Positions 1-64,000 of a stretch of DNA of 64,000 nucleotides are shown one piece after another. The position numbers were made by a program, and so were the translations under genes. This DNA is from Bacteroidota bacterium (GTDB lineage Bacteria; Bacteroidota; Bacteroidia; Bacteroidales; Paludibacteraceae): positions 1-64,000 of the forward strand of contig JAUZOL010000002.1 in the NCBI GenBank assembly GCA_030706455.1, read 5' to 3'. The stretch's first letter is position 1. Every line of letters starts with the position of its first letter. The notes beneath the pieces were generated by a model. It saw nothing but the letters and a program-made list of their open reading frames with translations. It ran no database searches and had not been told where the DNA came from.

Positions 1-2
1 AA

Positions 3-71
3 CGCCGTCAGGGTGGTTACCAAGGTGGTGGCAACCGCGGTGGTTACGGTGATCGTTCCAGAAGATATTAA
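3..71 (+). CDS. C-terminal end of a Gly/Arg-rich protein (partial)
   Basis: Only the last 22 codons are in the window; the 5' part lies off the left edge. The readable tail ends GGYQGGGNRGGYGDRSRRY and then TAA. Such Gly/Arg/Tyr-rich (RGG-like) tails are typical in Bacteroidota of small RRM RNA-binding proteins and of DEAD-box RNA helicases, where they give non-specific RNA binding in the cytoplasm. Which of the two this is cannot be told from the tail. A good intrinsic terminator follows 19 nt after the stop, so the gene is probably the end of its transcript and is separate from the peptidase downstream. Confidence 0.6.
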   Translation, partial: RRQGGYQGGGNRGGYGDRSRRY

Positions 72-90
72 TCGTAAGATACCGATATTG

Positions 91-127
91 AAAAATGCCT
101 TTACTTTTAGTAGAGGCATTTTTTTTG
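91..127 (+). terminator. Intrinsic terminator after the Gly/Arg-rich gene
   Basis: AATGCCT at 94-100 pairs with AGGCATT at 114-120, and the flanking A-run and T-run extend the stem. A run of eight T (119-126) follows directly, the classic rho-independent layout. Confidence 0.85.
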
Positions 128-241
128 TGCTATAATCTGCAAGAGATGCCAATTCGATGAACTATTAAGACTAACCGGAGGGCCCGATTTCCAATCGTTT
201 TTTTCGCGAATCTTCATTTCAAAAATTGATCTCAAAACTCA

Positions 242-269
242 TTGATTTAAGCATAAATATGTACTTTTG
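242..269 (+). promoter_or_regulatory. Bacteroides-type promoter of the S9 peptidase
   Basis: TACTTTTG at 262-269 is an exact match to the Bacteroidota -7 consensus TAnnTTTG. A TTG at 242-244 can serve as the -33 element, though the 17-nt spacing is slightly short of the usual 19-21. Transcription would start near 275, about 30 nt before the ATG at 307. An upstream in-frame start at 226 would lie before this promoter, which argues for 307. Confidence 0.6.
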
Positions 270-306
270 CAATCGTTTTTCACCAGTACTAATTATCATT
301 ATCAAT

Positions 307-2382
307 ATGAAGAAACTGATCTCGATTTTCTCCCTGTTGATTTGCGTGGCTGCAATATCAGCATTTGCTCAGAAAAGAGCCTTCACCATCGCCGATTTGT
401 ATAAAATAAAAGGCGTGGAAAGCCCGGTAATTTCGCCCGACGGCAACCGTATTGCCTTTGCCGAAAGAAGCTACGACCTGCCCAAAGGCAAATCGTTTTC
501 CAATGTTTACATAATGAATACCGACGGCTCCAACAAGGTGGCTATTACCACCAACGGAAAAGCCAACGGCCCCTTCTGGAGCAGCGATAATAAGAACCTT
601 TATTACGTCTCTTCCGAAAGCGGCGCCCCGCAGGTCTATCGCTATTCATTTGCTGACTCTAAAGCCGAAAAGCTTACCGATTTTTCGATGGGTATTGGCG
701 GACCGGTTTTGTCGCCCGACAACCAACTGATCGCATTCACTGCCGACGTATATCCCGAATGTGGCGCCGACAGCCGCTCAAACGCCATTGTCGATTCGCT
801 GGCTTCCAACGGACCGACTCAGGCTTATCTGGCAGACCACCTGTTGTTCCGCCACTGGACATCCTACTCGGAAGGAAAATGCTCGCACATCATTATCTAT
901 AATATTGCAAAACAGACATACACAGACCTTACTCCAGGCAACTTTGTCTCCCCAATTTTTATGCTGGGCGGAGGCATCGGGTTTAATTTCTCTCCCGACA
1001 GCAAAGAATTGTGCTTCGTCTCAAATCACACCGATCATCCCGAAGCCAACACCAATGCTGATATGTATTTAATACCGGTAACAGGCGGGCAGGCGGTAAG
1101 CATCACGAAAGACAACACGGCATGGGACGGTTCGCCCATCTATTCGCCCGACGGAAAATACATTGCCTACCGCAAACAGATGGTACCGGGTCACGAATCG
1201 GATCGTTTCCGTCTGGCTCTCTACAATCGTCAGACCGGCACATCAGAAATCATCACCGACGCTTTCGACAACTGGGTGACCGATTTCAAATGGAATGCTG
1301 ACTCTAAATCGATCTATTTTTCGGGCGATGTACAGGGAAATCAACCGATCTACAAAATTGATATTGCATCTAAAAAGATCACTCCTGTTAGCGGCGACAA
1401 AGCTACTTTTGCTTTCGATCTCGACAACAAAGGAAACATTTACTACACCGCCAGTTCTACCGGCAAACCGGTTGCACTCTATCGCCAGAGCCTGGCCAAA
1501 GGCAAAACCACACAGATTACCTTCCTGAACGAAGAGTTGGAAAACACTGTGGATATACGTCCTTCCGACACGCTTTGGGTGGCCGGTGCCGACGGTCGCA
1601 AACTGGAAGTGTTTATTGTGAAACCACATAATTTCGATCCAAACAAGAAATATCCGCTCATCCTTAACGTTCATGGTGGTCCGCAAAGCCAGTGGATGAA
1701 CTCGTTCCGCGGTGACTGGCAGGTGTATCCCGGTGCCGGTTACGTGGTGGCCTACCCCAACCCGCACGGTTCTACCGGTTACGGACAGGAATATACCACT
1801 TCCATTTCGGGCGACTGGGGAGGCAAGCCGTTTGTTGACCTGATGAAGGTAACCGATGCGTTGGCTAACCTGTCTTATGTGGATTCTACCCGCATGGGCG
1901 CCATGGGCTGGTCCTACGGCGGCTACATGATGAACTGGTTTCAGGCACAAACCAAACGCTTCAAATGTCTGGCTTCGATGATGGGATTGTTCGATCTGGA
2001 ATCGATGTGGGGAACAACGGAAGAAGTGTGGTTCCCGAATTTCGACCTGAAAGGTCAGCCCTGGAATTCAACCTTGTACAAGAAGTGGTCGCCCTCGGAA
2101 TACGTAAAGAACTTTGCTACTCCAACCCTGATTATCACCGGCCAGCTCGACTTCCGGGTATCGTACAACCAGAGCCTGCAATATTTCACCACTTTGCAGA
2201 CGCTGAATATTCCGTCGCGCCTCATCATCCTGAAAAATGACGGTCACTGGCCTAACACGGTAAAATCGATGCCGCTCTACTACGACGCGCACCTCGATTG
2301 GTTCCACAAATACCTGGGTGGGGATCCGGCACCGTATGACGTAGACAAACTGGTAAAAAACCAGGTGTTCAACACGAAATAA
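307..2382 (+). CDS. Secreted S9 family prolyl oligopeptidase (DPP-IV/acylaminoacyl-peptidase-like)
   Basis: A 691-residue exported serine peptidase. Residues 1-22 (MKKLISIFSLLICVAAISAF) form a signal peptide. Residues about 30-420 form a WD40-like/TolB-like beta-propeller with repeated SPDG motifs, which in S9 enzymes limits access to short peptides. Residues about 440-690 form the alpha/beta-hydrolase domain. The catalytic triad is visible: Ser536 in GWSYGGYM, Asp615 in GQLDFR and His647 in NDGHWP. The length is normal for the family. It probably cleaves oligopeptides in the periplasm. The start at 307 is chosen over an in-frame start at 226 because of the signal peptide and the promoter at 242-269. 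It stands outside the glycan clusters and may be housekeeping. Exact substrate specificity cannot be read from the sequence. Confidence 0.9.
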   Translation: MKKLISIFSLLICVAAISAFAQKRAFTIADLYKIKGVESPVISPDGNRIAFAERSYDLPKGKSFSNVYIMNTDGSNKVAITTNGKANGPFWSSDNKNLYYVSSESGAPQVYRYSFADSKAEKLTDFSMGIGGPVLSPDNQLIAFTADVYPECGADSRSNAIVDSLASNGPTQAYLADHLLFRHWTSYSEGKCSHIIIYNIAKQTYTDLTPGNFVSPIFMLGGGIGFNFSPDSKELCFVSNHTDHPEANTNADMYLIPVTGGQAVSITKDNTAWDGSPIYSPDGKYIAYRKQMVPGHESDRFRLALYNRQTGTSEIITDAFDNWVTDFKWNADSKSIYFSGDVQGNQPIYKIDIASKKITPVSGDKATFAFDLDNKGNIYYTASSTGKPVALYRQSLAKGKTTQITFLNEELENTVDIRPSDTLWVAGADGRKLEVFIVKPHNFDPNKKYPLILNVHGGPQSQWMNSFRGDWQVYPGAGYVVAYPNPHGSTGYGQEYTTSISGDWGGKPFVDLMKVTDALANLSYVDSTRMGAMGWSYGGYMMNWFQAQTKRFKCLASMMGLFDLESMWGTTEEVWFPNFDLKGQPWNSTLYKKWSPSEYVKNFATPTLIITGQLDFRVSYNQSLQYFTTLQTLNIPSRLIILKNDGHWPNTVKSMPLYYDAHLDWFHKYLGGDPAPYDVDKLVKNQVFNTK

Positions 2383-2406
2383 ATTGATTCGCAATTGAAT
2401 GGTACC

Positions 2407-2434
2407 GTAGAGACGCACGGCTGTGCGTCTCTAC
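2407..2434. repeat. Perfect 12-bp palindrome (REP-like element)
   Basis: GTAGAGACGCAC at 2407-2418 and its exact reverse complement at 2423-2434 enclose a 4-nt loop. No T-run follows. It lies between the peptidase stop and the ATG of the next gene. GTAGAGACGC-type palindromes recur in Bacteroidota intergenic DNA as REP-like elements (from memory). Only this copy is seen in the window. Confidence 0.7.
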
Positions 2435-2451
2435 AATTTCCGCCTATCCAA

Positions 2452-3501
2452 ATGAACGCACCACAATCCGCCAACAAAACTCTCTGGTACGACAACCTGC
2501 GGGTGATTGCCACCATAGGGGTGATCGGCATCCACGTTTCGTCGGATTACCAGCCATCGTCGGGTTCCATCTCTGAGTACAATTTCTGGATTGGAAATAT
2601 CTTCGACAGCCTGTCGCGCTTCAGTGTACCAGTCTTCGTGATGTTGTCGGGCGCATTGTTGTTATCCAAAGAATACCCCATCGGCGTTTTCCTCAAAAAA
2701 AGGCTGATGCGGCTGGTGATTCCGTTCCTCTTCTGGAGTTGCATCTACATCGCCAAATCGCTTTGGGATATGCACGACGAAGGTGTTCAACTGACGCCCT
2801 ACTCCATTGCACGCGAAATTTTCGTGCAGTTCCGCGACGGAAGTTCGCTTCACTTCTGGTATATCTACATGATTGTCGGAGTCTACCTTTTCATCCCCAT
2901 CATCGGGAAATGGGTACGCAACAGCACAGAGAAGGAACAACACTACTTTCTTGGTATTTGGACATTCACTATCGTCTTCGGACAACCGATACTTGAAAAA
3001 CTGAAACCAGATATCGAGTTGAGTTATTTCAGCGGATTTCTTGGCTATCTGGTACTGGGCTATTACCTGAACAACAAAACATTCAAAAGCAGGAAGCAAC
3101 AAAACATATTAGCTCTCAGTTTTCTGTTTGCAGGGTTGCTATCGACCATCGCCGGCACCTACCTTATTCTGCGGTTCAAGCATGAATATGCCTCCACCTT
3201 TTACGAATGTCTTTCGCCCAATATTCTGCTCTATTCCATGGGAATGTTCCTGCTGGTGAAAGACAAAGACATCCGTTTCCGTCCGCTGGTGAAGGTTCGC
3301 AATTTTATTTGCCGCTACAGTTACGGCATCTTTCTGGTGCACGTGCTTATCTTCTTCCAACTCGGAGATTACGGCATCAACTGGCAACTTGTCAACCCGA
3401 TCGTCGGCATTCCGGTTACTATTCTGGTGTGCCTCATTATCTCCTCTGCCATTATTTTCGTAGTAAATAAGTTACCTTTCGGAAAATATATTTCGGGGTA
3501 A
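2452..3501 (+). CDS. Acyltransferase 3 family integral membrane protein
   Basis: A 349-residue, very hydrophobic protein with about ten predicted membrane segments. The start is WYDNLRVIATIGVIGIHVSS, which matches the first helix of acyltransferase-3 (OatA/NodX-type) proteins, including the conserved Arg and the His of the IHV motif that is essential in this family. Members move acetyl or other acyl groups across the inner membrane onto sugars of surface polysaccharides or peptidoglycan. The start at 2452 is preferred because the 19 extra codons before it (from an in-frame start at 2395) would run through the palindrome at 2407-2434 and look non-coding. It lies 69 nt after the peptidase stop and may be co-transcribed with it. 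The acceptor is unknown. Confidence 0.82.
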   Translation: MNAPQSANKTLWYDNLRVIATIGVIGIHVSSDYQPSSGSISEYNFWIGNIFDSLSRFSVPVFVMLSGALLLSKEYPIGVFLKKRLMRLVIPFLFWSCIYIAKSLWDMHDEGVQLTPYSIAREIFVQFRDGSSLHFWYIYMIVGVYLFIPIIGKWVRNSTEKEQHYFLGIWTFTIVFGQPILEKLKPDIELSYFSGFLGYLVLGYYLNNKTFKSRKQQNILALSFLFAGLLSTIAGTYLILRFKHEYASTFYECLSPNILLYSMGMFLLVKDKDIRFRPLVKVRNFICRYSYGIFLVHVLIFFQLGDYGINWQLVNPIVGIPVTILVCLIISSAIIFVVNKLPFGKYISG

Positions 3502-3540
3502 CTTTATTTTGTGATCACCGATATAAAACCACTTTGTGCC

Positions 3541-3604
3541 GTGCCTATGGCACTCTATTCCGATTCACACGTCACTTTCTATAAGCCTTTCGTCCCTCTG
3601 GGAC
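3541..3604. repeat. Pair of small palindromes in a degenerate intergenic repeat
   Basis: GTGCCTATGGCAC (3541-3553) and GTCCCTCTGGGAC (3592-3604) are perfect 5-bp stems with 3-nt loops, 38 bp apart. Paired short palindromes of this kind (GTGCC..GGCAC with GTCCC..GGGAC) are seen in non-coding repeats of other Bacteroidota genomes. No open frame of note covers them. Confidence 0.45.
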
Positions 3605-3693
3605 TTAAATACTGTAAGCATGACAGTTTATTGAAATCGATAAAAGAATAACGAATAAAAGTTCCGCAGACGACGCTGAAAAAAAAATTCCAC

Positions 3694-3749
3694 CTCTTTA
3701 AACAACAAAGCCGCAGGTAATTTCACTTGCGGCTTTGTTGTTTAAAGAG
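3694..3749 (-). terminator. Strong terminator at the 3' end of the glycan locus
   Basis: A perfect 22-bp inverted repeat pairs 3694-3715 with 3728-3749 across a 12-nt loop. It starts 7 nt after the GH20 stop. Read on the - strand, it is followed after five bases by a run of nine T (complement of the A-run at 3680-3688). It ends the - strand locus and may also stop readthrough from the + strand acyltransferase. Confidence 0.85.
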
Positions 3750-3756
3750 AACCCGA

Positions 3757-6027
3757 TTAATAGTAAACCGGAGTCGGATTTTCGCGGTTGGTATTATCCA
3801 CCGGGCGAACCGTCGGACGAGCATCCACCCATTCGGAAACCACTCCGCCAAGCGTTCTGTTGAGCAGCACCACCTTGATAGGATAATAGCTTGCTGTAAG
3901 TGGAACGGTAACATCTGTCTTCGCATTTTTCTTCATGCCCGGATTTGCGATCAACAACTTGTCGCCCAAGAAGAACTGATCGCCAAGGCAATGCAGGATA
4001 TACGATCCGTCTTTCTCAACATAGATGTAACCCTCGAAAATAGCAGCGCCACCGGCTTGTTCTTTTTTCTTCATTTTGTAGAAAAAATCATTCAGGGTAG
4101 TCACTACGGTATCTTTCCAGTTTGTAACCGAAGCCAATTGATTTACAGACGTAAAGTCGCCGTCCTTCACATAGTGCATTTTCATACCTTTCTGCAAACC
4201 TTCCACTTTTTCCACGCCTCTATAGGGTTCAACCTTGGTTAGTTGGATAGTACGCACCGGACTCAGTTTGCCTTGAGGCAATACACTTCTGAGTTTTACG
4301 ACAGAAGATTTATCGACAGTGATCGGTTGCGAATAAACAGTCGATGATGCGGTAGGTTCGGAGCCATCAAGCGTATAAACCATTTTCACCGGACGATTAC
4401 TGGTGAACGGCAGAGTTACTTTATCCGCAAACTGAATGTAGTTCATATTACCTTCAGGCATCGGAATGTAATAGTTGATGTTATGATAGTCCCAACGCAC
4501 CTGTTGGTCGTCGATGCGTTTGATAAAGTCATCCAAATTTTTGTTGGATTTCTGCGTCCATCCAACTTCTGCTATAGCCGGCACCTTCGGAAACAACTGA
4601 AACTCAACCTGAGAAGGCTCGTACATGTACTCCTGCCAGAGATTTCCCTGCAAGCCCAACACGTGATGCGCTTTATCAGCAGCAATAGCTTTGGGAATCG
4701 GATCGTAACCGTAAACATTTTGCAAAGTAGAAAAGCCACCAATCTTTAACTGTTCGCACAGCAAATCGCCCTGATAATGGTCGAGATAAACATACCCAGT
4801 AGGAGTCATCACCACATCATGACCGGCATTGGCAGCGTCAATACCGCCCTGCTCGCCTCTCCACGACATAATCATTGCACTTGGAGCTACACCACCTTCG
4901 AGAATTTCATCCCAGCCAAACATGCGTTTACCTTTAGTGGCAAGGTATTGTTCCATCTTCTTGGTAAAATAGCTCTGCAGTTCCATCTCGTTTTTCAAAC
5001 CCTCTTTCTTCATCAAGGCCTGACATTTTGGGCACTCATGCCAACGCACTTTCGGACACTCATCGCCACCAATATGTACGATTTTTGAAGGAAACAAAGC
5101 ACACACCTCATCAAGGATGTTATAAAAGAAAGTATATGTATTTTCGTTTCCGGCACAGAACACATCATCTTCCACGCCCCAAATGGTACGGGGTTTGAAA
5201 GGACCGCCGGTGCAGGAGAGCTCCGGATAGGCAGCAAGAGCTGCAAGGGCGTGACCCGGCATTTCAATTTCAGGAATTATCTCGATATTGCGAGCAGCAG
5301 CATATTTGATTACGTCCTTGATCTGTTCCTGTGTGTAGAATCCTCCATAAGGTTTACCATCGTCAACACGGTTGGAACCGATCTCGGTCAGCTTCGGATA
5401 ACGTTTGATTTCGATGCGCCATGCCTGATCTTCAGTGAAGTGCCAGTGAAACTTATTGATCTTATACATGGCAAACATATCGAGCAGCTTCTTGATTTCG
5501 TCGATCGTACTGAAGTGACGGCAGCAATCGAGCAATACGCCGCGATACGAGAAACGTGGCACATCGGTGATTGAAACACAAGGCACTTTCCAGGCGGCAG
5601 CAACCTTATTCTTACTCTCGATCTGAGGAGGCAGGAGTTGCAGCAACGATTGAGCACCGTAATATAACCCGTTTTGAGTAGCGCCCTCAATACTGATTTT
5701 ATTCTTTTCCACCACCAAACGATAGCCTTCCTGCCCCAGTTCGCTGTTTTTTACCAAAGCGAATACGATGGCAGCCTTTTGTCCGGCCTTACTGTTTTGC
5801 AACGTGATACCGGCAGCAGAAGCCAGTTTTTTTACCAGCAGGTTTTTCCCTCTGCAATCGGAAGGAGCCTGTATCGTCATCCCGCTTTTAAAAACGAAGT
5901 CACCGTCATTCACGGTAATCTGATTTGGTTTCGGGATAATGGCAATGTTAGATTCTCCCGCCATACAAAGAGTTGAAAAAAATAGCACACTGATTATCAA
6001 CCCCAGCAATTTCAAGTTTTTCATCAT
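3757..6027 (-). CDS. GH20 beta-N-acetylhexosaminidase
   Basis: A 756-residue exported exo-hexosaminidase, expected to remove terminal beta-GlcNAc (or GalNAc) by the substrate-assisted GH20 mechanism. After the signal peptide (about 1-24) come the GH20b domain (about 30-150), the catalytic TIM barrel (about 153-500), a chitobiase-type C-terminal Ig-like domain (about 535-605) and a PA14-like lectin domain (about 615-745). The catalytic Asp322-Glu323 pair is seen in HIGGDECPK. The ATG at 6027 is used; a TTG two codons upstream is less likely. It is the last gene of the locus, next to the ROK regulator, a pairing common for GlcNAc use. In N-glycan breakdown it would trim antennary GlcNAc and the GlcNAc exposed after mannose removal. 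Confidence 0.93.
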   Translation of the reverse strand: MMKNLKLLGLIISVLFFSTLCMAGESNIAIIPKPNQITVNDGDFVFKSGMTIQAPSDCRGKNLLVKKLASAAGITLQNSKAGQKAAIVFALVKNSELGQEGYRLVVEKNKISIEGATQNGLYYGAQSLLQLLPPQIESKNKVAAAWKVPCVSITDVPRFSYRGVLLDCCRHFSTIDEIKKLLDMFAMYKINKFHWHFTEDQAWRIEIKRYPKLTEIGSNRVDDGKPYGGFYTQEQIKDVIKYAAARNIEIIPEIEMPGHALAALAAYPELSCTGGPFKPRTIWGVEDDVFCAGNENTYTFFYNILDEVCALFPSKIVHIGGDECPKVRWHECPKCQALMKKEGLKNEMELQSYFTKKMEQYLATKGKRMFGWDEILEGGVAPSAMIMSWRGEQGGIDAANAGHDVVMTPTGYVYLDHYQGDLLCEQLKIGGFSTLQNVYGYDPIPKAIAADKAHHVLGLQGNLWQEYMYEPSQVEFQLFPKVPAIAEVGWTQKSNKNLDDFIKRIDDQQVRWDYHNINYYIPMPEGNMNYIQFADKVTLPFTSNRPVKMVYTLDGSEPTASSTVYSQPITVDKSSVVKLRSVLPQGKLSPVRTIQLTKVEPYRGVEKVEGLQKGMKMHYVKDGDFTSVNQLASVTNWKDTVVTTLNDFFYKMKKKEQAGGAAIFEGYIYVEKDGSYILHCLGDQFFLGDKLLIANPGMKKNAKTDVTVPLTASYYPIKVVLLNRTLGGVVSEWVDARPTVRPVDNTNRENPTPVYY

Positions 6028-6065
6028 CAACAATTTAATCAGGTTATATAGTTATAAAATTCAAA

Positions 6066-6079
6066 GTTTCAGGTTTCAG
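6066..6079. repeat. Tandem heptamer upstream of GH20
   Basis: GTTTCAG occurs twice in perfect tandem, 39 nt before the GH20 start. It belongs to a group of 7/14-bp phased repeats found before several starts in this window. Confidence 0.6.
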
Positions 6080-6097
6080 GCTTGAGGCATAATGCTT

Positions 6098-7300
6098 CTA
6101 TATATGATTCAGCATTTTGCTGCGAGCCAGCATGCAGGCTCCCATTACGCCCACGTCATCGCCAAGTTTGGTAAGCCGCACTACGGTATCTTTATTCACC
6201 AAATTGAGCGAATATTTCCGAATGGCTGCCCGAAGAGGTAACAGCAGGTAATCGCCCACCATAGAGAGCCCGCCTCCAATCACCACCAGTTCAGGGTTGA
6301 AGATATTGATCAGGCCGGCAATGTGTTTGCCCAGCGTTGAAGCCACGTATTCCACCATTTCTATGGCCAGCACGTCGTCGTGAAGAGTGGCTGCCACAAT
6401 ATCTTCCATGGTAACCGTATTTTGCTTATATTTAGCTTCCAGACTCGTCGTACTGCCGTTTTCGATCTTCTCCTTTATCATCCGGTAGATAGCCTGACCC
6501 GAAGCTTCGGTTTCAAGACATCCTTTTTTCCCACAATGGCAAAGAACCTCGTTATCGGCCGCATGGAAGTGTCCGAATTCTCCGGAAAAACCCGAGCGTC
6601 CGTAATAAAGTTGGCCGTTCAGAATCATACCCAACCCAAGACCCCAGCTGACATTGACGAACAGAAGATTTTTTTCACCGTTGGTTGCGCACATATACTC
6701 GCCATAGGCCATCGCCCGTGAGTCGTTGTCGACGCTTACCGGACAACCGATGCGTTCTTCTATTTTTTGAGACATCGGCGTTTCGTCGAAATAGAAAAAG
6801 CTGTAGCTATAGCCCGACTCTGAATTGACACGACCCGAAATATTGATTGCCACATTTTTAATCTTTTCTTTCGGCAATCCTACTTTTGAGATAAAGGTCT
6901 GGATAATAACACAAAGCTGATCGAGACTTGCCGGTGTGTTTTCGAGCAAAAAAGGAATATCGTGCTTCACTTTGATAACCTCTCCCTTGAAATTTGTCAG
7001 TGCCACATTCACCCGAAAACGACGGATATCCACTCCCACAAAATAGCAGGCTTCAGGATTCAGTCCGTAAACACTCGGACGACGTCCTCCATTGGTCTCC
7101 TGTTTCCCGGAGTCCACCACGAAACCCTCGTCCTGCAATTCACCCAACAATTTGGTAATGGTAGGCACACTCATATCCATCTCTTTTGCGATTTCAGCAA
7201 TAGGAAGATCACCCTGATCGATAAAGGTGTTTATGATCGCCTTCTTGTTAAGCGCATTTTTGCTGGATGATTCCAGGTCTGTCAGAAAACTTTTTGACAT
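6098..7300 (-). CDS. ROK family transcriptional regulator (NagC-like)
   Basis: A 400-residue cytoplasmic protein. Residues about 15-70 form a winged helix-turn-helix (LPIAEIAKEMDMSVPTITK), and residues about 85-395 form a ROK sugar-kinase-like domain. The ROK zinc site is complete: HFHAADNEVLCHCGKKGCLE carries the His and three Cys. The DNA-binding domain marks it as a regulator rather than a sugar kinase, like NagC, Mlc and XylR. It sits between GH3 and GH20, so a GlcNAc- or mannose-derived sugar is the likely effector and this locus the likely target. A TAnnTTTG box at 7327-7334, inside the 54-bp gap to GH3, suggests it can be transcribed on its own. Confidence 0.9.
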   Translation of the reverse strand: MSKSFLTDLESSSKNALNKKAIINTFIDQGDLPIAEIAKEMDMSVPTITKLLGELQDEGFVVDSGKQETNGGRRPSVYGLNPEACYFVGVDIRRFRVNVALTNFKGEVIKVKHDIPFLLENTPASLDQLCVIIQTFISKVGLPKEKIKNVAINISGRVNSESGYSYSFFYFDETPMSQKIEERIGCPVSVDNDSRAMAYGEYMCATNGEKNLLFVNVSWGLGLGMILNGQLYYGRSGFSGEFGHFHAADNEVLCHCGKKGCLETEASGQAIYRMIKEKIENGSTTSLEAKYKQNTVTMEDIVAATLHDDVLAIEMVEYVASTLGKHIAGLINIFNPELVVIGGGLSMVGDYLLLPLRAAIRKYSLNLVNKDTVVRLTKLGDDVGVMGACMLARSKMLNHI

Positions 7301-7326
7301 AGTATTCTATTTCGAATTTAAGATTT

Positions 7327-7334
7327 CAAAATTA
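7327..7334 (-). promoter_or_regulatory. Candidate -7 box for the ROK regulator
   Basis: On the - strand the sequence is TAATTTTG, an exact TAnnTTTG match, 27 nt before the ATG. No good -33 TTTG is found at the usual spacing. It overlaps a 14-bp-phased imperfect repeat (7309-7334). Confidence 0.4.
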
Positions 7335-7354
7335 GAGATAATGAGGCAATTATC

Positions 7355-9514
7355 CTATTTTATTACAAACACTTTTTTCAGGAGATATTCTGCCGAGTTT
7401 TTACCAATGCAGAGTGAATACTGTCCGTTGTAAATCTTCCATTTATGGGTTTTCAGATCCCACTTCTGCAGGTCTGCAACAGGAATCGACAGGGTAAATG
7501 TTGAGCTTCCTCCCTTTTCCACCGTCTGTTTTTTGAAGGCTTTCAACTCTTTCAGCGGCATCCGTTCCACGCCCGGATATTCGATATAGGCCTGTAGCAC
7601 TTCATCGGAAGTGTAGTTACCAACATTCTTTACCGTTACGGAAAACTGAATCGAATCTTTTACCGTATATTTTTCTTTGGGCTGTTGAGCCCATTCGTAA
7701 TCAAACTTCGTATAGCTCAATCCGTAACCGAACGGATAAGCCGGAGTTCCTTTGAAATAACGATAGGTGCGCCCCTGCATGGCATAACTGGTAAAATCGG
7801 GCAGATCGTTTACTGATTTATAAAAAGTAAGCGGTAAACGTCCGGAAGGAGAAACTCTGCCAAACAAGATATCGGCAAGTGCATTGCCACCTTGTTCGCC
7901 CGGATACCAGGCAAGAATCATAGCATCGCAATAGGGTTCGATAGTTGTCACGTCAACAGCACTACCGGATGTGACCACCGCAATGATCGGTTTGTTATGA
8001 GCCGCACGAAGCTTCTTCATAAACAAGATCTGAGCTTCAGGCAAACTCAACGTCGTTTTGTCTCCATTTGTTTGTGACAGAAACGCATCACCTTCTTCTC
8101 CTTCGAGCAATGGAGACAACCCGATGACAGCTACGGTCAAATCGCAGCATTGCGAAGCCCAGATACCTCCGAAATGAAGTGTATCGGCATTATCGCAACC
8201 CTGATCGTACTGCACGGCACAGCCCGGTCCGGCAGCCTTGGCTATTCCTTCTGTAAAGGTAACCAAATTCCCATTTATTCCATGATAATTTCCGACCAAA
8301 GCTTCAACAGATGCGCTATTAACCCCGGTAACCAACATCGATGGATACTTCTCTTTGGCTATAGGAAGCACTCCGTTGTTTTTCAGCAGCACCATCGTTT
8401 GCGTGGCCGCTTTACGGGCAAGCGCCATGTGAGCAGCATTATTGATGCTATCCTGACCGTAAGAAGCATATTTATTGAACGGGCTCGAATCAAGCAATCC
8501 AAGCTTCATTTCTGTTTTAAGCGTATTGTACAACGCACTATCTACCGAAGCCGGAGTCAACAGCTTCTGATTGATCGCCTTCATCACATCCTCCTGCAAA
8601 ATATTAGCACAGTCCATGTTAACTCCGGCACGTACGGCAGCAGCTGCCACTTCTACCCGTGTCGGAATAGTTTTATGACGAGCCCAGATATCGTCAAGAG
8701 CCCAGCAGTCGGTTACCACCTGACGGTCAAACTTCCACTCTTTCCGCAGAATATCCTGAAGCAAGGTATTTCCGGTACAACAAGGTTCACCGTTCAACCG
8801 GTTATAACCACACATCACCGACTCGACACCTGCATCGATCAGTTTTTTGAACGCATATAGATATGTCTCACGCAAATCCTTCTCATCGACCACAGCATTG
8901 AAACTATGACGCAATGCCTCAGGACCACTGTGAGCAGCAAAGTGTTTGGCACAAGCCGCCGTTTTCAGAAAATGAGGATCATCGCCCTGCAGGCCCTTGA
9001 TGAAAGCAACTCCCATGTTGGCAGTCAGGAATGGGTCTTCACCATAGGTTTCCTGTCCTCGTCCCCACCTAGGATCACGAAAGATATTGATATTGGGAGT
9101 CCAAAAATTCAGACCCATGTACTGATTATGACGATCCATGGCAATGGCAACGTTGTATTTGGCGCGGCCTTCGGTGGAGATTGCAGAAGCTACCTGATTA
9201 AGCAAGGGCGTATTGAAAGAAGCTGCCATACCGATAGCCTGCGGAAAAACGGTTGCCTCGCCACTACGAGCCAATCCGTGCAAAGCCTCGTTCCACCAGT
9301 TGTAGGCCGGAATTTGCAGTCGATCAATGCCCGGTGATACATAACCGAGTAACGAAATTTTCTCTTCCAACGTAAGTGTTTGCAGCAAATTTTTGATGCG
9401 CTGATCATACGACAACGACGTGTCGCGAAATGGAAATTTAGTCTGAGCAAAACCTGTCTGCGCGAAACAGATTATCAAAAGAATAAAGGTAAACCGCTTA
9501 TTTATTTTTAGCAT
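7355..9514 (-). CDS. GH3 glycoside hydrolase (beta-xylosidase/beta-glucosidase type)
   Basis: A 719-residue exported exo-beta-glycosidase with signal peptide (about 1-23), GH3 N-terminal TIM barrel (about 35-330), GH3 C-terminal alpha/beta domain (about 370-590) and fibronectin-III-like domain (about 630-710). The nucleophile is Asp269 in VVTDCWALDD. The VTDC.A.DD pattern resembles the plant/fungal beta-D-xylosidase branch (VSDCDAVDDI) more than bacterial beta-glucosidases (SDW). In this locus a beta-1,2-xylosidase acting on the xylose of plant complex N-glycans would make sense, since GH3 enzymes with that activity are known from gut Bacteroides. Beta-glucosidase or bifunctional xylosidase/arabinosidase activity remains possible. 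Confidence 0.88.
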   Translation of the reverse strand: MLKINKRFTFILLIICFAQTGFAQTKFPFRDTSLSYDQRIKNLLQTLTLEEKISLLGYVSPGIDRLQIPAYNWWNEALHGLARSGEATVFPQAIGMAASFNTPLLNQVASAISTEGRAKYNVAIAMDRHNQYMGLNFWTPNINIFRDPRWGRGQETYGEDPFLTANMGVAFIKGLQGDDPHFLKTAACAKHFAAHSGPEALRHSFNAVVDEKDLRETYLYAFKKLIDAGVESVMCGYNRLNGEPCCTGNTLLQDILRKEWKFDRQVVTDCWALDDIWARHKTIPTRVEVAAAAVRAGVNMDCANILQEDVMKAINQKLLTPASVDSALYNTLKTEMKLGLLDSSPFNKYASYGQDSINNAAHMALARKAATQTMVLLKNNGVLPIAKEKYPSMLVTGVNSASVEALVGNYHGINGNLVTFTEGIAKAAGPGCAVQYDQGCDNADTLHFGGIWASQCCDLTVAVIGLSPLLEGEEGDAFLSQTNGDKTTLSLPEAQILFMKKLRAAHNKPIIAVVTSGSAVDVTTIEPYCDAMILAWYPGEQGGNALADILFGRVSPSGRLPLTFYKSVNDLPDFTSYAMQGRTYRYFKGTPAYPFGYGLSYTKFDYEWAQQPKEKYTVKDSIQFSVTVKNVGNYTSDEVLQAYIEYPGVERMPLKELKAFKKQTVEKGGSSTFTLSIPVADLQKWDLKTHKWKIYNGQYSLCIGKNSAEYLLKKVFVIK

Positions 9515-9530
9515 ATTGTTTGTTTTTTAC

Positions 9531-9585
9531 CATTAAGAAATTAAGAGCTTTAAGTCGAAACTCAATGCACCTTAATTTCTTAATG
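9531..9585. repeat. 15-bp inverted repeat between GH2 and GH3
   Basis: CATTAAGAAATTAAG at 9531-9545 is exactly complementary to 9571-9585, with a 25-nt loop. It lies in the 105-bp gap between the GH2 stop and the GH3 start. It is AT-rich, so the stem is only moderately stable. It could be a weak terminator or a processing site between the two genes. Confidence 0.5.
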
Positions 9586-9619
9586 TATTAATTTTTAGGT
9601 GCCTCGCAATTGATTTAAA

Positions 9620-12238
9620 TTATTGTACCGATATGGTTTGTTTCTGGACATTCCAACCTTCAACCGTCACTTTACCCTTTTCGGTTCCGTTGTATTCGAG
9701 ACGAATGGTTTTGGAAGTTCCGGGGAGTATGGTTACATAGTTATCGTCGTAAAATACCGGCATCACGCGTTTGCCTGTCGATGGATCAACCATGGAGATA
9801 CGGTTAAAGAAAGCCAGAGGATTACCTGCAGGGTTCTCCATCTTTACTTCGATGGTATTTTCCGATATGCGATGCGCAGAAACAGAAAGATCTGCTTTTT
9901 TCATCTGTTGCAAACCTGTATAATTTCCATTTGCATCGGGCAACCAATAGATATTTTCACTCAAAATAGCCTGTTTTGCATCTACAATTTGCAATTTCAC
10001 AAAAACACCCTTTTCGGCTCTCAACTTATCCATGCTCGGTTTGATGGACAAATATGGCTGCACTGTAGTCGGACTAACTTCCAGCATCAAATTGGTTTCC
10101 GGAGTTTCCTTACCATCAAGATCGAAGTAAGAAATCTTCAACATCACATCGTGGTAAGGATGAAATGTGTTGTTCACAATCATCACCATACCGTCCACCG
10201 GATTGCACATAACATGCAACGGTTCGCTACCACTGCGAAGTCCATACAGACAAGCATTTACATCAAGATAATAGTCGTACATCTGACCGCGAAGCGCTGT
10301 CCACGGATTCTGCGTTTTCCAGATAATGAAGCCGGTGTACCAGTCCCAACTGTGAGCACTGAATCCTTCGGCCAATGCACGATACTGATCATAGTTTACC
10401 AACTGTGCAATATCGCCGAATTCTTTGATATTCTTCGGATTGCCGTAAGGTGCAATCCAGTTGCCATAACCGATATCTTTGTGATAATCCCAAACTGAAT
10501 CGATTTTGTTATTTGCATAATCAGGAACTACCTGATTTTCTTTCGGAAGGAAACGCTCGAGTGATTCGGCATCACCAGTACCTACCGAACCAACTTCCGA
10601 ATTGAATGGGAAGGTACGATAACTCCAGAAAGTTTTCGGATCCTGAATAGAGTACGGGCCATCGCCGTTTCCACCTATCGAGTTGTACGACATTTTATCG
10701 CTATTAGAATAGGGGAAGAAACAACGGGTGCCATCCAGTTTCGGAAGGATAGAATCCTGCAACGGCAGCAAAATATCTGTGGGAGGCGGAATTTCGTTAC
10801 CACCGCACCAGATAGCCAGCGACGCATGGTTGCGGATCATCTTCACCATGTCGGCCATCGATTTGAGCGACAACGCGTGATCGTCCGGATATTTGCGGCG
10901 AGTCCACTGATCTTCGCTCTTCATGGGGTCTACCCAGCGGCCGTTGCAGTCGCCCGAGAACCAAAAGTCCTGGAATACCAGCATTCCGTATTTGTCGCAG
11001 GCTGCATAAAACTCAGGACGTTCAATAATGGCACCTCCCCATATACGAATCAGGTTGAGGTTCATATCGCGGTGGAAACGAATTTCGGCATCGTAACGCT
11101 CGGGAGAGAATCGAAGCATTTCGTCTGAAATAATCCAGTTTCCGCCTTTGATGAATATTTTCTGTCCGTTAACCTCAAACTGCATGCTGCGGGTATGATC
11201 GTTCCATACAGGCGTAATTTCACGCACTCCGATTTTCACATCCGTATCGTCCAGCACTTTTCCATCAGCAGTTACAAAGCGGAATTTCAGATCGTACAAC
11301 GGATGATCGCCATACATGTGCGGCCACCAAAGTTTCGGATTTTTCAACGTAAGATCAGCCAGCTTCACTTCGGTGGTACCGTTTGCGGCTAACACAGCCG
11401 GTTGTTTCACAGTCTGACCGTCGATAGTATATTCCACAGTGCCGCGAATAGCTTTTGGCTGCGGATTTTCTACTTCTACGGTTGCCTTGATAATAGCAGA
11501 TTCCTGAATCTTAGCTTCCGGATCACGTTTGCCCGGCACCAATGTAACAATATGAGGATTGCGCAACACCACACCGTGTGTTTTTTCTATTGTCACCTTG
11601 TCCCAGATGCCGGTGTTACGGTCACGGATAGGTTGAATCCAGTCCCAACCAGCCGTGTACTGATGAGTCAAATTTTTGGCAATGCGGCCGTCACCACCCT
11701 GTCCGCCATTCGGATTGCCCACCGGATCGGGAGGAAACACGATGACTGCCAAACGGTTGTTACCATCTTTTGCCAACAGTGAAGTAATGTTGTACGACTG
11801 GCGAAGTTCCATCCCAAAGTGACGTTCTTTGTTGACACGTTTACCGTTCAGGAAAATATCGCAGGCGTAGTTGACACCCCGCAAATTCAGATAAACCTGA
11901 TCACTGCCGGCCACAGGCATCTCTTTGAACTCTTTTACAAACCAGTAGGTGTAATAATCGCGACCTGTGTAATAGATGTCCTTGATCTTGTTGTTGTTCA
12001 TTCCAAAGAACGGATCTGGCACCTGCTTGTTGTTGAGCATAGTGGTGAGTACGGTACCTGGCACGGTAGCCGGCTGCCAGTCGTTCAACGCATAGCCCGA
12101 CTGACTGAGCTGTTCGCCCGTCACTGATACCTGCTTGATATTTTGACACTGCCAGCCACTTTTCAGTTCGTATTGTTCATGCGCCGAAGCCGTTACGAAG
12201 AGAAAAGCAAGGAGAAAAAGTGAAATTAATTGCTTCAT
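9620..12238 (-). CDS. GH2 beta-mannosidase, similar to mannosylglycoprotein endo-beta-mannosidase
   Basis: An 872-residue exported GH2 enzyme with signal peptide (about 1-19), sugar-binding jelly roll (about 25-210), immunoglobulin-like domain (about 215-325), TIM barrel (about 330-640) and C-terminal beta domains. The acid/base is Glu482 in WCGGNEIPPP and the nucleophile Glu548 in FNSEVGSVG. The second motif resembles plant endo-beta-mannosidase (NPEVGSVG), which cuts the Man-beta-1,4-GlcNAc bond of the N-glycan core; exo-beta-glucosaminidases such as CsxA belong to the same broad clade. It follows three GH92 genes and GH125 and would act once the alpha-mannose arms are trimmed. The ATG at 12238 starts the signal peptide; an upstream GTG would add nine unlikely residues. 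Confidence 0.88.
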   Translation of the reverse strand: MKQLISLFLLAFLFVTASAHEQYELKSGWQCQNIKQVSVTGEQLSQSGYALNDWQPATVPGTVLTTMLNNKQVPDPFFGMNNNKIKDIYYTGRDYYTYWFVKEFKEMPVAGSDQVYLNLRGVNYACDIFLNGKRVNKERHFGMELRQSYNITSLLAKDGNNRLAVIVFPPDPVGNPNGGQGGDGRIAKNLTHQYTAGWDWIQPIRDRNTGIWDKVTIEKTHGVVLRNPHIVTLVPGKRDPEAKIQESAIIKATVEVENPQPKAIRGTVEYTIDGQTVKQPAVLAANGTTEVKLADLTLKNPKLWWPHMYGDHPLYDLKFRFVTADGKVLDDTDVKIGVREITPVWNDHTRSMQFEVNGQKIFIKGGNWIISDEMLRFSPERYDAEIRFHRDMNLNLIRIWGGAIIERPEFYAACDKYGMLVFQDFWFSGDCNGRWVDPMKSEDQWTRRKYPDDHALSLKSMADMVKMIRNHASLAIWCGGNEIPPPTDILLPLQDSILPKLDGTRCFFPYSNSDKMSYNSIGGNGDGPYSIQDPKTFWSYRTFPFNSEVGSVGTGDAESLERFLPKENQVVPDYANNKIDSVWDYHKDIGYGNWIAPYGNPKNIKEFGDIAQLVNYDQYRALAEGFSAHSWDWYTGFIIWKTQNPWTALRGQMYDYYLDVNACLYGLRSGSEPLHVMCNPVDGMVMIVNNTFHPYHDVMLKISYFDLDGKETPETNLMLEVSPTTVQPYLSIKPSMDKLRAEKGVFVKLQIVDAKQAILSENIYWLPDANGNYTGLQQMKKADLSVSAHRISENTIEVKMENPAGNPLAFFNRISMVDPSTGKRVMPVFYDDNYVTILPGTSKTIRLEYNGTEKGKVTVEGWNVQKQTISVQ

Positions 12239-12264
12239 AGGTTTTAAATAAAAATCAATGCACA

Positions 12265-12321
12265 CGGAATACGCTGGTTGTACAGGTATACACGGAGGAT
12301 TCGTGCTTTCAGTGTATTCCG
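12265..12321. repeat. Imperfect hairpin between GH92-A and GH2
   Basis: CGGAATAC (12265-12272) pairs with GTATTCCG (12314-12321) across 41 nt. It fills most of the 95-bp gap after the GH92 stop. No T-run follows on the - strand, so a regulatory or processing role is as likely as termination. Confidence 0.4.
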
Positions 12322-12333
12322 CATGCTTAAAAA

Positions 12334-14589
12334 TTAATATACTTTCGATTGAGGACGATCTTCGGGTTTTGCCCCGAAATTCTTATTTGGTTGGTCTCCC
12401 ATTACAAACTCCAGAGTTCCGCCTGCCATAATTTCCTTGTAAGTGATAAACGAACGGCTATAGGGTCTGCCATTGAGTTTTACCGACTGAATGTAAATGT
12501 TGGTAGCACCTGGTTTACGAACATTGATGGCAAATTTTTTCCCGGCAGGCAAAACAAACGATGCTTTGTCGAACAACGGAGAGCCGAAAACGAAACATCC
12601 GCTGGCAGGATTTACCTGATAGAAGCCGAGCGAAGAAAGAAGATACCAGGCCGACATCTGGCCGCAGTCTTCGTTTCCGCTCAACCCGGCAGGCTTATCG
12701 AAATAACGGTTTTCGAGGATATAGCGAATTTTTTCGGCGGTTTTCCACTGCAGTCCGGCATAAGCATAAAGGTATGCAATGTGATGACTCGGTTCATTCC
12801 CGTGAGCATACTGGCCAATCAAACCGGAGATATCGGGAGACGCGTTGTCGCCCAAATCGCCCTGAACGATAAACAGGCTATCCAGCTTTTGAACGAAAGG
12901 TTTTTCTCCCCCAAAGATCGAGATCAGGCCTTCCACATCCTGCGGAACCAACCAGGTGTATTGCCATGCATTTCCTTCGGTATAATCGCCCCATTCGTGA
13001 ATCGATTTGAAGGGATCGAGAGGTTCGCGAAACTTCCCGTTGTCCAGCTTCGGACGCATAAAGCCTGTTTTCGGATCAAAGTATTCGGTATAAGCTTTTG
13101 CACGTTTGGCATAATATTCATAATCGTTCTGCTTCCCGAGCTTTTGAGCCAATTGAGCTATTGCCCAGTCGGAAAGAGCATATTCGAGCGCTTTGGAAAC
13201 CGACTCTCTTTCCTTATCAGCAGGGATGTAACCTTTGGCTTTGATATAGTTCATCCCGTAGTCGTCGCGCATAGACGAAGCTTTCATTGCTTCCAGCGCC
13301 AACTGCGGATCAATACCTTTGAATCCCTTGAAAATAGCATCAGCAACAACCGGGACTGCCGGATAACCGACCATACAGTCAGTTTCGGAACCCATCAACG
13401 GCCAGATAGGTAATTTACCCTGCTGCTTATAAATTGCCAACATCGATTTCACCATATCTGAAACCCGGCCGGGCTGAATCAATGTATACATCGGCTGACA
13501 TGCACGATAGGTATCCCAAAGAGAAAAAACAGTATAGTTGTTGAAACCCGGATTCTTGTACACATCCTTGTCGGTCCCACGGTAATCGCCGTTATGATCA
13601 TTAAACAAAATAGGAGACGTAAACGTGTGATACAACGCCGTATAAAAAGTACGGAGCTGGTGTTCGTCTTTCGTTTCAACACTCACGCGTCCCAATTCCT
13701 TGTTCCACTTGGCATAGGCATTATCCACTACCTGTTTGAAATTCCAGGCCGGAACTTCAGCCGCGATATTTGCCTGTGCATTTTCCTCGCTCACCGGAGA
13801 AATTCCTATTTTCATCATAATTACTTCACCTTCATCAGTTCTGTAGTTGAGAACTAAAGCAGCTGAATCTCCCTCAACGACATTACCTTCCTGCATGGTT
13901 TTACTATTGAATAACAATGCAGCATCAGCAGGCCGTGACAGTTTTATGGCAAAATAGAGACGCTGATCTTTCGACCACCCAGTTGAAAATCGAGAACCTG
14001 TATATGTAGAAGCGTCTACTTTTTTGATGAATGTTTTCACTGGTCTGTCCCAGCCAATACCCATCGACAGGTTAATGCCGATATGAGCCTCTGTGGATTG
14101 AGGGAAGGTGTATTTGTGAAAAGCCACACGTTCAGTTGCGGTCATTTCTGCGTTAATCAGATATTGCCGGAGGTTGACCGAAAAATAACCGGGCTTTGCA
14201 ATCTCATCTTTATGTGTATATTTGGTTGCCCAGCCAGACAATGGTGCCTTCTCTGTTCCAGGTTCCACCATTACCTTTCCGGTATAAGGCATCACCAGAA
14301 TATCACCCAAATCGCCTATACCTGTACCATTCAGGTGCAACTGCGAAAATCCGGTCAGGATACTGTCGGAATAGTGGTAACCCGAACACCAGTCCCAACC
14401 TTTCACATAGTTAGTAGGGCCTACCTGTACCGCTCCAAACGGCACATGGGCACCCAGAAAAACATGGCCATGATCGCCTGTTCCGATATACGGATCGACA
14501 TACCGCGCAACATCCCGTGTTTGCGCCTTTCCGCTCTGCAATGCTGCAAACAGCAGAATCGTAATAAATAGCAAACTCTTTTTCATCAT
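12334..14589 (-). CDS. GH92 alpha-mannosidase (paralogue A, catalytic residues intact)
   Basis: A 751-residue exported, calcium-dependent exo-alpha-mannosidase with signal peptide (1-22), N-terminal beta-sandwich (about 25-260) and (alpha/alpha)6 barrel (about 280-740). Compared with BT3990 of Bacteroides thetaiotaomicron, the general acid is Glu538 in YTEGNAWQY and the base region is Asn639-Glu640-Asp641 in GNEDCGQMSAW. Asn639 replaces one of the two Asp residues of that motif, which paralogue C keeps. The +1 subsite segment reads HGNEPSHH. GH92 enzymes remove terminal alpha-1,2/1,3/1,4/1,6-mannose, and the linkage cannot be assigned from sequence alone. It starts 56 nt after the second GH92 gene, and the mature N-termini of the two are nearly identical (QTRDVARYVDP), so they are likely a duplication. 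Confidence 0.93.
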   Translation of the reverse strand: MMKKSLLFITILLFAALQSGKAQTRDVARYVDPYIGTGDHGHVFLGAHVPFGAVQVGPTNYVKGWDWCSGYHYSDSILTGFSQLHLNGTGIGDLGDILVMPYTGKVMVEPGTEKAPLSGWATKYTHKDEIAKPGYFSVNLRQYLINAEMTATERVAFHKYTFPQSTEAHIGINLSMGIGWDRPVKTFIKKVDASTYTGSRFSTGWSKDQRLYFAIKLSRPADAALLFNSKTMQEGNVVEGDSAALVLNYRTDEGEVIMMKIGISPVSEENAQANIAAEVPAWNFKQVVDNAYAKWNKELGRVSVETKDEHQLRTFYTALYHTFTSPILFNDHNGDYRGTDKDVYKNPGFNNYTVFSLWDTYRACQPMYTLIQPGRVSDMVKSMLAIYKQQGKLPIWPLMGSETDCMVGYPAVPVVADAIFKGFKGIDPQLALEAMKASSMRDDYGMNYIKAKGYIPADKERESVSKALEYALSDWAIAQLAQKLGKQNDYEYYAKRAKAYTEYFDPKTGFMRPKLDNGKFREPLDPFKSIHEWGDYTEGNAWQYTWLVPQDVEGLISIFGGEKPFVQKLDSLFIVQGDLGDNASPDISGLIGQYAHGNEPSHHIAYLYAYAGLQWKTAEKIRYILENRYFDKPAGLSGNEDCGQMSAWYLLSSLGFYQVNPASGCFVFGSPLFDKASFVLPAGKKFAINVRKPGATNIYIQSVKLNGRPYSRSFITYKEIMAGGTLEFVMGDQPNKNFGAKPEDRPQSKVY

Positions 14590-14644
14590 CTTGTATTTAT
14601 TATGTTTGTTATTAGATGTTTATGATCAATAATTAGCTAAGGGA

Positions 14645-16876
14645 TCAATTAGATTTTCCCATGAAGAATTCCAACACTCCACCCTGCATAATATCACTGT
14701 GTTTCAGTTGCCATCCTTTCAATTCCTCTCCGTTGAGTTTCATTTTACGGACGTAAATATTTTTATCCGATACGTTATGAGCGATAATGGTAAATGTTTT
14801 TCCATTTTCAAGATGCAGCGACACTTTCGGAAACATCGGCGTTCCGATATCGTAAACCGGCTTGCCCGGACAAACAGGATAAAATCCTAATGACGAAAAA
14901 ATATACCAGGCCGACATCTGGCCACAATCTTCGTTGTTCACTACACCGTCAGGCAGCGGCGCATACATCGTATTACGAAGATAAGCAACTATTTTCTGTG
15001 TTTTGGCCGGAGCGCCTGCATAGTTGTAAAGATACGGCACCTGATGACCCGGTTCATCGCCAAAACCGAGAGAGCCCACAAAACCAGATATATCAACATG
15101 CTGCTCGCCAATCATCTTCAGGGTGTCGGTGAAGGTGCGATCCAGTTTCTCTTCAAATGCTTTTTTGCCACCGTAAAGCGAAATCAGTGTATCTACAGCC
15201 TGAGGTGCAAAAAAGTCGTACGCCCAAATATTTCCCGAAATCCAGTGCGGTTGCAGCTTTTTCCAGTCGTTTAGTTCGAATGGAGCCATAAACTGTCCGT
15301 TTTTGTAACGAGGCCAAAAATGTCTCAATTCAGGATTAAACTGGTTGACAAAGGACAGCGAACGTTTCGTATACTCTTTTGCATCGGCGCTCTTTCCCAG
15401 TTTCTGTGCCAGTTGAGCCACACAAAAGTCGTCATAGGCATATTCGAGTGTTTCCGAAACGGAAGCTCCCTGCTCGCAAGGAACGTAGCCCTGACGGATA
15501 TAATCGTGCAATCCGCCGCCACCATTACTGCCACTCATTTTTTCGGTCAACGAAGCATCTTTCATAGTGGCAAAGGCCTTTTCAGGATCGATACCATCAA
15601 CGCCTTTGGAGATAGCATCCCAAATGAGCGAAACGCCGTGGTAGCCTAACATGCAGAAGTTATCGTAGCCACACAGTTCCCAGATCGGAAGGTGATCTTT
15701 ACGGTCGGTATAGCGACTGATCAGTGAGTTGACGAATTCGCGTGTATGTTTTTGATCCACAATAGTCAGCAACGGATGTTCCGCCCGGAAGCCATCCCAG
15801 TAAGAGTAGGTGCTGTAGTTGGTGAACCATTTCGTATTCATATTTTTTTCGGCAGCCACGTAATCACCGTTAACGTCCATGTAAAGGTTGGGAGCAATAA
15901 ACGAGTGGTAAACACTGGTATAGAAGAGTTTTTTCTGTACATCGGTTCCGCCTTCCACCTCAAATTTGGCAAACACCTTGTCCCAGTCGGCACGGGCATT
16001 GGACAAGGCCTTGTCGAAATTGACATTGTCGGCTTCAGCCTTGAAATTGGCTTCTGCTCCTTCAAAACTTACGGGAGACAAAGCCACTTTCACCTCAATT
16101 GCCTCATCTTTGGTAGTGGTAAAACGTACCCATGCTTTAGCATCAGCAGCCACCGCACAGTTGCCGTTCGGAATCATTTTGCCCTGTTCATAAACGCCAT
16201 ACGATGCAAAAGGCTTAGAGAATTCGGCCACGAAATAGGCAAAACGCTTTCCGCCCCACCCTTCACTGTAGCAATATCCTCTGATATGACGGTTATCGAC
16301 AACGTTGACCATAGTATGGAAGGTGCTTCCGAAAATTTTATGCACCGGATCGATGATGATATTGGCTTCGTTGGTTGCCGGGAAGGTATATTTATGAAAA
16401 CCGACCCGCTGCGAAGCTGTAAGTTCGGCATTGACACCATACGTTTTCAGAAAAACCTGATAATATCCCGGTTGTGCCGTTTCGTTCTTATGGCTGAAAT
16501 AAGAACGGTATCCCTCTTCGGAATGCTGCTTGCTACCCGGCTGCATTTTGATTTGCCCGACGGTCGGCATCAGCAATATATCTCCCAAATCGGCCCATCC
16601 GGTACCGCTCAAATGGTTATGACTAAATCCCATCATAGTAGAATCGCTGTAATGGTAACCAGAACACCAATCCCATGCACCGTTCTTGGTATCGCAGTCG
16701 GGACTAAGCTGAATCATTCCGAAGGGAGTAGTAGCTCCCGGAAAGGTATGTCCGTGACCGCCGGTTCCGATAAAGGGATCGACATACCGTGCAACATCTC
16801 TCGTTTGTGCATTACCCCATTGTACTACAACCAGCAACAACGCGGCAACACAAAGCAAACTCCTTTTAATCATCAT
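14645..16876 (-). CDS. GH92 family protein (paralogue B) with Ser in place of the general acid
   Basis: A 743-residue exported GH92 protein with signal peptide (1-23), beta-sandwich and helical barrel as in its neighbours. The base motif is kept (NNEDCGQMSAW, Asp650). The acid motif is not: paralogues A and C read TEGNAW and TEGSAW, while this one reads ISGNIW with Ser547 (codon 15236-15238) at the Glu position. Flanking residues (FNPE, PQ.VDTLISLYGG) align without gaps. In GH92 the known natural loss of the acid (Gln in the Cellulosimicrobium uncapping enzyme, as I recall) goes with hydrolysis of Man-alpha-1-phosphate-6-Man, where phosphate is a good leaving group. This gene may act on mannosyl-phosphate or another activated bond, or may be only a binding protein. 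It lies between GH125 and GH92-A. Confidence 0.88.
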   Translation of the reverse strand: MMIKRSLLCVAALLLVVVQWGNAQTRDVARYVDPFIGTGGHGHTFPGATTPFGMIQLSPDCDTKNGAWDWCSGYHYSDSTMMGFSHNHLSGTGWADLGDILLMPTVGQIKMQPGSKQHSEEGYRSYFSHKNETAQPGYYQVFLKTYGVNAELTASQRVGFHKYTFPATNEANIIIDPVHKIFGSTFHTMVNVVDNRHIRGYCYSEGWGGKRFAYFVAEFSKPFASYGVYEQGKMIPNGNCAVAADAKAWVRFTTTKDEAIEVKVALSPVSFEGAEANFKAEADNVNFDKALSNARADWDKVFAKFEVEGGTDVQKKLFYTSVYHSFIAPNLYMDVNGDYVAAEKNMNTKWFTNYSTYSYWDGFRAEHPLLTIVDQKHTREFVNSLISRYTDRKDHLPIWELCGYDNFCMLGYHGVSLIWDAISKGVDGIDPEKAFATMKDASLTEKMSGSNGGGGLHDYIRQGYVPCEQGASVSETLEYAYDDFCVAQLAQKLGKSADAKEYTKRSLSFVNQFNPELRHFWPRYKNGQFMAPFELNDWKKLQPHWISGNIWAYDFFAPQAVDTLISLYGGKKAFEEKLDRTFTDTLKMIGEQHVDISGFVGSLGFGDEPGHQVPYLYNYAGAPAKTQKIVAYLRNTMYAPLPDGVVNNEDCGQMSAWYIFSSLGFYPVCPGKPVYDIGTPMFPKVSLHLENGKTFTIIAHNVSDKNIYVRKMKLNGEELKGWQLKHSDIMQGGVLEFFMGKSN

Positions 16877-16914
16877 CTTGTGTTTATTGTGTTTTAATTC
16901 GGTCTACGTATTTC

Positions 16915-18366
16915 TCAAGCCGACAAAAGTGCTTTGTGGTCTTTCGCAATTTTGATAATCAGCTCGCCAAACAATGTGTTGGCCCAGGCAAACCACGGAC
17001 GGGTAAACTTAGATGCATCGTCTTTATGGAAAGTTTCGTGCATAAATCCGGTATCAGCATCAGTTGCAACCAACGTTTTCAGGCATTTTCCGATCTCCTG
17101 TTCGTTGGTCGAAGTCAGCGCCTGCATGATAAAACTCATCGGCCAGATCCAGTCGAGACCCACGTGCGGCCCGCCAATACCGGCAGCAGCTTTTCCCGAG
17201 AAATAATAGGGATTGTCGCTGCTCAATACCAAACGGCGGGTATTCTGATATACAGGATCAGTAACCTTGACAAATGAACAAAGATAAGGCAAGCCGAGCA
17301 GGTTGGGTACATTGGCATCATCCATAAATACATGACCACCAAAGCCATCTACCTCGTAAGCATACACTTTCCCGTATTTAGGATGAGTTGCAACGCCATA
17401 TTTATTGACAGCAGCCAACACCTCTTTGGCCAGCGCCGAACATTTAGCTGCAAAGGCCAGATCGCCGGTTATCTTGGTCGAAATTTCGGCCAATTGGTTC
17501 AACGATTCAACCGCAAAAAGGTTCGAAGGAATCAGAAAACTGAACAGCGTTGAGTCGTCTGATGGACGGAAGGAAGAACAAATCAGCCCTACCGGTTTCA
17601 CAGGACTTCCGAAGCCTTTGTTGAGTACCGTATCGCTCTGTTTATCGGTATCGCGGGTAAACGAGTAAGGCGTATCCATCGTCCCGTTTTTACGCTGTTG
17701 TTCTACAAACGTTTCGTAGATGCGTTTAACGGCACTGCGCCAGTCGGCATCAAACATTGCCGTATTGCCGGTCTGTTTCCAGTAATAATACGCCAGACGA
17801 ACAGTATAGCAAAGCGAGTCAATTTCCCACTTGCGTTCGTGCAGCTCGGGAATCATCTTGGTATGGTCTTTATCCCACTCGCTTCCGGTTGCCTCTTTAT
17901 TGAAAGCATTGGCGTACGGATCGAGATTGATGCAATAGCTTTGACGACGGATTATTCCCTCGATCATCAGACTCAGCTGACTATCTTTGGATGCCAGAGG
18001 AAGATAAGGGAATACCTGTGCCGAAGAGTCGCGCAACCACATCGCATGAATATCGCCGGTGATGACAAAGGTATCGGGTTTACCGTTTTTCATAGCAAAT
18101 TCAACGGTCGTATCAAGTGTATTTGGATAGCAGTTTTCGAACATCCAGGCCAGTTTCGGATTTCTGATCTGAGGTTTTATTTTCGCAATCTCCTCTTCCA
18201 CCGCTTTGGAGGTAAAGTTACGTTTAGCAAGCTCCGGACGTTTGCTCACATAGGTTATGCCGGCTGCATCCTTTGAGGACATTGTTCCGGCAAAAAGGGA
18301 ACGGCTCATAGCCAAACCGGCCAATGCAAGGCCTCCCGAACGTAAAAAATCTCTGCGTGAACTCAT
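16915..18366 (-). CDS. GH125 exo-alpha-1,6-mannosidase, Tat-exported
   Basis: A 483-residue protein whose start SSRRDFLRSGGLALAGLA is a twin-arginine (Tat) signal, so it is probably exported folded. The rest is the (alpha/alpha)6 fold of GH125, with the family motif MWLRDSSAQVFPYL near residue 105 and a C-terminal HETFHKDDASKFTRPWFAW segment. GH125 enzymes characterised in Clostridium, Streptococcus and Bacteroides are inverting exo-alpha-1,6-mannosidases acting on N-glycan or yeast-mannan backbones. Placed between two GH92 genes, it would remove the alpha-1,6-mannose that GH92 enzymes often leave. A 10-bp direct repeat phased at 14 bp sits just before the ATG (18369-18392). Confidence 0.93.
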   Translation of the reverse strand: MSSRRDFLRSGGLALAGLAMSRSLFAGTMSSKDAAGITYVSKRPELAKRNFTSKAVEEEIAKIKPQIRNPKLAWMFENCYPNTLDTTVEFAMKNGKPDTFVITGDIHAMWLRDSSAQVFPYLPLASKDSQLSLMIEGIIRRQSYCINLDPYANAFNKEATGSEWDKDHTKMIPELHERKWEIDSLCYTVRLAYYYWKQTGNTAMFDADWRSAVKRIYETFVEQQRKNGTMDTPYSFTRDTDKQSDTVLNKGFGSPVKPVGLICSSFRPSDDSTLFSFLIPSNLFAVESLNQLAEISTKITGDLAFAAKCSALAKEVLAAVNKYGVATHPKYGKVYAYEVDGFGGHVFMDDANVPNLLGLPYLCSFVKVTDPVYQNTRRLVLSSDNPYYFSGKAAAGIGGPHVGLDWIWPMSFIMQALTSTNEQEIGKCLKTLVATDADTGFMHETFHKDDASKFTRPWFAWANTLFGELIIKIAKDHKALLSA

Positions 18367-18368
18367 AA

Positions 18369-18392
18369 ATTAGGTATAAGGGATTAGGTATA
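18369..18392. repeat. 14-bp-phased direct repeat before GH125
   Basis: ATTAGGTATA occurs at 18369-18378 and 18383-18392, two exact 10-mers with a 14-bp period, ending 3 nt from the ATG. Confidence 0.65.
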
Positions 18393-18412
18393 TGGTAAAA
18401 GTAATTTGATAG

Positions 18413-20677
18413 TTATTTCTGATGCTTTGTCAATGACGAAGGTATGTCAGATTCTAAAGTCCCCCGCTTTGTATTGGGAGTGTCACTCATTTGCAGTTTG
18501 AAAGTTCCACCGCCACGTATCTGATCGAATGTCAGATAGTTTTTCGTGAAATTCTTTCCATTCAACGTTGCATTCTGAATATACACATTCTCCTGACTAT
18601 TGTTAGAGGCATCAATAACAAATCGTTTTCCATTTTCGAGTGTTATAGTTGCCTTTTTGAACAATGGACTTCCCAGCGCATATTCGTTGGTTCCGGGACA
18701 AACCGGATAAAAGCCAAGTGCTGAAAAGACATACCATGCCGACATCTGTCCGTTGTCCTCATCGCCGCAATAACCTTTCGAACCGGAGTTGTAGAGTTTG
18801 TCCATCACGTCGCGCAGATGATACTGTGCCCGCCAGGGTTTGTTCAGGTAGTCAAAAAGATAAACCGCATGGTGAATCGGTTCGTTACCATGACCGTACT
18901 GCCCCATGTTGAGCGCGGCCATCTCGGCCATTTCGTGAATCACAAAACCGTAGGTACCCACTTTGAACGTATTCGGAGCCCGAAACATCGAATCGAGCAT
19001 AAAAGCCATTTTCTCATGTCCGCCCATCAACTGCGACAAGCCTTCGGGATCATGCATCGCGCTCCAGTTGTAGTGCCATGCCGAGCCTTCGGTAAAAGGC
19101 CCTCCCCACTCCGTAGCATCGAAAGGACGACGCCACTCACCCTTGGCATTGCGGCCATTCATAAAACCAACCTCCTTGTCGAACACATTGCGATAATTCA
19201 ACGCACGTTTGGCATAGATATCTGCCGTAGCTTTGTCGCCGGTTACTTTTGCCAGCTGATAGATGCACCAGTCGTCATAAGAATATTCCAAAGTACGGGC
19301 CGAAGCCTCGTGATATTCGGGATAAGGCACATAACCCAGTTCGTTGTACTCTTTGAATCCATTACGGCCCACCGTGGAGATCGGACCTTGGTTATTTGTG
19401 GTATGAACCATTGCCTGAAGCGCTTCCTTAGGATCGAATGAACGAATACCCTTCATCCAGGCATCGGTAAGCAACGAAACGGAATTATTGCCCACCATGC
19501 ATTCGCGATGACCCGGACTGGCCCACTCGGGCAGCCAGCCACCTTCGCGATAGGCATTGATAAGAGCCGACGTAATTTCAGCGCTGATATGCGGATAAAC
19601 CAGCGTAAAGAGAGGATGAACGGCACGGAAGGTATCCCAAAAGCCGTTGTCTGTGTACATGTAGCCATCATGGGTTTTGCCATCGTAAGGGCTATAATGC
19701 ACCGTTTTTCCCTGCGCATCCAGTTCGTAAAATTTACGTGGAAAGAGCAAGGTACGGTAGAGACAAGAGTAAAAGGTGGATTCCTGTTCGGCAGTGGCTC
19801 CGCTGATTTCGAGCTTATTCAACAAAGTATTCCACGTCTGTTGTGCTTGGCTCTTAATGCCGTCAAAAGAGGAGGAACCGATTTCACGGTGCAGGTTGAA
19901 CAGTGCTTGTGCATTGCTTATAAACGATGAAGCCGTGCGGATAGTGAGCGCCTTGCCTTTTGTATCGAATTTCAGATAAGCATACAGATGGTCGTCGGAC
20001 GCGCTTTGAGCTTTCGGATATTGTTTGTCGCCATAATAGAGACCATAATCAGCAATCGGCTGATCGAATTCAATAACGATATAATTTGCAAAGTTGGAAG
20101 GAACACCACCGCTGTTGTTTTTGACAAATCCGATAATTTTCCGTCCAGAAGGATCGATCGTAAGACTTCCACCTCCGTTATAGGCATCAATTACAATATA
20201 CTGTTCCGCATTGTCCGGAAAGGAAACACGAAGAGAAGCAGCCCGTTCGGTCGGAGCAATTTCGGTAGTTATCCCGTTATCGAGCTTTACCTTGTAGTAA
20301 TAGGGCTTAGCTATTTCGTTCGCGTGAGTGTAAGCTGCTCCACGCTGCTTGTCCGCAAAAACAGGGCTTCCGACTTCCGGCATGATGGAAAACGTCCCGT
20401 AATCGTTAATCCAGGGACTGGGCTGATGCGTTTGCCGGAATCCACAAATCGTTTTTTGAGCGTAGGAATACATCCATCCGTCACGATTGGCTCCGGTTTG
20501 CGGACTCCAGAAATTCATTCCCCAGGGCATGGCTATAGCGGGATAGGTATTTCCGTAGGAAAAGGCATACGTCGATTCAGTGCCCATCAGGGGATTTACC
20601 TTGTCGGCCGGATTACCAGCAAAAAGCTGGACGCATGTTGTAAAAGCAAGCATGCAAATATAATTTCTAACGTTCAT
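18413..20677 (-). CDS. GH92 alpha-mannosidase (paralogue C)
   Basis: A 754-residue exported GH92 enzyme with a full catalytic set: general acid Glu530 in FTEGSAWHY and Asp639-Glu640-Asp641 in GDEDNGQMSAW, matching the D-E-D of BT3990. Its N-terminus (NPADKVNPLMGTES) and substrate loops differ from paralogues A and B, so it belongs to another branch and probably has another linkage preference; the +1 segment reads HGNEPIHH. Signal peptide about 1-22. The ATG at 20677 is used instead of a TTG four codons earlier. It is the first gene after a 428-bp hairpin-rich gap, and a TAnnTTTG box at 20723-20730 suggests its own promoter for the GH92/GH125/GH2/GH3 block. Confidence 0.93.
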   Translation of the reverse strand: MNVRNYICMLAFTTCVQLFAGNPADKVNPLMGTESTYAFSYGNTYPAIAMPWGMNFWSPQTGANRDGWMYSYAQKTICGFRQTHQPSPWINDYGTFSIMPEVGSPVFADKQRGAAYTHANEIAKPYYYKVKLDNGITTEIAPTERAASLRVSFPDNAEQYIVIDAYNGGGSLTIDPSGRKIIGFVKNNSGGVPSNFANYIVIEFDQPIADYGLYYGDKQYPKAQSASDDHLYAYLKFDTKGKALTIRTASSFISNAQALFNLHREIGSSSFDGIKSQAQQTWNTLLNKLEISGATAEQESTFYSCLYRTLLFPRKFYELDAQGKTVHYSPYDGKTHDGYMYTDNGFWDTFRAVHPLFTLVYPHISAEITSALINAYREGGWLPEWASPGHRECMVGNNSVSLLTDAWMKGIRSFDPKEALQAMVHTTNNQGPISTVGRNGFKEYNELGYVPYPEYHEASARTLEYSYDDWCIYQLAKVTGDKATADIYAKRALNYRNVFDKEVGFMNGRNAKGEWRRPFDATEWGGPFTEGSAWHYNWSAMHDPEGLSQLMGGHEKMAFMLDSMFRAPNTFKVGTYGFVIHEMAEMAALNMGQYGHGNEPIHHAVYLFDYLNKPWRAQYHLRDVMDKLYNSGSKGYCGDEDNGQMSAWYVFSALGFYPVCPGTNEYALGSPLFKKATITLENGKRFVIDASNNSQENVYIQNATLNGKNFTKNYLTFDQIRGGGTFKLQMSDTPNTKRGTLESDIPSSLTKHQK

Positions 20678-21105
20678 TATATTCAACAATTAACATTCAA
20701 ACTCCACGTTTATAATGACCTCCAAATTTAGGCATTCTTCTGGAGACTATATTTTAAAATTTGGCAAAAACGGCAAATAATCATAGTCTTTGGGAACTCA
20801 GAAGTGAGCTAAAAAAGAATAAAAACCGGAAGCGGGCTTTCCCCAAAATTAGCCTGACTAAGACTCTGCAAAGATGAGTTTCGTCATGAAGATTATATTA
20901 ATTACCTTCCGCTTCCGGTTAAACCCAAATTAATCAATAGAAAAATTTATGTTGATTAATCGACGATTTTTGCAGATTTCCTGCAAAAATGTCGGGGTTA
21001 ACCCTGACAAAAATATTATTTTTCGTCAGCCCTTCGGGCAAATTCCGCTATTGCGGAATTTGGGTTAAATCCGTAAAACAGCTACACAATCTTTTGCCTT
21101 ACGGA
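20678..21105. other. Hairpin-rich intergenic region between GH35 and GH92-C
   Basis: This 428-bp gap has no credible gene. It holds at least seven inverted repeats: 20823-20834 with 20908-20919 (12 bp); 20921-20930 with 21057-21066 (10 bp, enclosing the next ones); 20928-20936 with 20952-20960 (9 bp); 20966-20975 with 20981-20990 (10 bp, 5-nt loop); 20991-21008 (7-bp stem, TTAA loop); 21029-21039 (GCCC/GGGC); and 21040-21048 with 21053-21061 (9 bp, TATT loop). A further 9-bp pair, 21068-21076 with 21099-21107, overlaps the GH35 stop. It may end the GH35 transcript, encode a structured RNA, or be a palindromic mobile remnant. Confidence 0.75.
20723..20730 (-). promoter_or_regulatory. Candidate -7 box for GH92-C
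   Basis: On the - strand this reads TAAATTTG, an exact TAnnTTTG match, 46 nt before the ATG at 20677. No clear -33 element is seen at 19-21 nt. The leader between box and ATG carries ATTCAA twice with a 14-bp period (20681-20700). Confidence 0.4.
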
Positions 21106-22962
21106 TTAATTTGAGAGCTTGTCCAGAATAGGTTGCTCTACAGTTTTAATAACAGACGGCGTATTGTCGTTCTGTTGCTCGAAAATTTCTATCTGATTCG
21201 CACCTTTTGTAAGCCAACATCCCGGCAGATACAAGGTTTGCTGAGGCCCTACTTTCCAATAGCGCCCCAAGTTATGCCCATTTACAAAGACAACTCCTTT
21301 TCCCCAGCCACGCATATCCAGAAACATATCACCGGTTTTATCCACATTGAATGAAGAGGAATAAACGGCGGGTAAGCCCGGTTTTGCTGGTACTGTATTG
21401 GCTCCAATTCCAGGTGATTTATCCATTGGAATCTTGTACATTTCCCAGTTACCGGTAATTTCAAAGTCGTTGATTTTCACGGCCGAAATAATTCCCTTGG
21501 TATTGTTGGGAATTTCAGCACCATAGTTGATGCGACCCATATTTTCCACCAGAATATCGAGCCGACCGTTGAATGGAATATTTACCTCCAAATCGAACTG
21601 ATTGTTCTGCCGGTTGAGTTCTCCCACCTTTTTGCCGTTCACATAAACCAACGCATAATCGCGAATACCGGCAATCGTCATTTTCCCGTTCAATGGCTGC
21701 GTAAAGCGTTTGCTATAGAGCACATAGCCACTTCCCTGCCCCAATTGTTCGAACGACATCGGCGTATCGTTGTAAACCGGTTTGATCGATTTTTTCCAAT
21801 CGAACAGATTCATGCTTTTCTCGAATTTGATATCAGGCACGGTTATAACCGGAATACGGGCAGGAATGTCAGGCACCGGATAGTTCACCGATTTCTTCAT
21901 CAACTCACGCAATGCCATGTATTTGGGTGTTGCCCAACCTGCTTCGCTGATAGGCGCATCGTAGTCGTAACTGGTAATATCGGGCTGAATAGCATGCTCT
22001 TCGTTGTAATTTGCACCGGCAGTGAACCCGAAATTGGTTCCGCCATGAATCATATAAAAGCTGAAGCTGATTCCGTTCTGCAGGTATTTCTCTGCCTGCT
22101 TTACAGTCTGGTTGGGTTCGATATGCGTGAAAGGTTCTGCCCAGTGGTCTATCCAACCGGGGTAAAACTCGGCCACCATGTAAGGACCGCCGGGATAGTG
22201 TTTGTCGACACTTTTCTTCAGGTTGGCAATATTATCTTCTCCGTTGGCCGTGGGCAAAACGCCCTCTATAGCGCCGTTGTCAAACAACCAGGAGCCGTCG
22301 GAAGTAAACATCGGGGCATCAAAACCGGCATCTTTCAGCATCTTCATCACCGACAGGTAATACTGGCGATGCTGTTCTCGCGGAATATCCGTTCGTTGCG
22401 ACATGTAAGAGCCAAACTCGTTCTCCACCTGCACCATGATAATCGGACCGCCATGCGTCACCTGCAAATTGCGAACCTGATCGGCCAGCTTGTTCACATA
22501 CACTTTGCATGAATCGAGAAATGGTTGGTTATTGCGGATAGCTATGTCTTTATTGTTCTGCAACCACCACGGATAGCCTCCGAATTCCCACTCGGCACAA
22601 ACATAAGGCCCCGGACGCAAGATCACAAAGAGACCTACTTCCTGAGCGGTCTTTATGTATTGAGCCAAATCGCGGTTCTCCGATTTGAAATCCCAAACGC
22701 CGGGAGCCGTATTGTGATAGTTCCAAAAAACACAGGTCGACACAGCATTCAATCCCATCGCTTTCATCATCTGCATCCGGTGACGCCAGTACTCTTTCGG
22801 TACCCGCGGATAGTGCATTTCTCCTGAATGGATTTGAACTGCTTTCCCGTCATACAAAAATTGCCCGTTGGCAATCTGGAAAGTATGTGTCTTCTTTTGA
22901 GCAAAGCCGACAGAAGCACTGGCCAACACCACGAGTATTAAAATTGTTATTTTCCTCAACAT
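21106..22962 (-). CDS. GH35 beta-galactosidase
   Basis: A 618-residue exported enzyme with signal peptide (1-21), GH35 TIM barrel (about 28-350) and C-terminal jelly-roll domains (about 400-610). The acid/base is Glu182 in QVENEFGSY and the nucleophile Glu265 in MVAEFYPGW. GH35 enzymes release terminal beta-galactose, with beta-1,3- and beta-1,4-linkages both known. Beside two GH29 fucosidases it could remove galactose from Lewis-type antennae (Lewis a in plants, Lewis a/x in animals) once fucose is gone. It lies 22 nt after GH29-B and is probably co-transcribed; the hairpin region follows its stop. A perfect tandem ATAGTTT (22965-22978) lies 3 nt before the ATG. Confidence 0.93.
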   Translation of the reverse strand: MLRKITILILVVLASASVGFAQKKTHTFQIANGQFLYDGKAVQIHSGEMHYPRVPKEYWRHRMQMMKAMGLNAVSTCVFWNYHNTAPGVWDFKSENRDLAQYIKTAQEVGLFVILRPGPYVCAEWEFGGYPWWLQNNKDIAIRNNQPFLDSCKVYVNKLADQVRNLQVTHGGPIIMVQVENEFGSYMSQRTDIPREQHRQYYLSVMKMLKDAGFDAPMFTSDGSWLFDNGAIEGVLPTANGEDNIANLKKSVDKHYPGGPYMVAEFYPGWIDHWAEPFTHIEPNQTVKQAEKYLQNGISFSFYMIHGGTNFGFTAGANYNEEHAIQPDITSYDYDAPISEAGWATPKYMALRELMKKSVNYPVPDIPARIPVITVPDIKFEKSMNLFDWKKSIKPVYNDTPMSFEQLGQGSGYVLYSKRFTQPLNGKMTIAGIRDYALVYVNGKKVGELNRQNNQFDLEVNIPFNGRLDILVENMGRINYGAEIPNNTKGIISAVKINDFEITGNWEMYKIPMDKSPGIGANTVPAKPGLPAVYSSSFNVDKTGDMFLDMRGWGKGVVFVNGHNLGRYWKVGPQQTLYLPGCWLTKGANQIEIFEQQNDNTPSVIKTVEQPILDKLSN

Positions 22963-22964
22963 AA

Positions 22965-22978
22965 ATAGTTTATAGTTT
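22965..22978. repeat. Tandem heptamer upstream of GH35
   Basis: ATAGTTT is repeated twice in tandem (22965-22971 and 22972-22978), directly before the GH35 start. Confidence 0.6.
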
Positions 22979-22984
22979 TGAAAA

Positions 22985-24430
22985 TTAATAGATTTCTATA
23001 GCCGACATGACAGGACACGCTTTTGACCCTGTAATGTTTACTCTAACCTTGTCGGTTGTTACCGGATCGATTTGCAAAATGCGTTTATGTCCAATGGTAG
23101 TTTCGTCTGCCACTTTTACCCATTGTGCGTTTTTGTTCACCTCAACCGTGAAGCTTTTAATTCTTTGTCCAAGTTTAATGTATTCTTTCAGAACGACATA
23201 CTTTATTGTCTCTGCCTTTTTCAAACCCAGTTCAACGGTACCCGTAGTTACATTGTCATCTGTTGCCCAGTAGGTTTCTTTGTTGTTATCAGTAAGGTTT
23301 GCCCCACCATATAGTTTCGACTTACCACGAACCGAACTCACCTTCACCTTTGCCGTACGCGCCAGATCGTTTTTGAACTCACGGTCGAGTAAAGCACGAA
23401 AGCCTTCGAGCGCTTTCACATCATTTTCGTGGGACATACCCCGACGATCGGGCGGCACATTGAGCAACATCAACGATCCACGACCCACTGTTTTCATATA
23501 GATATCAAACAGTTTTTCGGGCGTTTTTACCAGACTATCTTCTTTGGCATGGTAAAACCATCCCGGACGAATAGAAATATCCGATTCTGCTGGTATCCAG
23601 CTCGTACCATTTTCAGCTCCCGTTCCCAGCAACGTTTCAACTCCTGCTTTACCGGCGTACAAAGTATCGGGAGTAATCGGATTCCAGTTCGTTGTACTCA
23701 CACGGCCTTCTTCGTTGCCACACCAACGCACACCGGGACCTGCATCACTAAAGAAAATGATATTGGGTTCCATACTCCGAACCAGCTTCAGTGTATTAGG
23801 CCAGTCGTAATAGTTGGTTTTATCCACATTGCGTGTTTCGTTGGCACCACCATAGTAGCCCGAGCCACCATTAGCCCCATCGAACCACATCTCAAAAACG
23901 GGTCCGTAGGTAGTGAACAGCTCTTTCAGTTGATTGCGGTAATATTCAACATAGGATGGCTGTCCGTAGTCGGCCCGGTTTCGGTCCCAGGGCGAAAGAT
24001 AGACTCCGAATTTTACATTTTGCTTTTTACATTCATCAGACAAATCCTTCACAATATCACCTTTACCGTTTTTATACGGACTATTTTTGATAGAGTGTTC
24101 GGTATATTTCGAAGGCCAGAGGCAAAAGCCATCGTGATGTTTGCAGGTAAGGATAATTCCTTTGAAACCTGCTTTTTTCAACACTGAAACCCATTGGTCG
24201 GCATGCACGCCGGATGGATTAAAAACCGTTTCTTTTTCGCTACCGAGGCCCCACTCCAGGTCGGTAAACGTATTGGTTGTAAAGTGAATAAACGCATTCA
24301 GTTCCATGTCGTGCCAGGCAAGCTGCGCCTCTGTAGGTACCGGCAAAACCGGTGCCGGCGGAGCAATATTTTTCTGCGCAAAGACCGATATGGTTACGAA
24401 TAAAAATGCTGTGGTCAATATAGTCTTCAT
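22985..24430 (-). CDS. GH29 alpha-L-fucosidase with C-terminal discoidin-like (F5/8, CBM32-type) domain
   Basis: A 481-residue exported enzyme with signal peptide (1-18), GH29 TIM barrel (about 30-340) and an F5/8-type beta-sandwich (about 355-481, with the DNNKETYWATDD motif). The nucleophile is Asp184 in FEMWFDGANGG. The fucose-site motif TCKHHDGFCLWPSKYTEHS and the domain layout resemble subfamily GH29-B, which is selective for alpha-1,3/1,4-fucose in branched Lewis structures. GH29 members acting on core alpha-1,3-fucose of plant and insect N-glycans are also known. It is the third enzyme gene after SusD1, between the propeller protein and GH35. Confidence 0.92.
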   Translation of the reverse strand: MKTILTTAFLFVTISVFAQKNIAPPAPVLPVPTEAQLAWHDMELNAFIHFTTNTFTDLEWGLGSEKETVFNPSGVHADQWVSVLKKAGFKGIILTCKHHDGFCLWPSKYTEHSIKNSPYKNGKGDIVKDLSDECKKQNVKFGVYLSPWDRNRADYGQPSYVEYYRNQLKELFTTYGPVFEMWFDGANGGSGYYGGANETRNVDKTNYYDWPNTLKLVRSMEPNIIFFSDAGPGVRWCGNEEGRVSTTNWNPITPDTLYAGKAGVETLLGTGAENGTSWIPAESDISIRPGWFYHAKEDSLVKTPEKLFDIYMKTVGRGSLMLLNVPPDRRGMSHENDVKALEGFRALLDREFKNDLARTAKVKVSSVRGKSKLYGGANLTDNNKETYWATDDNVTTGTVELGLKKAETIKYVVLKEYIKLGQRIKSFTVEVNKNAQWVKVADETTIGHKRILQIDPVTTDKVRVNITGSKACPVMSAIEIY

Positions 24431-24451
24431 TACGGAGGTATTTGATTTTAA

Positions 24452-26329
24452 TTATTTCGATATAATATGCACATCATCAATATAGAAAGACGCGGTTTGC
24501 ACTTGTTCATCAGCTCCGGTCAGAGGAGGTGACACCTGCTGATTCGGCGTAGTGCGGTCAGGTTTATTCCTATAGGCTCCCGTACAGAAAGATAGCCGTT
24601 CTACGGACTTTACAGCTTCAGCCAACTGCGCATTTTTCAATACCGTTTCTCCATTAATCACAACACTATAATCTCCTTTCAAAGTGGCATTTACGTCTAC
24701 TGCCATGTCGTACCATTTCCCGGTGACATATTTCTTCAGCAGTTTCGGTGTATTTCCGTCTTGTGCATACAAATTCCCGTTTTCATCGAACCACAAACGA
24801 ACCGGACGATTACCGTAACGGTCATTCACATCAATACGCAACATGCCCGTATCATTCTGCTTGGAATATATCTTCAATTTCAGTTTGACATTCGTTCCTG
24901 TTTGGAACACCCGGACCGCTTTGGCGTAATCGTACGGATCGCTATCCGACAGTTCCAGGCTCTTATTTTTCGAATCGGGAAATGGAGCTATATTAACCGG
25001 AGCCCATTGCGGAGCATAGATATTCCAGTCGGGCACAGCACCTCCAATCTCCAGTTTATCAAAATTATCATGCACCTCACCACTTACTTCATATTTTACA
25101 GAAAGGGGTACCCGACTTACCCAGATATCTTCCTTGTTCACACTATAGGTGAGCCACATATCATTGCCCGGAGGATTGCCGTTACCCTCAACAATCCCAC
25201 GTGTGTAGTTGGGACCGAAGTCTTTCCAGCGGCCGAAGAAACGCCGTGCAGGCACTTCACCGTGTACCACCAGCATATTATCGTAAATTATGCCATCATC
25301 GCCGGTTACCACAATCAAAGGATATCGATACTCCTGCGTAGCTATCGGATTGTAAACCATAGCAAAACGTCCGTCCTTCGTTTGCTGTCCCCAGTTTTTA
25401 CCGCCGGGCATAATCAATGTTGGCGCTTTCACGGGATGAGAGACTGTCGCACCTTCATTGTCAGAAAGAGCGCACATTGATTTTTTCCAGAGAAATACCA
25501 CTTTTCCGTCTTTCCGATGGTAGAAACTGGTCGCCTCCAAGCTGTCTCTTGCAGCTCCAAGTGGAAAATAATTGTTGTCTTTACCTGTATCTTCGTCTAG
25601 CCATTGCAATGTCATTAGTTTGTCGGCCAGCAATGACTTACAAGCTACGACAAACCCTTTATCGGTTGATTTTGTATAAAACGGATAACTGGTATTACTT
25701 TCGTTCCATTCGTTGTAACTGCTGTAACGGATAAAATAGATGGGACCGAACGAGCCGTCCTTGTAAACTTCGCGCACTACCCTACCGATTCCGCCTTTAC
25801 CGAACGGATGTTCTGTGTGCCCATAAAAGCCAAGGACCAGCAAACGACCATCCGGAGCCACGTAGAAACCCATCCGCTGGTGCATCATGTAGCCGGTATA
25901 ACCTTCCGGAATCTTCACCCCAGCCGGTGCTTTGTATTCCGGGAAAACCACCTGAGGCCTTGACCAGTTGCGACCATCGGGAGAGGTTGACAGCATGGTG
26001 TGCACCGGAGCTACATGTTCGTCAATAGCTCCGCTGATATATTGAAGAAAAAACCGGTTGTTCCAATATGCTATATTGGGTGCATGATTGTAAGTCCAAC
26101 CAAAGTTGTCTGCCTTTTCGGGATGCGTACGATTCGCCCTTAACACCTGACGGTTCTCCACTCCAACTGCCAAACGCAGTTTACCATCGTGCACGGTAGG
26201 ATCGGCAATTTCGCCACCTACGTAACGCACAGGTTCGGCAATACTGCCAGTTTGAGCAAATGTCATTACCGGAAATGCAACCAGCCCAAAGAATAGTATC
26301 AAAAGTTTATTCATCTGAGTTTTTTTCAT
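24452..26329 (-). CDS. Secreted BNR/sialidase-like beta-propeller protein with LamG-like C-terminal domain
   Basis: A 625-residue exported protein not placed in a named enzyme family here. A signal peptide (about 1-25) precedes a predicted beta-propeller (about 30-420), with one clear Asp-box-like motif (TSPDGRNW, about residue 113) and weaker ones. Residues about 430-620 resemble a concanavalin-A/laminin-G jelly roll. The classic sialidase FRIP motif and arginine triad are not evident, so calling it a sialidase would be unsafe. Propellers of this general type include sialidases, GH43-like enzymes and GH145-type rhamnosyl-glucuronate enzymes. It sits between two GH29 genes, so removing a cap or binding glycan are reasonable guesses. 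An internal ATG (26314) could also be the start. Confidence 0.7.
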   Translation of the reverse strand: MKKTQMNKLLILFFGLVAFPVMTFAQTGSIAEPVRYVGGEIADPTVHDGKLRLAVGVENRQVLRANRTHPEKADNFGWTYNHAPNIAYWNNRFFLQYISGAIDEHVAPVHTMLSTSPDGRNWSRPQVVFPEYKAPAGVKIPEGYTGYMMHQRMGFYVAPDGRLLVLGFYGHTEHPFGKGGIGRVVREVYKDGSFGPIYFIRYSSYNEWNESNTSYPFYTKSTDKGFVVACKSLLADKLMTLQWLDEDTGKDNNYFPLGAARDSLEATSFYHRKDGKVVFLWKKSMCALSDNEGATVSHPVKAPTLIMPGGKNWGQQTKDGRFAMVYNPIATQEYRYPLIVVTGDDGIIYDNMLVVHGEVPARRFFGRWKDFGPNYTRGIVEGNGNPPGNDMWLTYSVNKEDIWVSRVPLSVKYEVSGEVHDNFDKLEIGGAVPDWNIYAPQWAPVNIAPFPDSKNKSLELSDSDPYDYAKAVRVFQTGTNVKLKLKIYSKQNDTGMLRIDVNDRYGNRPVRLWFDENGNLYAQDGNTPKLLKKYVTGKWYDMAVDVNATLKGDYSVVINGETVLKNAQLAEAVKSVERLSFCTGAYRNKPDRTTPNQQVSPPLTGADEQVQTASFYIDDVHIISK

Positions 26330-26404
26330 ATCTGATACCGGAAAAACAATATAATTCCGGCAGATACATCAACAACGCGTAAATCAACAGCACCTGTCAT
26401 TCCA

Positions 26405-27832
26405 TCAGAACGCAAATGCGAGAGCAGGATATTCTCCTTTTTTAGAGAAAGATGCTGGCAAAGTAACTTTGACTGTGTTGCCCACAACAGTCCATTTCAC
26501 TTTTGTGCCGGAAGAAATCAATATCATTTTGGCTCCTTTTTTAGGCAGATTTCCTTTCCATTCAACGGTTTTAGGAACCGATTGTCCTTCGGGAAGGCAA
26601 ACCAAAGCATACTGAGTTTTGCCGTCTTTGCTCTGAGTAAAGAATGTATTGCCGTCTCTTAAAACAGAACTGATGCGGGTTCCGTAGATGGCCTGACCGT
26701 TGATTTTCATCCAGTCGCCTATCTGCTTCAAGATTTTCACTTCGGCAAGTTCAACAGTTCCGTCAGCACGAGGACCAACGCCCAACAACAAGCTACCGCC
26801 TTTAGCCACAATTTCTATCAGTTTATGAATCACCTTTGTCGGAGATTTATATTGTTCGTTAGGAACCCAGCCCCAGGCATTGCCCAATGTTATGCAACTT
26901 TCCCACGGGTGATCAAGTGCCTTGTCGGGAATAGTTTGTTCAGGAGTTTGGTAGTTTTCATAAGGACCGGCCACAGTACGGTCCACCACCAGCAAACCCG
27001 GTTGCGCTTTGCGGGCCATTGCTGCAATACGGGGAATATCAACTTCCTGATTCCATGCCGGAATAGCTGCCCCCCAGGAACGCACTTCATCGGTTACTGT
27101 TTCCAACGGACGCACCCAGCCTCCGTCAAGCCAGAGCAGGTCTATGGAACCGTAATTATTCATCAATTCACTGATCTGATTATAGGTAAACTGTTTGAAG
27201 CGATTCCACTTCCAGGGATATTTACGAATATCGTAGTTGGTATTACGATCGGGAGTGGCATATTTCGACCACCAAAAATCTTGCGAATGCCAGTCGGGTT
27301 TAGAGAAGTAAGCTCCGATCATAAAACCCTGATCGCGAAATGCCTGAAAGACATATTTTGCCACATCGGCACGAGGATTGGAAGCAAACGGACCGTTGGT
27401 AATCTTAAAATCTGTTTGTTTAGTATCGAACATACAAAAACCGTCGTGATGTTTCGTGGTAAAAACAACGTATTTCATGCCCGCATCTTTTGCAGCCTGA
27501 GCCCACTGTTCGGGATTGAATTTCACCGGATTAAACACCTTGCTAAAATCCCAGTACCATTTTTTGTATTCGTCATACGTCATGGTACTGTCGCGTTCAA
27601 TCCAAGGCTCAGAGCAAATTTGCCACGACTCGATAATGCCGGGAACAGCATATAATCCCCAGTGAATAAGCACACCAAACTTCTGATCCTGCCAGTTATC
27701 CAGTTTATCTTTAACCTGAGGATCGGTAGGCCATTGATACGTTGACGATTGATGATGTAAATTATTTTCCTGAGCACAAAGAGCAACAGGAATCAATGCC
27801 AATGCTAGAAGTAAATAAACAATTCGTTTCAT
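26405..27832 (-). CDS. GH29 alpha-L-fucosidase (second)
   Basis: A 475-residue exported enzyme with signal peptide (1-20), GH29 TIM barrel (about 45-370) and a small C-terminal beta domain (about 385-475). The nucleophile is Asp236 in LLWLDGGWV, and the fucose-binding motif FTTKHHDGFCMFDTKQTDF is clear. The LWLDGGW form and the lack of a discoidin domain set it apart from the other GH29 and fit the broader-specificity GH29-A type. It is the first enzyme gene after SusD1 (43-nt gap), so it probably shares their transcript. Two different fucosidases suggest a substrate with fucose in two linkages, such as core and antenna. Confidence 0.92.
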   Translation of the reverse strand: MKRIVYLLLALALIPVALCAQENNLHHQSSTYQWPTDPQVKDKLDNWQDQKFGVLIHWGLYAVPGIIESWQICSEPWIERDSTMTYDEYKKWYWDFSKVFNPVKFNPEQWAQAAKDAGMKYVVFTTKHHDGFCMFDTKQTDFKITNGPFASNPRADVAKYVFQAFRDQGFMIGAYFSKPDWHSQDFWWSKYATPDRNTNYDIRKYPWKWNRFKQFTYNQISELMNNYGSIDLLWLDGGWVRPLETVTDEVRSWGAAIPAWNQEVDIPRIAAMARKAQPGLLVVDRTVAGPYENYQTPEQTIPDKALDHPWESCITLGNAWGWVPNEQYKSPTKVIHKLIEIVAKGGSLLLGVGPRADGTVELAEVKILKQIGDWMKINGQAIYGTRISSVLRDGNTFFTQSKDGKTQYALVCLPEGQSVPKTVEWKGNLPKKGAKMILISSGTKVKWTVVGNTVKVTLPASFSKKGEYPALAFAF

Positions 27833-27875
27833 AAATAGTATAATGTAAAAAGCTAATAATCATCTCCTCATTTCA

Positions 27876-29453
27876 TCAAAAGTTAGCTCCGCCAGTATCC
27901 CACCACACACGGGTTCCCCCGGTATCAGGTCCTCCGAGTAACAGCAAACCGCCGGCTATGCCATCAGGATTCGTCAGGTACTCATCATCGGGATAAGGCG
28001 TTCGACGTACAAAATCTTTTGTACTGATGGTTCCTCCGCTATAATTCACTACTACCGGCAACAGTTTCGGGTAACCGGTACGCCGAAACTCCGACCATGC
28101 TTCCTGTCCGTCAGGAAAAAGGGCAATCCATTTTTGGGTAATAATTCTTTCCAGTTTTTGTTCCTGAGTTGCACTCTCATCCCACTTGATAGTAATATTG
28201 CTGGAAGGAGCAAAATTGTTTGTCGAATTCTTAGGATCAACGTAAGACGCAAATGTACTTGTACTGTCATTCGAGTAAACCGGATAATTACTTGACAACC
28301 CGTATTGACTCAAAGACAGATCTATCCCCTGTTTATAGAAATAAGCAGCCGTTCCTCCCATATTCCATCCTCTCAAAGCTCCTTCTGCTCTAAGGAATGC
28401 CACTTCAGCTGCGGTCATTATCTGCACATATTTTGTTGTCTCATACATGGAACCAACACTCGCAAAATCCACGTATGTGCTCTTCGAGGGAATGTCAATA
28501 CCCTGACGGATACCTACATATTTACCAGCTATAGAAACATCGGTTGCAGGACTGAAATAAATGGGCAAGCGGGGATCTTTATACCCACCAAGAATCGAAC
28601 CCATTGTGGCACACATACGGCAATCGCTCCATCCGTTGCTGAAAGTCCATAATGGATGAGTATAACTGTTGAGCGCTACCATGAAATTATCACTATTGTC
28701 TTCAATCAACCCGTATGTTTGGCTAACAGCCTTTTCCCCTTCCAGCTTCGCTTTTGCCGGATCTACTTTGGAGATACGTAAAGCAAGGCGGAGACGAAGA
28801 GAGTTAGCTGCTTTTATCCATTTCACTACATTACCGCCATAAACAAGGTCAAATTTTTTGAAAACTCCCGTACTCTGCCCTGCATATGAACTGAGCTTAT
28901 TGATGGCCGAATCCAGTTCCGAGAAGAACGAGTAATAAACTTTTTGTTGTGAATCGTAATTTATGATAGCATCCGAAGATCCGTAATTGCTGTAAATAAT
29001 CGGACCATAATCATCTGTCACCCGGTGCATGGAAAAAATCTTCAGAACTGTTGCCCACGCATAAAAATTCGGATATTGTTTATCTATTTTTAAGCCCTGG
29101 AAGTTGAAAATTACAGGCATTACGTTCGCGTAATCGTTGTTCCAGCGATTGCTGTACCATACAAATTTGTAAGTCAGGTTGTTCCTGTTCGACATAAACG
29201 GAGTCGGAGTAACCATGTATTGTGCAAATGCATCTCCGGTCAGGTTTTGCTCCACTTGCAAGTCTCCGTAGATGGTATAAATAAACTGTTGTAATTGCGG
29301 GAAATAAGATCCAACATTCATATAATCCTGCATCAGATCTTCCTTGGTAACTCCATAAGGATTTGTATTCGTATCTTCAAAGGTGCCGGTACATCCTCCG
29401 AGAGTAACCAGTAAAGCAAAAATCAGCAATATATTATACGTCTTGTCTATCAT
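27876..29453 (-). CDS. SusD-like glycan-binding lipoprotein (SusD1)
   Basis: A 525-residue outer-membrane surface lipoprotein. The lipobox LGGC places the lipidated cysteine at residue 21. The rest is the SusD/RagB helical (TPR-like) fold, with the DTNTNPYGVTKEDL start and the C-terminal RIITQKWIALFPDGQEAWSE and RRTGYP motifs of the SusD-like 2 branch. It should cover the SusC1 barrel and capture glycan for import. It starts 9 nt after the SusC1 stop, so the two are surely co-transcribed. It resembles SusD2 across its whole length (both end in RxWWDTGxANF), consistent with duplication of the SusC/D pair. Confidence 0.93.
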   Translation of the reverse strand: MIDKTYNILLIFALLVTLGGCTGTFEDTNTNPYGVTKEDLMQDYMNVGSYFPQLQQFIYTIYGDLQVEQNLTGDAFAQYMVTPTPFMSNRNNLTYKFVWYSNRWNNDYANVMPVIFNFQGLKIDKQYPNFYAWATVLKIFSMHRVTDDYGPIIYSNYGSSDAIINYDSQQKVYYSFFSELDSAINKLSSYAGQSTGVFKKFDLVYGGNVVKWIKAANSLRLRLALRISKVDPAKAKLEGEKAVSQTYGLIEDNSDNFMVALNSYTHPLWTFSNGWSDCRMCATMGSILGGYKDPRLPIYFSPATDVSIAGKYVGIRQGIDIPSKSTYVDFASVGSMYETTKYVQIMTAAEVAFLRAEGALRGWNMGGTAAYFYKQGIDLSLSQYGLSSNYPVYSNDSTSTFASYVDPKNSTNNFAPSSNITIKWDESATQEQKLERIITQKWIALFPDGQEAWSEFRRTGYPKLLPVVVNYSGGTISTKDFVRRTPYPDDEYLTNPDGIAGGLLLLGGPDTGGTRVWWDTGGANF

Positions 29454-29462
29454 TGCAGATAA

Positions 29463-32400
29463 TTATAAATTCACTTTTACATTAAACGTAAAACTTCGTA
29501 CCGGAGGTAATCCAAAATTTTCTACTGCCTGAGTTCCATTTCCGGTACTTATCGTCATGTTCGGGTTACCCGGAACCTTTTTGTAGATAAAAAACAAATT
29601 TGATGCAACAAGAGACAAGCTCAAGTCTTTCAACAATTTACTTTTGCTCTGTAATTTGAGCGTATAACACAAACCTATCTGACGCAGACGAACATTCGTG
29701 GCATCATAAACATACTGTTCCATCAAACCTCCCCGTCCGGCAGTTCCAGTATAATATGCTTTGGCATCCACCAAACCTGACCATGCTGTTCCATCAGACA
29801 TTACGCCGGAAACATATACACCACCTGCATCGCGCGCATTGGCAGTTGCCTTTGTAACACCATTTCGGTCAAGGTATGCCTGCGTCATCGACACAAATTT
29901 TCCGCCAAACTTACCATCAACTATAAAACTAAATTGAAAGTTTTTATAGGCAAATTTATTATTCCAACCCAGCATCCAATCCGGGTTAGCATTTCCTACC
30001 CGTTTTTCAATGGTAGACTTAGCAGGTATGTGATCTGCATCAAGAATAATGTTTCCTTGCTTATCGCGAGCATAAGCAAAAGCATATATATCTCCCATGG
30101 ATCCGCCAGTAACAACTTTCATGTCATATCCTTCTCCTCCCCCGGGTATTGTATAATACCTTGTCGTTAGCTGATCGCCCAGTGTAATGATTTTATTGTG
30201 ATTACTACTGAAATTAGCAGTACTATTCCATGTAAATTGTTTATTTGACACGGGCGTTGCGCTAAGAGTTATTTCAACACCTTTTGTACGCACATCCCCT
30301 GCATTTGCATACCACCCCGTACCGCCAGAGCCTGAAGAAGCCTCAAGTTGCAGATACTGATCGCGGTTTTCAATCTGGTAACAGGTAAAATCTACGTTCA
30401 ACCGATTATTAAATAATCTCAAATCCATCCCAGCTTCAAAGTTGTCTGACATTTCAGGTCTTAAACTGGTAAATGCTCTTATAAAACTTCCGGAATAACC
30501 GTTGGCAGAGACACTTCCCGTAGCATTACTGATAAATGATGGAATTTCATTACTTACTTCGGCAAAAGACACCCGCACTTTAGCATAACTTATAAACTTA
30601 GGCAGTTTCACCGTCTGACTCGCTATCCATGATAATCCTGCCGATGGATAATAATACGACAATTGGTTTGTGAAAGCCAGAGACGAAGCCCAATCATTAC
30701 GGCCTGATAAATCAAGATAAAGAAGGCCTTTGTATCCTAATGAGACATTTGCGAATACAGATTCTTTGGTTAACCGGGATGCTATCTGTTGGGCATTCGT
30801 AAATGCCAGTAGTGATGCTATGTTTTGTATGGTAAAATTATTTACAATGGTCAGTTTGTAGACATTACTGTCGATGTAGAGCCCGTCTCCAACCACCTTT
30901 TTCTGATAGGCAGCACCAATTACGGCATGCAAATCAAAATTTTTGGCAATTGCATTATCAAATGTCAGCAAAGCATCACCATAAGCTTGCCAGCTATTCA
31001 GATTTGAGTATATGTAACGCCCGTTCTCACTCACCAGCACAGAACTGGAAGTGGCTTTCGCTTTCATTTCATACAGTTGATTGGTATAATCGTAATTACC
31101 ACGTGCTGAAAGAGACAATCCCTTCATCAGATTATACTTCAGAGTAAAATTACCGATTATGCGTTTCGTTTTTGTATCGTCCGGATCATTGTTCAATATC
31201 CAGTAAGGATTCATCTCTCCTTCTGCATTACCCGTTATCGGCCAGTTTTGAGCCATTATATTACGGATGGGATTGAGTAGCTGATAATTGTTTTTGTAAT
31301 ATGTAAAGTCGAGTCCTCTGGGGAAATTATACAATCCCAAAAGAGGATTCCAGTAATATCCGTTCAGTATAGTATTGTGAAGACTTTCGGTTGTCAGCAT
31401 CACGTTTGACGAAACCGAGAGCCGGTTTTCGAGGAATGCAGAAGTTTGACGAAAGCTGACGTTGTTCTTCGTATAGCTGTTAGTCGGCATTATACCTGAC
31501 GAATAAGCATTTCCGTAAGAGAAGTAAGATGTTATCCTGTCATTGCCGCCACTCAGAGATATATTATTCTGAACAGTTGCTCCTGTATTAAAAAACTCTT
31601 TGATTATATTCTTGTAATTTCCTTTTGCGCCCCAGCTGTCATCCGCGCCCAATGACGTTTGACCATATTCATACTGTAACTGAGGATATTCTGAAACAGA
31701 TGTAAACTTAACACCCGAATTCAACGTAATTTTGGTATTTCCTGCTATCCCTTTTTTTGTGGTAATCAGAATCACACCATTTGAGCCCTGACTACCATAA
31801 AGAGCCGCAGCATTTGCACCTTTCAGGATGGTCATACTTTCAATTTCGTCAGGATTGATATTTGATAAACCATCACCACTGTCACGGCCGGAATAAAATC
31901 CATAGGGATCTGAAGTCTGGTAATTAGATACCGGTACCCCGTCAATGACAAATAGAGGTTGGTTGGTTGATGTAATGTTTTTTGGTCCTCTTAAAGTAAT
32001 TTTGGTTGAACCTCCGGCTCCTGATTCACTTTGTAATAAGTTAATGCCTGATACTGTTCCACTCAGGCTTGAAGCCAGATTCATATCTCTTCCTTTTGAT
32101 ATTTCATCAGCATCAATAGATTGAGATGAATAAGGAAGTGATTTTTTATCTCTTTTAATATCCAGTGCCGTTACTACCACTTCACCCATTTCCCGGTCAT
32201 CTTGCTGCATTTGCACTTTCATGCCATTATATGCAGGAAACTCCAACGGCAACATTCCCAAGCATGAGAATTGTAACGTTTTTGTATCTGCCGGGATATT
32301 GAGTGAGAATCGCCCGTTTTCGTCGGTAATAGTTCCAACCCGGGATCGTCTCTCTCTCACCACTACATTCTGCATCGGCTGACCGTTTTCATCTGTAACA

Positions 32401-32750
32401 GTACCAGTCACTTTTCGATCTACTGTAGTAGTCTGGTTTTGTTGGAACAGACTAAAATTAGTTTTTCTGGTAATAACTATATGATCAGACTTCAGTTCAT
32501 AGCAAACCTGCTGACCAGTAAGTATAGCGTCAAGCGCGTCATCTATTGACTTTGACTGCAATTTAACAGACACAATCTTATTCAGATCTACATCCCGGGT
32601 ATTGAACCACAGAGAAAGATCTGTTTGCTTTTGTAAGGCTTCCAATGCTGTTTTTACAGTGACATTTTGAAGAGTGATGGTCACTTTTTTAACCTGCGCG
32701 AATACCACAGTTGAGTAACAAATCACAGCTAATATCAATAAACGCTTCAT
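29463..32750 (-). CDS. SusC-like TonB-dependent transporter with STN signalling domain (SusC1)
   Basis: A 1095-residue outer-membrane transporter. Signal peptide 1-18, then an STN (secretin/TonB N-terminal) domain (about 20-95), a carboxypeptidase-D-like domain (about 108-190), plug (about 200-320) and 22-strand barrel to the end. The plug has the usual LFVIDGVPVSNY and ILKGANAAALYGSQGSNGV motifs. STN domains contact FecR-type anti-sigma factors, so this transporter, not SusC2, looks able to signal substrate to the FecR/sigma pair 5 kb upstream. The final residue is Leu rather than the common terminal Phe of SusC barrels. A TAnnTTTG box at 32778-32785 gives it a likely own promoter. Confidence 0.94.
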   Translation of the reverse strand: MKRLLILAVICYSTVVFAQVKKVTITLQNVTVKTALEALQKQTDLSLWFNTRDVDLNKIVSVKLQSKSIDDALDAILTGQQVCYELKSDHIVITRKTNFSLFQQNQTTTVDRKVTGTVTDENGQPMQNVVVRERRSRVGTITDENGRFSLNIPADTKTLQFSCLGMLPLEFPAYNGMKVQMQQDDREMGEVVVTALDIKRDKKSLPYSSQSIDADEISKGRDMNLASSLSGTVSGINLLQSESGAGGSTKITLRGPKNITSTNQPLFVIDGVPVSNYQTSDPYGFYSGRDSGDGLSNINPDEIESMTILKGANAAALYGSQGSNGVILITTKKGIAGNTKITLNSGVKFTSVSEYPQLQYEYGQTSLGADDSWGAKGNYKNIIKEFFNTGATVQNNISLSGGNDRITSYFSYGNAYSSGIMPTNSYTKNNVSFRQTSAFLENRLSVSSNVMLTTESLHNTILNGYYWNPLLGLYNFPRGLDFTYYKNNYQLLNPIRNIMAQNWPITGNAEGEMNPYWILNNDPDDTKTKRIIGNFTLKYNLMKGLSLSARGNYDYTNQLYEMKAKATSSSVLVSENGRYIYSNLNSWQAYGDALLTFDNAIAKNFDLHAVIGAAYQKKVVGDGLYIDSNVYKLTIVNNFTIQNIASLLAFTNAQQIASRLTKESVFANVSLGYKGLLYLDLSGRNDWASSLAFTNQLSYYYPSAGLSWIASQTVKLPKFISYAKVRVSFAEVSNEIPSFISNATGSVSANGYSGSFIRAFTSLRPEMSDNFEAGMDLRLFNNRLNVDFTCYQIENRDQYLQLEASSGSGGTGWYANAGDVRTKGVEITLSATPVSNKQFTWNSTANFSSNHNKIITLGDQLTTRYYTIPGGGEGYDMKVVTGGSMGDIYAFAYARDKQGNIILDADHIPAKSTIEKRVGNANPDWMLGWNNKFAYKNFQFSFIVDGKFGGKFVSMTQAYLDRNGVTKATANARDAGGVYVSGVMSDGTAWSGLVDAKAYYTGTAGRGGLMEQYVYDATNVRLRQIGLCYTLKLQSKSKLLKDLSLSLVASNLFFIYKKVPGNPNMTISTGNGTQAVENFGLPPVRSFTFNVKVNL

Positions 32751-32777
32751 CGTTTTGGGTTAGTGTAGATTATTAAG

Positions 32778-32785
32778 CAAATATA
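32778..32785 (-). promoter_or_regulatory. Candidate -7 box for SusC1
   Basis: On the - strand this reads TATATTTG, an exact TAnnTTTG match, 28 nt before the SusC1 ATG, predicting a leader of about 20 nt. A -33 TTTG is not apparent, so an activator or an alternative sigma factor may be needed. Confidence 0.5.
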
Positions 32786-33197
32786 GTACGAATACTTTTA
32801 CTTATCTGATCGGGAAGTCGTTTTATTGAATTGCGTTTCCTTTATAATCATCTCGTTTTCACCAACACTCGGTTATCAATATACAACTCATTGAATATCA
32901 ACAGAGATAAAAAACATCTGTTTTTTTACTTAAATAGCCCTTCCGCAAATAAATTGCGAAAGGGCATGAAAATCTATCCTGCATGCTTTTCTTTCTGGCT
33001 ATACTCTCCATCAACACGTCCTCATTACTTTACACACAATCAACAACACATATATGAGGATTCATCAGCACTTTCAATTAGCGAGAAAAATATATTTACC
33101 AACAGATCATACTAGATAAATGATGGGTTATTTGTTCCTAAATCTGTCAGCTATACAATAATAATTCATAGGTTTACGCAGAATAGATATTTAAGAA

Positions 33198-33227
33198 GAG
33201 TACACTCCCATAAAAGGAAGTGCACTC
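33198..33227 (-). terminator. Terminator-like hairpin after SusD2
   Basis: GAGTACACTCC pairs, with G-T wobble and one bulge, with GGAAGTGCACTC across a 6-nt loop. The structure lies 10 nt after the SusD2 stop. The T-run on the - strand is poor (TTCTTAAATA), so termination may be partial, as expected when SusC/D is made in excess of downstream genes. Confidence 0.55.
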
Positions 33228-33236
33228 ATTTTTGAA

Positions 33237-34820
33237 TTAGAAGTTTGCAGCTCCTGTATCCCACCACAAACGAGTGGAAATCAAGTCTGCGCCCTTCATT
33301 GTCGTAACAGCGTTTTTAACACCTGTTGCATTACCAGATCTTTCTGAGTCAACGAAAGGCATACGTTTGATCCATTCACCAGCAGGAATCACACCCCAGT
33401 CTGAACTACTATCGTTTTTATAGACTGTAGGTAGTTTAGGATAACCTGTTCTGCGGAAGTCAGCCCAAGGTTCGTTCGGATTAAAGAAACCAGCGATCCA
33501 TTTCTGGGTAATGATTTTTTCCAGTTTTTGTTCAGGAGTATCAGAATCATTCCATTTGACCGTTACTGTAGAACGTGAAGTGAAACTGTTGATTACACCA
33601 TCATAAACAGGATCAACATAGTTAATAGGTTTGCTTGTATCATCAGCTAAATAAGCATCAACTCCTCCGGCACCCCAATCAGCGAATGACATTTTCACTC
33701 CGTTTTCGTAGTTAGTTTTAGCATCACCTGCACCTGCCCAACCTCTTAATGCAGCTTCAGCCAAATCGAAATAAACTTCAGATGCAGCTAGATAGTTACG
33801 TTTTGTAATACTTTTAAAGCTATCATTGATCTTAGAACAAGGTGTATGATCGTCTTTTGCAACCAATTTTGCCCCATTACGAATTCCTTTATATGGATAA
33901 TCGGTATGGTCAGCATACAAAGATGCTTTTGTCGCAGGTTGGAAGTATTTTGTAATACGAGGGTCTTTCAAACCTACAAGGAAAGATTCCATGCCCGCTG
34001 ACATACGGGTATCGTCCCATTCGAAGCAGATAATTGAAAGATACAACTTCTGTCCGTACAAAGAAATCGTAAAGTTATCATCGTTAGACAAAATCAAACC
34101 GGCTGGGTCTGCAATGGCTTTTTCTCCCTGCGTTTTTGCAATAGCCGGAGCCACTTTCGAGATACGGATAGCTAAACGCAAACGCAAAGAGTTAACTAAT
34201 TTTCTCCATGCTAATATTTCACTTTCATTTTTACTGCCATAACTTGCATCAAATTTCTTAAATCCGGTATAAGTAGGATTAGCCGCAAATGTTGATTGAA
34301 TAGCATCCAGCTGCGTAAAGAAGGCATTGTAAAGTTCAGATTCACTATCATAGGTGCCTCCGTTTGTCGCAGAACCATAGTTAGAATAAATCACCGGACC
34401 ATGATAGGTTGTCAGACGAGACATACCCAGAATCTTCATCAATTTTGCCCACGCAGAAAACATTGTATAACCACCCTGATCTGCTATGTTAATAACCTGA
34501 CTTGCCGGAGACATTACATTGTTATAGATACGATCCCAATACGTGTTCCAACGGATGTAGTACGTGGTATTGTTAACACCGCTTGCAAAAGGAGTTGGAG
34601 TGGCCATGTAGTCGCAGAATGATTCTGCAACAAGGTTTTCTTCAATCTGGTGTCCGAAGAAATTACTCATAATGGTCGGAAAAAAAGATCCAATATGATT
34701 AAAATCCTGGGTAAGAGATTGATTTGTAATTTCGTAAGGGTTTTGATTCGCCTTATCAAATTCACTGGTACATGCACTCAATAAGAGTGCTGCCATTACA
34801 AAATATATTAGTTTTTTCAT
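33237..34820 (-). CDS. SusD-like glycan-binding lipoprotein (SusD2)
   Basis: A 527-residue outer-membrane lipoprotein with lipobox LLSAC (Cys17) and the SusD-like 2 fold. The N-terminal DKANQNPYEITNQSLTQDF and C-terminal EKIITQKWIAGFF and DFRRTGYPKLP motifs closely parallel SusD1. It is the surface glycan-capture partner of SusC2, starting 12 nt after the SusC2 stop. As the first SusD after the sigma/FecR genes it is probably the primary pair of the locus. Surface-exposed loops differ from SusD1, so the two pairs may take different fragments of the same glycan. Confidence 0.93.
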   Translation of the reverse strand: MKKLIYFVMAALLLSACTSEFDKANQNPYEITNQSLTQDFNHIGSFFPTIMSNFFGHQIEENLVAESFCDYMATPTPFASGVNNTTYYIRWNTYWDRIYNNVMSPASQVINIADQGGYTMFSAWAKLMKILGMSRLTTYHGPVIYSNYGSATNGGTYDSESELYNAFFTQLDAIQSTFAANPTYTGFKKFDASYGSKNESEILAWRKLVNSLRLRLAIRISKVAPAIAKTQGEKAIADPAGLILSNDDNFTISLYGQKLYLSIICFEWDDTRMSAGMESFLVGLKDPRITKYFQPATKASLYADHTDYPYKGIRNGAKLVAKDDHTPCSKINDSFKSITKRNYLAASEVYFDLAEAALRGWAGAGDAKTNYENGVKMSFADWGAGGVDAYLADDTSKPINYVDPVYDGVINSFTSRSTVTVKWNDSDTPEQKLEKIITQKWIAGFFNPNEPWADFRRTGYPKLPTVYKNDSSSDWGVIPAGEWIKRMPFVDSERSGNATGVKNAVTTMKGADLISTRLWWDTGAANF

Positions 34821-34832
34821 ATTCTCAATTTA

Positions 34833-37800
34833 TTAGAATGAAACCTTGAGGTTGAAACCATAAGTTCTGGTTGAAGGAACGTTGAAGTTATCCAACGATT
34901 GAGAGCCCAAACCGGTACTCATAGTAAGTTCCGGATCGTAAGGAGCTTTCTTGTAGATAAAGAACAGGTTGTTACCAACCAATGAAATTGATGCAGCTTT
35001 TACTGGAATTTTCAGTTTGCTAACGTTCAGGTCGTAAGAAAGAGAAAGCTGTGTCAAGCGAATGTTTGTTCTATCATAAACATAAGCTTCTGAAACGCCA
35101 TTTCGATCACCAACAGTTGTATAATACAATTTGGCATCAATCTTTGTAACAGGAGTTGTACCCTTAATAGCGTTGATGGCAACACCGCCGTTATCTCTGG
35201 CTACAGCTGTACGTTCGCTAACACCATATCCATCAAGGATCGCTTCTGTCTGGCTGAAACATTTTCCACCAATTTTTGCATTTACAAGGAAGTTCAATGC
35301 AAATTGTTTGTATGAGAAACCATTACTCCAACCTAAACTAAATTTTGGTTCAAGGTTACCCAAATATTGTGGGTCCTTTGTTTTTGTTGGGGCTCCGGTT
35401 GTTGCATCAAGAATAATTTGTCCACTACTGTTACGAACGAACTTTAACCCGTAAATATCGCCGAAAGAACCACCCTGATACAAACGAGGCACATAACCTT
35501 CTGAAGCACCCATATCAATATATCGGTCAGGATATCCAGGTACAAGTTCTACAATTTTATTTACGTTTCTGGAGAAGTTGAATGTAGATTTCCATTCAAG
35601 GTTTCTACTCTTAACCGGGATAGTGGTCAATACGATTTCGAGCCCTTTGTTTACAATTTTACCAGCGTTATAATAGAATGAACTATAGCCATTCAGCTGC
35701 TGAGCTGCTGTTACATTAGAGCTTGAAATAAACTGGTTCGTACTTGCAATGTTATAGTATGTAAAGTCAAGACCTAAGCGACCGCCAAAGAATCTCCAGT
35801 CTGTACCCACTTCAATAGTAGTCAACATTTCAGGTTTTGCATTTGTGAACGGAGCTACTGTGTTCTTATCAATGCCTGCGCTGCTATTGATTGTATTAGC
35901 TGCACTAATTTTATTGAATGGAACATCGTTAGCTACTTTTGCATAAGAAGCACGAACTTTAGCAAAGGTAACCGCGGAAGGCATCTTAACCATTTGACTC
36001 AAAATGCCGGTCAAACCAAATGAAGGGTAGAAATAAGAGTCATTGCCTGTACCTACCAGAGTTGACGACCAGTCATTTCTGCCTGAAAGATCAAGATAAA
36101 TCATATCTTTGTAACCGATCTGAGCATTGGCAAAAGCCCCTTCTTTAATAACCTCACCGCTATAAGTAGACTGAACCTGAACATTGGTCGGCAGATTTTG
36201 GAAATAAAATTCATTTGGATATAATAACGAATTGCTTCCATTATCAACGCTAACACCATTGCCCAAAACTGATTTCTGGTAGCTGGCTCCTAAAACGCCA
36301 TTCACGCTGAAATCACCAAACTTATCTGTATAAGTAAAGATTCCATCGGTATACATCATCATATCGTCAAATTTCTTATAACTCCATCTACCATTTTCAG
36401 AGATGTTTACAGTGTTCCCTCCGGCATAGTATTTCTGTTCGTATGATTTCACTGCATAATCATAGCTTGCACGAGTCTGGAATTTGATTTTTTTAGAAAT
36501 CTGATAATCTGCAGAAACGCTTGCAATTACACGCTTAGTAAGGTCGGTTTTAGGTTGTTTGTTGATCAACCAGTAAGGGTTAGACTGCATGTGGTCAGCT
36601 ACGAACCAGTTTTGCAGATACATATTTCTATCTTTACTGAATACCTGATAATTATTTTGATAAGAGCTAAAATCTTTGTCTCTTGGAAATAAATAAAGGC
36701 CTGTCAGAGGGTTCAAATAATAACCAGCTGTATTACGGTTATTAGCTTTCTCTGAAGTCAACATTACATTAGAACGTACTGTTAATTTATCATTCAACAG
36801 CTTGGTTGATTGTTGGAAAGTAACATTGTTCTTAACATACTTATTGTTAGGGATAACACCCGATGCCAAAGTATTACCATAAGAAAAATAAGCTGTAGTT
36901 TTGTTGTTGCCGCCGCTGATAGAAACCGTATTTACAAGGTTTGCTCCTGTTTGAAAGAAATCTTTCACATAATTGCTTGCATAATTGCCCGGAGTATATG
37001 ACCAACTTTCTTTTGCACCTCCTTCACTACCATATTTGTATTGAAGGTTTGGTGTTGACATAACGCTTTCGAACAATGTACTAGAGCTGAACGTTACGTT
37101 AGTTGTACCCTCTTTTCCTTTTTTAGTAGTGATGATAACCACACCGTTAGCACCCTGGCTACCATAAAGAATTGCAGCATTGGAACCTTTCAAGATACTT
37201 ACGCTTTCAATATCGTCTGGGTTAATTTGAGACAAACCGTCACCTTCGTCGGTTCCTCCCCACATACCAGACTGGTCTCCTTTATGGTTTACCATTGGAA
37301 CACCGTCAATTACGTATAATGGTTCACTCAACTGGCTCCAAGATTTGCTACCTCTAAGTACAGTACGGGTAGAACCACCCGCACCAGAAACGCTTTTCTT
37401 GATTTCAATACCTGCTGCTTTGCCACTCAAGCTATTCATAAAGTTGATATCTTTTGCCTTTAGCATTTCATCACCACTTACCTGTTGAGAAGAATATGCC
37501 AAAGTTTTTTTGTCTCGTTGAATACCTAAGGCAGTAACTACCACTTCTTTAATTTGTTTTGTGTCTGCTTTCAAAGTAATTTTCATTCCGTTTTGAGGTG
37601 CAGCTTCTACAGTTGCCATACCCACATAAGAAATAACCAACGTTTTAGAACCTGAAGGCAGGCTGATAGTAAAGTTACCATCAACATTGGTTACAGTACC
37701 GACTGAGGTTCCTTTGGCTACAACTGTAGCACCGATAACTGGTTGCCCGTCATCAGAAGAAATCACAGTACCAGTAATCTTTGTTTGAGCCGAAGCCCAA

Positions 37801-37844
37801 CATATGCCTATAAATAGACATAGCAAAGTCATTGTTTTTCTCAT
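34833..37844 (-). CDS. SusC-like TonB-dependent transporter (SusC2)
   Basis: A 1003-residue outer-membrane transporter without an STN domain. Signal peptide 1-19, carboxypeptidase-D-like domain (about 22-100, TKITGTVISSDDGQPVIGAT), plug (about 115-230) and barrel, ending in the canonical aromatic residue (FNLKVSF). The plug shows LYVIDGVPMVNH and ILKGSNAAILYGSQGANGV. It imports glycan pieces with energy from TonB-ExbBD. It is the SusC next to FecR/sigma yet lacks the domain expected to signal to FecR; SusC1 carries it instead. Its 5' leader can fold into a long stem (37899-37939). Confidence 0.94.
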   Translation of the reverse strand: MRKTMTLLCLFIGICWASAQTKITGTVISSDDGQPVIGATVVAKGTSVGTVTNVDGNFTISLPSGSKTLVISYVGMATVEAAPQNGMKITLKADTKQIKEVVVTALGIQRDKKTLAYSSQQVSGDEMLKAKDINFMNSLSGKAAGIEIKKSVSGAGGSTRTVLRGSKSWSQLSEPLYVIDGVPMVNHKGDQSGMWGGTDEGDGLSQINPDDIESVSILKGSNAAILYGSQGANGVVIITTKKGKEGTTNVTFSSSTLFESVMSTPNLQYKYGSEGGAKESWSYTPGNYASNYVKDFFQTGANLVNTVSISGGNNKTTAYFSYGNTLASGVIPNNKYVKNNVTFQQSTKLLNDKLTVRSNVMLTSEKANNRNTAGYYLNPLTGLYLFPRDKDFSSYQNNYQVFSKDRNMYLQNWFVADHMQSNPYWLINKQPKTDLTKRVIASVSADYQISKKIKFQTRASYDYAVKSYEQKYYAGGNTVNISENGRWSYKKFDDMMMYTDGIFTYTDKFGDFSVNGVLGASYQKSVLGNGVSVDNGSNSLLYPNEFYFQNLPTNVQVQSTYSGEVIKEGAFANAQIGYKDMIYLDLSGRNDWSSTLVGTGNDSYFYPSFGLTGILSQMVKMPSAVTFAKVRASYAKVANDVPFNKISAANTINSSAGIDKNTVAPFTNAKPEMLTTIEVGTDWRFFGGRLGLDFTYYNIASTNQFISSSNVTAAQQLNGYSSFYYNAGKIVNKGLEIVLTTIPVKSRNLEWKSTFNFSRNVNKIVELVPGYPDRYIDMGASEGYVPRLYQGGSFGDIYGLKFVRNSSGQIILDATTGAPTKTKDPQYLGNLEPKFSLGWSNGFSYKQFALNFLVNAKIGGKCFSQTEAILDGYGVSERTAVARDNGGVAINAIKGTTPVTKIDAKLYYTTVGDRNGVSEAYVYDRTNIRLTQLSLSYDLNVSKLKIPVKAASISLVGNNLFFIYKKAPYDPELTMSTGLGSQSLDNFNVPSTRTYGFNLKVSF

Positions 37845-37898
37845 ACCTGATAAAAAATTAAAATTAAAAATTGATGTGTGTCGCTCATATTATATGCT

Positions 37899-37939
37899 CC
37901 CGGGCAATGCAACGATAAAACCGTTACACGTGCCTCGGG
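37899..37939 (-). promoter_or_regulatory. Long stem-loop in the SusC2 leader
   Basis: On the - strand CCCGAGGCA (complement of 37931-37939) pairs with TGCCCGGG (complement of 37899-37906) with one bulge, and the inner GTAACG pairs with CGTTGC around a GTTTTAT loop. It lies 55 nt before the SusC2 ATG and about 180 nt after the FecR stop. The T-rich stretch downstream (TTTTTAATTTTAATTTTTTA) would allow attenuation, but it begins about 25 nt beyond the stem. A terminator for FecR or a regulatory leader are both possible. Confidence 0.5.
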
Positions 37940-38116
37940 ATAATAATATTCAATAATGTTTAAGCACTGACCTTTTCATCCGTCACATTTTCATCTCTCT
38001 TCACCCTCACATATTCAACCCCTCGCCAAGGTTCCCGAATCTTAAATCCGAGATATAACCTTATTACCTAAAAAAGTATTGAATTTATCTAAGCATATAA
38101 TAGCTGTATGAGACTG

Positions 38117-39112
38117 CTATTGATTACTTAAAAAAACAATAGTATTTCCTTTCTTCGTATAGTGAAAGTTTTGTTTGGAAACAACAATATTCAATATATC
38201 ATCCAAAGGCTGGGTTTTCCTGAACTTTCCGTAAAATCTCAAATGTTTAATTGCGTCGTCCTTAAATTTAACCGTCACATTGTATTCTCTTTCGATACAA
38301 TGCGCAATCTGATCCAGTTCTTCATCGTCAAAAAGCAAATTACCACGCATCCATTCATTGGCTTTGCTGGCATCTACTTGCTTAACAACCAACTTACCCG
38401 ATTGTTTATTCAGGCTTGCTTGTTGATCTGGTTTAAGGGTACATAAATCAGAAGGCACTTCCTGCGAGTCTGTTAAACGAACAGAACCTTCCATCAGTGT
38501 TACATTTACTTTTGTGTCTTCTCTATAAGATCTGACATCAAATTTGGTTCCGAGAACTTTGACCGAAACTTCGTTGCCACGTACTACGAAAGGACGGGAC
38601 GGATTTTTTGTAACCTCGAAGTAAGCCTCACCGGTAAGGGTTACCTTTCTGATTTTATTGTTAAAACTACTACCTTTATATGCCAGACTGCTTCCTGAGT
38701 TTAGCCAGACTTTAGTCCCGTCAGGAAGAATAGACTGCTTTACAGATCCCCGTGGAGCAGAAATTATATTTTGCGCTTCGAGCTTGCTTTTCGACTGGTT
38801 ATGTTGCAAAAAGAAAAAGACGGCCACAATAGGTATAATCAGAATTGCTGCTATCTTAGAAAATCCGATAAAAAAGCGTCTCATCGCCGATTCCTTCCTT
38901 TCTGCAATATCAATGGAACTATGAATATTTTCCAGTACTGAATCAAAACGTTCTTTGTCTCCTATCGCATCATCGTCGGTCAGGTTCCATTGCATTTTCA
39001 TAATATCCGACAATTGCGCGTCAGACTCTTCTCTCTCGAAGAGCTCTTTCACTTTTTCCAGATCTTTTCTGGTGTAATTCCCTCTATAGTATTTCACAAT
39101 AAGATTCTCCAT
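38117..39112 (-). CDS. FecR family anti-sigma factor
   Basis: A 331-residue inner-membrane protein. An N-terminal cytoplasmic anti-sigma region (1-80) is followed by one membrane helix (about 86-103), a periplasmic FecR domain (about 115-230, ISAPRGSVKQSILPDGTKVWL and VLGTKFDVRSY) and a C-terminal DUF4974 domain (about 255-325) of the kind that contacts the STN domain of a transporter. It holds the ECF sigma factor inactive until the loaded transporter signals. The sigma gene lies upstream, but the gap is large (526 bp), so the two may be transcribed separately; a -7 box candidate is at 39248-39255. Confidence 0.93.
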   Translation of the reverse strand: MENLIVKYYRGNYTRKDLEKVKELFEREESDAQLSDIMKMQWNLTDDDAIGDKERFDSVLENIHSSIDIAERKESAMRRFFIGFSKIAAILIIPIVAVFFFLQHNQSKSKLEAQNIISAPRGSVKQSILPDGTKVWLNSGSSLAYKGSSFNNKIRKVTLTGEAYFEVTKNPSRPFVVRGNEVSVKVLGTKFDVRSYREDTKVNVTLMEGSVRLTDSQEVPSDLCTLKPDQQASLNKQSGKLVVKQVDASKANEWMRGNLLFDDEELDQIAHCIEREYNVTVKFKDDAIKHLRFYGKFRKTQPLDDILNIVVSKQNFHYTKKGNTIVFLSNQ

Positions 39113-39638
39113 TTTTGCCTTAATCTATATGTATAACGTTTTACTCTTTATTAACCCCTGCTCGGTTTGTAATTTTTTTTCATCAAAATGCAATATTTAT
39201 TTTCTTGTCTGTGTTTTTGTTCGTATCCCGTAAAATACATTAAGTAACAAAAATAGCAGCTTATCTTCCGATTGAGACTTTTTTCATGTTAATTATTTAT
39301 TTATCAACGAGATTCCTTCTTATTTCAAACTTCAAAAATTTGTGCTAACATTACACAGAGACTTATTCCGTCTTCTTTTTTCAAAAAAAATAACAACCAG
39401 AATCAAACAGGATATAAAACAGATTTGTCTAAAACAGAGGTAATTTGTCTATTTCTATTTTGCCAGTCGACTAATTATGCTGTTTTTGCTTAAATAAAAA
39501 ACACGGAATGTTTATTTACAGCAAGGTAATAGCAATCAGCTACCTGCTGACATTAAAGAGAGGGCTGATGCTGTGGTTGTAATGAGAGGAAAATGACATT
39601 GCAAAACAGTGCTATTCGAGGTATAAATCTCAAATTGC
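39113..39638. other. AT-rich gap between sigma factor and FecR genes
   Basis: No credible gene is seen in 526 bp. A bulged hairpin at 39521-39547 lies about 90 nt after the sigma stop. ATTTGTCTA occurs twice at a 20-bp interval (39423-39431 and 39443-39451), about two helical turns, as operator half-sites might. A -7-like box for FecR lies at 39248-39255. Confidence 0.55.
39248..39255 (-). promoter_or_regulatory. Candidate -7 box for FecR
   Basis: On the - strand this reads TATTTTTG, matching TAnnTTTG, 136 nt before the FecR ATG. The -33 region is not recognisable and the DNA is AT-rich, so this is a weak prediction. Confidence 0.25.
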
Positions 39639-40217
39639 TTATTCAACAAAAAGGAAATAGAAAAGGAGAGTCCAGATGCCGTAACTACTTAACTGTTTTT
39701 TCAGATAAGCCAGGGCTTTGGTGATATGGTCTTCTACGGTTTTTTCGCTAACACCTTGTTTTAATGCAATTTCTTTATTGCTAAGGCCTTTTTCCCTGCT
39801 CAACAGAAAAATTTCTTTCCGTTTCACAGGCAATGTTTCCACAAGTTGTTCGTACTTTTGCCGCAGAAAAACATAGTCGGTTTGCTCTTCTGTATCGAGA
39901 GCATTTGAAACTGCCGACTCTGAAAGGTAATCGAGGTATTTTTGTTCGCTAAGCCGTTTTCTGAAAAGAGACATTACCGCATTTTTTGCAATCGTAAAAA
40001 TAAATGCGTCAAAATTTGTATCCGACTTCAGCGAAAAACGTGCTTCCCATATTTTAATAAACACTTCTTGTACAATATCGTACGCATCATCTTCGTTCTT
40101 AAGATAAGACACAGAAAACCGAAATATCTTTATGTGATATAAAGCAAATATTTCATCTATCACTTTCTTATCGTCGCTACGCAAACGTTCGGCAAAATTC
40201 TTTTCTGTGTTTATCAT
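39639..40217 (-). CDS. ECF sigma-70 factor (FecI-like)
   Basis: A 192-residue sigma factor. Region 2 spans about 10-95 (DAYDIVQEVFIKIWEARFSL) and region 4 about 125-178 (LSNKEIALKQGVSEKTVEDH). It directs RNA polymerase to promoters of the locus once FecR releases it, as in Bacteroides mucin and host-glycan loci. The last residues (GIWTLLFYFLFVE) form a short hydrophobic tail that might bind the membrane or FecR; such tails occur in some Bacteroidota FecI-like factors. It is the first gene of the locus and is divergent from the CutC gene. A 7-bp inverted repeat (40233-40258) sits 16 nt before its ATG. Confidence 0.93.
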   Translation of the reverse strand: MINTEKNFAERLRSDDKKVIDEIFALYHIKIFRFSVSYLKNEDDAYDIVQEVFIKIWEARFSLKSDTNFDAFIFTIAKNAVMSLFRKRLSEQKYLDYLSESAVSNALDTEEQTDYVFLRQKYEQLVETLPVKRKEIFLLSREKGLSNKEIALKQGVSEKTVEDHITKALAYLKKQLSSYGIWTLLFYFLFVE

Positions 40218-40535
40218 ACAATTTACCCAATAGACAATCTTCTTTTCATCGGATTGTCGCTCGGTCTCTTTATTTTTTGAAGAGAAGAACGGATCTCTTA
40301 TTCAAAGTTTAAATCTGATTATTAGTCAAACTTATCAATTCTGTGATAATAAAAACCAATAAATGGTCAAATTCGATATGTAAAGTTATATATAATTTCA
40401 GTTGAAACTATGACCAGAACAAAAAAAAATTATCACTGCATTTTCTTAATTAATAAACTACCAAGTGTTAAATAAAAGCAACTATCTTCCAGGAGCATAT
40501 TAGTAAAAAACTTGTTAAAAACAACAATATCTACC
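40218..40535. promoter_or_regulatory. Divergent intergenic region between sigma factor and CutC gene
   Basis: This 318-bp AT-rich stretch must carry the promoters of both divergent genes. GACAATC (40233-40239) and GATTGTC (40252-40258) form a 7-bp inverted repeat in the sigma leader, a candidate operator. No exact TAnnTTTG box was found for either gene. No small open frame looks convincing. Confidence 0.5.
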
Positions 40536-41276
40536 ATGTCTTATATTTTGATAGAAACTGCTGCCTTCACGCCCAATGCGGCTTTAGTTGCGGCAAATAA
40601 CGGAGCCGATCGTATTGAACTTTGTTCCGGTTTTGCCGAAGGAGGACTCTCTCCTTCTGTCGGAACCATTGAGTTAGTACGCGAGTCCGTCAGCATTCCA
40701 TTACATGTTTTGATTCGACCACGGGTTGGCGATTTTGTTTATGATACCACTGAACTCTTAGCGATCGAGAAAGAGATCCAGATATGCAAGAAAATGGGCG
40801 TCAACGGTGTCGTGATCGGAATTCTCAACGGCGACACCACCATCAATACAGAAGCCCTGAAACGACTCATTGACGTTGCACGCCCCATGTCAGTGACTTT
40901 TCACCGCGCTTTCGATCAATGCGTCGATCCGCTTCAAGAGCTGCAAAAACTGATCGATTGCGGCGTTGACCGCGTGCTCACTTCCGGTTGTAAAAACTCC
41001 GTTATGGAAGGGCTGCCCATGCTACAGCAACTGGTTGAAGCAGCCAAAGACAAAATTATCATCCTTCCGGGAGGTGGAATCAATCCCGGCAATGCAAAAA
41101 TCATTACCGAAACATTGGGTGTAAAAGAGCTTCACTTATCCGGAAAAAAACGGGTCGAAAGCCCCATGCAAGGACTAACCGCACTGTCGCTTTGTTCTCC
41201 CAGCGAAGTAAAAGATTTCAGTTGGTACGAATGCAACGGCGAAAATATCACAGCCGTCAAACAACTTTTCGATTGA
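40536..41276 (+). CDS. cutC: CutC family protein
   Basis: A 246-residue cytoplasmic TIM-barrel protein. Family motifs are clear: GADRIELCSGFAEGGLSPS, LIRPRVGDFVYD, FHRAFDQC and ILPGGGINPGNA. CutC was named for copper homeostasis in E. coli, but its biochemical role is uncertain and copper binding is disputed; bacterial cutC genes often lie near hexosaminidase or mannosidase genes, suggesting a part in sugar metabolism. It is the only + strand gene between two large - strand clusters. The ATG at 40536 is chosen; a TTG eight codons upstream is less likely. It converges on the permease gene with a 24-nt gap. Confidence 0.9.
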   Translation: MSYILIETAAFTPNAALVAANNGADRIELCSGFAEGGLSPSVGTIELVRESVSIPLHVLIRPRVGDFVYDTTELLAIEKEIQICKKMGVNGVVIGILNGDTTINTEALKRLIDVARPMSVTFHRAFDQCVDPLQELQKLIDCGVDRVLTSGCKNSVMEGLPMLQQLVEAAKDKIIILPGGGINPGNAKIITETLGVKELHLSGKKRVESPMQGLTALSLCSPSEVKDFSWYECNGENITAVKQLFD

Positions 41277-41300
41277 CCCGGATAACCGGATTTCATTGCA

Positions 41301-42302
41301 TTAAGCTCCGGCTATAATAAGGAACGCCAGTCCGACGATAAAGAAGCAAAACATGGCAATGTTGAGTTTGGTGGAAGAAGCCGGTGCACCCCTGAACTCT
41401 TTCCAAATAAGGATACCCCACAATGCAGAGATCAATGTTGCCCCCTGCCCCAGTCCATAGGAGATGGCTGCACCTGCCGTACCCGAAGCAATCATGCTGA
41501 ACGATTGTCCGACGCACCAGATTACACCTCCCAAGATTCCAACCAGGTGGGTCGAGCGGTTACCTTGAAAATAGCCTTTAATGGAAACAGGCTCACCTGT
41601 TACCGGTTTTTTCATGGCGATGGTATTGAAAATAAAATTACTGGCAAACACTCCGACGGCAAAAACAAACACCGCCGTGTAGGGTGTCATCTTACCGGCA
41701 GCCGGAGCCGAAAAGTTATCCAAATCAATCGATGCTGCAACAAACCTATAAAAGAAAGCCATGATAATTCCCGCTGCCACCGACAAAACAATACCCTTAC
41801 CTGTAACAGCAGACGAACCGGCAGATGCTTTCTTATAAGCCATCCCGTTAAGTATAATAGCTATAGCAATCAACGCCACACCGGCAAATAACCAGACAGG
41901 GTTTCCTTTTGTTGCCCCGAAATAATTAACCAATACGCCCAAGACTAAGGCTAAACCTACTCCTACAGGAAATGCCACCGACATACCGCAAACAGCAATA
42001 GCTGCCGAAAGCAAAATATTGGAAGCATTAAAAATGACGCCGCCCAAAAACGCACTGCCTATATTTCCGGTTGTTGCCTGAGCCAAATCTGGCAAAAAGC
42101 TACGCCCTTCTGATCCGAAACTACCCAACGTCAGAGCTGAAATGAGAGAAAACAACAAAAGTCCGATCACATAATCCCAATAGAAAAATTCATATCTCCA
42201 GGTTTTTGAAGCTAGTTTTTGGGTATTTCCCCAAGAGCCCCAACACATCATGGTAACAACACAAAACAAGACGGCCAATGAATAATTATGTACAACAAAC
42301 AT
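41301..42302 (-). CDS. GRP (glucose/ribose porter) family sugar permease
   Basis: A 333-residue inner-membrane protein with about ten membrane helices in the drug/metabolite-transporter superfamily layout. The N-terminal MMCWGSWGNTQKL, the AVCGMSVAFPVGVGLALVLG segment and the C-terminal GQGATLISALWGILIWKEF fit GRP/RhaT-like sugar:proton symporters. It is the last gene of the second cluster, directly after a secreted ADP-ribosylglycohydrolase-like gene and close to ribokinase, so ribose or a ribosyl compound is the leading substrate guess. The ATG at 42302 is used; the TTG ten codons earlier is less likely. Confidence 0.8.
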   Translation of the reverse strand: MFVVHNYSLAVLFCVVTMMCWGSWGNTQKLASKTWRYEFFYWDYVIGLLLFSLISALTLGSFGSEGRSFLPDLAQATTGNIGSAFLGGVIFNASNILLSAAIAVCGMSVAFPVGVGLALVLGVLVNYFGATKGNPVWLFAGVALIAIAIILNGMAYKKASAGSSAVTGKGIVLSVAAGIIMAFFYRFVAASIDLDNFSAPAAGKMTPYTAVFVFAVGVFASNFIFNTIAMKKPVTGEPVSIKGYFQGNRSTHLVGILGGVIWCVGQSFSMIASGTAGAAISYGLGQGATLISALWGILIWKEFRGAPASSTKLNIAMFCFFIVGLAFLIIAGA

Positions 42303-42337
42303 AAAACATCTGATTTTAGAGGTTAAACACAAACAAA

Positions 42338-43870
42338 TTAATTCAATCGATCGGAATAAATCACCGCATCAACAAGGTTAACCGATACATTATTATCGGG
42401 ATTAAGCCACCTGAAAGAGACTGAATGCTTTCCTTTAGGCAATTGGTATTTCCAAAACAAATCCACACGATGCGACAGCGCCGAAGCATCTGGCAAACAA
42501 ACAGTTTCTGCTTTCTGATCATCAACAAGAACAGCCACTTTAGCTACATAATCACGGTTCGGACTTTGGACATAACCCCTGACAACAATACCAATTCCCT
42601 CAAAAGACAGTTCAGCCTGTTGGGTCAATGATTTATTTATCACCACACGATCGACAGGATAGTGTCCTGCGAACGAATGTTCATAACGCACCGGCGTGGG
42701 GTGTTGACAAGCAATCGTAACCTGCGATTCCGTAACCTTCCCTCCGTGATTTGCAACTACCTGCAAAGCCTGTTTTAAACCCAGTTTATAAGCATCATTC
42801 AATGATAGGTTGGTATAGGCAAAGTTACGGTTCTCGACTTCATACAAATTTTTCTTCCAATATTCAGGAATCCGGCTATAGCCCAACATCGTTCCCAATA
42901 TGCCACCTGCTGTAGAAGGGTTACAATCGGCATCTTCTCCGCATCGGGCAGCAATTTCGAGGGTTTTAGTGTAATCTCCCCGTCCGTAAAGCAACCCTAT
43001 GACAACATAAGCACTATTGAGTTTTGAATCTATATCGAAAGGAGTAAACACTCCATCCGGACAGCCGTAGTCCTCTCCCCACTTCTTTTGGCATTCAAAC
43101 CAGGTTTGCTTCCAGTCGCCCGGATATTTTTTATACCACTTCACCACATCATTGATACATTGATAGAAAGTACTTTGCGGAGGAATTGTTTTCAACGCCT
43201 CCGTCACTACAGCCTCCACATCGTTGAGTTCAAAGGCCATAGCATACATAGCTCCCACAAAAACGCCTCCATACCAGCCATCGCCATAACAAATCATATG
43301 TCCGATTTTATCGGAAAACGCACTGGCTGTATTCGGCATACAGGGCGACATAAGTCCTGCGTAATCGGCTTCAATCTGGTAATCAATATCATCTGCATGA
43401 GGATTATTCTGCCAATTGCCCGATGCCGGAGGCTTAATACCCTGAAGAATATTATTGCGGGAAACCTGATTTGCATGCCAAAGCGGATAACCGGCAGTTG
43501 CAAATGCTTTTGCCACCGAATCGACCGGAACATCAAGACCCCATCGTTCAAAAGCCTCAACAAAAGTCAGATCCATATACACATCGTCATATAATCCGGG
43601 GGAAGTATCGTAGTATCTTTTTATAGCCCCATCCGGCCATTTAATGGGAATATAATCTTGAATAATGGTACCGTTATACATAAATTCTACCGGTCCTCCA
43701 TAGGTGCAACCGATTGTTTTCCCTGCCCATCCGCCTTTTATCTTATCTGCCAATTGTTGTATGGACAAGCTAACCGTTTTTACTGGATTTTCTTTTCCCA
43801 TTAGCGAACCGGCGAATAGGTTGAGTCCGAACAAGAAAACCACGACTCCAAGTAAACATATCTTTTTCAT
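42338..43870 (-). CDS. Secreted ADP-ribosylglycohydrolase-like protein (first copy)
   Basis: A 510-residue exported protein. A signal peptide (about 1-21) precedes an ADP-ribosylglycohydrolase (DraG/ARH) domain (about 35-370) and a C-terminal beta-sandwich (about 400-510). The distal metal motif is clear: CGEDADCNPSTAGGILG. The proximal one reads LYDDVYMDLTF, with the Asp pair kept but Val in place of the usual Thr, so one metal ligand may differ. Related secreted proteins occur in the ribose-use locus of Bacteroides thetaiotaomicron. Here it may free ribose from ADP-ribose, nucleosides or ribofuranosyl glycans. TTTAGA occurs twice with a 7-bp period just before the ATG (43874-43886). Confidence 0.82.
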   Translation of the reverse strand: MKKICLLGVVVFLFGLNLFAGSLMGKENPVKTVSLSIQQLADKIKGGWAGKTIGCTYGGPVEFMYNGTIIQDYIPIKWPDGAIKRYYDTSPGLYDDVYMDLTFVEAFERWGLDVPVDSVAKAFATAGYPLWHANQVSRNNILQGIKPPASGNWQNNPHADDIDYQIEADYAGLMSPCMPNTASAFSDKIGHMICYGDGWYGGVFVGAMYAMAFELNDVEAVVTEALKTIPPQSTFYQCINDVVKWYKKYPGDWKQTWFECQKKWGEDYGCPDGVFTPFDIDSKLNSAYVVIGLLYGRGDYTKTLEIAARCGEDADCNPSTAGGILGTMLGYSRIPEYWKKNLYEVENRNFAYTNLSLNDAYKLGLKQALQVVANHGGKVTESQVTIACQHPTPVRYEHSFAGHYPVDRVVINKSLTQQAELSFEGIGIVVRGYVQSPNRDYVAKVAVLVDDQKAETVCLPDASALSHRVDLFWKYQLPKGKHSVSFRWLNPDNNVSVNLVDAVIYSDRLN

Positions 43871-43873
43871 GTA

Positions 43874-43886
43874 TTTAGATTTTAGA
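43874..43886. repeat. 7-bp-phased repeat before the first ADP-ribosylglycohydrolase-like gene
   Basis: TTTAGA at 43874-43879 and 43881-43886, a 7-bp period, starts 4 nt from the ATG. Confidence 0.5.
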
Positions 43887-44010
43887 ACCAAGACATAAGA
43901 CAATGAATTATTTTCTTACTTGCCTTAAATTTATCTCTGTCATGAATGCCTGACTTTTCGTTATCTTCAACATACATCACAAACTATGTAAAGCCATGAC
44001 AACCTTTGTA

Positions 44011-44934
44011 TTACAGTTCGCTTCTGAATGGAATCGAATTTTGTGCTCCCGACCGGGTAACCGAAATTGCAGCCGCACGGTTTGCAAACCTGACCGCTTC
44101 CAAAAGAGCCTTGCCTTCACCAAGAGCAACTGCCAACGCTCCGTTAAACACATCGCCGGCAGCAGTTGTATCGACTGCAATTGTTCTCACTGCAGGCACA
44201 TATTCCATCTGAAGATCCGAGTAAACAAGTGCTCCTTTTGATCCCCGGGTAATGATAACATGCTGAACGCCCATCCTACAAAGTTCTTTTGCCGCCAGAC
44301 ATGCCGATGTATCGTCAACGACCTTAATACCGGTAATCAGCCCGGCCTCCGTTTCATTCGGAGTAATCAGGTAAAGATTTTTCAACAAAGAAGACGAGAG
44401 TGTTTGAGCTGGTGCCGGGTTCAGAATCAATCGTTTACCTTTACCCTTTGCTAAACCGGCAATATATTCCACTGTTTCCATCGGGATTTCCAATTGAAGC
44501 AAAACCACATCCGATTGTTCAACACTCTTTTCTACCCCGCTAAGGCCAGCCGGTAATAAATTGGCATTTGAACCCGAAGCTACTACAATGCAATTCTCAG
44601 CATGAGCATCTACTGTAATCAACGCGACGCCGGAAGGCAATTCTTCATCAGTCAGAACTGATGAAGTATCAATTCCTTCATTTCTAAATGTATCAATTGC
44701 TTGTTGTCCGAAAATATCATTCCCCACCTTACATACAAACGTAACACAAGCGCCTAACCGAGCTGCAGCTACTGCCTGATTAGCACCCTTGCCTCCAGGG
44801 TTCATAAAAAACCGACCACCCATAATCGTCTCTCCCGGCAATGGCAAGCGAGCCGCATTGACCACCATGTCGGTATTACTGCTTCCCACAACCAAAATAT
44901 GGGGCAGTGTATTGCTATTCTTTATATCTTCCAT
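44011..44934 (-). CDS. rbsK: Ribokinase (PfkB family)
   Basis: A 307-residue cytoplasmic kinase that phosphorylates ribose at O5. Signature 1 is NPGGKGANQAVAAARLG (about residues 42-58) and signature 2 is DTTAAGDVFNGAL, with the catalytic Asp in AAGD (about residue 256). The N-terminal VVGSSNTDMVVNAARLPLPG is the usual ribokinase start with the substrate-binding Asp. Other PfkB sugars cannot be excluded, but the full motif set favours ribose. It lies between the DUF5009 gene and an ADP-ribosylglycohydrolase-like gene, supporting a ribose-salvage module with the GRP permease. Confidence 0.9.
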   Translation of the reverse strand: MEDIKNSNTLPHILVVGSSNTDMVVNAARLPLPGETIMGGRFFMNPGGKGANQAVAAARLGACVTFVCKVGNDIFGQQAIDTFRNEGIDTSSVLTDEELPSGVALITVDAHAENCIVVASGSNANLLPAGLSGVEKSVEQSDVVLLQLEIPMETVEYIAGLAKGKGKRLILNPAPAQTLSSSLLKNLYLITPNETEAGLITGIKVVDDTSACLAAKELCRMGVQHVIITRGSKGALVYSDLQMEYVPAVRTIAVDTTAAGDVFNGALAVALGEGKALLEAVRFANRAAAISVTRSGAQNSIPFRSEL

Positions 44935-44961
44935 AGTATTTCATTTTTTGATCAACACAAT

Positions 44962-46374
44962 TCAAGTCCGCCAAAACCATTTGATTTTTGAAAAAAACAT
45001 AGCAATCATCGTTACCAAAGCGGTAATCACTACTCCCTGTAAAAGTCCCCACCACCCATCGGCGCAAAATTTGAAAAACAGGGGCAGCAAACCCAGAATA
45101 TTAAACAGCGGATAGATAACCATATCGGCGCCCACGTAAGCAATCATCGGATTTTGCCCCGAAAGCGTCAGAAATGAGGTTGCCTTATGCCAACCGAAGT
45201 AGTCGCACAGCACAGAAAATGACATCAAAGCCATAAAGGCAAGTCCGGACGTGACAAAGAAATAGCTAAAGGTAGCATAATCCTTGCGAATACCACCTTC
45301 AAAGGCTTCGAAAAAGAGGCCCAACAGGAGCAACAACGCCCCAGCCCGGAAAAGCTTGCGCCACAACAAGAAGAAAGACGATTCGGCACGACGCACCAGC
45401 AACCAGCCTACTGCCAACAAAACCGTAGTTGCCCCCAGATTGAACACCAGATGGCGACTGAATAGTCCGTAAAGATTAATAACAATCAGCACAACGCCTA
45501 ACACGGCAAGCAATGCCGCAGTCCTCTTCTCTTTTCCTCTTGCCTCATCTGTTGCCGGACGAATAAACCACTCGCGCACATACTCGCCGGCAATGGTTCC
45601 CGGAATAACGATAAAGAGGTATTTCAGAAAGTTGAATTTATACAACCACGGAAACGGAGAAAAATCGAACAACGCCTTTTGCCACGAACCGTTGAAAGCA
45701 TCGGTTGAACAGAGCAAAATGGCCATAATGAATGGCAAAACTGCCACCCGCAACCAAGGACGCGTGCGCGTCAGCAGGTAGATAGCCGAACCGAACATCG
45801 CCATGTTGGCCAACAACAGTATAATGATATTGCTGTAGTTCAGATCAAAATGCTTTCCATCTGCATACGTTACTGTCGCCAGCATAATCACAGCAATCAG
45901 ATAAGCTCCCACCTTTATGGCATGATGCACCCAGGCCGGCATTTGCCAGGGCAACCGCATAAACATGGGGAACAACAAAGCAAAAGCACTCAGCGTGGTA
46001 AACCAGGCCCGATAATCCTGCGGATTGCTGAGAGAAAAAGAGTACATATGCTGAATGAAGATAGCAAAAAAGGCCAGCTGTAACCCGCGAACCAACGAAT
46101 CGAAAAGCAACTTACGCAGCGGCACCCCTTTCTCCGCTTTGGAACCTAGCGAGAAGGGCATGGCCGCTCCCATTGAAAAAAGGAAGAACGGAAAAACCAG
46201 ATCGACCCAAGAGATTCCGAAAATATCGGGACGGAAAAGATGATCGGGCGGCGGTGTTTGCGCGTGATACATCCAGGCCGGTAACGTATCGGCCACAGCT
46301 CCCGACAACACCATTGTCAAGATTGCATAGCCCCGTAACGCATCGATTGCGTTGGATCGTTTTTGAGCACTCAT
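44962..46374 (-). CDS. DUF5009/HGSNAT-like integral membrane protein
   Basis: A 470-residue membrane protein with about eleven predicted helices. The start NAIDALRGYAILTMVLSG and the motif WVDLVFPFFLFSMGAAMPF place it in the superfamily of heparan-alpha-glucosaminide N-acetyltransferase, which carries an acetyl group from cytosolic acetyl-CoA across a membrane to a sugar amine. Unlike the second family member at 59045-60184, the segment before DLVFP lacks the HxxWxG motif that in human HGSNAT carries the acetyl-accepting His, reading RPDIFGISWVDLVFP, though a His-Ala lies about 20 residues earlier. It may be a distinct subfamily with another acceptor. It is 12 nt from the GHL10 gene. Confidence 0.82.
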   Translation of the reverse strand: MSAQKRSNAIDALRGYAILTMVLSGAVADTLPAWMYHAQTPPPDHLFRPDIFGISWVDLVFPFFLFSMGAAMPFSLGSKAEKGVPLRKLLFDSLVRGLQLAFFAIFIQHMYSFSLSNPQDYRAWFTTLSAFALLFPMFMRLPWQMPAWVHHAIKVGAYLIAVIMLATVTYADGKHFDLNYSNIIILLLANMAMFGSAIYLLTRTRPWLRVAVLPFIMAILLCSTDAFNGSWQKALFDFSPFPWLYKFNFLKYLFIVIPGTIAGEYVREWFIRPATDEARGKEKRTAALLAVLGVVLIVINLYGLFSRHLVFNLGATTVLLAVGWLLVRRAESSFFLLWRKLFRAGALLLLLGLFFEAFEGGIRKDYATFSYFFVTSGLAFMALMSFSVLCDYFGWHKATSFLTLSGQNPMIAYVGADMVIYPLFNILGLLPLFFKFCADGWWGLLQGVVITALVTMIAMFFSKIKWFWRT

Positions 46375-46385
46375 ATTTTATCTAT

Positions 46386-47696
46386 TTATTTTTCGTTTAT
46401 AGCTTGTTTCAGGTAATTCCACCAATTATTCCGTATCACATCGCTGATATCAAACACCATCAGTCCGTCAGTTTTCTCGCAACACATTCGCACGGCACGC
46501 TGGAACTGAACCGGATCTTTGTAGAGGCTTGCCAGAATGCTACCGGTAACAGGCACGGCTCCGGCAGTCACCTTTTTCGCCAACTTCGCACCACCTTCTA
46601 CCGAGTACCAGTAATCTTTCGTTTTTCCCATCGAAGCCTCCACCCTGTTTTTGGAGTTCACTTCATTCAATTTATTCACTTCGTCGATGGTCACTTCATT
46701 GTAATAGAGCCCGGTCATGTAAACATCGAGCTGATTGGCATAACCACTCTTTTTATATGCCGGAGCCGCCCAGTCGTACTCTTTTGACGGATCGTATTTC
46801 GGACTAGCCCAATTGACGCCCACCTCGTCATACACCGGATACCACGAACCGGTATAGTCGCCGAACGATAGTTGCGGATTAATCTTCTTGACAGCAGCCC
46901 GTGCATCACGAAAAAAGCGGCCGATAATTCCGGCCCGCCATTCGATCCACTGCCTGAAATATTTGCCGCGTTCCCAACTCCATACTCCGTCTTTCAGTTT
47001 CCATTCGATAATATCTTCGGGAAAACGATCGAGTTTCACGCGGGCATACTTTTCAAATTCCGACTTGGATAGCGGACTAAAATCGGCATCGATACCATCG
47101 AACCGTACGCGATCCAATACGATGCCATCAAGAGACTTGTACTTACCGACAAATTCTTTCAGTACATTCAGTTCGTAAACCCTCACTTCGGGATTGACCG
47201 GATTGAGCATTCCGTCGTACGCCCACTTTTTCTCGGAAATAGGCATCAGTTTACCGTTGACATACACAACAGATTGCCATTGCGGATTCGTGGTATAGAT
47301 GATTCCCCGGTTCAGATAGTTGTGCCCGCCGGCAAAAATATTCAGCGAAGCATGCACTTTCAAACCCAACCGATGCCCTTCCCTGATAAAGATAGCAAGC
47401 ATATCGTAATCGCGCAGATGCGTCACCCCATCATATTGTTCAAAAAAGGGAGCCAGTTTACTCTGATACAACACCTCGCCCATAATGGTTTTTACATCCA
47501 ACACGGCATCGGTAAATCCGGCGTCTTTGATGGTTTTCAGGTAATAAATAATCGAATCGGGCGTACTCAATCGCTTAAAATTTGCCTCGGCATCAAACCA
47601 CATATACTTCGGTTTCTCTTTGCCCGAAACGACACTCATGTTCATTAACGCACAAACAACCACACAAAAAATCAATACAGCACTGCGTTTCAACAT
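46386..47696 (-). CDS. Secreted GHL10 (DUF187)-family glycoside hydrolase-like protein
   Basis: A 436-residue exported TIM-barrel protein. A signal peptide (about 1-26) precedes a barrel with WFDAEANFKRLS, the strand-4 segment LDGIVLDRVRFDGIDADF (conserved Arg and Asp) and YTGSWYPVYDEVGVNWASP. These match the family-10-like group often annotated as alpha-amylase-family or glycosyl hydrolase-like 10; few members have been characterised biochemically. It is a clear paralogue of the partial gene at the right edge (63300-64000), where YSGAWYDSYYNVGVNWAS aligns. The gene lies between an ADP-ribosylglycohydrolase-like gene and DUF5009. Confidence 0.8.
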   Translation of the reverse strand: MLKRSAVLIFCVVVCALMNMSVVSGKEKPKYMWFDAEANFKRLSTPDSIIYYLKTIKDAGFTDAVLDVKTIMGEVLYQSKLAPFFEQYDGVTHLRDYDMLAIFIREGHRLGLKVHASLNIFAGGHNYLNRGIIYTTNPQWQSVVYVNGKLMPISEKKWAYDGMLNPVNPEVRVYELNVLKEFVGKYKSLDGIVLDRVRFDGIDADFSPLSKSEFEKYARVKLDRFPEDIIEWKLKDGVWSWERGKYFRQWIEWRAGIIGRFFRDARAAVKKINPQLSFGDYTGSWYPVYDEVGVNWASPKYDPSKEYDWAAPAYKKSGYANQLDVYMTGLYYNEVTIDEVNKLNEVNSKNRVEASMGKTKDYWYSVEGGAKLAKKVTAGAVPVTGSILASLYKDPVQFQRAVRMCCEKTDGLMVFDISDVIRNNWWNYLKQAINEK

Positions 47697-47711
47697 ACTC
47701 TTTTAATTGTA

Positions 47712-47734
47712 GTTAGTAGACGGTAGTCAGTAGA
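47712..47734. repeat. 14-bp-phased direct repeat before GHL10
   Basis: GTTAGTAGA (47712-47720) and GTCAGTAGA (47726-47734) match at 8 of 9 positions with a 14-bp period, 16 nt before the ATG. Confidence 0.5.
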
Positions 47735-47771
47735 AGCTGAAATATTCCGTCTTTGTTCTTTACTCTTTGTT

Positions 47772-49337
47772 CTATTTATAAATCATCGCCCGTTCCACCC
47801 AGACATTATTTCCGGTCGATTTCGGATTTTTATCACCGACCGTTACCAATCGCAAGGTATGTTTGCCGGGAGTCAGGTTCAGTTCATGATAAAGATGAGC
47901 ACGGTTACCAAGATAGATGCCGGCCTCCTCGCGATAATAAAAGTCGATTGTTTTGATGTATTTACCATCGAGATAGACTTTAGCCATTCCTCCGTTGTTG
48001 TGACAATAACCTTCGAGCAAAATGGCTTTGCCGGTAAAAGTGAGCGTACATTCATCGCCCGGGGTAACCGAATTCTTAAAAACGGAATTATCGCCACGAC
48101 CGATCACAAAATCTTTCCAGTCGCCTTTAAAGCTCCAGTCTGCCGGTTGCGTCACTACTGTTTCGTAGCTGTAACGAATATTCGGAAACGACTGTTCGAG
48201 CGGATAGAGAGCCGTCGGTTGTTGCTCACGGATCAAAAATGCATCGCTCTCCAATCTGCCTCCATTCTTTTGCACATTCTCTTTGGCATACTGAAAACAG
48301 CGGTCGATGGCTTTGTGGAAAGTATAGTTGGTATAGATGAAATCTTTATCGGCGACCTCTTCGATATACTTTTTCGACTCGGAATCCAAAGCAGCATATC
48401 CCTTCATTACGCCCAACACACCTGCCGCTGTAGCCGCATTGCAATCGGTATCCTGCCCGCAACGGACGGCAATTTCCATTGTCTTTTCCATATCTCCGTT
48501 GCCATAAAGAAGAGCCAAAACGACGTAAGCCCCATTGAACTTGGCATCTTCGTTGAAAGGATGGTTGGGTACGCAAATATCGGTTTCTCCCCATTTATCG
48601 GTAAACGCTTTCCATGTCTTGCGCCAATCATCGGGATGCTGCTTGTAACCTGCAAGAATTTCCCGAACACATTGTGCATACTGGCTTTTGGCCGGAATAG
48701 ACTTCAAGGCCTGACGGATCACCGTCTCGACATTGCTTCCGAAGAAAGCCTGCGTATGCATAGCCGCCACAAACATGCCGCCATACACACCATCGCCATA
48801 GTTCATAATGTGTCCCAGACGATTGCACAAACGTTCGGCAGTTTGAGGCATTCCGGGATTGATAAATCCTGCAAAATCGGACTCGATCTGAAAATCGATA
48901 TCGTCGGCATGCATGTTGTACTTCGGATTACCGCTTAGAGGAGGCATGATGCCCCGCCAGTAGTTACGACGCGCCATACGGTTGGCGTGACACAATTCGA
49001 ACCTGGCGTTGGCAAGCGAAGCCGCTACCTCCGAAGCCGGACAAATAAGTCCCAGGCTGTCGATCACCATCATAAAACTCATCTGAGCATATAAGTCGTC
49101 GTTGGCCAACGCCTCTTTTACCTTGGCTTTATCCCAGGGCACTTCGCCATCAAACAGCTCATTGTCGTGCACAAATTCAAAAGCGGCGCCATACTCCACA
49201 CCGATCATTTTTCCGGCCCAACCGCCGGCTACTTTGTCTTTATACGTCTCGAACGAGATATGCTTTAACGGTTGCGGCTGTCCGGCAAACGCAGACAACG
49301 ATACCAGCAAAGCTCCTGCAATTATAATTTTCTTCAT
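47772..49337 (-). CDS. Secreted ADP-ribosylglycohydrolase-like protein (second copy)
   Basis: A 521-residue exported paralogue of the protein at 42338-43870. Signal peptide 1-18 (MKKIIIAGALLVSLSAFA), ARH domain (about 30-365) and C-terminal jelly-roll (about 400-520). Metal motifs: ANDDLYAQMSF (Asp pair kept, Leu in place of the usual Thr) and CGQDTDCNAATAAGVLG. The central NMHADDIDFQIESDFAGFI block is shared with the other copy. ADP-ribosylglycohydrolases cleave the N- or O-glycosidic bond of ribose; exported versions with a beta-sandwich probably act on environmental ribosyl substrates. The ATG at 49337 is used; a TTG eight codons upstream lacks support. Confidence 0.82.
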   Translation of the reverse strand: MKKIIIAGALLVSLSAFAGQPQPLKHISFETYKDKVAGGWAGKMIGVEYGAAFEFVHDNELFDGEVPWDKAKVKEALANDDLYAQMSFMMVIDSLGLICPASEVAASLANARFELCHANRMARRNYWRGIMPPLSGNPKYNMHADDIDFQIESDFAGFINPGMPQTAERLCNRLGHIMNYGDGVYGGMFVAAMHTQAFFGSNVETVIRQALKSIPAKSQYAQCVREILAGYKQHPDDWRKTWKAFTDKWGETDICVPNHPFNEDAKFNGAYVVLALLYGNGDMEKTMEIAVRCGQDTDCNAATAAGVLGVMKGYAALDSESKKYIEEVADKDFIYTNYTFHKAIDRCFQYAKENVQKNGGRLESDAFLIREQQPTALYPLEQSFPNIRYSYETVVTQPADWSFKGDWKDFVIGRGDNSVFKNSVTPGDECTLTFTGKAILLEGYCHNNGGMAKVYLDGKYIKTIDFYYREEAGIYLGNRAHLYHELNLTPGKHTLRLVTVGDKNPKSTGNNVWVERAMIYK

Positions 49338-49371
49338 ATTTCTAAATTTCTTAACGGTCAATCCGGTATTC

Positions 49372-50517
49372 CTACACCCGAATGCCGTAATGTTCGCAAT
49401 ACAATTTATAGAGATTTCCGGCCTGCTGATAAGCCGAATTCGGACTCATAAAATGCGAAAACTCAAACGTGATCGCTTTTTCCATCCCGGCCTCCTGCGA
49501 ATGTTTGAGCTTTTTAATGAGTTTGTCCCAACGAATAGGCAAAAAGCGGATCGGCATGTCGCGATCGAATGACTCGACGTTGGTCCAGCAATGCATTCCG
49601 AATTTCGAGGAGAGTTCTTTGTTGGCAATCAGGTAATCTTTCAGTTCATGATAATCGACCTGTCCATCCTGAAATGCCAGCGTATCCACCGACCCCTTGA
49701 TAGCCGAAAGAATTTCCGTCCAGTCTTTGGTGTGCTGCTCCACGGTAGTCGCCTTGTCGCCTCCCATCACCTGATCGGTTTTCACGCCATGAATAAACGG
49801 CGAAATCAAACAGGGTTTTCCACCCGACACCTCTTTGGCATGACGTCCGATTTCGGCAAAAGATTCGATGATACCCCCTAAGCGGCGGCTCACCTCCTGC
49901 GAAAGATACCATCCGTGAAACGATTTGTGATGACCGTATTTCGACCAGATTTCATCAATAAACAACTTATTGATATCCACCTCTTTTTTATAATCGCCGC
50001 TCAACCAATAACGTCCTGTATCGAAAATACCGCAATAGAAATTCATGCCGTATTTATCGGCCAGATCGAGAAACATTCCAAGCAGATCCTGAGCCGGTTC
50101 GTACATGTAATTGCCCTCGTATTTCATCAACATCTCCGAGCGGAAAGTCATGTAGCGACCGAACGCTCCGCGAATCATTACCACGGTGTCGATACCGGCA
50201 TGTTTCATAGCCGCAAAATCACGATCCCAGGCCTCCACGCCCCAGTTTTGCGAAGGAATATCCCAGGTGATCTCGTCCAGAAAAGTACCGGTAATCGGCA
50301 AACCCTCACCCTTCGGGATAATGCGGTATTTGTCGTCTTTGAAATGAGTTTTATCTGCCTGTTGCTTCCGCTTCTGTTCATCGTTTTTCAAATTATAGAG
50401 AAACTCCAGATCTGGATCGTTGGCTTTATAATCGGCGCTGATGAGCGATGCGCCCACACCGACAGCCGCCGTTGCCAGGGCTGCCTTTTTCATAAAATCG
50501 CGTCGGGTAGAAAACAT
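49372..50517 (-). CDS. Tat-exported DUF4434 protein (first), TIM-barrel glycosidase-like
   Basis: A 381-residue protein with a twin-arginine signal (STRRDFMKKAALATAAVG). The mature part fits DUF4434: GTFLDEITWDIPSQNWGVEAW, then barrel strands such as GIDTVVMIRGAFG and MNFYCGIF. The segment HGWYLSQEVSR places Glu208 where clan GH-A enzymes carry the acid/base, and ITFEFSHFMSP near the C-terminus could carry the nucleophile. No activity is known to me for this family. It lies between the FAD enzyme and an ADP-ribosylglycohydrolase-like gene, with its own paralogue two genes upstream. AATGATTA repeated at a 14-bp period lies 6 nt before the ATG. Confidence 0.75.
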   Translation of the reverse strand: MFSTRRDFMKKAALATAAVGVGASLISADYKANDPDLEFLYNLKNDEQKRKQQADKTHFKDDKYRIIPKGEGLPITGTFLDEITWDIPSQNWGVEAWDRDFAAMKHAGIDTVVMIRGAFGRYMTFRSEMLMKYEGNYMYEPAQDLLGMFLDLADKYGMNFYCGIFDTGRYWLSGDYKKEVDINKLFIDEIWSKYGHHKSFHGWYLSQEVSRRLGGIIESFAEIGRHAKEVSGGKPCLISPFIHGVKTDQVMGGDKATTVEQHTKDWTEILSAIKGSVDTLAFQDGQVDYHELKDYLIANKELSSKFGMHCWTNVESFDRDMPIRFLPIRWDKLIKKLKHSQEAGMEKAITFEFSHFMSPNSAYQQAGNLYKLYCEHYGIRV

Positions 50518-50522
50518 AAGTC

Positions 50523-50544
50523 AATGATTAATTATTAATGATTA
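50523..50544. repeat. 14-bp-phased direct repeat before the first DUF4434 gene
   Basis: AATGATTA at 50523-50530 and 50537-50544, exact 8-mers with a 14-bp period. The right copy reaches into the last codons of the FAD gene. Confidence 0.6.
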
Positions 50545-52422
50545 GTGGTTAATGAAATTTCCTTTGAAGTCGACCTGTTTCCGGGCAAAAGGATTGACTG
50601 ATTTATCGAGTAGTACGGCCAGTTGTAAACGGGTGATCGGTTTATCGGCTTCATAAGGCCCGAACAGCTTTTGCCATTCACGGCTTACTTCGCCGGTGAA
50701 CACGGACTCGTCCACCGGCTGAATCATCTTTGAATAGAGCAACCAGGCATCTTTCACCGCATCGCCCACAGTCAGCAATGTCTGTTCTTTACACGGAGGC
50801 ACAATGCCCGGAGCATAATCGTCGATTCCGGCACTAAATTCAGCCTTTGTCACGGTCGTGTCGGGTTTGAACCACATACGATTTTCCCACTGGTACGCTT
50901 CGGGAATTCCTTTGATAATGCCCGTGGCTCCAATTCGTTGTACGCTCTCCCAGAAAGGACTTTCACGTTTCACATCGAGATAAGGCATAATAAAGGCTTT
51001 ACTCTGCAAAAGAGCCGATTGCCATGCTCGGATATCGATATCTTTGGGACTTTTCGCCTCTTTAACCGCCAGTGCAGCCAAGGCTCCGGCTGCTTGTCCG
51101 AGCTCAATTACCACCGGTTGCAAACGGGTACTTCCGTTCACGATATTGGTGACCGAAATCGATTTTTCGGCAACCAGCAAGCCATCTACATCTTTCGGAA
51201 TCATAACTCCTGCCGGAATGCTGAAAGCCGGAATAGAACCCGTCCCCTCGAGTTTCGGAGGATTGGGACAACACTTGATACGGTGATGATCGCAGGGATA
51301 GTTGCCCACGGCGATGCCGGTACGGTAATATTTTTCGGGCAAATCGTAAGGTGTTTTGATATCCTGAAAGCGGAACTGTACCAATCCGTGAATGCGTCGC
51401 GACTCGCGGTGATAAGGAATAAATGCCAGCTTATCCGTCGTAGGAAATTCATCATCAGCCAACCCCAGATTTTTCAGCCCGAGCTTCGTTTGCAAAAAAT
51501 AGACGTAACCCAGCGTAAAGAGACGGGCTTTATCATAAGCCGCTTTTCTCTCTTTCTCGTTCATCTCAATGGCATTGACATAATAGTCATTGCCCTGATT
51601 GGGCCAATTGATCATATATTTACCATTGGGTAATTTTCCATAAGTCATCATCATTTCACAAGAATTCATTTCCGTAATTCGAGGATTCGAATAGTCATCA
51701 CAAACCTCTTTGCAGGTACAGGCATATTCTTTTTCATTGTACCCCTTTGGCATGGGGATGGTTTTGTCGGCTTCTTTGCCATAATCTTTCAGAATCGCCA
51801 CCACCGTCATATCCTGAATGTAGTTATTGCCTTTTTCGAGTGCCTGCGGCTCCCCGGTCAGGCTGCGGGCATCCATTCCGATGTCGTACTTCACACCGCA
51901 TAGTTTGGCCACATCGCCCAGTTCGGTGCCGTCGATCACAATTTTGGCCGTAATGTTTGTCTGTGATTTTCCCTTCACGATAGCTTGCCAGGTCTTTCCG
52001 TTTTTGTGCAGGCTCAATAATTTTGTATTGTAAAGTACCTGAATAGAAGAATATTCGGCCACCATCTGTTTCCAGATACGGTTTCCGACCGACGGTTCGA
52101 AGAGCGTATAACTCACCCAACCGGTATGTACAGCTTCGGGACTACCGTAATGAGCATACAACCGTTCACGGAAATCGCCCCAGAGACCCGATGGCAACTG
52201 ATGATTGCCGTCGGTACACGAGACACCGGCTGCCGTCAGCATACCTCCCAGCCAGGTTGTCTCTTCGGTCACCACCACCTTCACTCCGGCACGTGCTGCC
52301 TGAATAGCAGCCGCAGTACCGCTTGCGCCTCCTCCAACGATCAGCACATCGGTATCGATCGTCTTCTGTCCGTAAGCGAAAAAGCTGCTTACAAGACTCA
52401 TCATCACTAAAAAACGCTTCAT
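50542..52422 (-). CDS. Secreted FAD-dependent oxidoreductase with SLH-like C-terminal repeats
   Basis: A 626-residue exported flavoprotein. A signal peptide (1-18) precedes a Rossmann FAD site (VLIVGGGASGTAAAIQAA, about residues 27-44) and further FAD_oxidored (PF12831-type) motifs such as IVIDGTELGDVAKLCG. A Cys-rich stretch (CTCKEVCDDYSNPRITEMNS) suggests disulfides, as expected in the periplasm. Residues about 480-620 contain two SLH-like motifs (GIIKGIPE..FKPDTTVTKAEFSAGI and KPITRLQLAVLLDKS). Such proteins are sometimes misnamed xanthan lyases. The substrate is unknown; oxidising a sugar or polyol is plausible in this cluster. FAD would have to be supplied or bound before export, although no Tat motif is seen. 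Confidence 0.85.
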   Translation of the reverse strand: MKRFLVMMSLVSSFFAYGQKTIDTDVLIVGGGASGTAAAIQAARAGVKVVVTEETTWLGGMLTAAGVSCTDGNHQLPSGLWGDFRERLYAHYGSPEAVHTGWVSYTLFEPSVGNRIWKQMVAEYSSIQVLYNTKLLSLHKNGKTWQAIVKGKSQTNITAKIVIDGTELGDVAKLCGVKYDIGMDARSLTGEPQALEKGNNYIQDMTVVAILKDYGKEADKTIPMPKGYNEKEYACTCKEVCDDYSNPRITEMNSCEMMMTYGKLPNGKYMINWPNQGNDYYVNAIEMNEKERKAAYDKARLFTLGYVYFLQTKLGLKNLGLADDEFPTTDKLAFIPYHRESRRIHGLVQFRFQDIKTPYDLPEKYYRTGIAVGNYPCDHHRIKCCPNPPKLEGTGSIPAFSIPAGVMIPKDVDGLLVAEKSISVTNIVNGSTRLQPVVIELGQAAGALAALAVKEAKSPKDIDIRAWQSALLQSKAFIMPYLDVKRESPFWESVQRIGATGIIKGIPEAYQWENRMWFKPDTTVTKAEFSAGIDDYAPGIVPPCKEQTLLTVGDAVKDAWLLYSKMIQPVDESVFTGEVSREWQKLFGPYEADKPITRLQLAVLLDKSVNPFARKQVDFKGNFINH

Positions 52423-52435
52423 CTATTTGTAGTGT

Positions 52436-53368
52436 TTATTGTTCTGTAAATACTGCAATTCCTTTACTTGTTCCGAGGTAAACGGCGCTGCCTTTTATCG
52501 TGATACATTGTATCCGATCATTTGGTAACGGTGAATTTTGCTGGTTGTAAACAGTCCATTTTTTGCCATCAAAACGAGCAACTCCGTTGGGAGTCCCAAC
52601 CCAGAGACACCCTTGCTTATCTACCGCCAACGACAAAATCAGATTACAGGGCAATGCGCTGTTTGCCGTTGTAAATACGCTCCACTTCCCCTCTTTCAAA
52701 CAGGCTAAACCGTTGCAGGTTCCAATCCAAAGACCACCGTCAGGAGCAGCCGTAAGCGCATATACATCCTCATTGGGCAAGCGGCTGTTCGATTTGTTGT
52801 ACAGCGTCCATTTACCCTGATCCAAAGAAGAAACGCCATGATAGGTTCCGAACCACATTTTCCCTTTTGTATCCTGAGCAACAGCATTCACCGAATTATC
52901 GCCAAGCGCCACCTTATCCGCTTTATACGTTGTAAGATTTTCGCTCTCCGAAGCAATTTGTGTAAGACCACCACCCCAGTCGCCAATCCAGATATTACCC
53001 TGTTGATCGCCATTGATGGTATTAATACAACCGGTTGAAGTTGCCTTTTCGAGCTTTTCCCAGCTTCCGCCAGTACAACACCGCCAGAGTCCGCCAGCCC
53101 ACAGCCCGACCCATTTCGTATCATTCCGGTCGATATACAGGCTCTGCACATAAATATTTTCCGTACCCTGCAACTGCCAGTCTGTAGCCACTTGCCGGTA
53201 TACTCCAAAAGAAGTTCCGGCCCACAATGCGCCGGATTTATCGAAAGACAGGGCAACCACATCATTTTTAGGAGAACTTTCTTCGTCCAGTCGCAACGTT
53301 TTCCATTTGCCGGTAGCCGAAACTGTCAGGGAAACACAAACCAAAATCATTAATAATATGTTCTTCAT
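52436..53368 (-). CDS. Free-standing secreted Reg_prop beta-propeller protein
   Basis: A 310-residue exported protein made almost wholly of two-component-regulator-propeller repeats. Signal peptide 1-18; then repeats with the hallmark LWAGTSFGVYR, IWIGDWGGGLTQ, MWFGTYHGVSSL, LWIGTCNGLACL and LWVGTPNGVARF, about every 40-45 residues, giving a six- to seven-bladed propeller. In Bacteroidota these blades normally form the sensor of hybrid two-component systems, followed by a membrane helix and kinase, which are absent here; the gene ends with a normal stop. It may bind glycan, form part of a complex, or descend from a sensor. It lies between the second DUF4434 gene and the FAD enzyme gene. Confidence 0.85.
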   Translation of the reverse strand: MKNILLMILVCVSLTVSATGKWKTLRLDEESSPKNDVVALSFDKSGALWAGTSFGVYRQVATDWQLQGTENIYVQSLYIDRNDTKWVGLWAGGLWRCCTGGSWEKLEKATSTGCINTINGDQQGNIWIGDWGGGLTQIASESENLTTYKADKVALGDNSVNAVAQDTKGKMWFGTYHGVSSLDQGKWTLYNKSNSRLPNEDVYALTAAPDGGLWIGTCNGLACLKEGKWSVFTTANSALPCNLILSLAVDKQGCLWVGTPNGVARFDGKKWTVYNQQNSPLPNDRIQCITIKGSAVYLGTSKGIAVFTEQ

Positions 53369-53387
53369 ATCCAGTTTTGTTTTCGGT

Positions 53388-54443
53388 TTACAATTGAGAT
53401 TTTCTCCATTTCATGTAGTCGGTATAGAGCAAGGAAGAATCCTGTCGTCCGGTCGGAGCCACCGAACCGGGTTTGCTCATCATCCCCTGATATTGGTAAA
53501 TCAGGATGTTATCCACAAAGGGCGAAATATCTTCCATCTGCTGCAATATCCGTTCGAAACTTGCCGGAACCAATGCACTTTCATACACCTCCTGTTCAAA
53601 TTCGAACACCTCCATATCGGCCCAAATGTGGGCACGACCGGCTTTAGCGTGGGCTTTGGCCAACGCTTCGTAGTATTTACCGGCAGTTCCGGCTTTTGTT
53701 TTCTTCACTCCAATTTCATCCTGATAGGCAATGATATCGATATCCAGTTTTTCCAGCTGACGCACGTAGTTATCGTCGGCACGAACCGATTTGGTGCCGT
53801 AAGGAGCAATCAGATTGACTGCACGGGGTGTCAGTTCCCGGGCTTTCTTGGAGCAACGGTTGACATAACTGATGGTTGTTTCGTCGATGGTGTTCCAAAG
53901 TCCCGATTCATTGGGATAGTACCAACCGTAAAAACTCCGGTGATGCGCATATCGTTCGGCCACCTCTTCCATCCCTTTTTCCCTCAACACAGCAATGTCG
54001 GCACTGGTCATCATCTTATTGGTATCCTGCCAGCCTGCCCAAAAGTCGTTGCTGACAAAGAATTTCATGCCGCACTCGTCGGCGGCCGAAAGCACCGCCT
54101 CCAGCGGATCAGGAGATGCATAGTCGTAACGGGGCTGCAAACGCGATGGATAGTAAGTTTTACCTTCGTTGGCCACAGCCATCAGTACCAGATATTCCAT
54201 ACCGGTCTCACGAATCTCTTTCACCAGCGCTTTCCATTGTGCATCGGTAAAATTTGGCACCACGTTGTTCCAGTACTTGCCTTCGGCAGCCGATCCGTGG
54301 GCAAACTCGAACCACGACCCGCTGATCGGTTTGATGCGGGGATTGCGCTTTGCCTCTACCGTGATTGCGCCAAACAAGCTGTTGGCCATCAACAACGAAG
54401 CCGAAGTTACGCCACATGCTTGCAGAAAATTTCTTCTGTCCAT
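53388..54443 (-). CDS. Tat-exported DUF4434-like protein (second), TIM-barrel glycosidase-like
   Basis: A 351-residue protein starting MDRRNFLQACGVTSASLLMA, a twin-arginine signal. The mature part parallels the protein at 49372-50517: PISGSWFEF, MEYLVLMAV and AYQDEIGVK. Glu179 in GWYYPNESGLW matches Glu208 of the first copy, as a GH-A-like acid/base, and WADMEVFEFEQEVYE could carry the nucleophile. The function is unassigned, and glycoside hydrolase is inference. The ATG at 54443 is chosen over a TTG two codons upstream. It is 16 nt downstream of the GH2 stop and likely co-transcribed with it. Confidence 0.72.
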   Translation of the reverse strand: MDRRNFLQACGVTSASLLMANSLFGAITVEAKRNPRIKPISGSWFEFAHGSAAEGKYWNNVVPNFTDAQWKALVKEIRETGMEYLVLMAVANEGKTYYPSRLQPRYDYASPDPLEAVLSAADECGMKFFVSNDFWAGWQDTNKMMTSADIAVLREKGMEEVAERYAHHRSFYGWYYPNESGLWNTIDETTISYVNRCSKKARELTPRAVNLIAPYGTKSVRADDNYVRQLEKLDIDIIAYQDEIGVKKTKAGTAGKYYEALAKAHAKAGRAHIWADMEVFEFEQEVYESALVPASFERILQQMEDISPFVDNILIYQYQGMMSKPGSVAPTGRQDSSLLYTDYMKWRKSQL

Positions 54444-54459
54444 ATCCAACTATATTCTA

Positions 54460-57222
54460 TTATTTAATCTCTACCCGAGGCTGTTTCCCCACCAAGTCTT
54501 CATTGGCAACCACTACGATAATAGTCTTCTCTTCGCCCGGGAAAAGGGTTACGTAATTGTCGCTCCAGAACGACGGGAGTATCTCCTCCCTGCTTTTTTC
54601 ATCTGTCAACGACAGACGATTGAAAAAGGAGAGCTGACTCGTTTCATTTTTCAACTTGATGATCCATTGCGTCTCCCTGCCTTGTTCCGACATCGTGATT
54701 TGCTTTGTCAATGGCGGTTTGGACAGCGAAGCCAGCGCCGAAAAATCCTCGTGCTGCGAACATTGCCAATAAAGATTATCCGACAGTACATTGCCATTCA
54801 TATCTTTCAACGCCAGTTTCACAAAATAGATTGACGTTCCGCTCGGCTGTTTCGGAACGGAGGTCATTTCGCGGTAACTGTCGGCTGCGATCGACACGGT
54901 ATCGGTTCGTCTCCATACCGTTTTCATATTGAAATCGATTACGGAAGCTTCCACCGTCAACCGGTTCCGATCGCTATGCGTGGCATTGACTACCGACACC
55001 ATCCGGCTATCGGCATTCATCTGAATATGCAATGGCTCCGTAGCTTTTTTTGAAAAATAGTAGGCTGCATTGGGTTGCAGAAACCAGTCGTAGATTTGCC
55101 ACCCCACATCCGGCCAGCAGGAGTTGAGTTTCCAGAGCATCACACCGCTGGTAATGTTCCACATCCGGTGATTGGCCGCCTCAAACATCGCCCGGTAACT
55201 ATCAGCATTGACCAGCTGTGCCCGGTCCGCATACGCTTCGGCTGTCGCCGGGTTACCATACAAGGCTCGTATCGCATTGTCGTATGTTCGAAAGCTGTAG
55301 TTATTTCCATCCCAAGCGCCATGTTCGGCCCACAAACTATCGAGCGGATAGATCGGATTGCGGGTCTGACTCCGGGCGATAGTGACCGTTGGAATAAACT
55401 TTTTCAGGCTACTGTAAACGGGAATGGAAGGCACACCCAGTTCGTTGCGGAATAGCTGTAGATGCACCTCGTTCACCTTGTCGAAATAATATGCAGCCGG
55501 ATTCCAGTTGTAGTCGGGAGCGCCGTCGTCGGTCATTCCCGTAGGCAAATCCTCCTGCATATAGGGCGTTAACTTCTCCACATTCCAGTCGATACTGGTG
55601 GTCGGGATAAAGGGACGTGTCGGATCGAGCTGCTTCACCGTTGCTTTCGCAGCGCGGTAGAGATCCTCATCCACAATCACCTCGTTGGCCAGAAACCAGG
55701 CCGTCACCGACGGATGATTGCGGTAACGCAGCACCATGTCTTTGGCTTCGGCTTTGGCCAGCGCGTGATCGAGCGGATAGTGCGCCCAATCGCTTCCGGG
55801 GTACATACGCCAGCACTGAAAGAAAATCTCCCAATACATCAGTCCGTACTTGTCGCATGCTTCCATCATATCGTCGGTAGGCGCCGGCATATCTTCGCTG
55901 CCCACCACATTCATTCCGGCTTCTGCCAACAGGCGCGCTTCATCAAAAATACGTTTCCGGCTCATATCGAGCAACATGTCGGGCTGCAACCAGCCGCCTT
56001 TACAAAAAACACGTTTCCCATTGATACGAAAAACCCGTCCGGCCTCATCGCCGATCCGTTTCAGTTCGGTGGTCACCTGCCGGATACCGAAGGTCAGTTC
56101 CTTCACATCCGACTCACCGCCGACGGTACGGAACGAAAGCCGCAACCGGTGCAAATACTGTTTGCCGTAACCGTTTGGATACCAGAGATAGGGATTGTGA
56201 ATCGTCAGTTTCGCAAACTCGTCAGGCGACAGTTCCACCTCCCGCTTTTCGCCCGGTTGCAAGACGATCTCTTTGCCTACCTCCACCGGACGCATCGATC
56301 CGCCCAGGTGCTTGGTATACGAGGGAAATTCAAGTTCGTTCAGCAATTGAATGTTGGCCATCAGTTGTCCTTTCACCGCGTGACCGGACAGATTGCTCAG
56401 TTCCGCCGTGATACGGATATCGGCCCGCGATGTATCGGGCAATGGCAACATGGTGGTTACATACGGATGCTCCACGGCGACATCGCCCGTAGCCTCCACA
56501 AACACATCCTGATAGATGCCCATGTTGCGGTCGCGCACCACCGGAGCACAATCCCAGCCGCCTGACATTTTAAGTGTCTCGTCCTTGAAAATATCGGTAG
56601 CATGGCCACGTGTGGTCCCGAAAACTTCGAACTGTGTTCCCGGTTCGGGATCGCCCGGATGGTCTACCTGATAAATCTTCACGGCAATGCAATTCGTCTC
56701 TCCGGGCAATGCATACGGTGTAATGTCGAACCGAAAACGGCGAAACATACCCGACATCCGACTGCTGTCGGCCACCAAATGTCCGTTGACCCAAACATCG
56801 GCCCGGTAATTGATGCCGTTGAATGTCAGCCAAACATGCTTTCCTTTATACTGCTTTGGGAAAACCGTCTCGGTGCGAAACCAGTAAGGATCTTTCCACG
56901 GGTTTTGTCGATTTTTGAGGTAGCTGTATTTCGACAAGCCCAAACGGGCATTGAAGTTGTCCGACACATCGGGAATCAGGAAATTATTCATTGCCAGACG
57001 CGGATCTGGATAAGTTCCGTTTTTCACAAAGACATTGAGAACCGTGGTAGGCAGTGAGGTTGAATACCAGTCAGCGACTCCATACCCCATCGATGCAACT
57101 TTCTTATCCGACTCTTTTACTTCGAGCGTGCTTTTTATTGCCCAATGATCCGACAACTTCAATTTTTGTGCTGAAGCAGGGAACAATAGTGCTAAGAAGT
57201 ATAGAAAAAGAAAGTGTCTCAT
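54460..57222 (-). CDS. GH2 exo-beta-glycosidase, divergent mannosidase/glucosaminidase type
   Basis: A 920-residue exported GH2 enzyme with the same architecture as the GH2 at 9620-12238: signal peptide (1-18), sugar-binding domain, Ig-like domain, TIM barrel and C-terminal beta domains. The catalytic motifs differ: acid/base Glu514 in FLANEVIVDE (not WCGGNE) and nucleophile Glu594 in FRNELGVPSIPV (not FNSEVGSVG). It keeps the exo-beta-glucosaminidase/endo-mannosidase clade signature ADVWVNGHLVAD and WDCAPVVRDRNMGIY. Specificity is open; beta-mannoside, beta-glucosaminide or beta-galactoside are possible. The ATG at 57222 starts the signal peptide; another ATG ten codons upstream is less likely. 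Confidence 0.87.
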   Translation of the reverse strand: MRHFLFLYFLALLFPASAQKLKLSDHWAIKSTLEVKESDKKVASMGYGVADWYSTSLPTTVLNVFVKNGTYPDPRLAMNNFLIPDVSDNFNARLGLSKYSYLKNRQNPWKDPYWFRTETVFPKQYKGKHVWLTFNGINYRADVWVNGHLVADSSRMSGMFRRFRFDITPYALPGETNCIAVKIYQVDHPGDPEPGTQFEVFGTTRGHATDIFKDETLKMSGGWDCAPVVRDRNMGIYQDVFVEATGDVAVEHPYVTTMLPLPDTSRADIRITAELSNLSGHAVKGQLMANIQLLNELEFPSYTKHLGGSMRPVEVGKEIVLQPGEKREVELSPDEFAKLTIHNPYLWYPNGYGKQYLHRLRLSFRTVGGESDVKELTFGIRQVTTELKRIGDEAGRVFRINGKRVFCKGGWLQPDMLLDMSRKRIFDEARLLAEAGMNVVGSEDMPAPTDDMMEACDKYGLMYWEIFFQCWRMYPGSDWAHYPLDHALAKAEAKDMVLRYRNHPSVTAWFLANEVIVDEDLYRAAKATVKQLDPTRPFIPTTSIDWNVEKLTPYMQEDLPTGMTDDGAPDYNWNPAAYYFDKVNEVHLQLFRNELGVPSIPVYSSLKKFIPTVTIARSQTRNPIYPLDSLWAEHGAWDGNNYSFRTYDNAIRALYGNPATAEAYADRAQLVNADSYRAMFEAANHRMWNITSGVMLWKLNSCWPDVGWQIYDWFLQPNAAYYFSKKATEPLHIQMNADSRMVSVVNATHSDRNRLTVEASVIDFNMKTVWRRTDTVSIAADSYREMTSVPKQPSGTSIYFVKLALKDMNGNVLSDNLYWQCSQHEDFSALASLSKPPLTKQITMSEQGRETQWIIKLKNETSQLSFFNRLSLTDEKSREEILPSFWSDNYVTLFPGEEKTIIVVVANEDLVGKQPRVEIK

Positions 57223-57252
57223 GGCTATCTTGTCTTGTATTAATACATACAT

Positions 57253-57551
57253 TCACCTATCAAAAGGGATTTCGGTCATTTTTTGATGTACAGGAATTAA
57301 TTTATTCTTTGCCTGCGGCAGGCCTTACTTTTTGGCGCAAAAAGTAAGCAAAAACAGTGACGAAAAGAACTCGTTCGCTCGGCCATAAAACATTGCCTCA
57401 ATGATAAACTTCAGTAGATGGCCTACTCACTCAAACAGCTTTTCGTCAGTTTGGTATTTTATGTTTGTCCCTTCGGGTCTGGTTTTGCCAACGACTTAAG
57501 AAACAAACCTGTTCCATTTTATTTTCACTTACTCATGCAGAATTGAGTAAA
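57253..57551. repeat. Intergenic region with back-to-back hairpins (REP-like)
   Basis: The gap between the phosphoesterase stop and GH2 holds GCCTGC-G-GCAGGC (57311-57323) directly followed by CTTACTTTTTG-GCG-CAAAAAGTAAG (57324-57348, perfect 11-bp stem). GGCGCAAAAAGTAAGC-type sequences recur between genes in many Bacteroidota (from memory). It could be a terminator after the phosphoesterase gene or a palindromic repeat insertion; no convincing gene was seen. Confidence 0.55.
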
Positions 57552-59006
57552 TCAATGATTCAATTTCTGCAGATAAACATTGCCGAAACGATCGGTCACT
57601 TTCACCTCAATCCGGGTATTTTTATCATGCGGCGTTGCCCTGAACAGATGATCGGTAGAAAAGACAGATATCCAGTCGTATTTCACCCGTTTTTTATCGG
57701 AGCAAAAAGCTGCCGCATCGGGATCACTGCCGGTGAAACGAGTCATTTCTCCCTGCCTCACCCCATTCTCGCTCCACTCCACCTTCCATGCCGAATCCCA
57801 GTTCCACACATTGGCAATAATATCGTTGGGATAAGCCGCCACCGATCCGGCAGGATAAACCCGCATCTGATAATTGCGGGGATAACCAGCACTTTTATAA
57901 TACCACGAAACGCTATCGCCGTTCACCTCGTAAACGCCATATCCGCGGGGCGTGCCGTCAAGGCAGATATCGGTCAGCCACCAGGTTCCACACACTGCAC
58001 CGGTATTGTGTTCGATCATCGTGGGCGACTGCACCATTGTAAGGTTGTAGTGCATGTGACCATCGACAATATGCGTTTTGAAAGGCTTCAACATGTCATA
58101 CAGCGCCGGGTAATTGACCGTTTGATCGGCCACATTCGAGTAGGTATAAGCAAATTGCTGTTTCTGCTCGTTCAAACGCGTGGGAATATGCATAATCAGG
58201 AAAACCGTGGAGCCCTTCGGCACATACGACAGATCCTGTTCCAGCCAGTGAAACGTTTTTTCATCCACATAGCCCATGTAAAAATAGTCGCGACCGATAA
58301 AAAAATTATTGTCGATAACGATATAGTGCGCTTTCCCCTTGTTGAAAGAGAAACGCGTTGGGCCGAACCAATCTTCGAACGTGTGGGTCGAGGTCTCGTG
58401 CGAGCGACCGAAATAGTCCATATCGTGATTGCCAATAGCCCGGAATACGGGAACATCCATACGGTCGGCAGCCTTCAGATAGCCGGGATACAAGCCGTGC
58501 GTATCGCCCACAATGTCGCCGCAATCGACGCCAAAAACATCCAGATCACGGTTCTGACTAATCAAATCAACACAGTCGGGAATCATCGCGTTGTACTGCC
58601 GCAAACAAGCGGTGTCTATCAGTTGTACATCGGCCTGTGCCAGAAAAACATGATGCGTATCGTCCTTCGGATTTTTTTCCAGCGCAAAATCATACTTCTC
58701 AATACCGTTTTCTATCTGCTTGTAAAATAGCGGAAGCGATTTGATCCGGGGAACGAGATAACCGGCCGGAGTAGAGATATAAACAAAGCGCGCATGTTCA
58801 GAGATTAGCCGATAGCGACCTTTGTTATCGGTCAGCGTACAGGCATTACCATCCGTAACTTCTACATTGGCAATCCCTTTACCTTTACACGAAACCGTTC
58901 CTTTCAGTTCCACTGCCCGGACATTCATTCCGCACAGCAGCAAAACCATTACAACGAACACCCATTTCGATGCAATACTGTTTTTTATAGCTTTAGCTAA
59001 TTGCAT
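57552..59006 (-). CDS. Secreted calcineurin-like metallophosphoesterase
   Basis: A 484-residue exported protein with signal peptide (about 1-31), N-terminal Metallophos_N-type beta domain (about 33-110), metallophosphoesterase core (about 115-340) and Metallophos_C-type domain (about 350-480). Core metal ligands are seen: Asp of AQAD, GVDCGDIVGD, AIGNHDMD, IMHIP and VDGHMHYN. The three-domain layout is common in Bacteroidota near glycan genes, though the substrate is usually unknown. In this cluster it may remove phosphate or a phosphodiester from a glycan, or process a nucleotide or ADP-ribose-like compound feeding the ribose module. Its start is 38 nt after the NagX stop. Confidence 0.88.
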   Translation of the reverse strand: MQLAKAIKNSIASKWVFVVMVLLLCGMNVRAVELKGTVSCKGKGIANVEVTDGNACTLTDNKGRYRLISEHARFVYISTPAGYLVPRIKSLPLFYKQIENGIEKYDFALEKNPKDDTHHVFLAQADVQLIDTACLRQYNAMIPDCVDLISQNRDLDVFGVDCGDIVGDTHGLYPGYLKAADRMDVPVFRAIGNHDMDYFGRSHETSTHTFEDWFGPTRFSFNKGKAHYIVIDNNFFIGRDYFYMGYVDEKTFHWLEQDLSYVPKGSTVFLIMHIPTRLNEQKQQFAYTYSNVADQTVNYPALYDMLKPFKTHIVDGHMHYNLTMVQSPTMIEHNTGAVCGTWWLTDICLDGTPRGYGVYEVNGDSVSWYYKSAGYPRNYQMRVYPAGSVAAYPNDIIANVWNWDSAWKVEWSENGVRQGEMTRFTGSDPDAAAFCSDKKRVKYDWISVFSTDHLFRATPHDKNTRIEVKVTDRFGNVYLQKLNH

Positions 59007-59044
59007 TACAAAGATTTAATCGAGAAATCAACAGAGATTCGCTT

Positions 59045-60184
59045 CTACAATTTGATGTAGATTTTTTTCTTGTCGAGCAACAGACCCACTAACCAGCAGG
59101 TGAGCATCCACCAAATGGCAAACAGGAATGAACCAAAATAGGCTCCGGCATGGATAAAAATATGATTGTAAAGCCAGCCGTAAAATGGTTCACTTCCAAC
59201 CGGAATGAGGAACATTACCGTTACTCCCAGTTCCGCAAGCAGGTAAATAAACAGCGGATTTCGCCCAAATACCTGAAAGAAATACGATCCCCGGGTAAAC
59301 TTCACAAAATCGACAATAAAGATGACAAACGATAACAGAACGCAGTCCAGACCGACGGTCAACAAAGCATAAGAGCTGGTCCAGAGCTTTTTATTGACCG
59401 GAAGAATATCGTTCCAGCAATAGGCCAGAAACAACAGTCCGCATGCCGCAAGTAATATCTTGGCAATAGCCTCAAAGGAGATACCCTTCTTCTGCAAGAA
59501 ACTTCCAACTACAAAGCCTGCCACCACATTAAAAATAGAGGACAATGTACTCAACAACCCTTCCGGATCGAACGGAAAACCTTCGCCTGTGTACAAATGG
59601 CTGGTTCCTAATAAAACCGAATCAAGACGAAGTACGGCATTGCCCGTTTTGGTGTATTCTGCGCCCTGTACTCCAAAGAAATAGAGCAGCGCCCAATAGA
59701 CGAACAACAAGGCGACACCTATACGGATCGTTATTTTTTTATCGAAGAAATAGACCAGCAGCGCCACTATGCCATAACACAGCGCAATACGTTGTAAAAC
59801 ACCCATAATTCGGGTATGCGAGATAGGAGAAAGAGCTAAGTGTGATTGAGCATCAAACGTAAAAAACGGGAACCAATACATCAGGTAACCTGCCAGAAAG
59901 ATGAGAAACGTCCGTTTCAGAATGGAATACACCACCTGTCCCTGTGACATTTTATCCCATTTTTTCATGGCAAAACTCAACGCATTGCCCACTGCAAAAA
60001 GGAAAGAAGGAAACACCAGATCGGTAGGAGTAAAACCGTGCCAATTGGCATGAAGCAAAGGCCAATAAGTCGTTGCGCCATTACCCGGAGTATTAACAAT
60101 AATCATAAAACACACCGTCATTCCCCGAAAAATATCGAGAGCGGTAAAACGTTGTGAAACTGATGCTGATAAATTTTGACTCAT
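59045..60184 (-). CDS. NagX/HGSNAT-like transmembrane acetyltransferase
   Basis: A 379-residue inner-membrane protein with about ten helices. RFTALDIFRGMTVCFMIIVN and LHANWHGFTPTDLVFPSFLF match heparan-alpha-glucosaminide N-acetyltransferase and bacterial NagX (DUF1624 group); the His of HANW.G.T..DLVFP corresponds to the active-site His of the human enzyme. HGSNAT acetylates terminal alpha-glucosamine on the far side of the membrane with cytosolic acetyl-CoA. Two genes upstream lies GH89, the bacterial relative of NAGLU, which needs that N-acetyl group. The pair could let the periplasm acetylate and then cleave terminal alpha-GlcN. This is inference from the family. Confidence 0.85.
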   Translation of the reverse strand: MSQNLSASVSQRFTALDIFRGMTVCFMIIVNTPGNGATTYWPLLHANWHGFTPTDLVFPSFLFAVGNALSFAMKKWDKMSQGQVVYSILKRTFLIFLAGYLMYWFPFFTFDAQSHLALSPISHTRIMGVLQRIALCYGIVALLVYFFDKKITIRIGVALLFVYWALLYFFGVQGAEYTKTGNAVLRLDSVLLGTSHLYTGEGFPFDPEGLLSTLSSIFNVVAGFVVGSFLQKKGISFEAIAKILLAACGLLFLAYCWNDILPVNKKLWTSSYALLTVGLDCVLLSFVIFIVDFVKFTRGSYFFQVFGRNPLFIYLLAELGVTVMFLIPVGSEPFYGWLYNHIFIHAGAYFGSFLFAIWWMLTCWLVGLLLDKKKIYIKL

Positions 60185-60217
60185 TGTATTTAGGCTAACT
60201 ATTAATCAAATCCTTTC

Positions 60218-61000
60218 CTATTTTTTTTGATATACCTTCACCCAATCAACTACAAAAACATCCGGAAAAACGGTATGTTCAAGACTTTTTCTGGTTTCTG
60301 GCAATTCCATGCTCAGAATCATGTATTCGGGGATGTGAGAGATGCCTTGTGTCTCTTCATAAAATTTATATCCGTCGATAAAAAAAACATACTTTTCGGG
60401 AGTCCATTCAAAGCCGTACACATGAAACCCTTTGCTTAATCCTTTCAGATAACTCTTCATTGGTCCGACAGACTGCATATGGGGGCCGTACGCCCAGTGA
60501 AGCGAATGGGTTAAAGTATCTGTTCCAATCTCTTTAAAGAACTCGAAAATGTCCATTTCCGTGCCATATCTGGCAGGATCTTCACCCTTAAAGATTTCCG
60601 GGGACTGAATCCAGAACGCAGCCCAAACGCCTATCGACTCCTGTAGCTTTGCCCGGCACTCGAAATAGCCGTATTTCGGTTGGAAATGATTAGCCGTTCC
60701 AACGGCACTACCCAGTATGCTGTCACCTTTTTGCAAAGCATACAGTTTGAGATATCCGCCTTCCACTTTTACAGCCTCAGCCGAATTATAACCGATCCGG
60801 CGAGGCCCTACCCCTCGCACATTCCATTTGGTTGTATCCAGCGATTTGCCGTTAAACTGATCTTCCCAAACCAACGAGTAGCCCATCGATTTAGGCGACA
60901 TCCGTTTTTGCGACATTGCATTATTTGTCATCTTCGTCTGTCCAAACGATATCACTGCGCACAATGACAAAACAAACGTTATGATTCCCAGTCGTTTCAT
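60218..61000 (-). CDS. GH16 endo-beta-glycanase
   Basis: A 260-residue exported beta-jelly-roll enzyme with signal peptide 1-20. The catalytic signature GTEMDIFEFF gives nucleophile Glu148, Asp150 and acid/base Glu153, the ExDxxE form. GH16 includes laminarinases, agarases, porphyranases, kappa-carrageenases and endo-beta-galactosidases (O-glycanases and keratanases), and the subfamily cannot be fixed by eye. Beside GH89 an endo-beta-galactosidase on mucin- or keratan-like glycan fits, as gut GH16 O-glycanases expose alpha-GlcNAc-bearing pieces. It is the only clear endo-enzyme in the window, 11 nt from the GH89 stop. Confidence 0.88.
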   Translation of the reverse strand: MKRLGIITFVLSLCAVISFGQTKMTNNAMSQKRMSPKSMGYSLVWEDQFNGKSLDTTKWNVRGVGPRRIGYNSAEAVKVEGGYLKLYALQKGDSILGSAVGTANHFQPKYGYFECRAKLQESIGVWAAFWIQSPEIFKGEDPARYGTEMDIFEFFKEIGTDTLTHSLHWAYGPHMQSVGPMKSYLKGLSKGFHVYGFEWTPEKYVFFIDGYKFYEETQGISHIPEYMILSMELPETRKSLEHTVFPDVFVVDWVKVYQKK

Positions 61001-61011
61001 TATATACAGGT

Positions 61012-63240
61012 TTATTCTCTCGTTATTTCATAGGTTCGTTCAAGAACCGGTTGATACTTATGAAACAGCTTTTTCGCCATTTCCACAGAATTACCCAGCG
61101 GCACTTCCGGATAAACGGGAGTTGTTTGGTTTACCCATTTCCATTCAAAGCTTGCAATCTGTTGATTTATCTTGTCAAGAGCAGGCTTTTCATTTGTCAA
61201 TGCTGACTGTTTGATTGCCTCAAAGAAAATCTGCCAGCGTTGTTTATAAAAGTCTTTCATGAGTCCGGCCCACTGTTTGCAGGCATAATCGTGCAAAACA
61301 CTCTTCTCTCCACCCCACAAAGTTATCTGGTCGCGGGCATTTTTTTCATAAAGAACTCTTTCCTGATCCGTATGGCCACATCTTTTGGCAGATTCGATCC
61401 ACGGACCCAACAAAAAATCTTTTTGTGTTGCCAGTAAATCGTCAAGGTCGTCAAGCAAAAAAAGAAAGTCGCCTGTCAGTTTTTCCAAGCTGCCCTTATC
61501 TCCTTTAGCATAAGCTGAAGCGATCGCCGAGTGCAATGTGTCTGCATAATTCACCAACACCTGACGGGTCAAATCCACGAGGTCATACCGAAATCCATCG
61601 CTTTGTTGTAAGTTCGAAGATGCTTTAACCATCAATTTCCATGCTGGCAACAAAGCTTCTGATTTATACTCGCGCTTCGGAGTTCCCCGTTGAAGTGTAG
61701 GCCGGGAGGTGATCACGTTTTGCGAACCATCATCCTGGTTATCGGAAGCATACACTGTGTTATGCAAAATTACCCAAGCTTTCAGCGCATCTTCGTTCAC
61801 CTTGCCATATCTTCGGATCACGTATCCTTTGAGCCAGCTATCCACATCAATTGGTTGTCTGTTCCATACGTTTTCGAGCATCAACTCATACATCACCGGA
61901 TTCTGTTCAATTGCCTCGGGAGTTAGTCCAACGCCCACCATATTGCCTGATTTCGGATCATTCAAGGCTGCAGAAGGAGCAGTGGCAACGGTTTTCAGAT
62001 TTCCCCGCATACTGACATTGCCTCCGAAGTTGTGCAACATGCACCACATCCAGGGCTTTCCATAGTAGGCATCCGTTTGCTGCCACACGGGATGGGTTTC
62101 ACTCCAGAGGTCGAGTATTATCATTCGGTTTCCGGGAACGGCATTTAAGACCGCTTTCATCTGAGCCGGTTTCCAAAAATCAGACTGGTAATAGAACATC
62201 CAGCCCTGCATGACCCAGATTGCTTTCGGGTCTGCGGATTTCATTACGCCATAAATTTTACCACTCACATTACTCAGATAAGTGGTGTCATTTGTTGGTG
62301 GAAGGTTTTCGTTGAATGTATCCGACGAATAGAGATGATCCGTTCCATATAGTTTTGTCTCTTCTTCGATAAAAAGCTTTCCTATTTTCTCAAACATAGG
62401 GTCTTGAGGATCGAGAATATTAACCTGAGGATAGTCAAGCCAGGTCGTTTTTTTGAGTGAAGCTTCAGGATACTTTTCATTAAATGCAGGAGGAACATGA
62501 CCGGTAAACGCCGGCAAAACGGGAGTCATTCCCAATTCCCGCTCACGAGCCAGAATTTGCTTTTGTAAGGTCTCATGATCTGTCATCCAGCTTTTGGGCA
62601 GAGGGCCTCCCCAGCCGTCGAGATTGCCCATCCAGAACCAACTAAAATAAGCCGGCCCGCTAAAAAACGACTCCAGTTCTTTGTCCGTAAATCCCAGTTT
62701 ACGGTACACGTTGTACCACACGATATTCTGTCCGGTAAGAGCCAGCGGCATATTAATCCCGTTAAGCGCCATATAGTCTATCTCTTTTTGCCAGCGGTTC
62801 CAGTCCCACCAGCTCATAGAATAGTTGAAGGTGCAGTAGTTGAGATAATAGCGGTAGTTATACGGAGTGTCTTTGTGTATTTTGGTCGGAACGGCCGGTA
62901 AGGTTGCCGGCAATGTCAAATTCGTACCATTCCAGGTGATCTGGCAATGACAATAATTCTTCAGATAATAGTTCAACGCGCTGGCTACCGAAACGCCATT
63001 AGTTCCCCGCAAAATGATTTTACCATCTTTGCTTTCCAGTTCGAACCAGTCGTTTTTATCCAGCTTATCAGCCATCTCCACTACAACTTTATCGGACAGC
63101 CTTGGTACTACCCGCTTCACAAGAGCATAGGCAGCAGCAGTTTGACGTCCAGCATCAGCTTTACAACAAGGAATTATAAAAAAACTCAATATTGCAATGA
63201 TGCAACAATACAAATACGGAACTTTTGCTTTTATTGTCAT
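61012..63240 (-). CDS. GH89 alpha-N-acetylglucosaminidase (NAGLU-like lipoprotein)
   Basis: A 742-residue exo-alpha-GlcNAc hydrolase. IIPCCKADAG near residue 30 is a lipobox, so it is probably lipid-anchored. Domains: N-terminal alpha/beta domain (about 35-115), TIM barrel (about 125-450) and helical C-terminal domain (to 742). The acid/base is Glu311 in DTFNENLPP; the nucleophile is Glu442 in VGLTPEAIEQ, the same spacing as in human NAGLU and the Clostridium enzyme. It removes terminal alpha-1,4-GlcNAc from gastric-type mucin or heparan-like chains. The ATG at 63240 is used; an earlier ATG (63282) falls in a palindrome that looks like the end of the upstream gene. Confidence 0.93.
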   Translation of the reverse strand: MTIKAKVPYLYCCIIAILSFFIIPCCKADAGRQTAAAYALVKRVVPRLSDKVVVEMADKLDKNDWFELESKDGKIILRGTNGVSVASALNYYLKNYCHCQITWNGTNLTLPATLPAVPTKIHKDTPYNYRYYLNYCTFNYSMSWWDWNRWQKEIDYMALNGINMPLALTGQNIVWYNVYRKLGFTDKELESFFSGPAYFSWFWMGNLDGWGGPLPKSWMTDHETLQKQILARERELGMTPVLPAFTGHVPPAFNEKYPEASLKKTTWLDYPQVNILDPQDPMFEKIGKLFIEEETKLYGTDHLYSSDTFNENLPPTNDTTYLSNVSGKIYGVMKSADPKAIWVMQGWMFYYQSDFWKPAQMKAVLNAVPGNRMIILDLWSETHPVWQQTDAYYGKPWMWCMLHNFGGNVSMRGNLKTVATAPSAALNDPKSGNMVGVGLTPEAIEQNPVMYELMLENVWNRQPIDVDSWLKGYVIRRYGKVNEDALKAWVILHNTVYASDNQDDGSQNVITSRPTLQRGTPKREYKSEALLPAWKLMVKASSNLQQSDGFRYDLVDLTRQVLVNYADTLHSAIASAYAKGDKGSLEKLTGDFLFLLDDLDDLLATQKDFLLGPWIESAKRCGHTDQERVLYEKNARDQITLWGGEKSVLHDYACKQWAGLMKDFYKQRWQIFFEAIKQSALTNEKPALDKINQQIASFEWKWVNQTTPVYPEVPLGNSVEMAKKLFHKYQPVLERTYEITRE

Positions 63241-63270
63241 TATTTTCGGGAAAGATAAAATACTAAATTT

Positions 63271-63288
63271 AAGCTCAATCATGAGCTT
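63271..63288 (-). terminator. Small palindrome between GHL10 and GH89
   Basis: AAGCTCA-ATCA-TGAGCTT is a perfect 7-bp stem, 11 nt after the GHL10 stop. There is no T-run, so it is at best a weak terminator or processing site. Confidence 0.35.
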
Positions 63289-63299
63289 AATTCTATTCG

Positions 63300-64000
63300 C
63301 TATTTTCCTGCCAAACCCTGAGAAATGGCTGATTTTACATCGTCATACAACTGCTTATTAAACTGATTGGCTGTCGGGTCATCGATATGCACGAGATCAA
63401 ACAGCATAACACCTTTGGTTTGTTGCAACAGCATAACAATCGCATTTTTCATGTTCGACAAATCGCTCCATGAGGTATTCCCTATATCTATTGCTCCATA
63501 GTGAATATTCGCATTTTTCAATACCCGGTTCGCTCCGTCAATCTGTCCCTGCACAGTCCACCATCCTGCTCCGTTAAGTGCTGGCGTATAATTACCCGTC
63601 ATAAACATATCCAGCAATTCGGCATAGCCAGTGTTTTTATAGGTAGATGTTGCCCACGAAAATTCGGAAGACGGATCATAAGTTTTGCTTGCCCAGTTGA
63701 CTCCAACATTATAGTAAGAATCATACCATGCTCCCGAATAAGAACAAAAGGCAAGGTGTGGCTTAATCGCTTTGATAGCATCACGGGTTTTTGACACAAA
63801 ATCATGTATGGTCTGCGCCCGGAATTCCAACCATTTTTTATATTGTGAACCTGTCACATTCGGAACAACAGAACCATTAGAGGTTGTCCATGACTGCACA
63901 ATATCCGTTGCCTTGACACTCGACAAACCTGCCCAATCTTTGAATTTTGCCAGCGTATAGTCCGAAAAGTCGGCGCAAATATCATAAAACCGACAGTAAT
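63300..64000 (-). CDS. GHL10 (DUF187)-family glycosidase-like protein, 3' part only
   Basis: The reading frame is open through the right edge, so the 5' part is missing from the window; a shorter start at 63926 (TTG) is not credible. The readable part begins YCRFYDICADFSDYTLAKF and aligns with the full paralogue at 46386-47696 (RVRFDGIDADFSPLSKSEF), then YSGAWYDSYYNVGVNWAS and GVMLFDLVHID near the end. It is the C-terminal half of a TIM-barrel protein. It is the first gene of the second cluster inside the window, and the cluster continues to the right. Confidence 0.82.
   Translation of the reverse strand, partial: YCRFYDICADFSDYTLAKFKDWAGLSSVKATDIVQSWTTSNGSVVPNVTGSQYKKWLEFRAQTIHDFVSKTRDAIKAIKPHLAFCSYSGAWYDSYYNVGVNWASKTYDPSSEFSWATSTYKNTGYAELLDMFMTGNYTPALNGAGWWTVQGQIDGANRVLKNANIHYGAIDIGNTSWSDLSNMKNAIVMLLQQTKGVMLFDLVHIDDPTANQFNKQLYDDVKSAISQGLAGK

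Follow-up and report, generated by a model that had tools for sequence, protein, structure and literature searches.

We describe here a GH92 protein, paralogue B of the 64,000-nucleotide stretch that was analysed in full (the window), in which the glutamate general acid is replaced by serine, together with a clade of relatives that shares this replacement. The Ser/Thr clade looks like a real variant of GH92 chemistry and not an accident. In the model that we favour, to which we would give somewhat less than an even chance, B is an active hydrolase of the alpha-mannosidase type that takes part in N-glycan breakdown, and it represents a distinct Bacteroidota GH92 subfamily that uses a non-glutamate proton donor. 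The replacement of Glu by Ser or Thr is coupled with the changes Asn607 to Asp and Gly647 to Asn at the predicted catalytic centre, while the general base Asp650, the putative mannose-binding residues Asp361, Trp399 and Met409, and Glu608 are retained.

Paralogue B is an open reading frame of 743 aa (14645..16876, - strand) with an N-terminal domain at residues 31-267 and a catalytic domain at residues 273-741, which score 299.3 bits for Glyco_hydro_92N (cut-off 34.5) and 526 bits for Glyco_hydro_92 (cut-off 24.6). The original prediction of a serine at the acid position of B is borne out both by the codon, TCG (15236..15238, - strand), and by HMMER alignments to BT3130 and BT3990, which place Ser547 under the acid Glu (Glu535 and Glu533, respectively); the residue equivalences between BT3130, BT3990 and B given here were numbered by hand from these alignments. 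The acid Glu is found in all of the aligned PDB relatives of B, namely BT3130, BT3965, 7zgm, BT3990 and BT2199. Within the window, the acid motif reads YTEGNAW in paralogue A, FTEGSAW in paralogue C and WISGNIW in B. The flanks of this motif had been described as free of gaps, which holds downstream of it, but the loop directly before it is not of the same length in A and B. As had been stated, B retains the complete NNEDCGQMSAW base motif, with NED corresponding to Asn648-Glu649-Asp650; the general base Asp650 (14927..14929, - strand) is equivalent to BT3130 Asp637 and BT3990 Asp644, and was kept in all 156 sequences of the comparison below. The AF2 model of B, built from 44 sequences, has a pLDDT of 91.5 and a pTM of 0.92, with residues 591-600 being weaker (pLDDT 69). 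It predicts a beta-sandwich and an (alpha/alpha)6 barrel, with a TMq of 0.90 to BT3130 in Foldseek; the nearest folds in Foldseek and VIA were BT3130, BT3965 and 7zgm, and the rows listed outside GH92 were far weaker. B has the Pfam domains, the fold and the base Asp of GH92 and lacks the acid Glu (BT3990 Glu533); judged from its sequence, it is a GH92 member by homology and not a canonical GH92 alpha-mannosidase.

The loss of the acid is shared. Among 156 full-length GH92 sequences, no pair of which is 99% identical and most of which are the closest matches to B and its clade and hence not a random sample, the acid column holds Glu in 136, Ser in 19 and Thr in one. Five fragments (L026, L029, L030, L033 and L034) and seven presumed duplicates (L001, L002, L003, L006, L075, L153 and L035) were dropped before this count; L035 is a near-copy of L009 from the same genome (745/756), and L029, a fragment from the same genus that is 54% identical to B, stops short of residue 547. 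When grouped at 95% identity, 16 of 148 GH92 groups carried Ser or Thr. A chance mutation or a sequencing error at Ser547 is ruled out by the 20 clade members and these 16 groups. In a tree of 67 rows, obtained after the removal of 23 of 90 rows (mostly near-copies), the 17 Ser/Thr rows formed one clade with an SH-aLRT of 100 and required a single change, as computed with a quick method.

The nearest relatives of B within its order (L036, L037, L038, L007, L039, L040 and L061) are 60-48% identical and carry the motif [IV]SGN[IF]W. At an E of <=1e-205, a Ser-type gene was matched in at least 7 of 393 genomes of the order sample, the source genome included, and in at least 3 of 395 genomes of the phylum sample, these being the source genome and two others. 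A scan of named genomes, in which at least 594 stretches matched a pattern, yielded Ser or Thr in 10 of the best 80 loci. Five of these are Chryseobacterium copies, 71-73% identical to B, and the others come from two Alistipes MAGs, Marinifilum, Parapedobacter (Thr) and one Bacteroidetes MAG, the locus of the latter being the same gene as L037. All clade members with an organism name belong to the Bacteroidota. Close copies are under purifying selection, with a dN/dS of 0.016-0.034 at a dS of 0.5-1.8 for seven pairs from Chryseobacterium and two genomes 91-92% identical to C. oleae, although five of the seven pairs have a dS above 1, which makes the ratios rough; for B against L063 and for L036 against L038, dS was saturated and gave no dN/dS.

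Several observations concern the distribution of these genes. B is 71-73% identical to the Chryseobacterium copies (L063-L067), but at most 60% identical to copies found in its own order; the adjoining GH125 and GH92 C of the window share only about 55% and 50% identity, respectively, with their counterparts at the Chryseobacterium loci. From these identities, it is possible that B was horizontally transferred separately from GH125 and GH92 C. The clade member of Persicobacter psychrovividus (L167) is encoded by plasmid pPP7, in a stretch that also contains IS transposase genes. That of Marinifilum fragile lies in an open frame of 1005 aa (L070:9992-13006), which exceeds B by about 260 residues and is located next to a GH47 gene. 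The source genome itself carries two more tandem GH92 genes (L004 and L005, C288 12500-17400), both of them with the acid Glu.

Acid loss goes together with other residues. Against 72 other sequences, three alignment columns were perfectly diagnostic of the clade, namely Ser/Thr547 as opposed to Glu, Asp607 as opposed to Asn and Asn647 as opposed to Gly. Across the 156 sequences, the triad at 547-607-647 was Glu-Asn-Gly in 135, Ser-Asp-Asn in 19, Thr-Asp-Asn in one and Glu-Asp-Gly in one (L165). Asp607 (15056..15058, - strand) is thus present in 20/20 clade members and replaced by Asn in 135/136 of the others, whereas Asn647 (14936..14938, - strand), three residues before the base, is present in 20/20 and replaced by Gly in 136/136. 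The Persicobacter psychrovividus pPP7 member, obtained after the triad had been defined, matches at all three residues, and the triad is absent from six distant actinobacterial GH92 sequences. The one exception, L165, has a normal acid Glu with Asp at the 607 column and is without Arg388, His593 and Asn647; an absolute coupling between Asp607 and Glu loss was therefore discarded, and the coupling is near-perfect instead.

Further residues mark the clade outside the triad. His593 (15098..15100, - strand) occurs in 20/20 clade members and 3/136 others and aligns with BT3130 His581 in the 580-loop, on the aglycone side. Arg388 (15713..15715, - strand; 20/20 against 1/136) lies near the end of the helix that leads into the Trp399/Cys408/Met409 loop, and Lys446 (15539..15541, - strand; 19/20 against 0/136) lies within an inserted loop that is characteristic of clade members. 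In addition, Trp538 (20/20 against 3/136), Phe599 (20/20 against 1/136) and Ser448 (19/20 against 4/136) are enriched, and Trp70 is a further clade residue in the comparison with the 72 other sequences. Trp538, His593, Arg388 and Lys446 seem to sit in or near loops on the aglycone side; judging by where the helices end in the model's DSSP assignment, these four residues as well as Phe599 and Ser448 probably lie in or beside loops on the active-site face. The +1 subsite has been reported to be shaped by the loop before the acid in 7zgm (PMC9522356, in the sections available) and by the 580-loop (PMC5930347, likewise). Two candidate markers were dropped, since BT3130 also reads QDN at D405/N406; E591, considered as a relocated acid, was Glu or Asp in the first eight members, but L068 has Gly and L070 has Ser at this position, and it was given up as well. 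As for what has been kept, the contacts of BT3130 with the -1 mannose reported in the available text of PMC5930347 (Asp353, Trp390 and Met400) map by hand to Asp361, Trp399 and Met409 of B, and these three residues as well as Glu608 are kept in 20/20 clade members. As the loss of the acid is old and conserved, and as the shared residues lie at the catalytic centre and probably in or near aglycone-side loops, the suggestion of an otherwise unusual activity or mechanism was a fair one.

The setting of B in the window is that of an N-glycan utilisation locus (3757..40217, - strand), which runs from GH20 at 3757 through ROK, GH3, GH2, GH92 A, GH92 B, GH125, GH92 C, GH35, GH29, a BT_1020-like gene, a second GH29, two SusD/SusC pairs and FecR to an ECF sigma factor at 40217. 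Paralogue A (12334..14589, - strand) has a normal acid Glu and a NED base motif, and paralogue C (18413..20689, - strand) has a normal acid Glu and a DED base motif. The GH125 alpha-mannosidase gene (16915..18366, - strand) lies directly upstream of B, an adjacency that is also found in Chryseobacterium. The joint presence of GH3, GH35, GH29, GH20, GH2, GH92 and GH125 would suit complex, possibly plant-type, N-glycans, for which the available part of PMC9522356 offers a comparison. The BT_1020-like gene within this locus (24452-26329) encodes a beta-propeller with a sialidase-like CBM domain. Beyond the locus, on the - strand at 42338-63282, lie genes for an ADP-ribosylglycohydrolase, a PfkB kinase, DUF4434, an FAD oxidoreductase, GH2, a metallophosphoesterase and NAGLU. 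The metallophosphoesterase at 57552, which had been put forward as the supplier of a later step, belongs by position and neighbours to a different cluster: it is located past FecR/ECF sigma, CutC and a permease, and GH2, DUF4434, NAGLU and the FAD oxidoreductase surround it.

We compared 14 settings of clade members (the window, Chryseobacterium counted once, L068, L069, L070, L072, L075, L143-L148 and L167); the fragment L149, in which a GH3-like gene and DUF2961 occur, was not included. The Chryseobacterium loci have the order SusC-SusD-MFS-GH130-[B]-GH125-GH18-type (one or two copies)-ROK-GH92 C-type, in which MFS, GH130, GH18 and ROK were assigned by Pfam in L063 only and transferred to L064-L067 on the basis of their similar gene order and N-termini; in L064, a mannose-6-phosphate-isomerase-like gene follows the cluster. 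N-glycan or alpha-mannose partners were present in 5/14 settings, namely the window, Chryseobacterium, L070 (GH47 beside the clade gene), L146 (GH20-like, Asparaginase_2 and GH2-like genes nearby) and L147 (two GH92, MFS and GH130). The Asparaginase_2 family gene of L146 (12410-13456), near the GH20-like gene, the clade GH92 and a sulfatase, is a possible aspartylglucosaminidase. Other neighbours were two sulfatases and GH29 in L145; SusD, a weak SusC match and a GH120-like protein in L069; an adjoining GHL10-type protein in L144; and a weak GH20 match about 6 kb off in L143. In the part of the neighbours scanned, no glycan partner was seen in L068, L072, L075, L148 and L167.

Since the base and the residues for the -1 mannose are kept, we infer that B still turns over a mannoside. 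A terminal alpha-mannoside would be hydrolysed by inversion during N-glycan breakdown, with the leaving-group proton coming from a rebuilt donor, for which His593 and/or Asp607 are candidates, and Ser547 might hold the leaving-group oxygen or a water. General-acid dyads of His and Asp are described in the available portion of PMC11574756 for the inverting family GH117, with GH3 NagZ and GH156 named as similar. GH117 and GH3 NagZ have His with Asp in place of the carboxylate acid, and, as these families are unrelated to GH92, they serve by analogy only. The presence of the aligned His in BT3130 counts against the model, as do the inactivity or residual activity of acid variants of studied GH92 enzymes and the five settings in which no glycan partner was seen among the neighbours scanned. 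Asp607 could alternatively adjust Ca2+ binding, and its presence does not entail Glu loss, because L165 combines Asp607 with a normal Glu. We nevertheless favour a rebuilt donor over an easy leaving group because the gene context is that of ordinary N-glycans.

The opposing view, which we consider unlikely but which is kept alive by Arg388 and Lys446 of the clade, is that alpha-mannose is cut from an activated or anionic aglycone bearing phosphate, sulfate or uronate with little or no proton help, Arg388, Lys446 and Ser448 binding the charge. Loss of the acid with retention of the base is what such chemistry allows, Arg388 and Lys446 would be located in or beside loops on the predicted active-site face, sulfatases are close by in 2/14 settings (L145 and L146), and CcMan5 offers a precedent with Man-PO4-Man as its substrate (PMC5930347, in the text available). 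However, besides the ordinary N-glycan context, B is remote from CcMan5 (184-185 bits) and far closer to BT3130, BT3965 and 7zgm (584, 527 and 490 bits), and the 30 proteins scanned from the neighbourhoods of clade members included no phosphatase; the only annotated one is a SpoIIE-type protein phosphatase, of the signalling type, in the Persicobacter stretch, and three neighbouring sulfatases have PF01663 as a weak secondary match. The same kinship and context lend no positive support to the mannosyl-phosphate activity named in the original prediction, although such a substrate is possible for the clade. In a bolder form, which we regard as quite unlikely, the clade would have given up the Glu acid and acquired an aglycone site for anions, formed by Arg388, Lys446 and Ser448, so as to free mannose from a charged alpha-mannosyl N-glycan conjugate without an enzyme acid, with Asp607 and Asn647 re-tuning the Ca2+/water site. 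If so, such conjugates on eukaryotic N-glycans would be a food source not previously described for bacteria.

B might instead be non-catalytic, either serving as a mannose-binding pseudo-enzyme in the capture or presentation of N-glycans or regulating paralogues A and C, which appears equally doubtful. Acid variants of AnGH92A are reported to be inactive, and those of BT3990 and NnGH92 to retain residual activity (available sections of PMC12858847 and PMC10167667), in line with a loss of function upon loss of the acid. On the other hand, the base Asp in 20/20 members and two new polar residues nearby are unlike the decay of a dead site, and the very low whole-gene dN/dS, though compatible with any function, also points away from it. 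A changed glycone or linkage, in which B would release some residue besides plain alpha-mannose or a core mannose under special steric constraints, is a still poorer prospect: Ser547, Asp607 and Asn647 would then reshape the -1 subsite and not the acid step, which would fit the location of two triad positions, one being the acid position and the other lying three residues away from the base, and the clade residues Trp70, Trp538 and Phe599, but Asp361, Trp399 and Met409 preserve the -1 mannose contacts throughout the clade. An ordinary weak alpha-mannosidase, in which water or buffer protonates via Ser547 and slow turnover is enough in vivo, is highly improbable, as it leaves the coupled Asp607/Asn647 and the loop residues unexplained. 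We also rejected a phosphorylase reading, since inverting (alpha/alpha)6 phosphorylases have the acid but not the base, whereas B shows the reverse pattern, with the acid lost and the base kept.

Within a glycoside hydrolase family, the general acid is commonly regarded as invariant. A conserved acid-less GH92 clade would imply either a relocated proton donor, as in our favoured model, or a substrate that needs none, and either outcome would alter the annotation of such genes, of which the Persicobacter copy is now a 'GH92 family glycosyl hydrolase'. The three-residue signature could thus serve as a direct handle on acid-less GH92 members. In a literature search whose scope lay mostly outside subscription journals, we found no report of acid-less GH92 proteins beyond CcMan5, and the portions available of PMC10154615, PMC9723552, PMC10269736 and PMC2815779 hold nothing on such members.

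Among known systems, CcMan5/CcGH92 of Cellulosimicrobium (2xsg, 4aq0) is a natural case of an altered acid, presumably with Gln in place of Glu. It has the GH92 fold in common with B, and both lack the acid Glu; it differs in being remote in sequence and in having the lowest VIA Z (37.7) among the GH92 entries. By sequence, B is closer to ordinary GH92 enzymes than to CcMan5. B carries the NED/NDD base motif of the alpha-1,3 group of BT3130 and 7zgm, NED being reported for GH92 alpha-1,3-mannosidases (PMC12858847, in part). The highest VIA Z, 52.5 (687 aligned, rmsd 1.9), was obtained with 7zgm (B035DRAFT_03340), a plant N-glycan alpha-1,3-mannosidase with a NDD motif, whose plant N-glycan setting B may share. 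Unlike B, 7zgm keeps the acid Glu (TEGNAW) and has a different loop before the acid; its H530, E532 and S533, proposed as +1 mannose binders in the available text of PMC9522356, fall in that loop by hand numbering. BT3130 of Bacteroides thetaiotaomicron (6f8z) is the top PDB relative of B both by sequence and in Foldseek. The two have the base, the Cys/Met loop, Trp67 and the 580-loop His in common, whereas Glu535, Asn594 and Gly634 of BT3130 stand, by hand numbering, where B has Ser547, Asp607 and Asn647.
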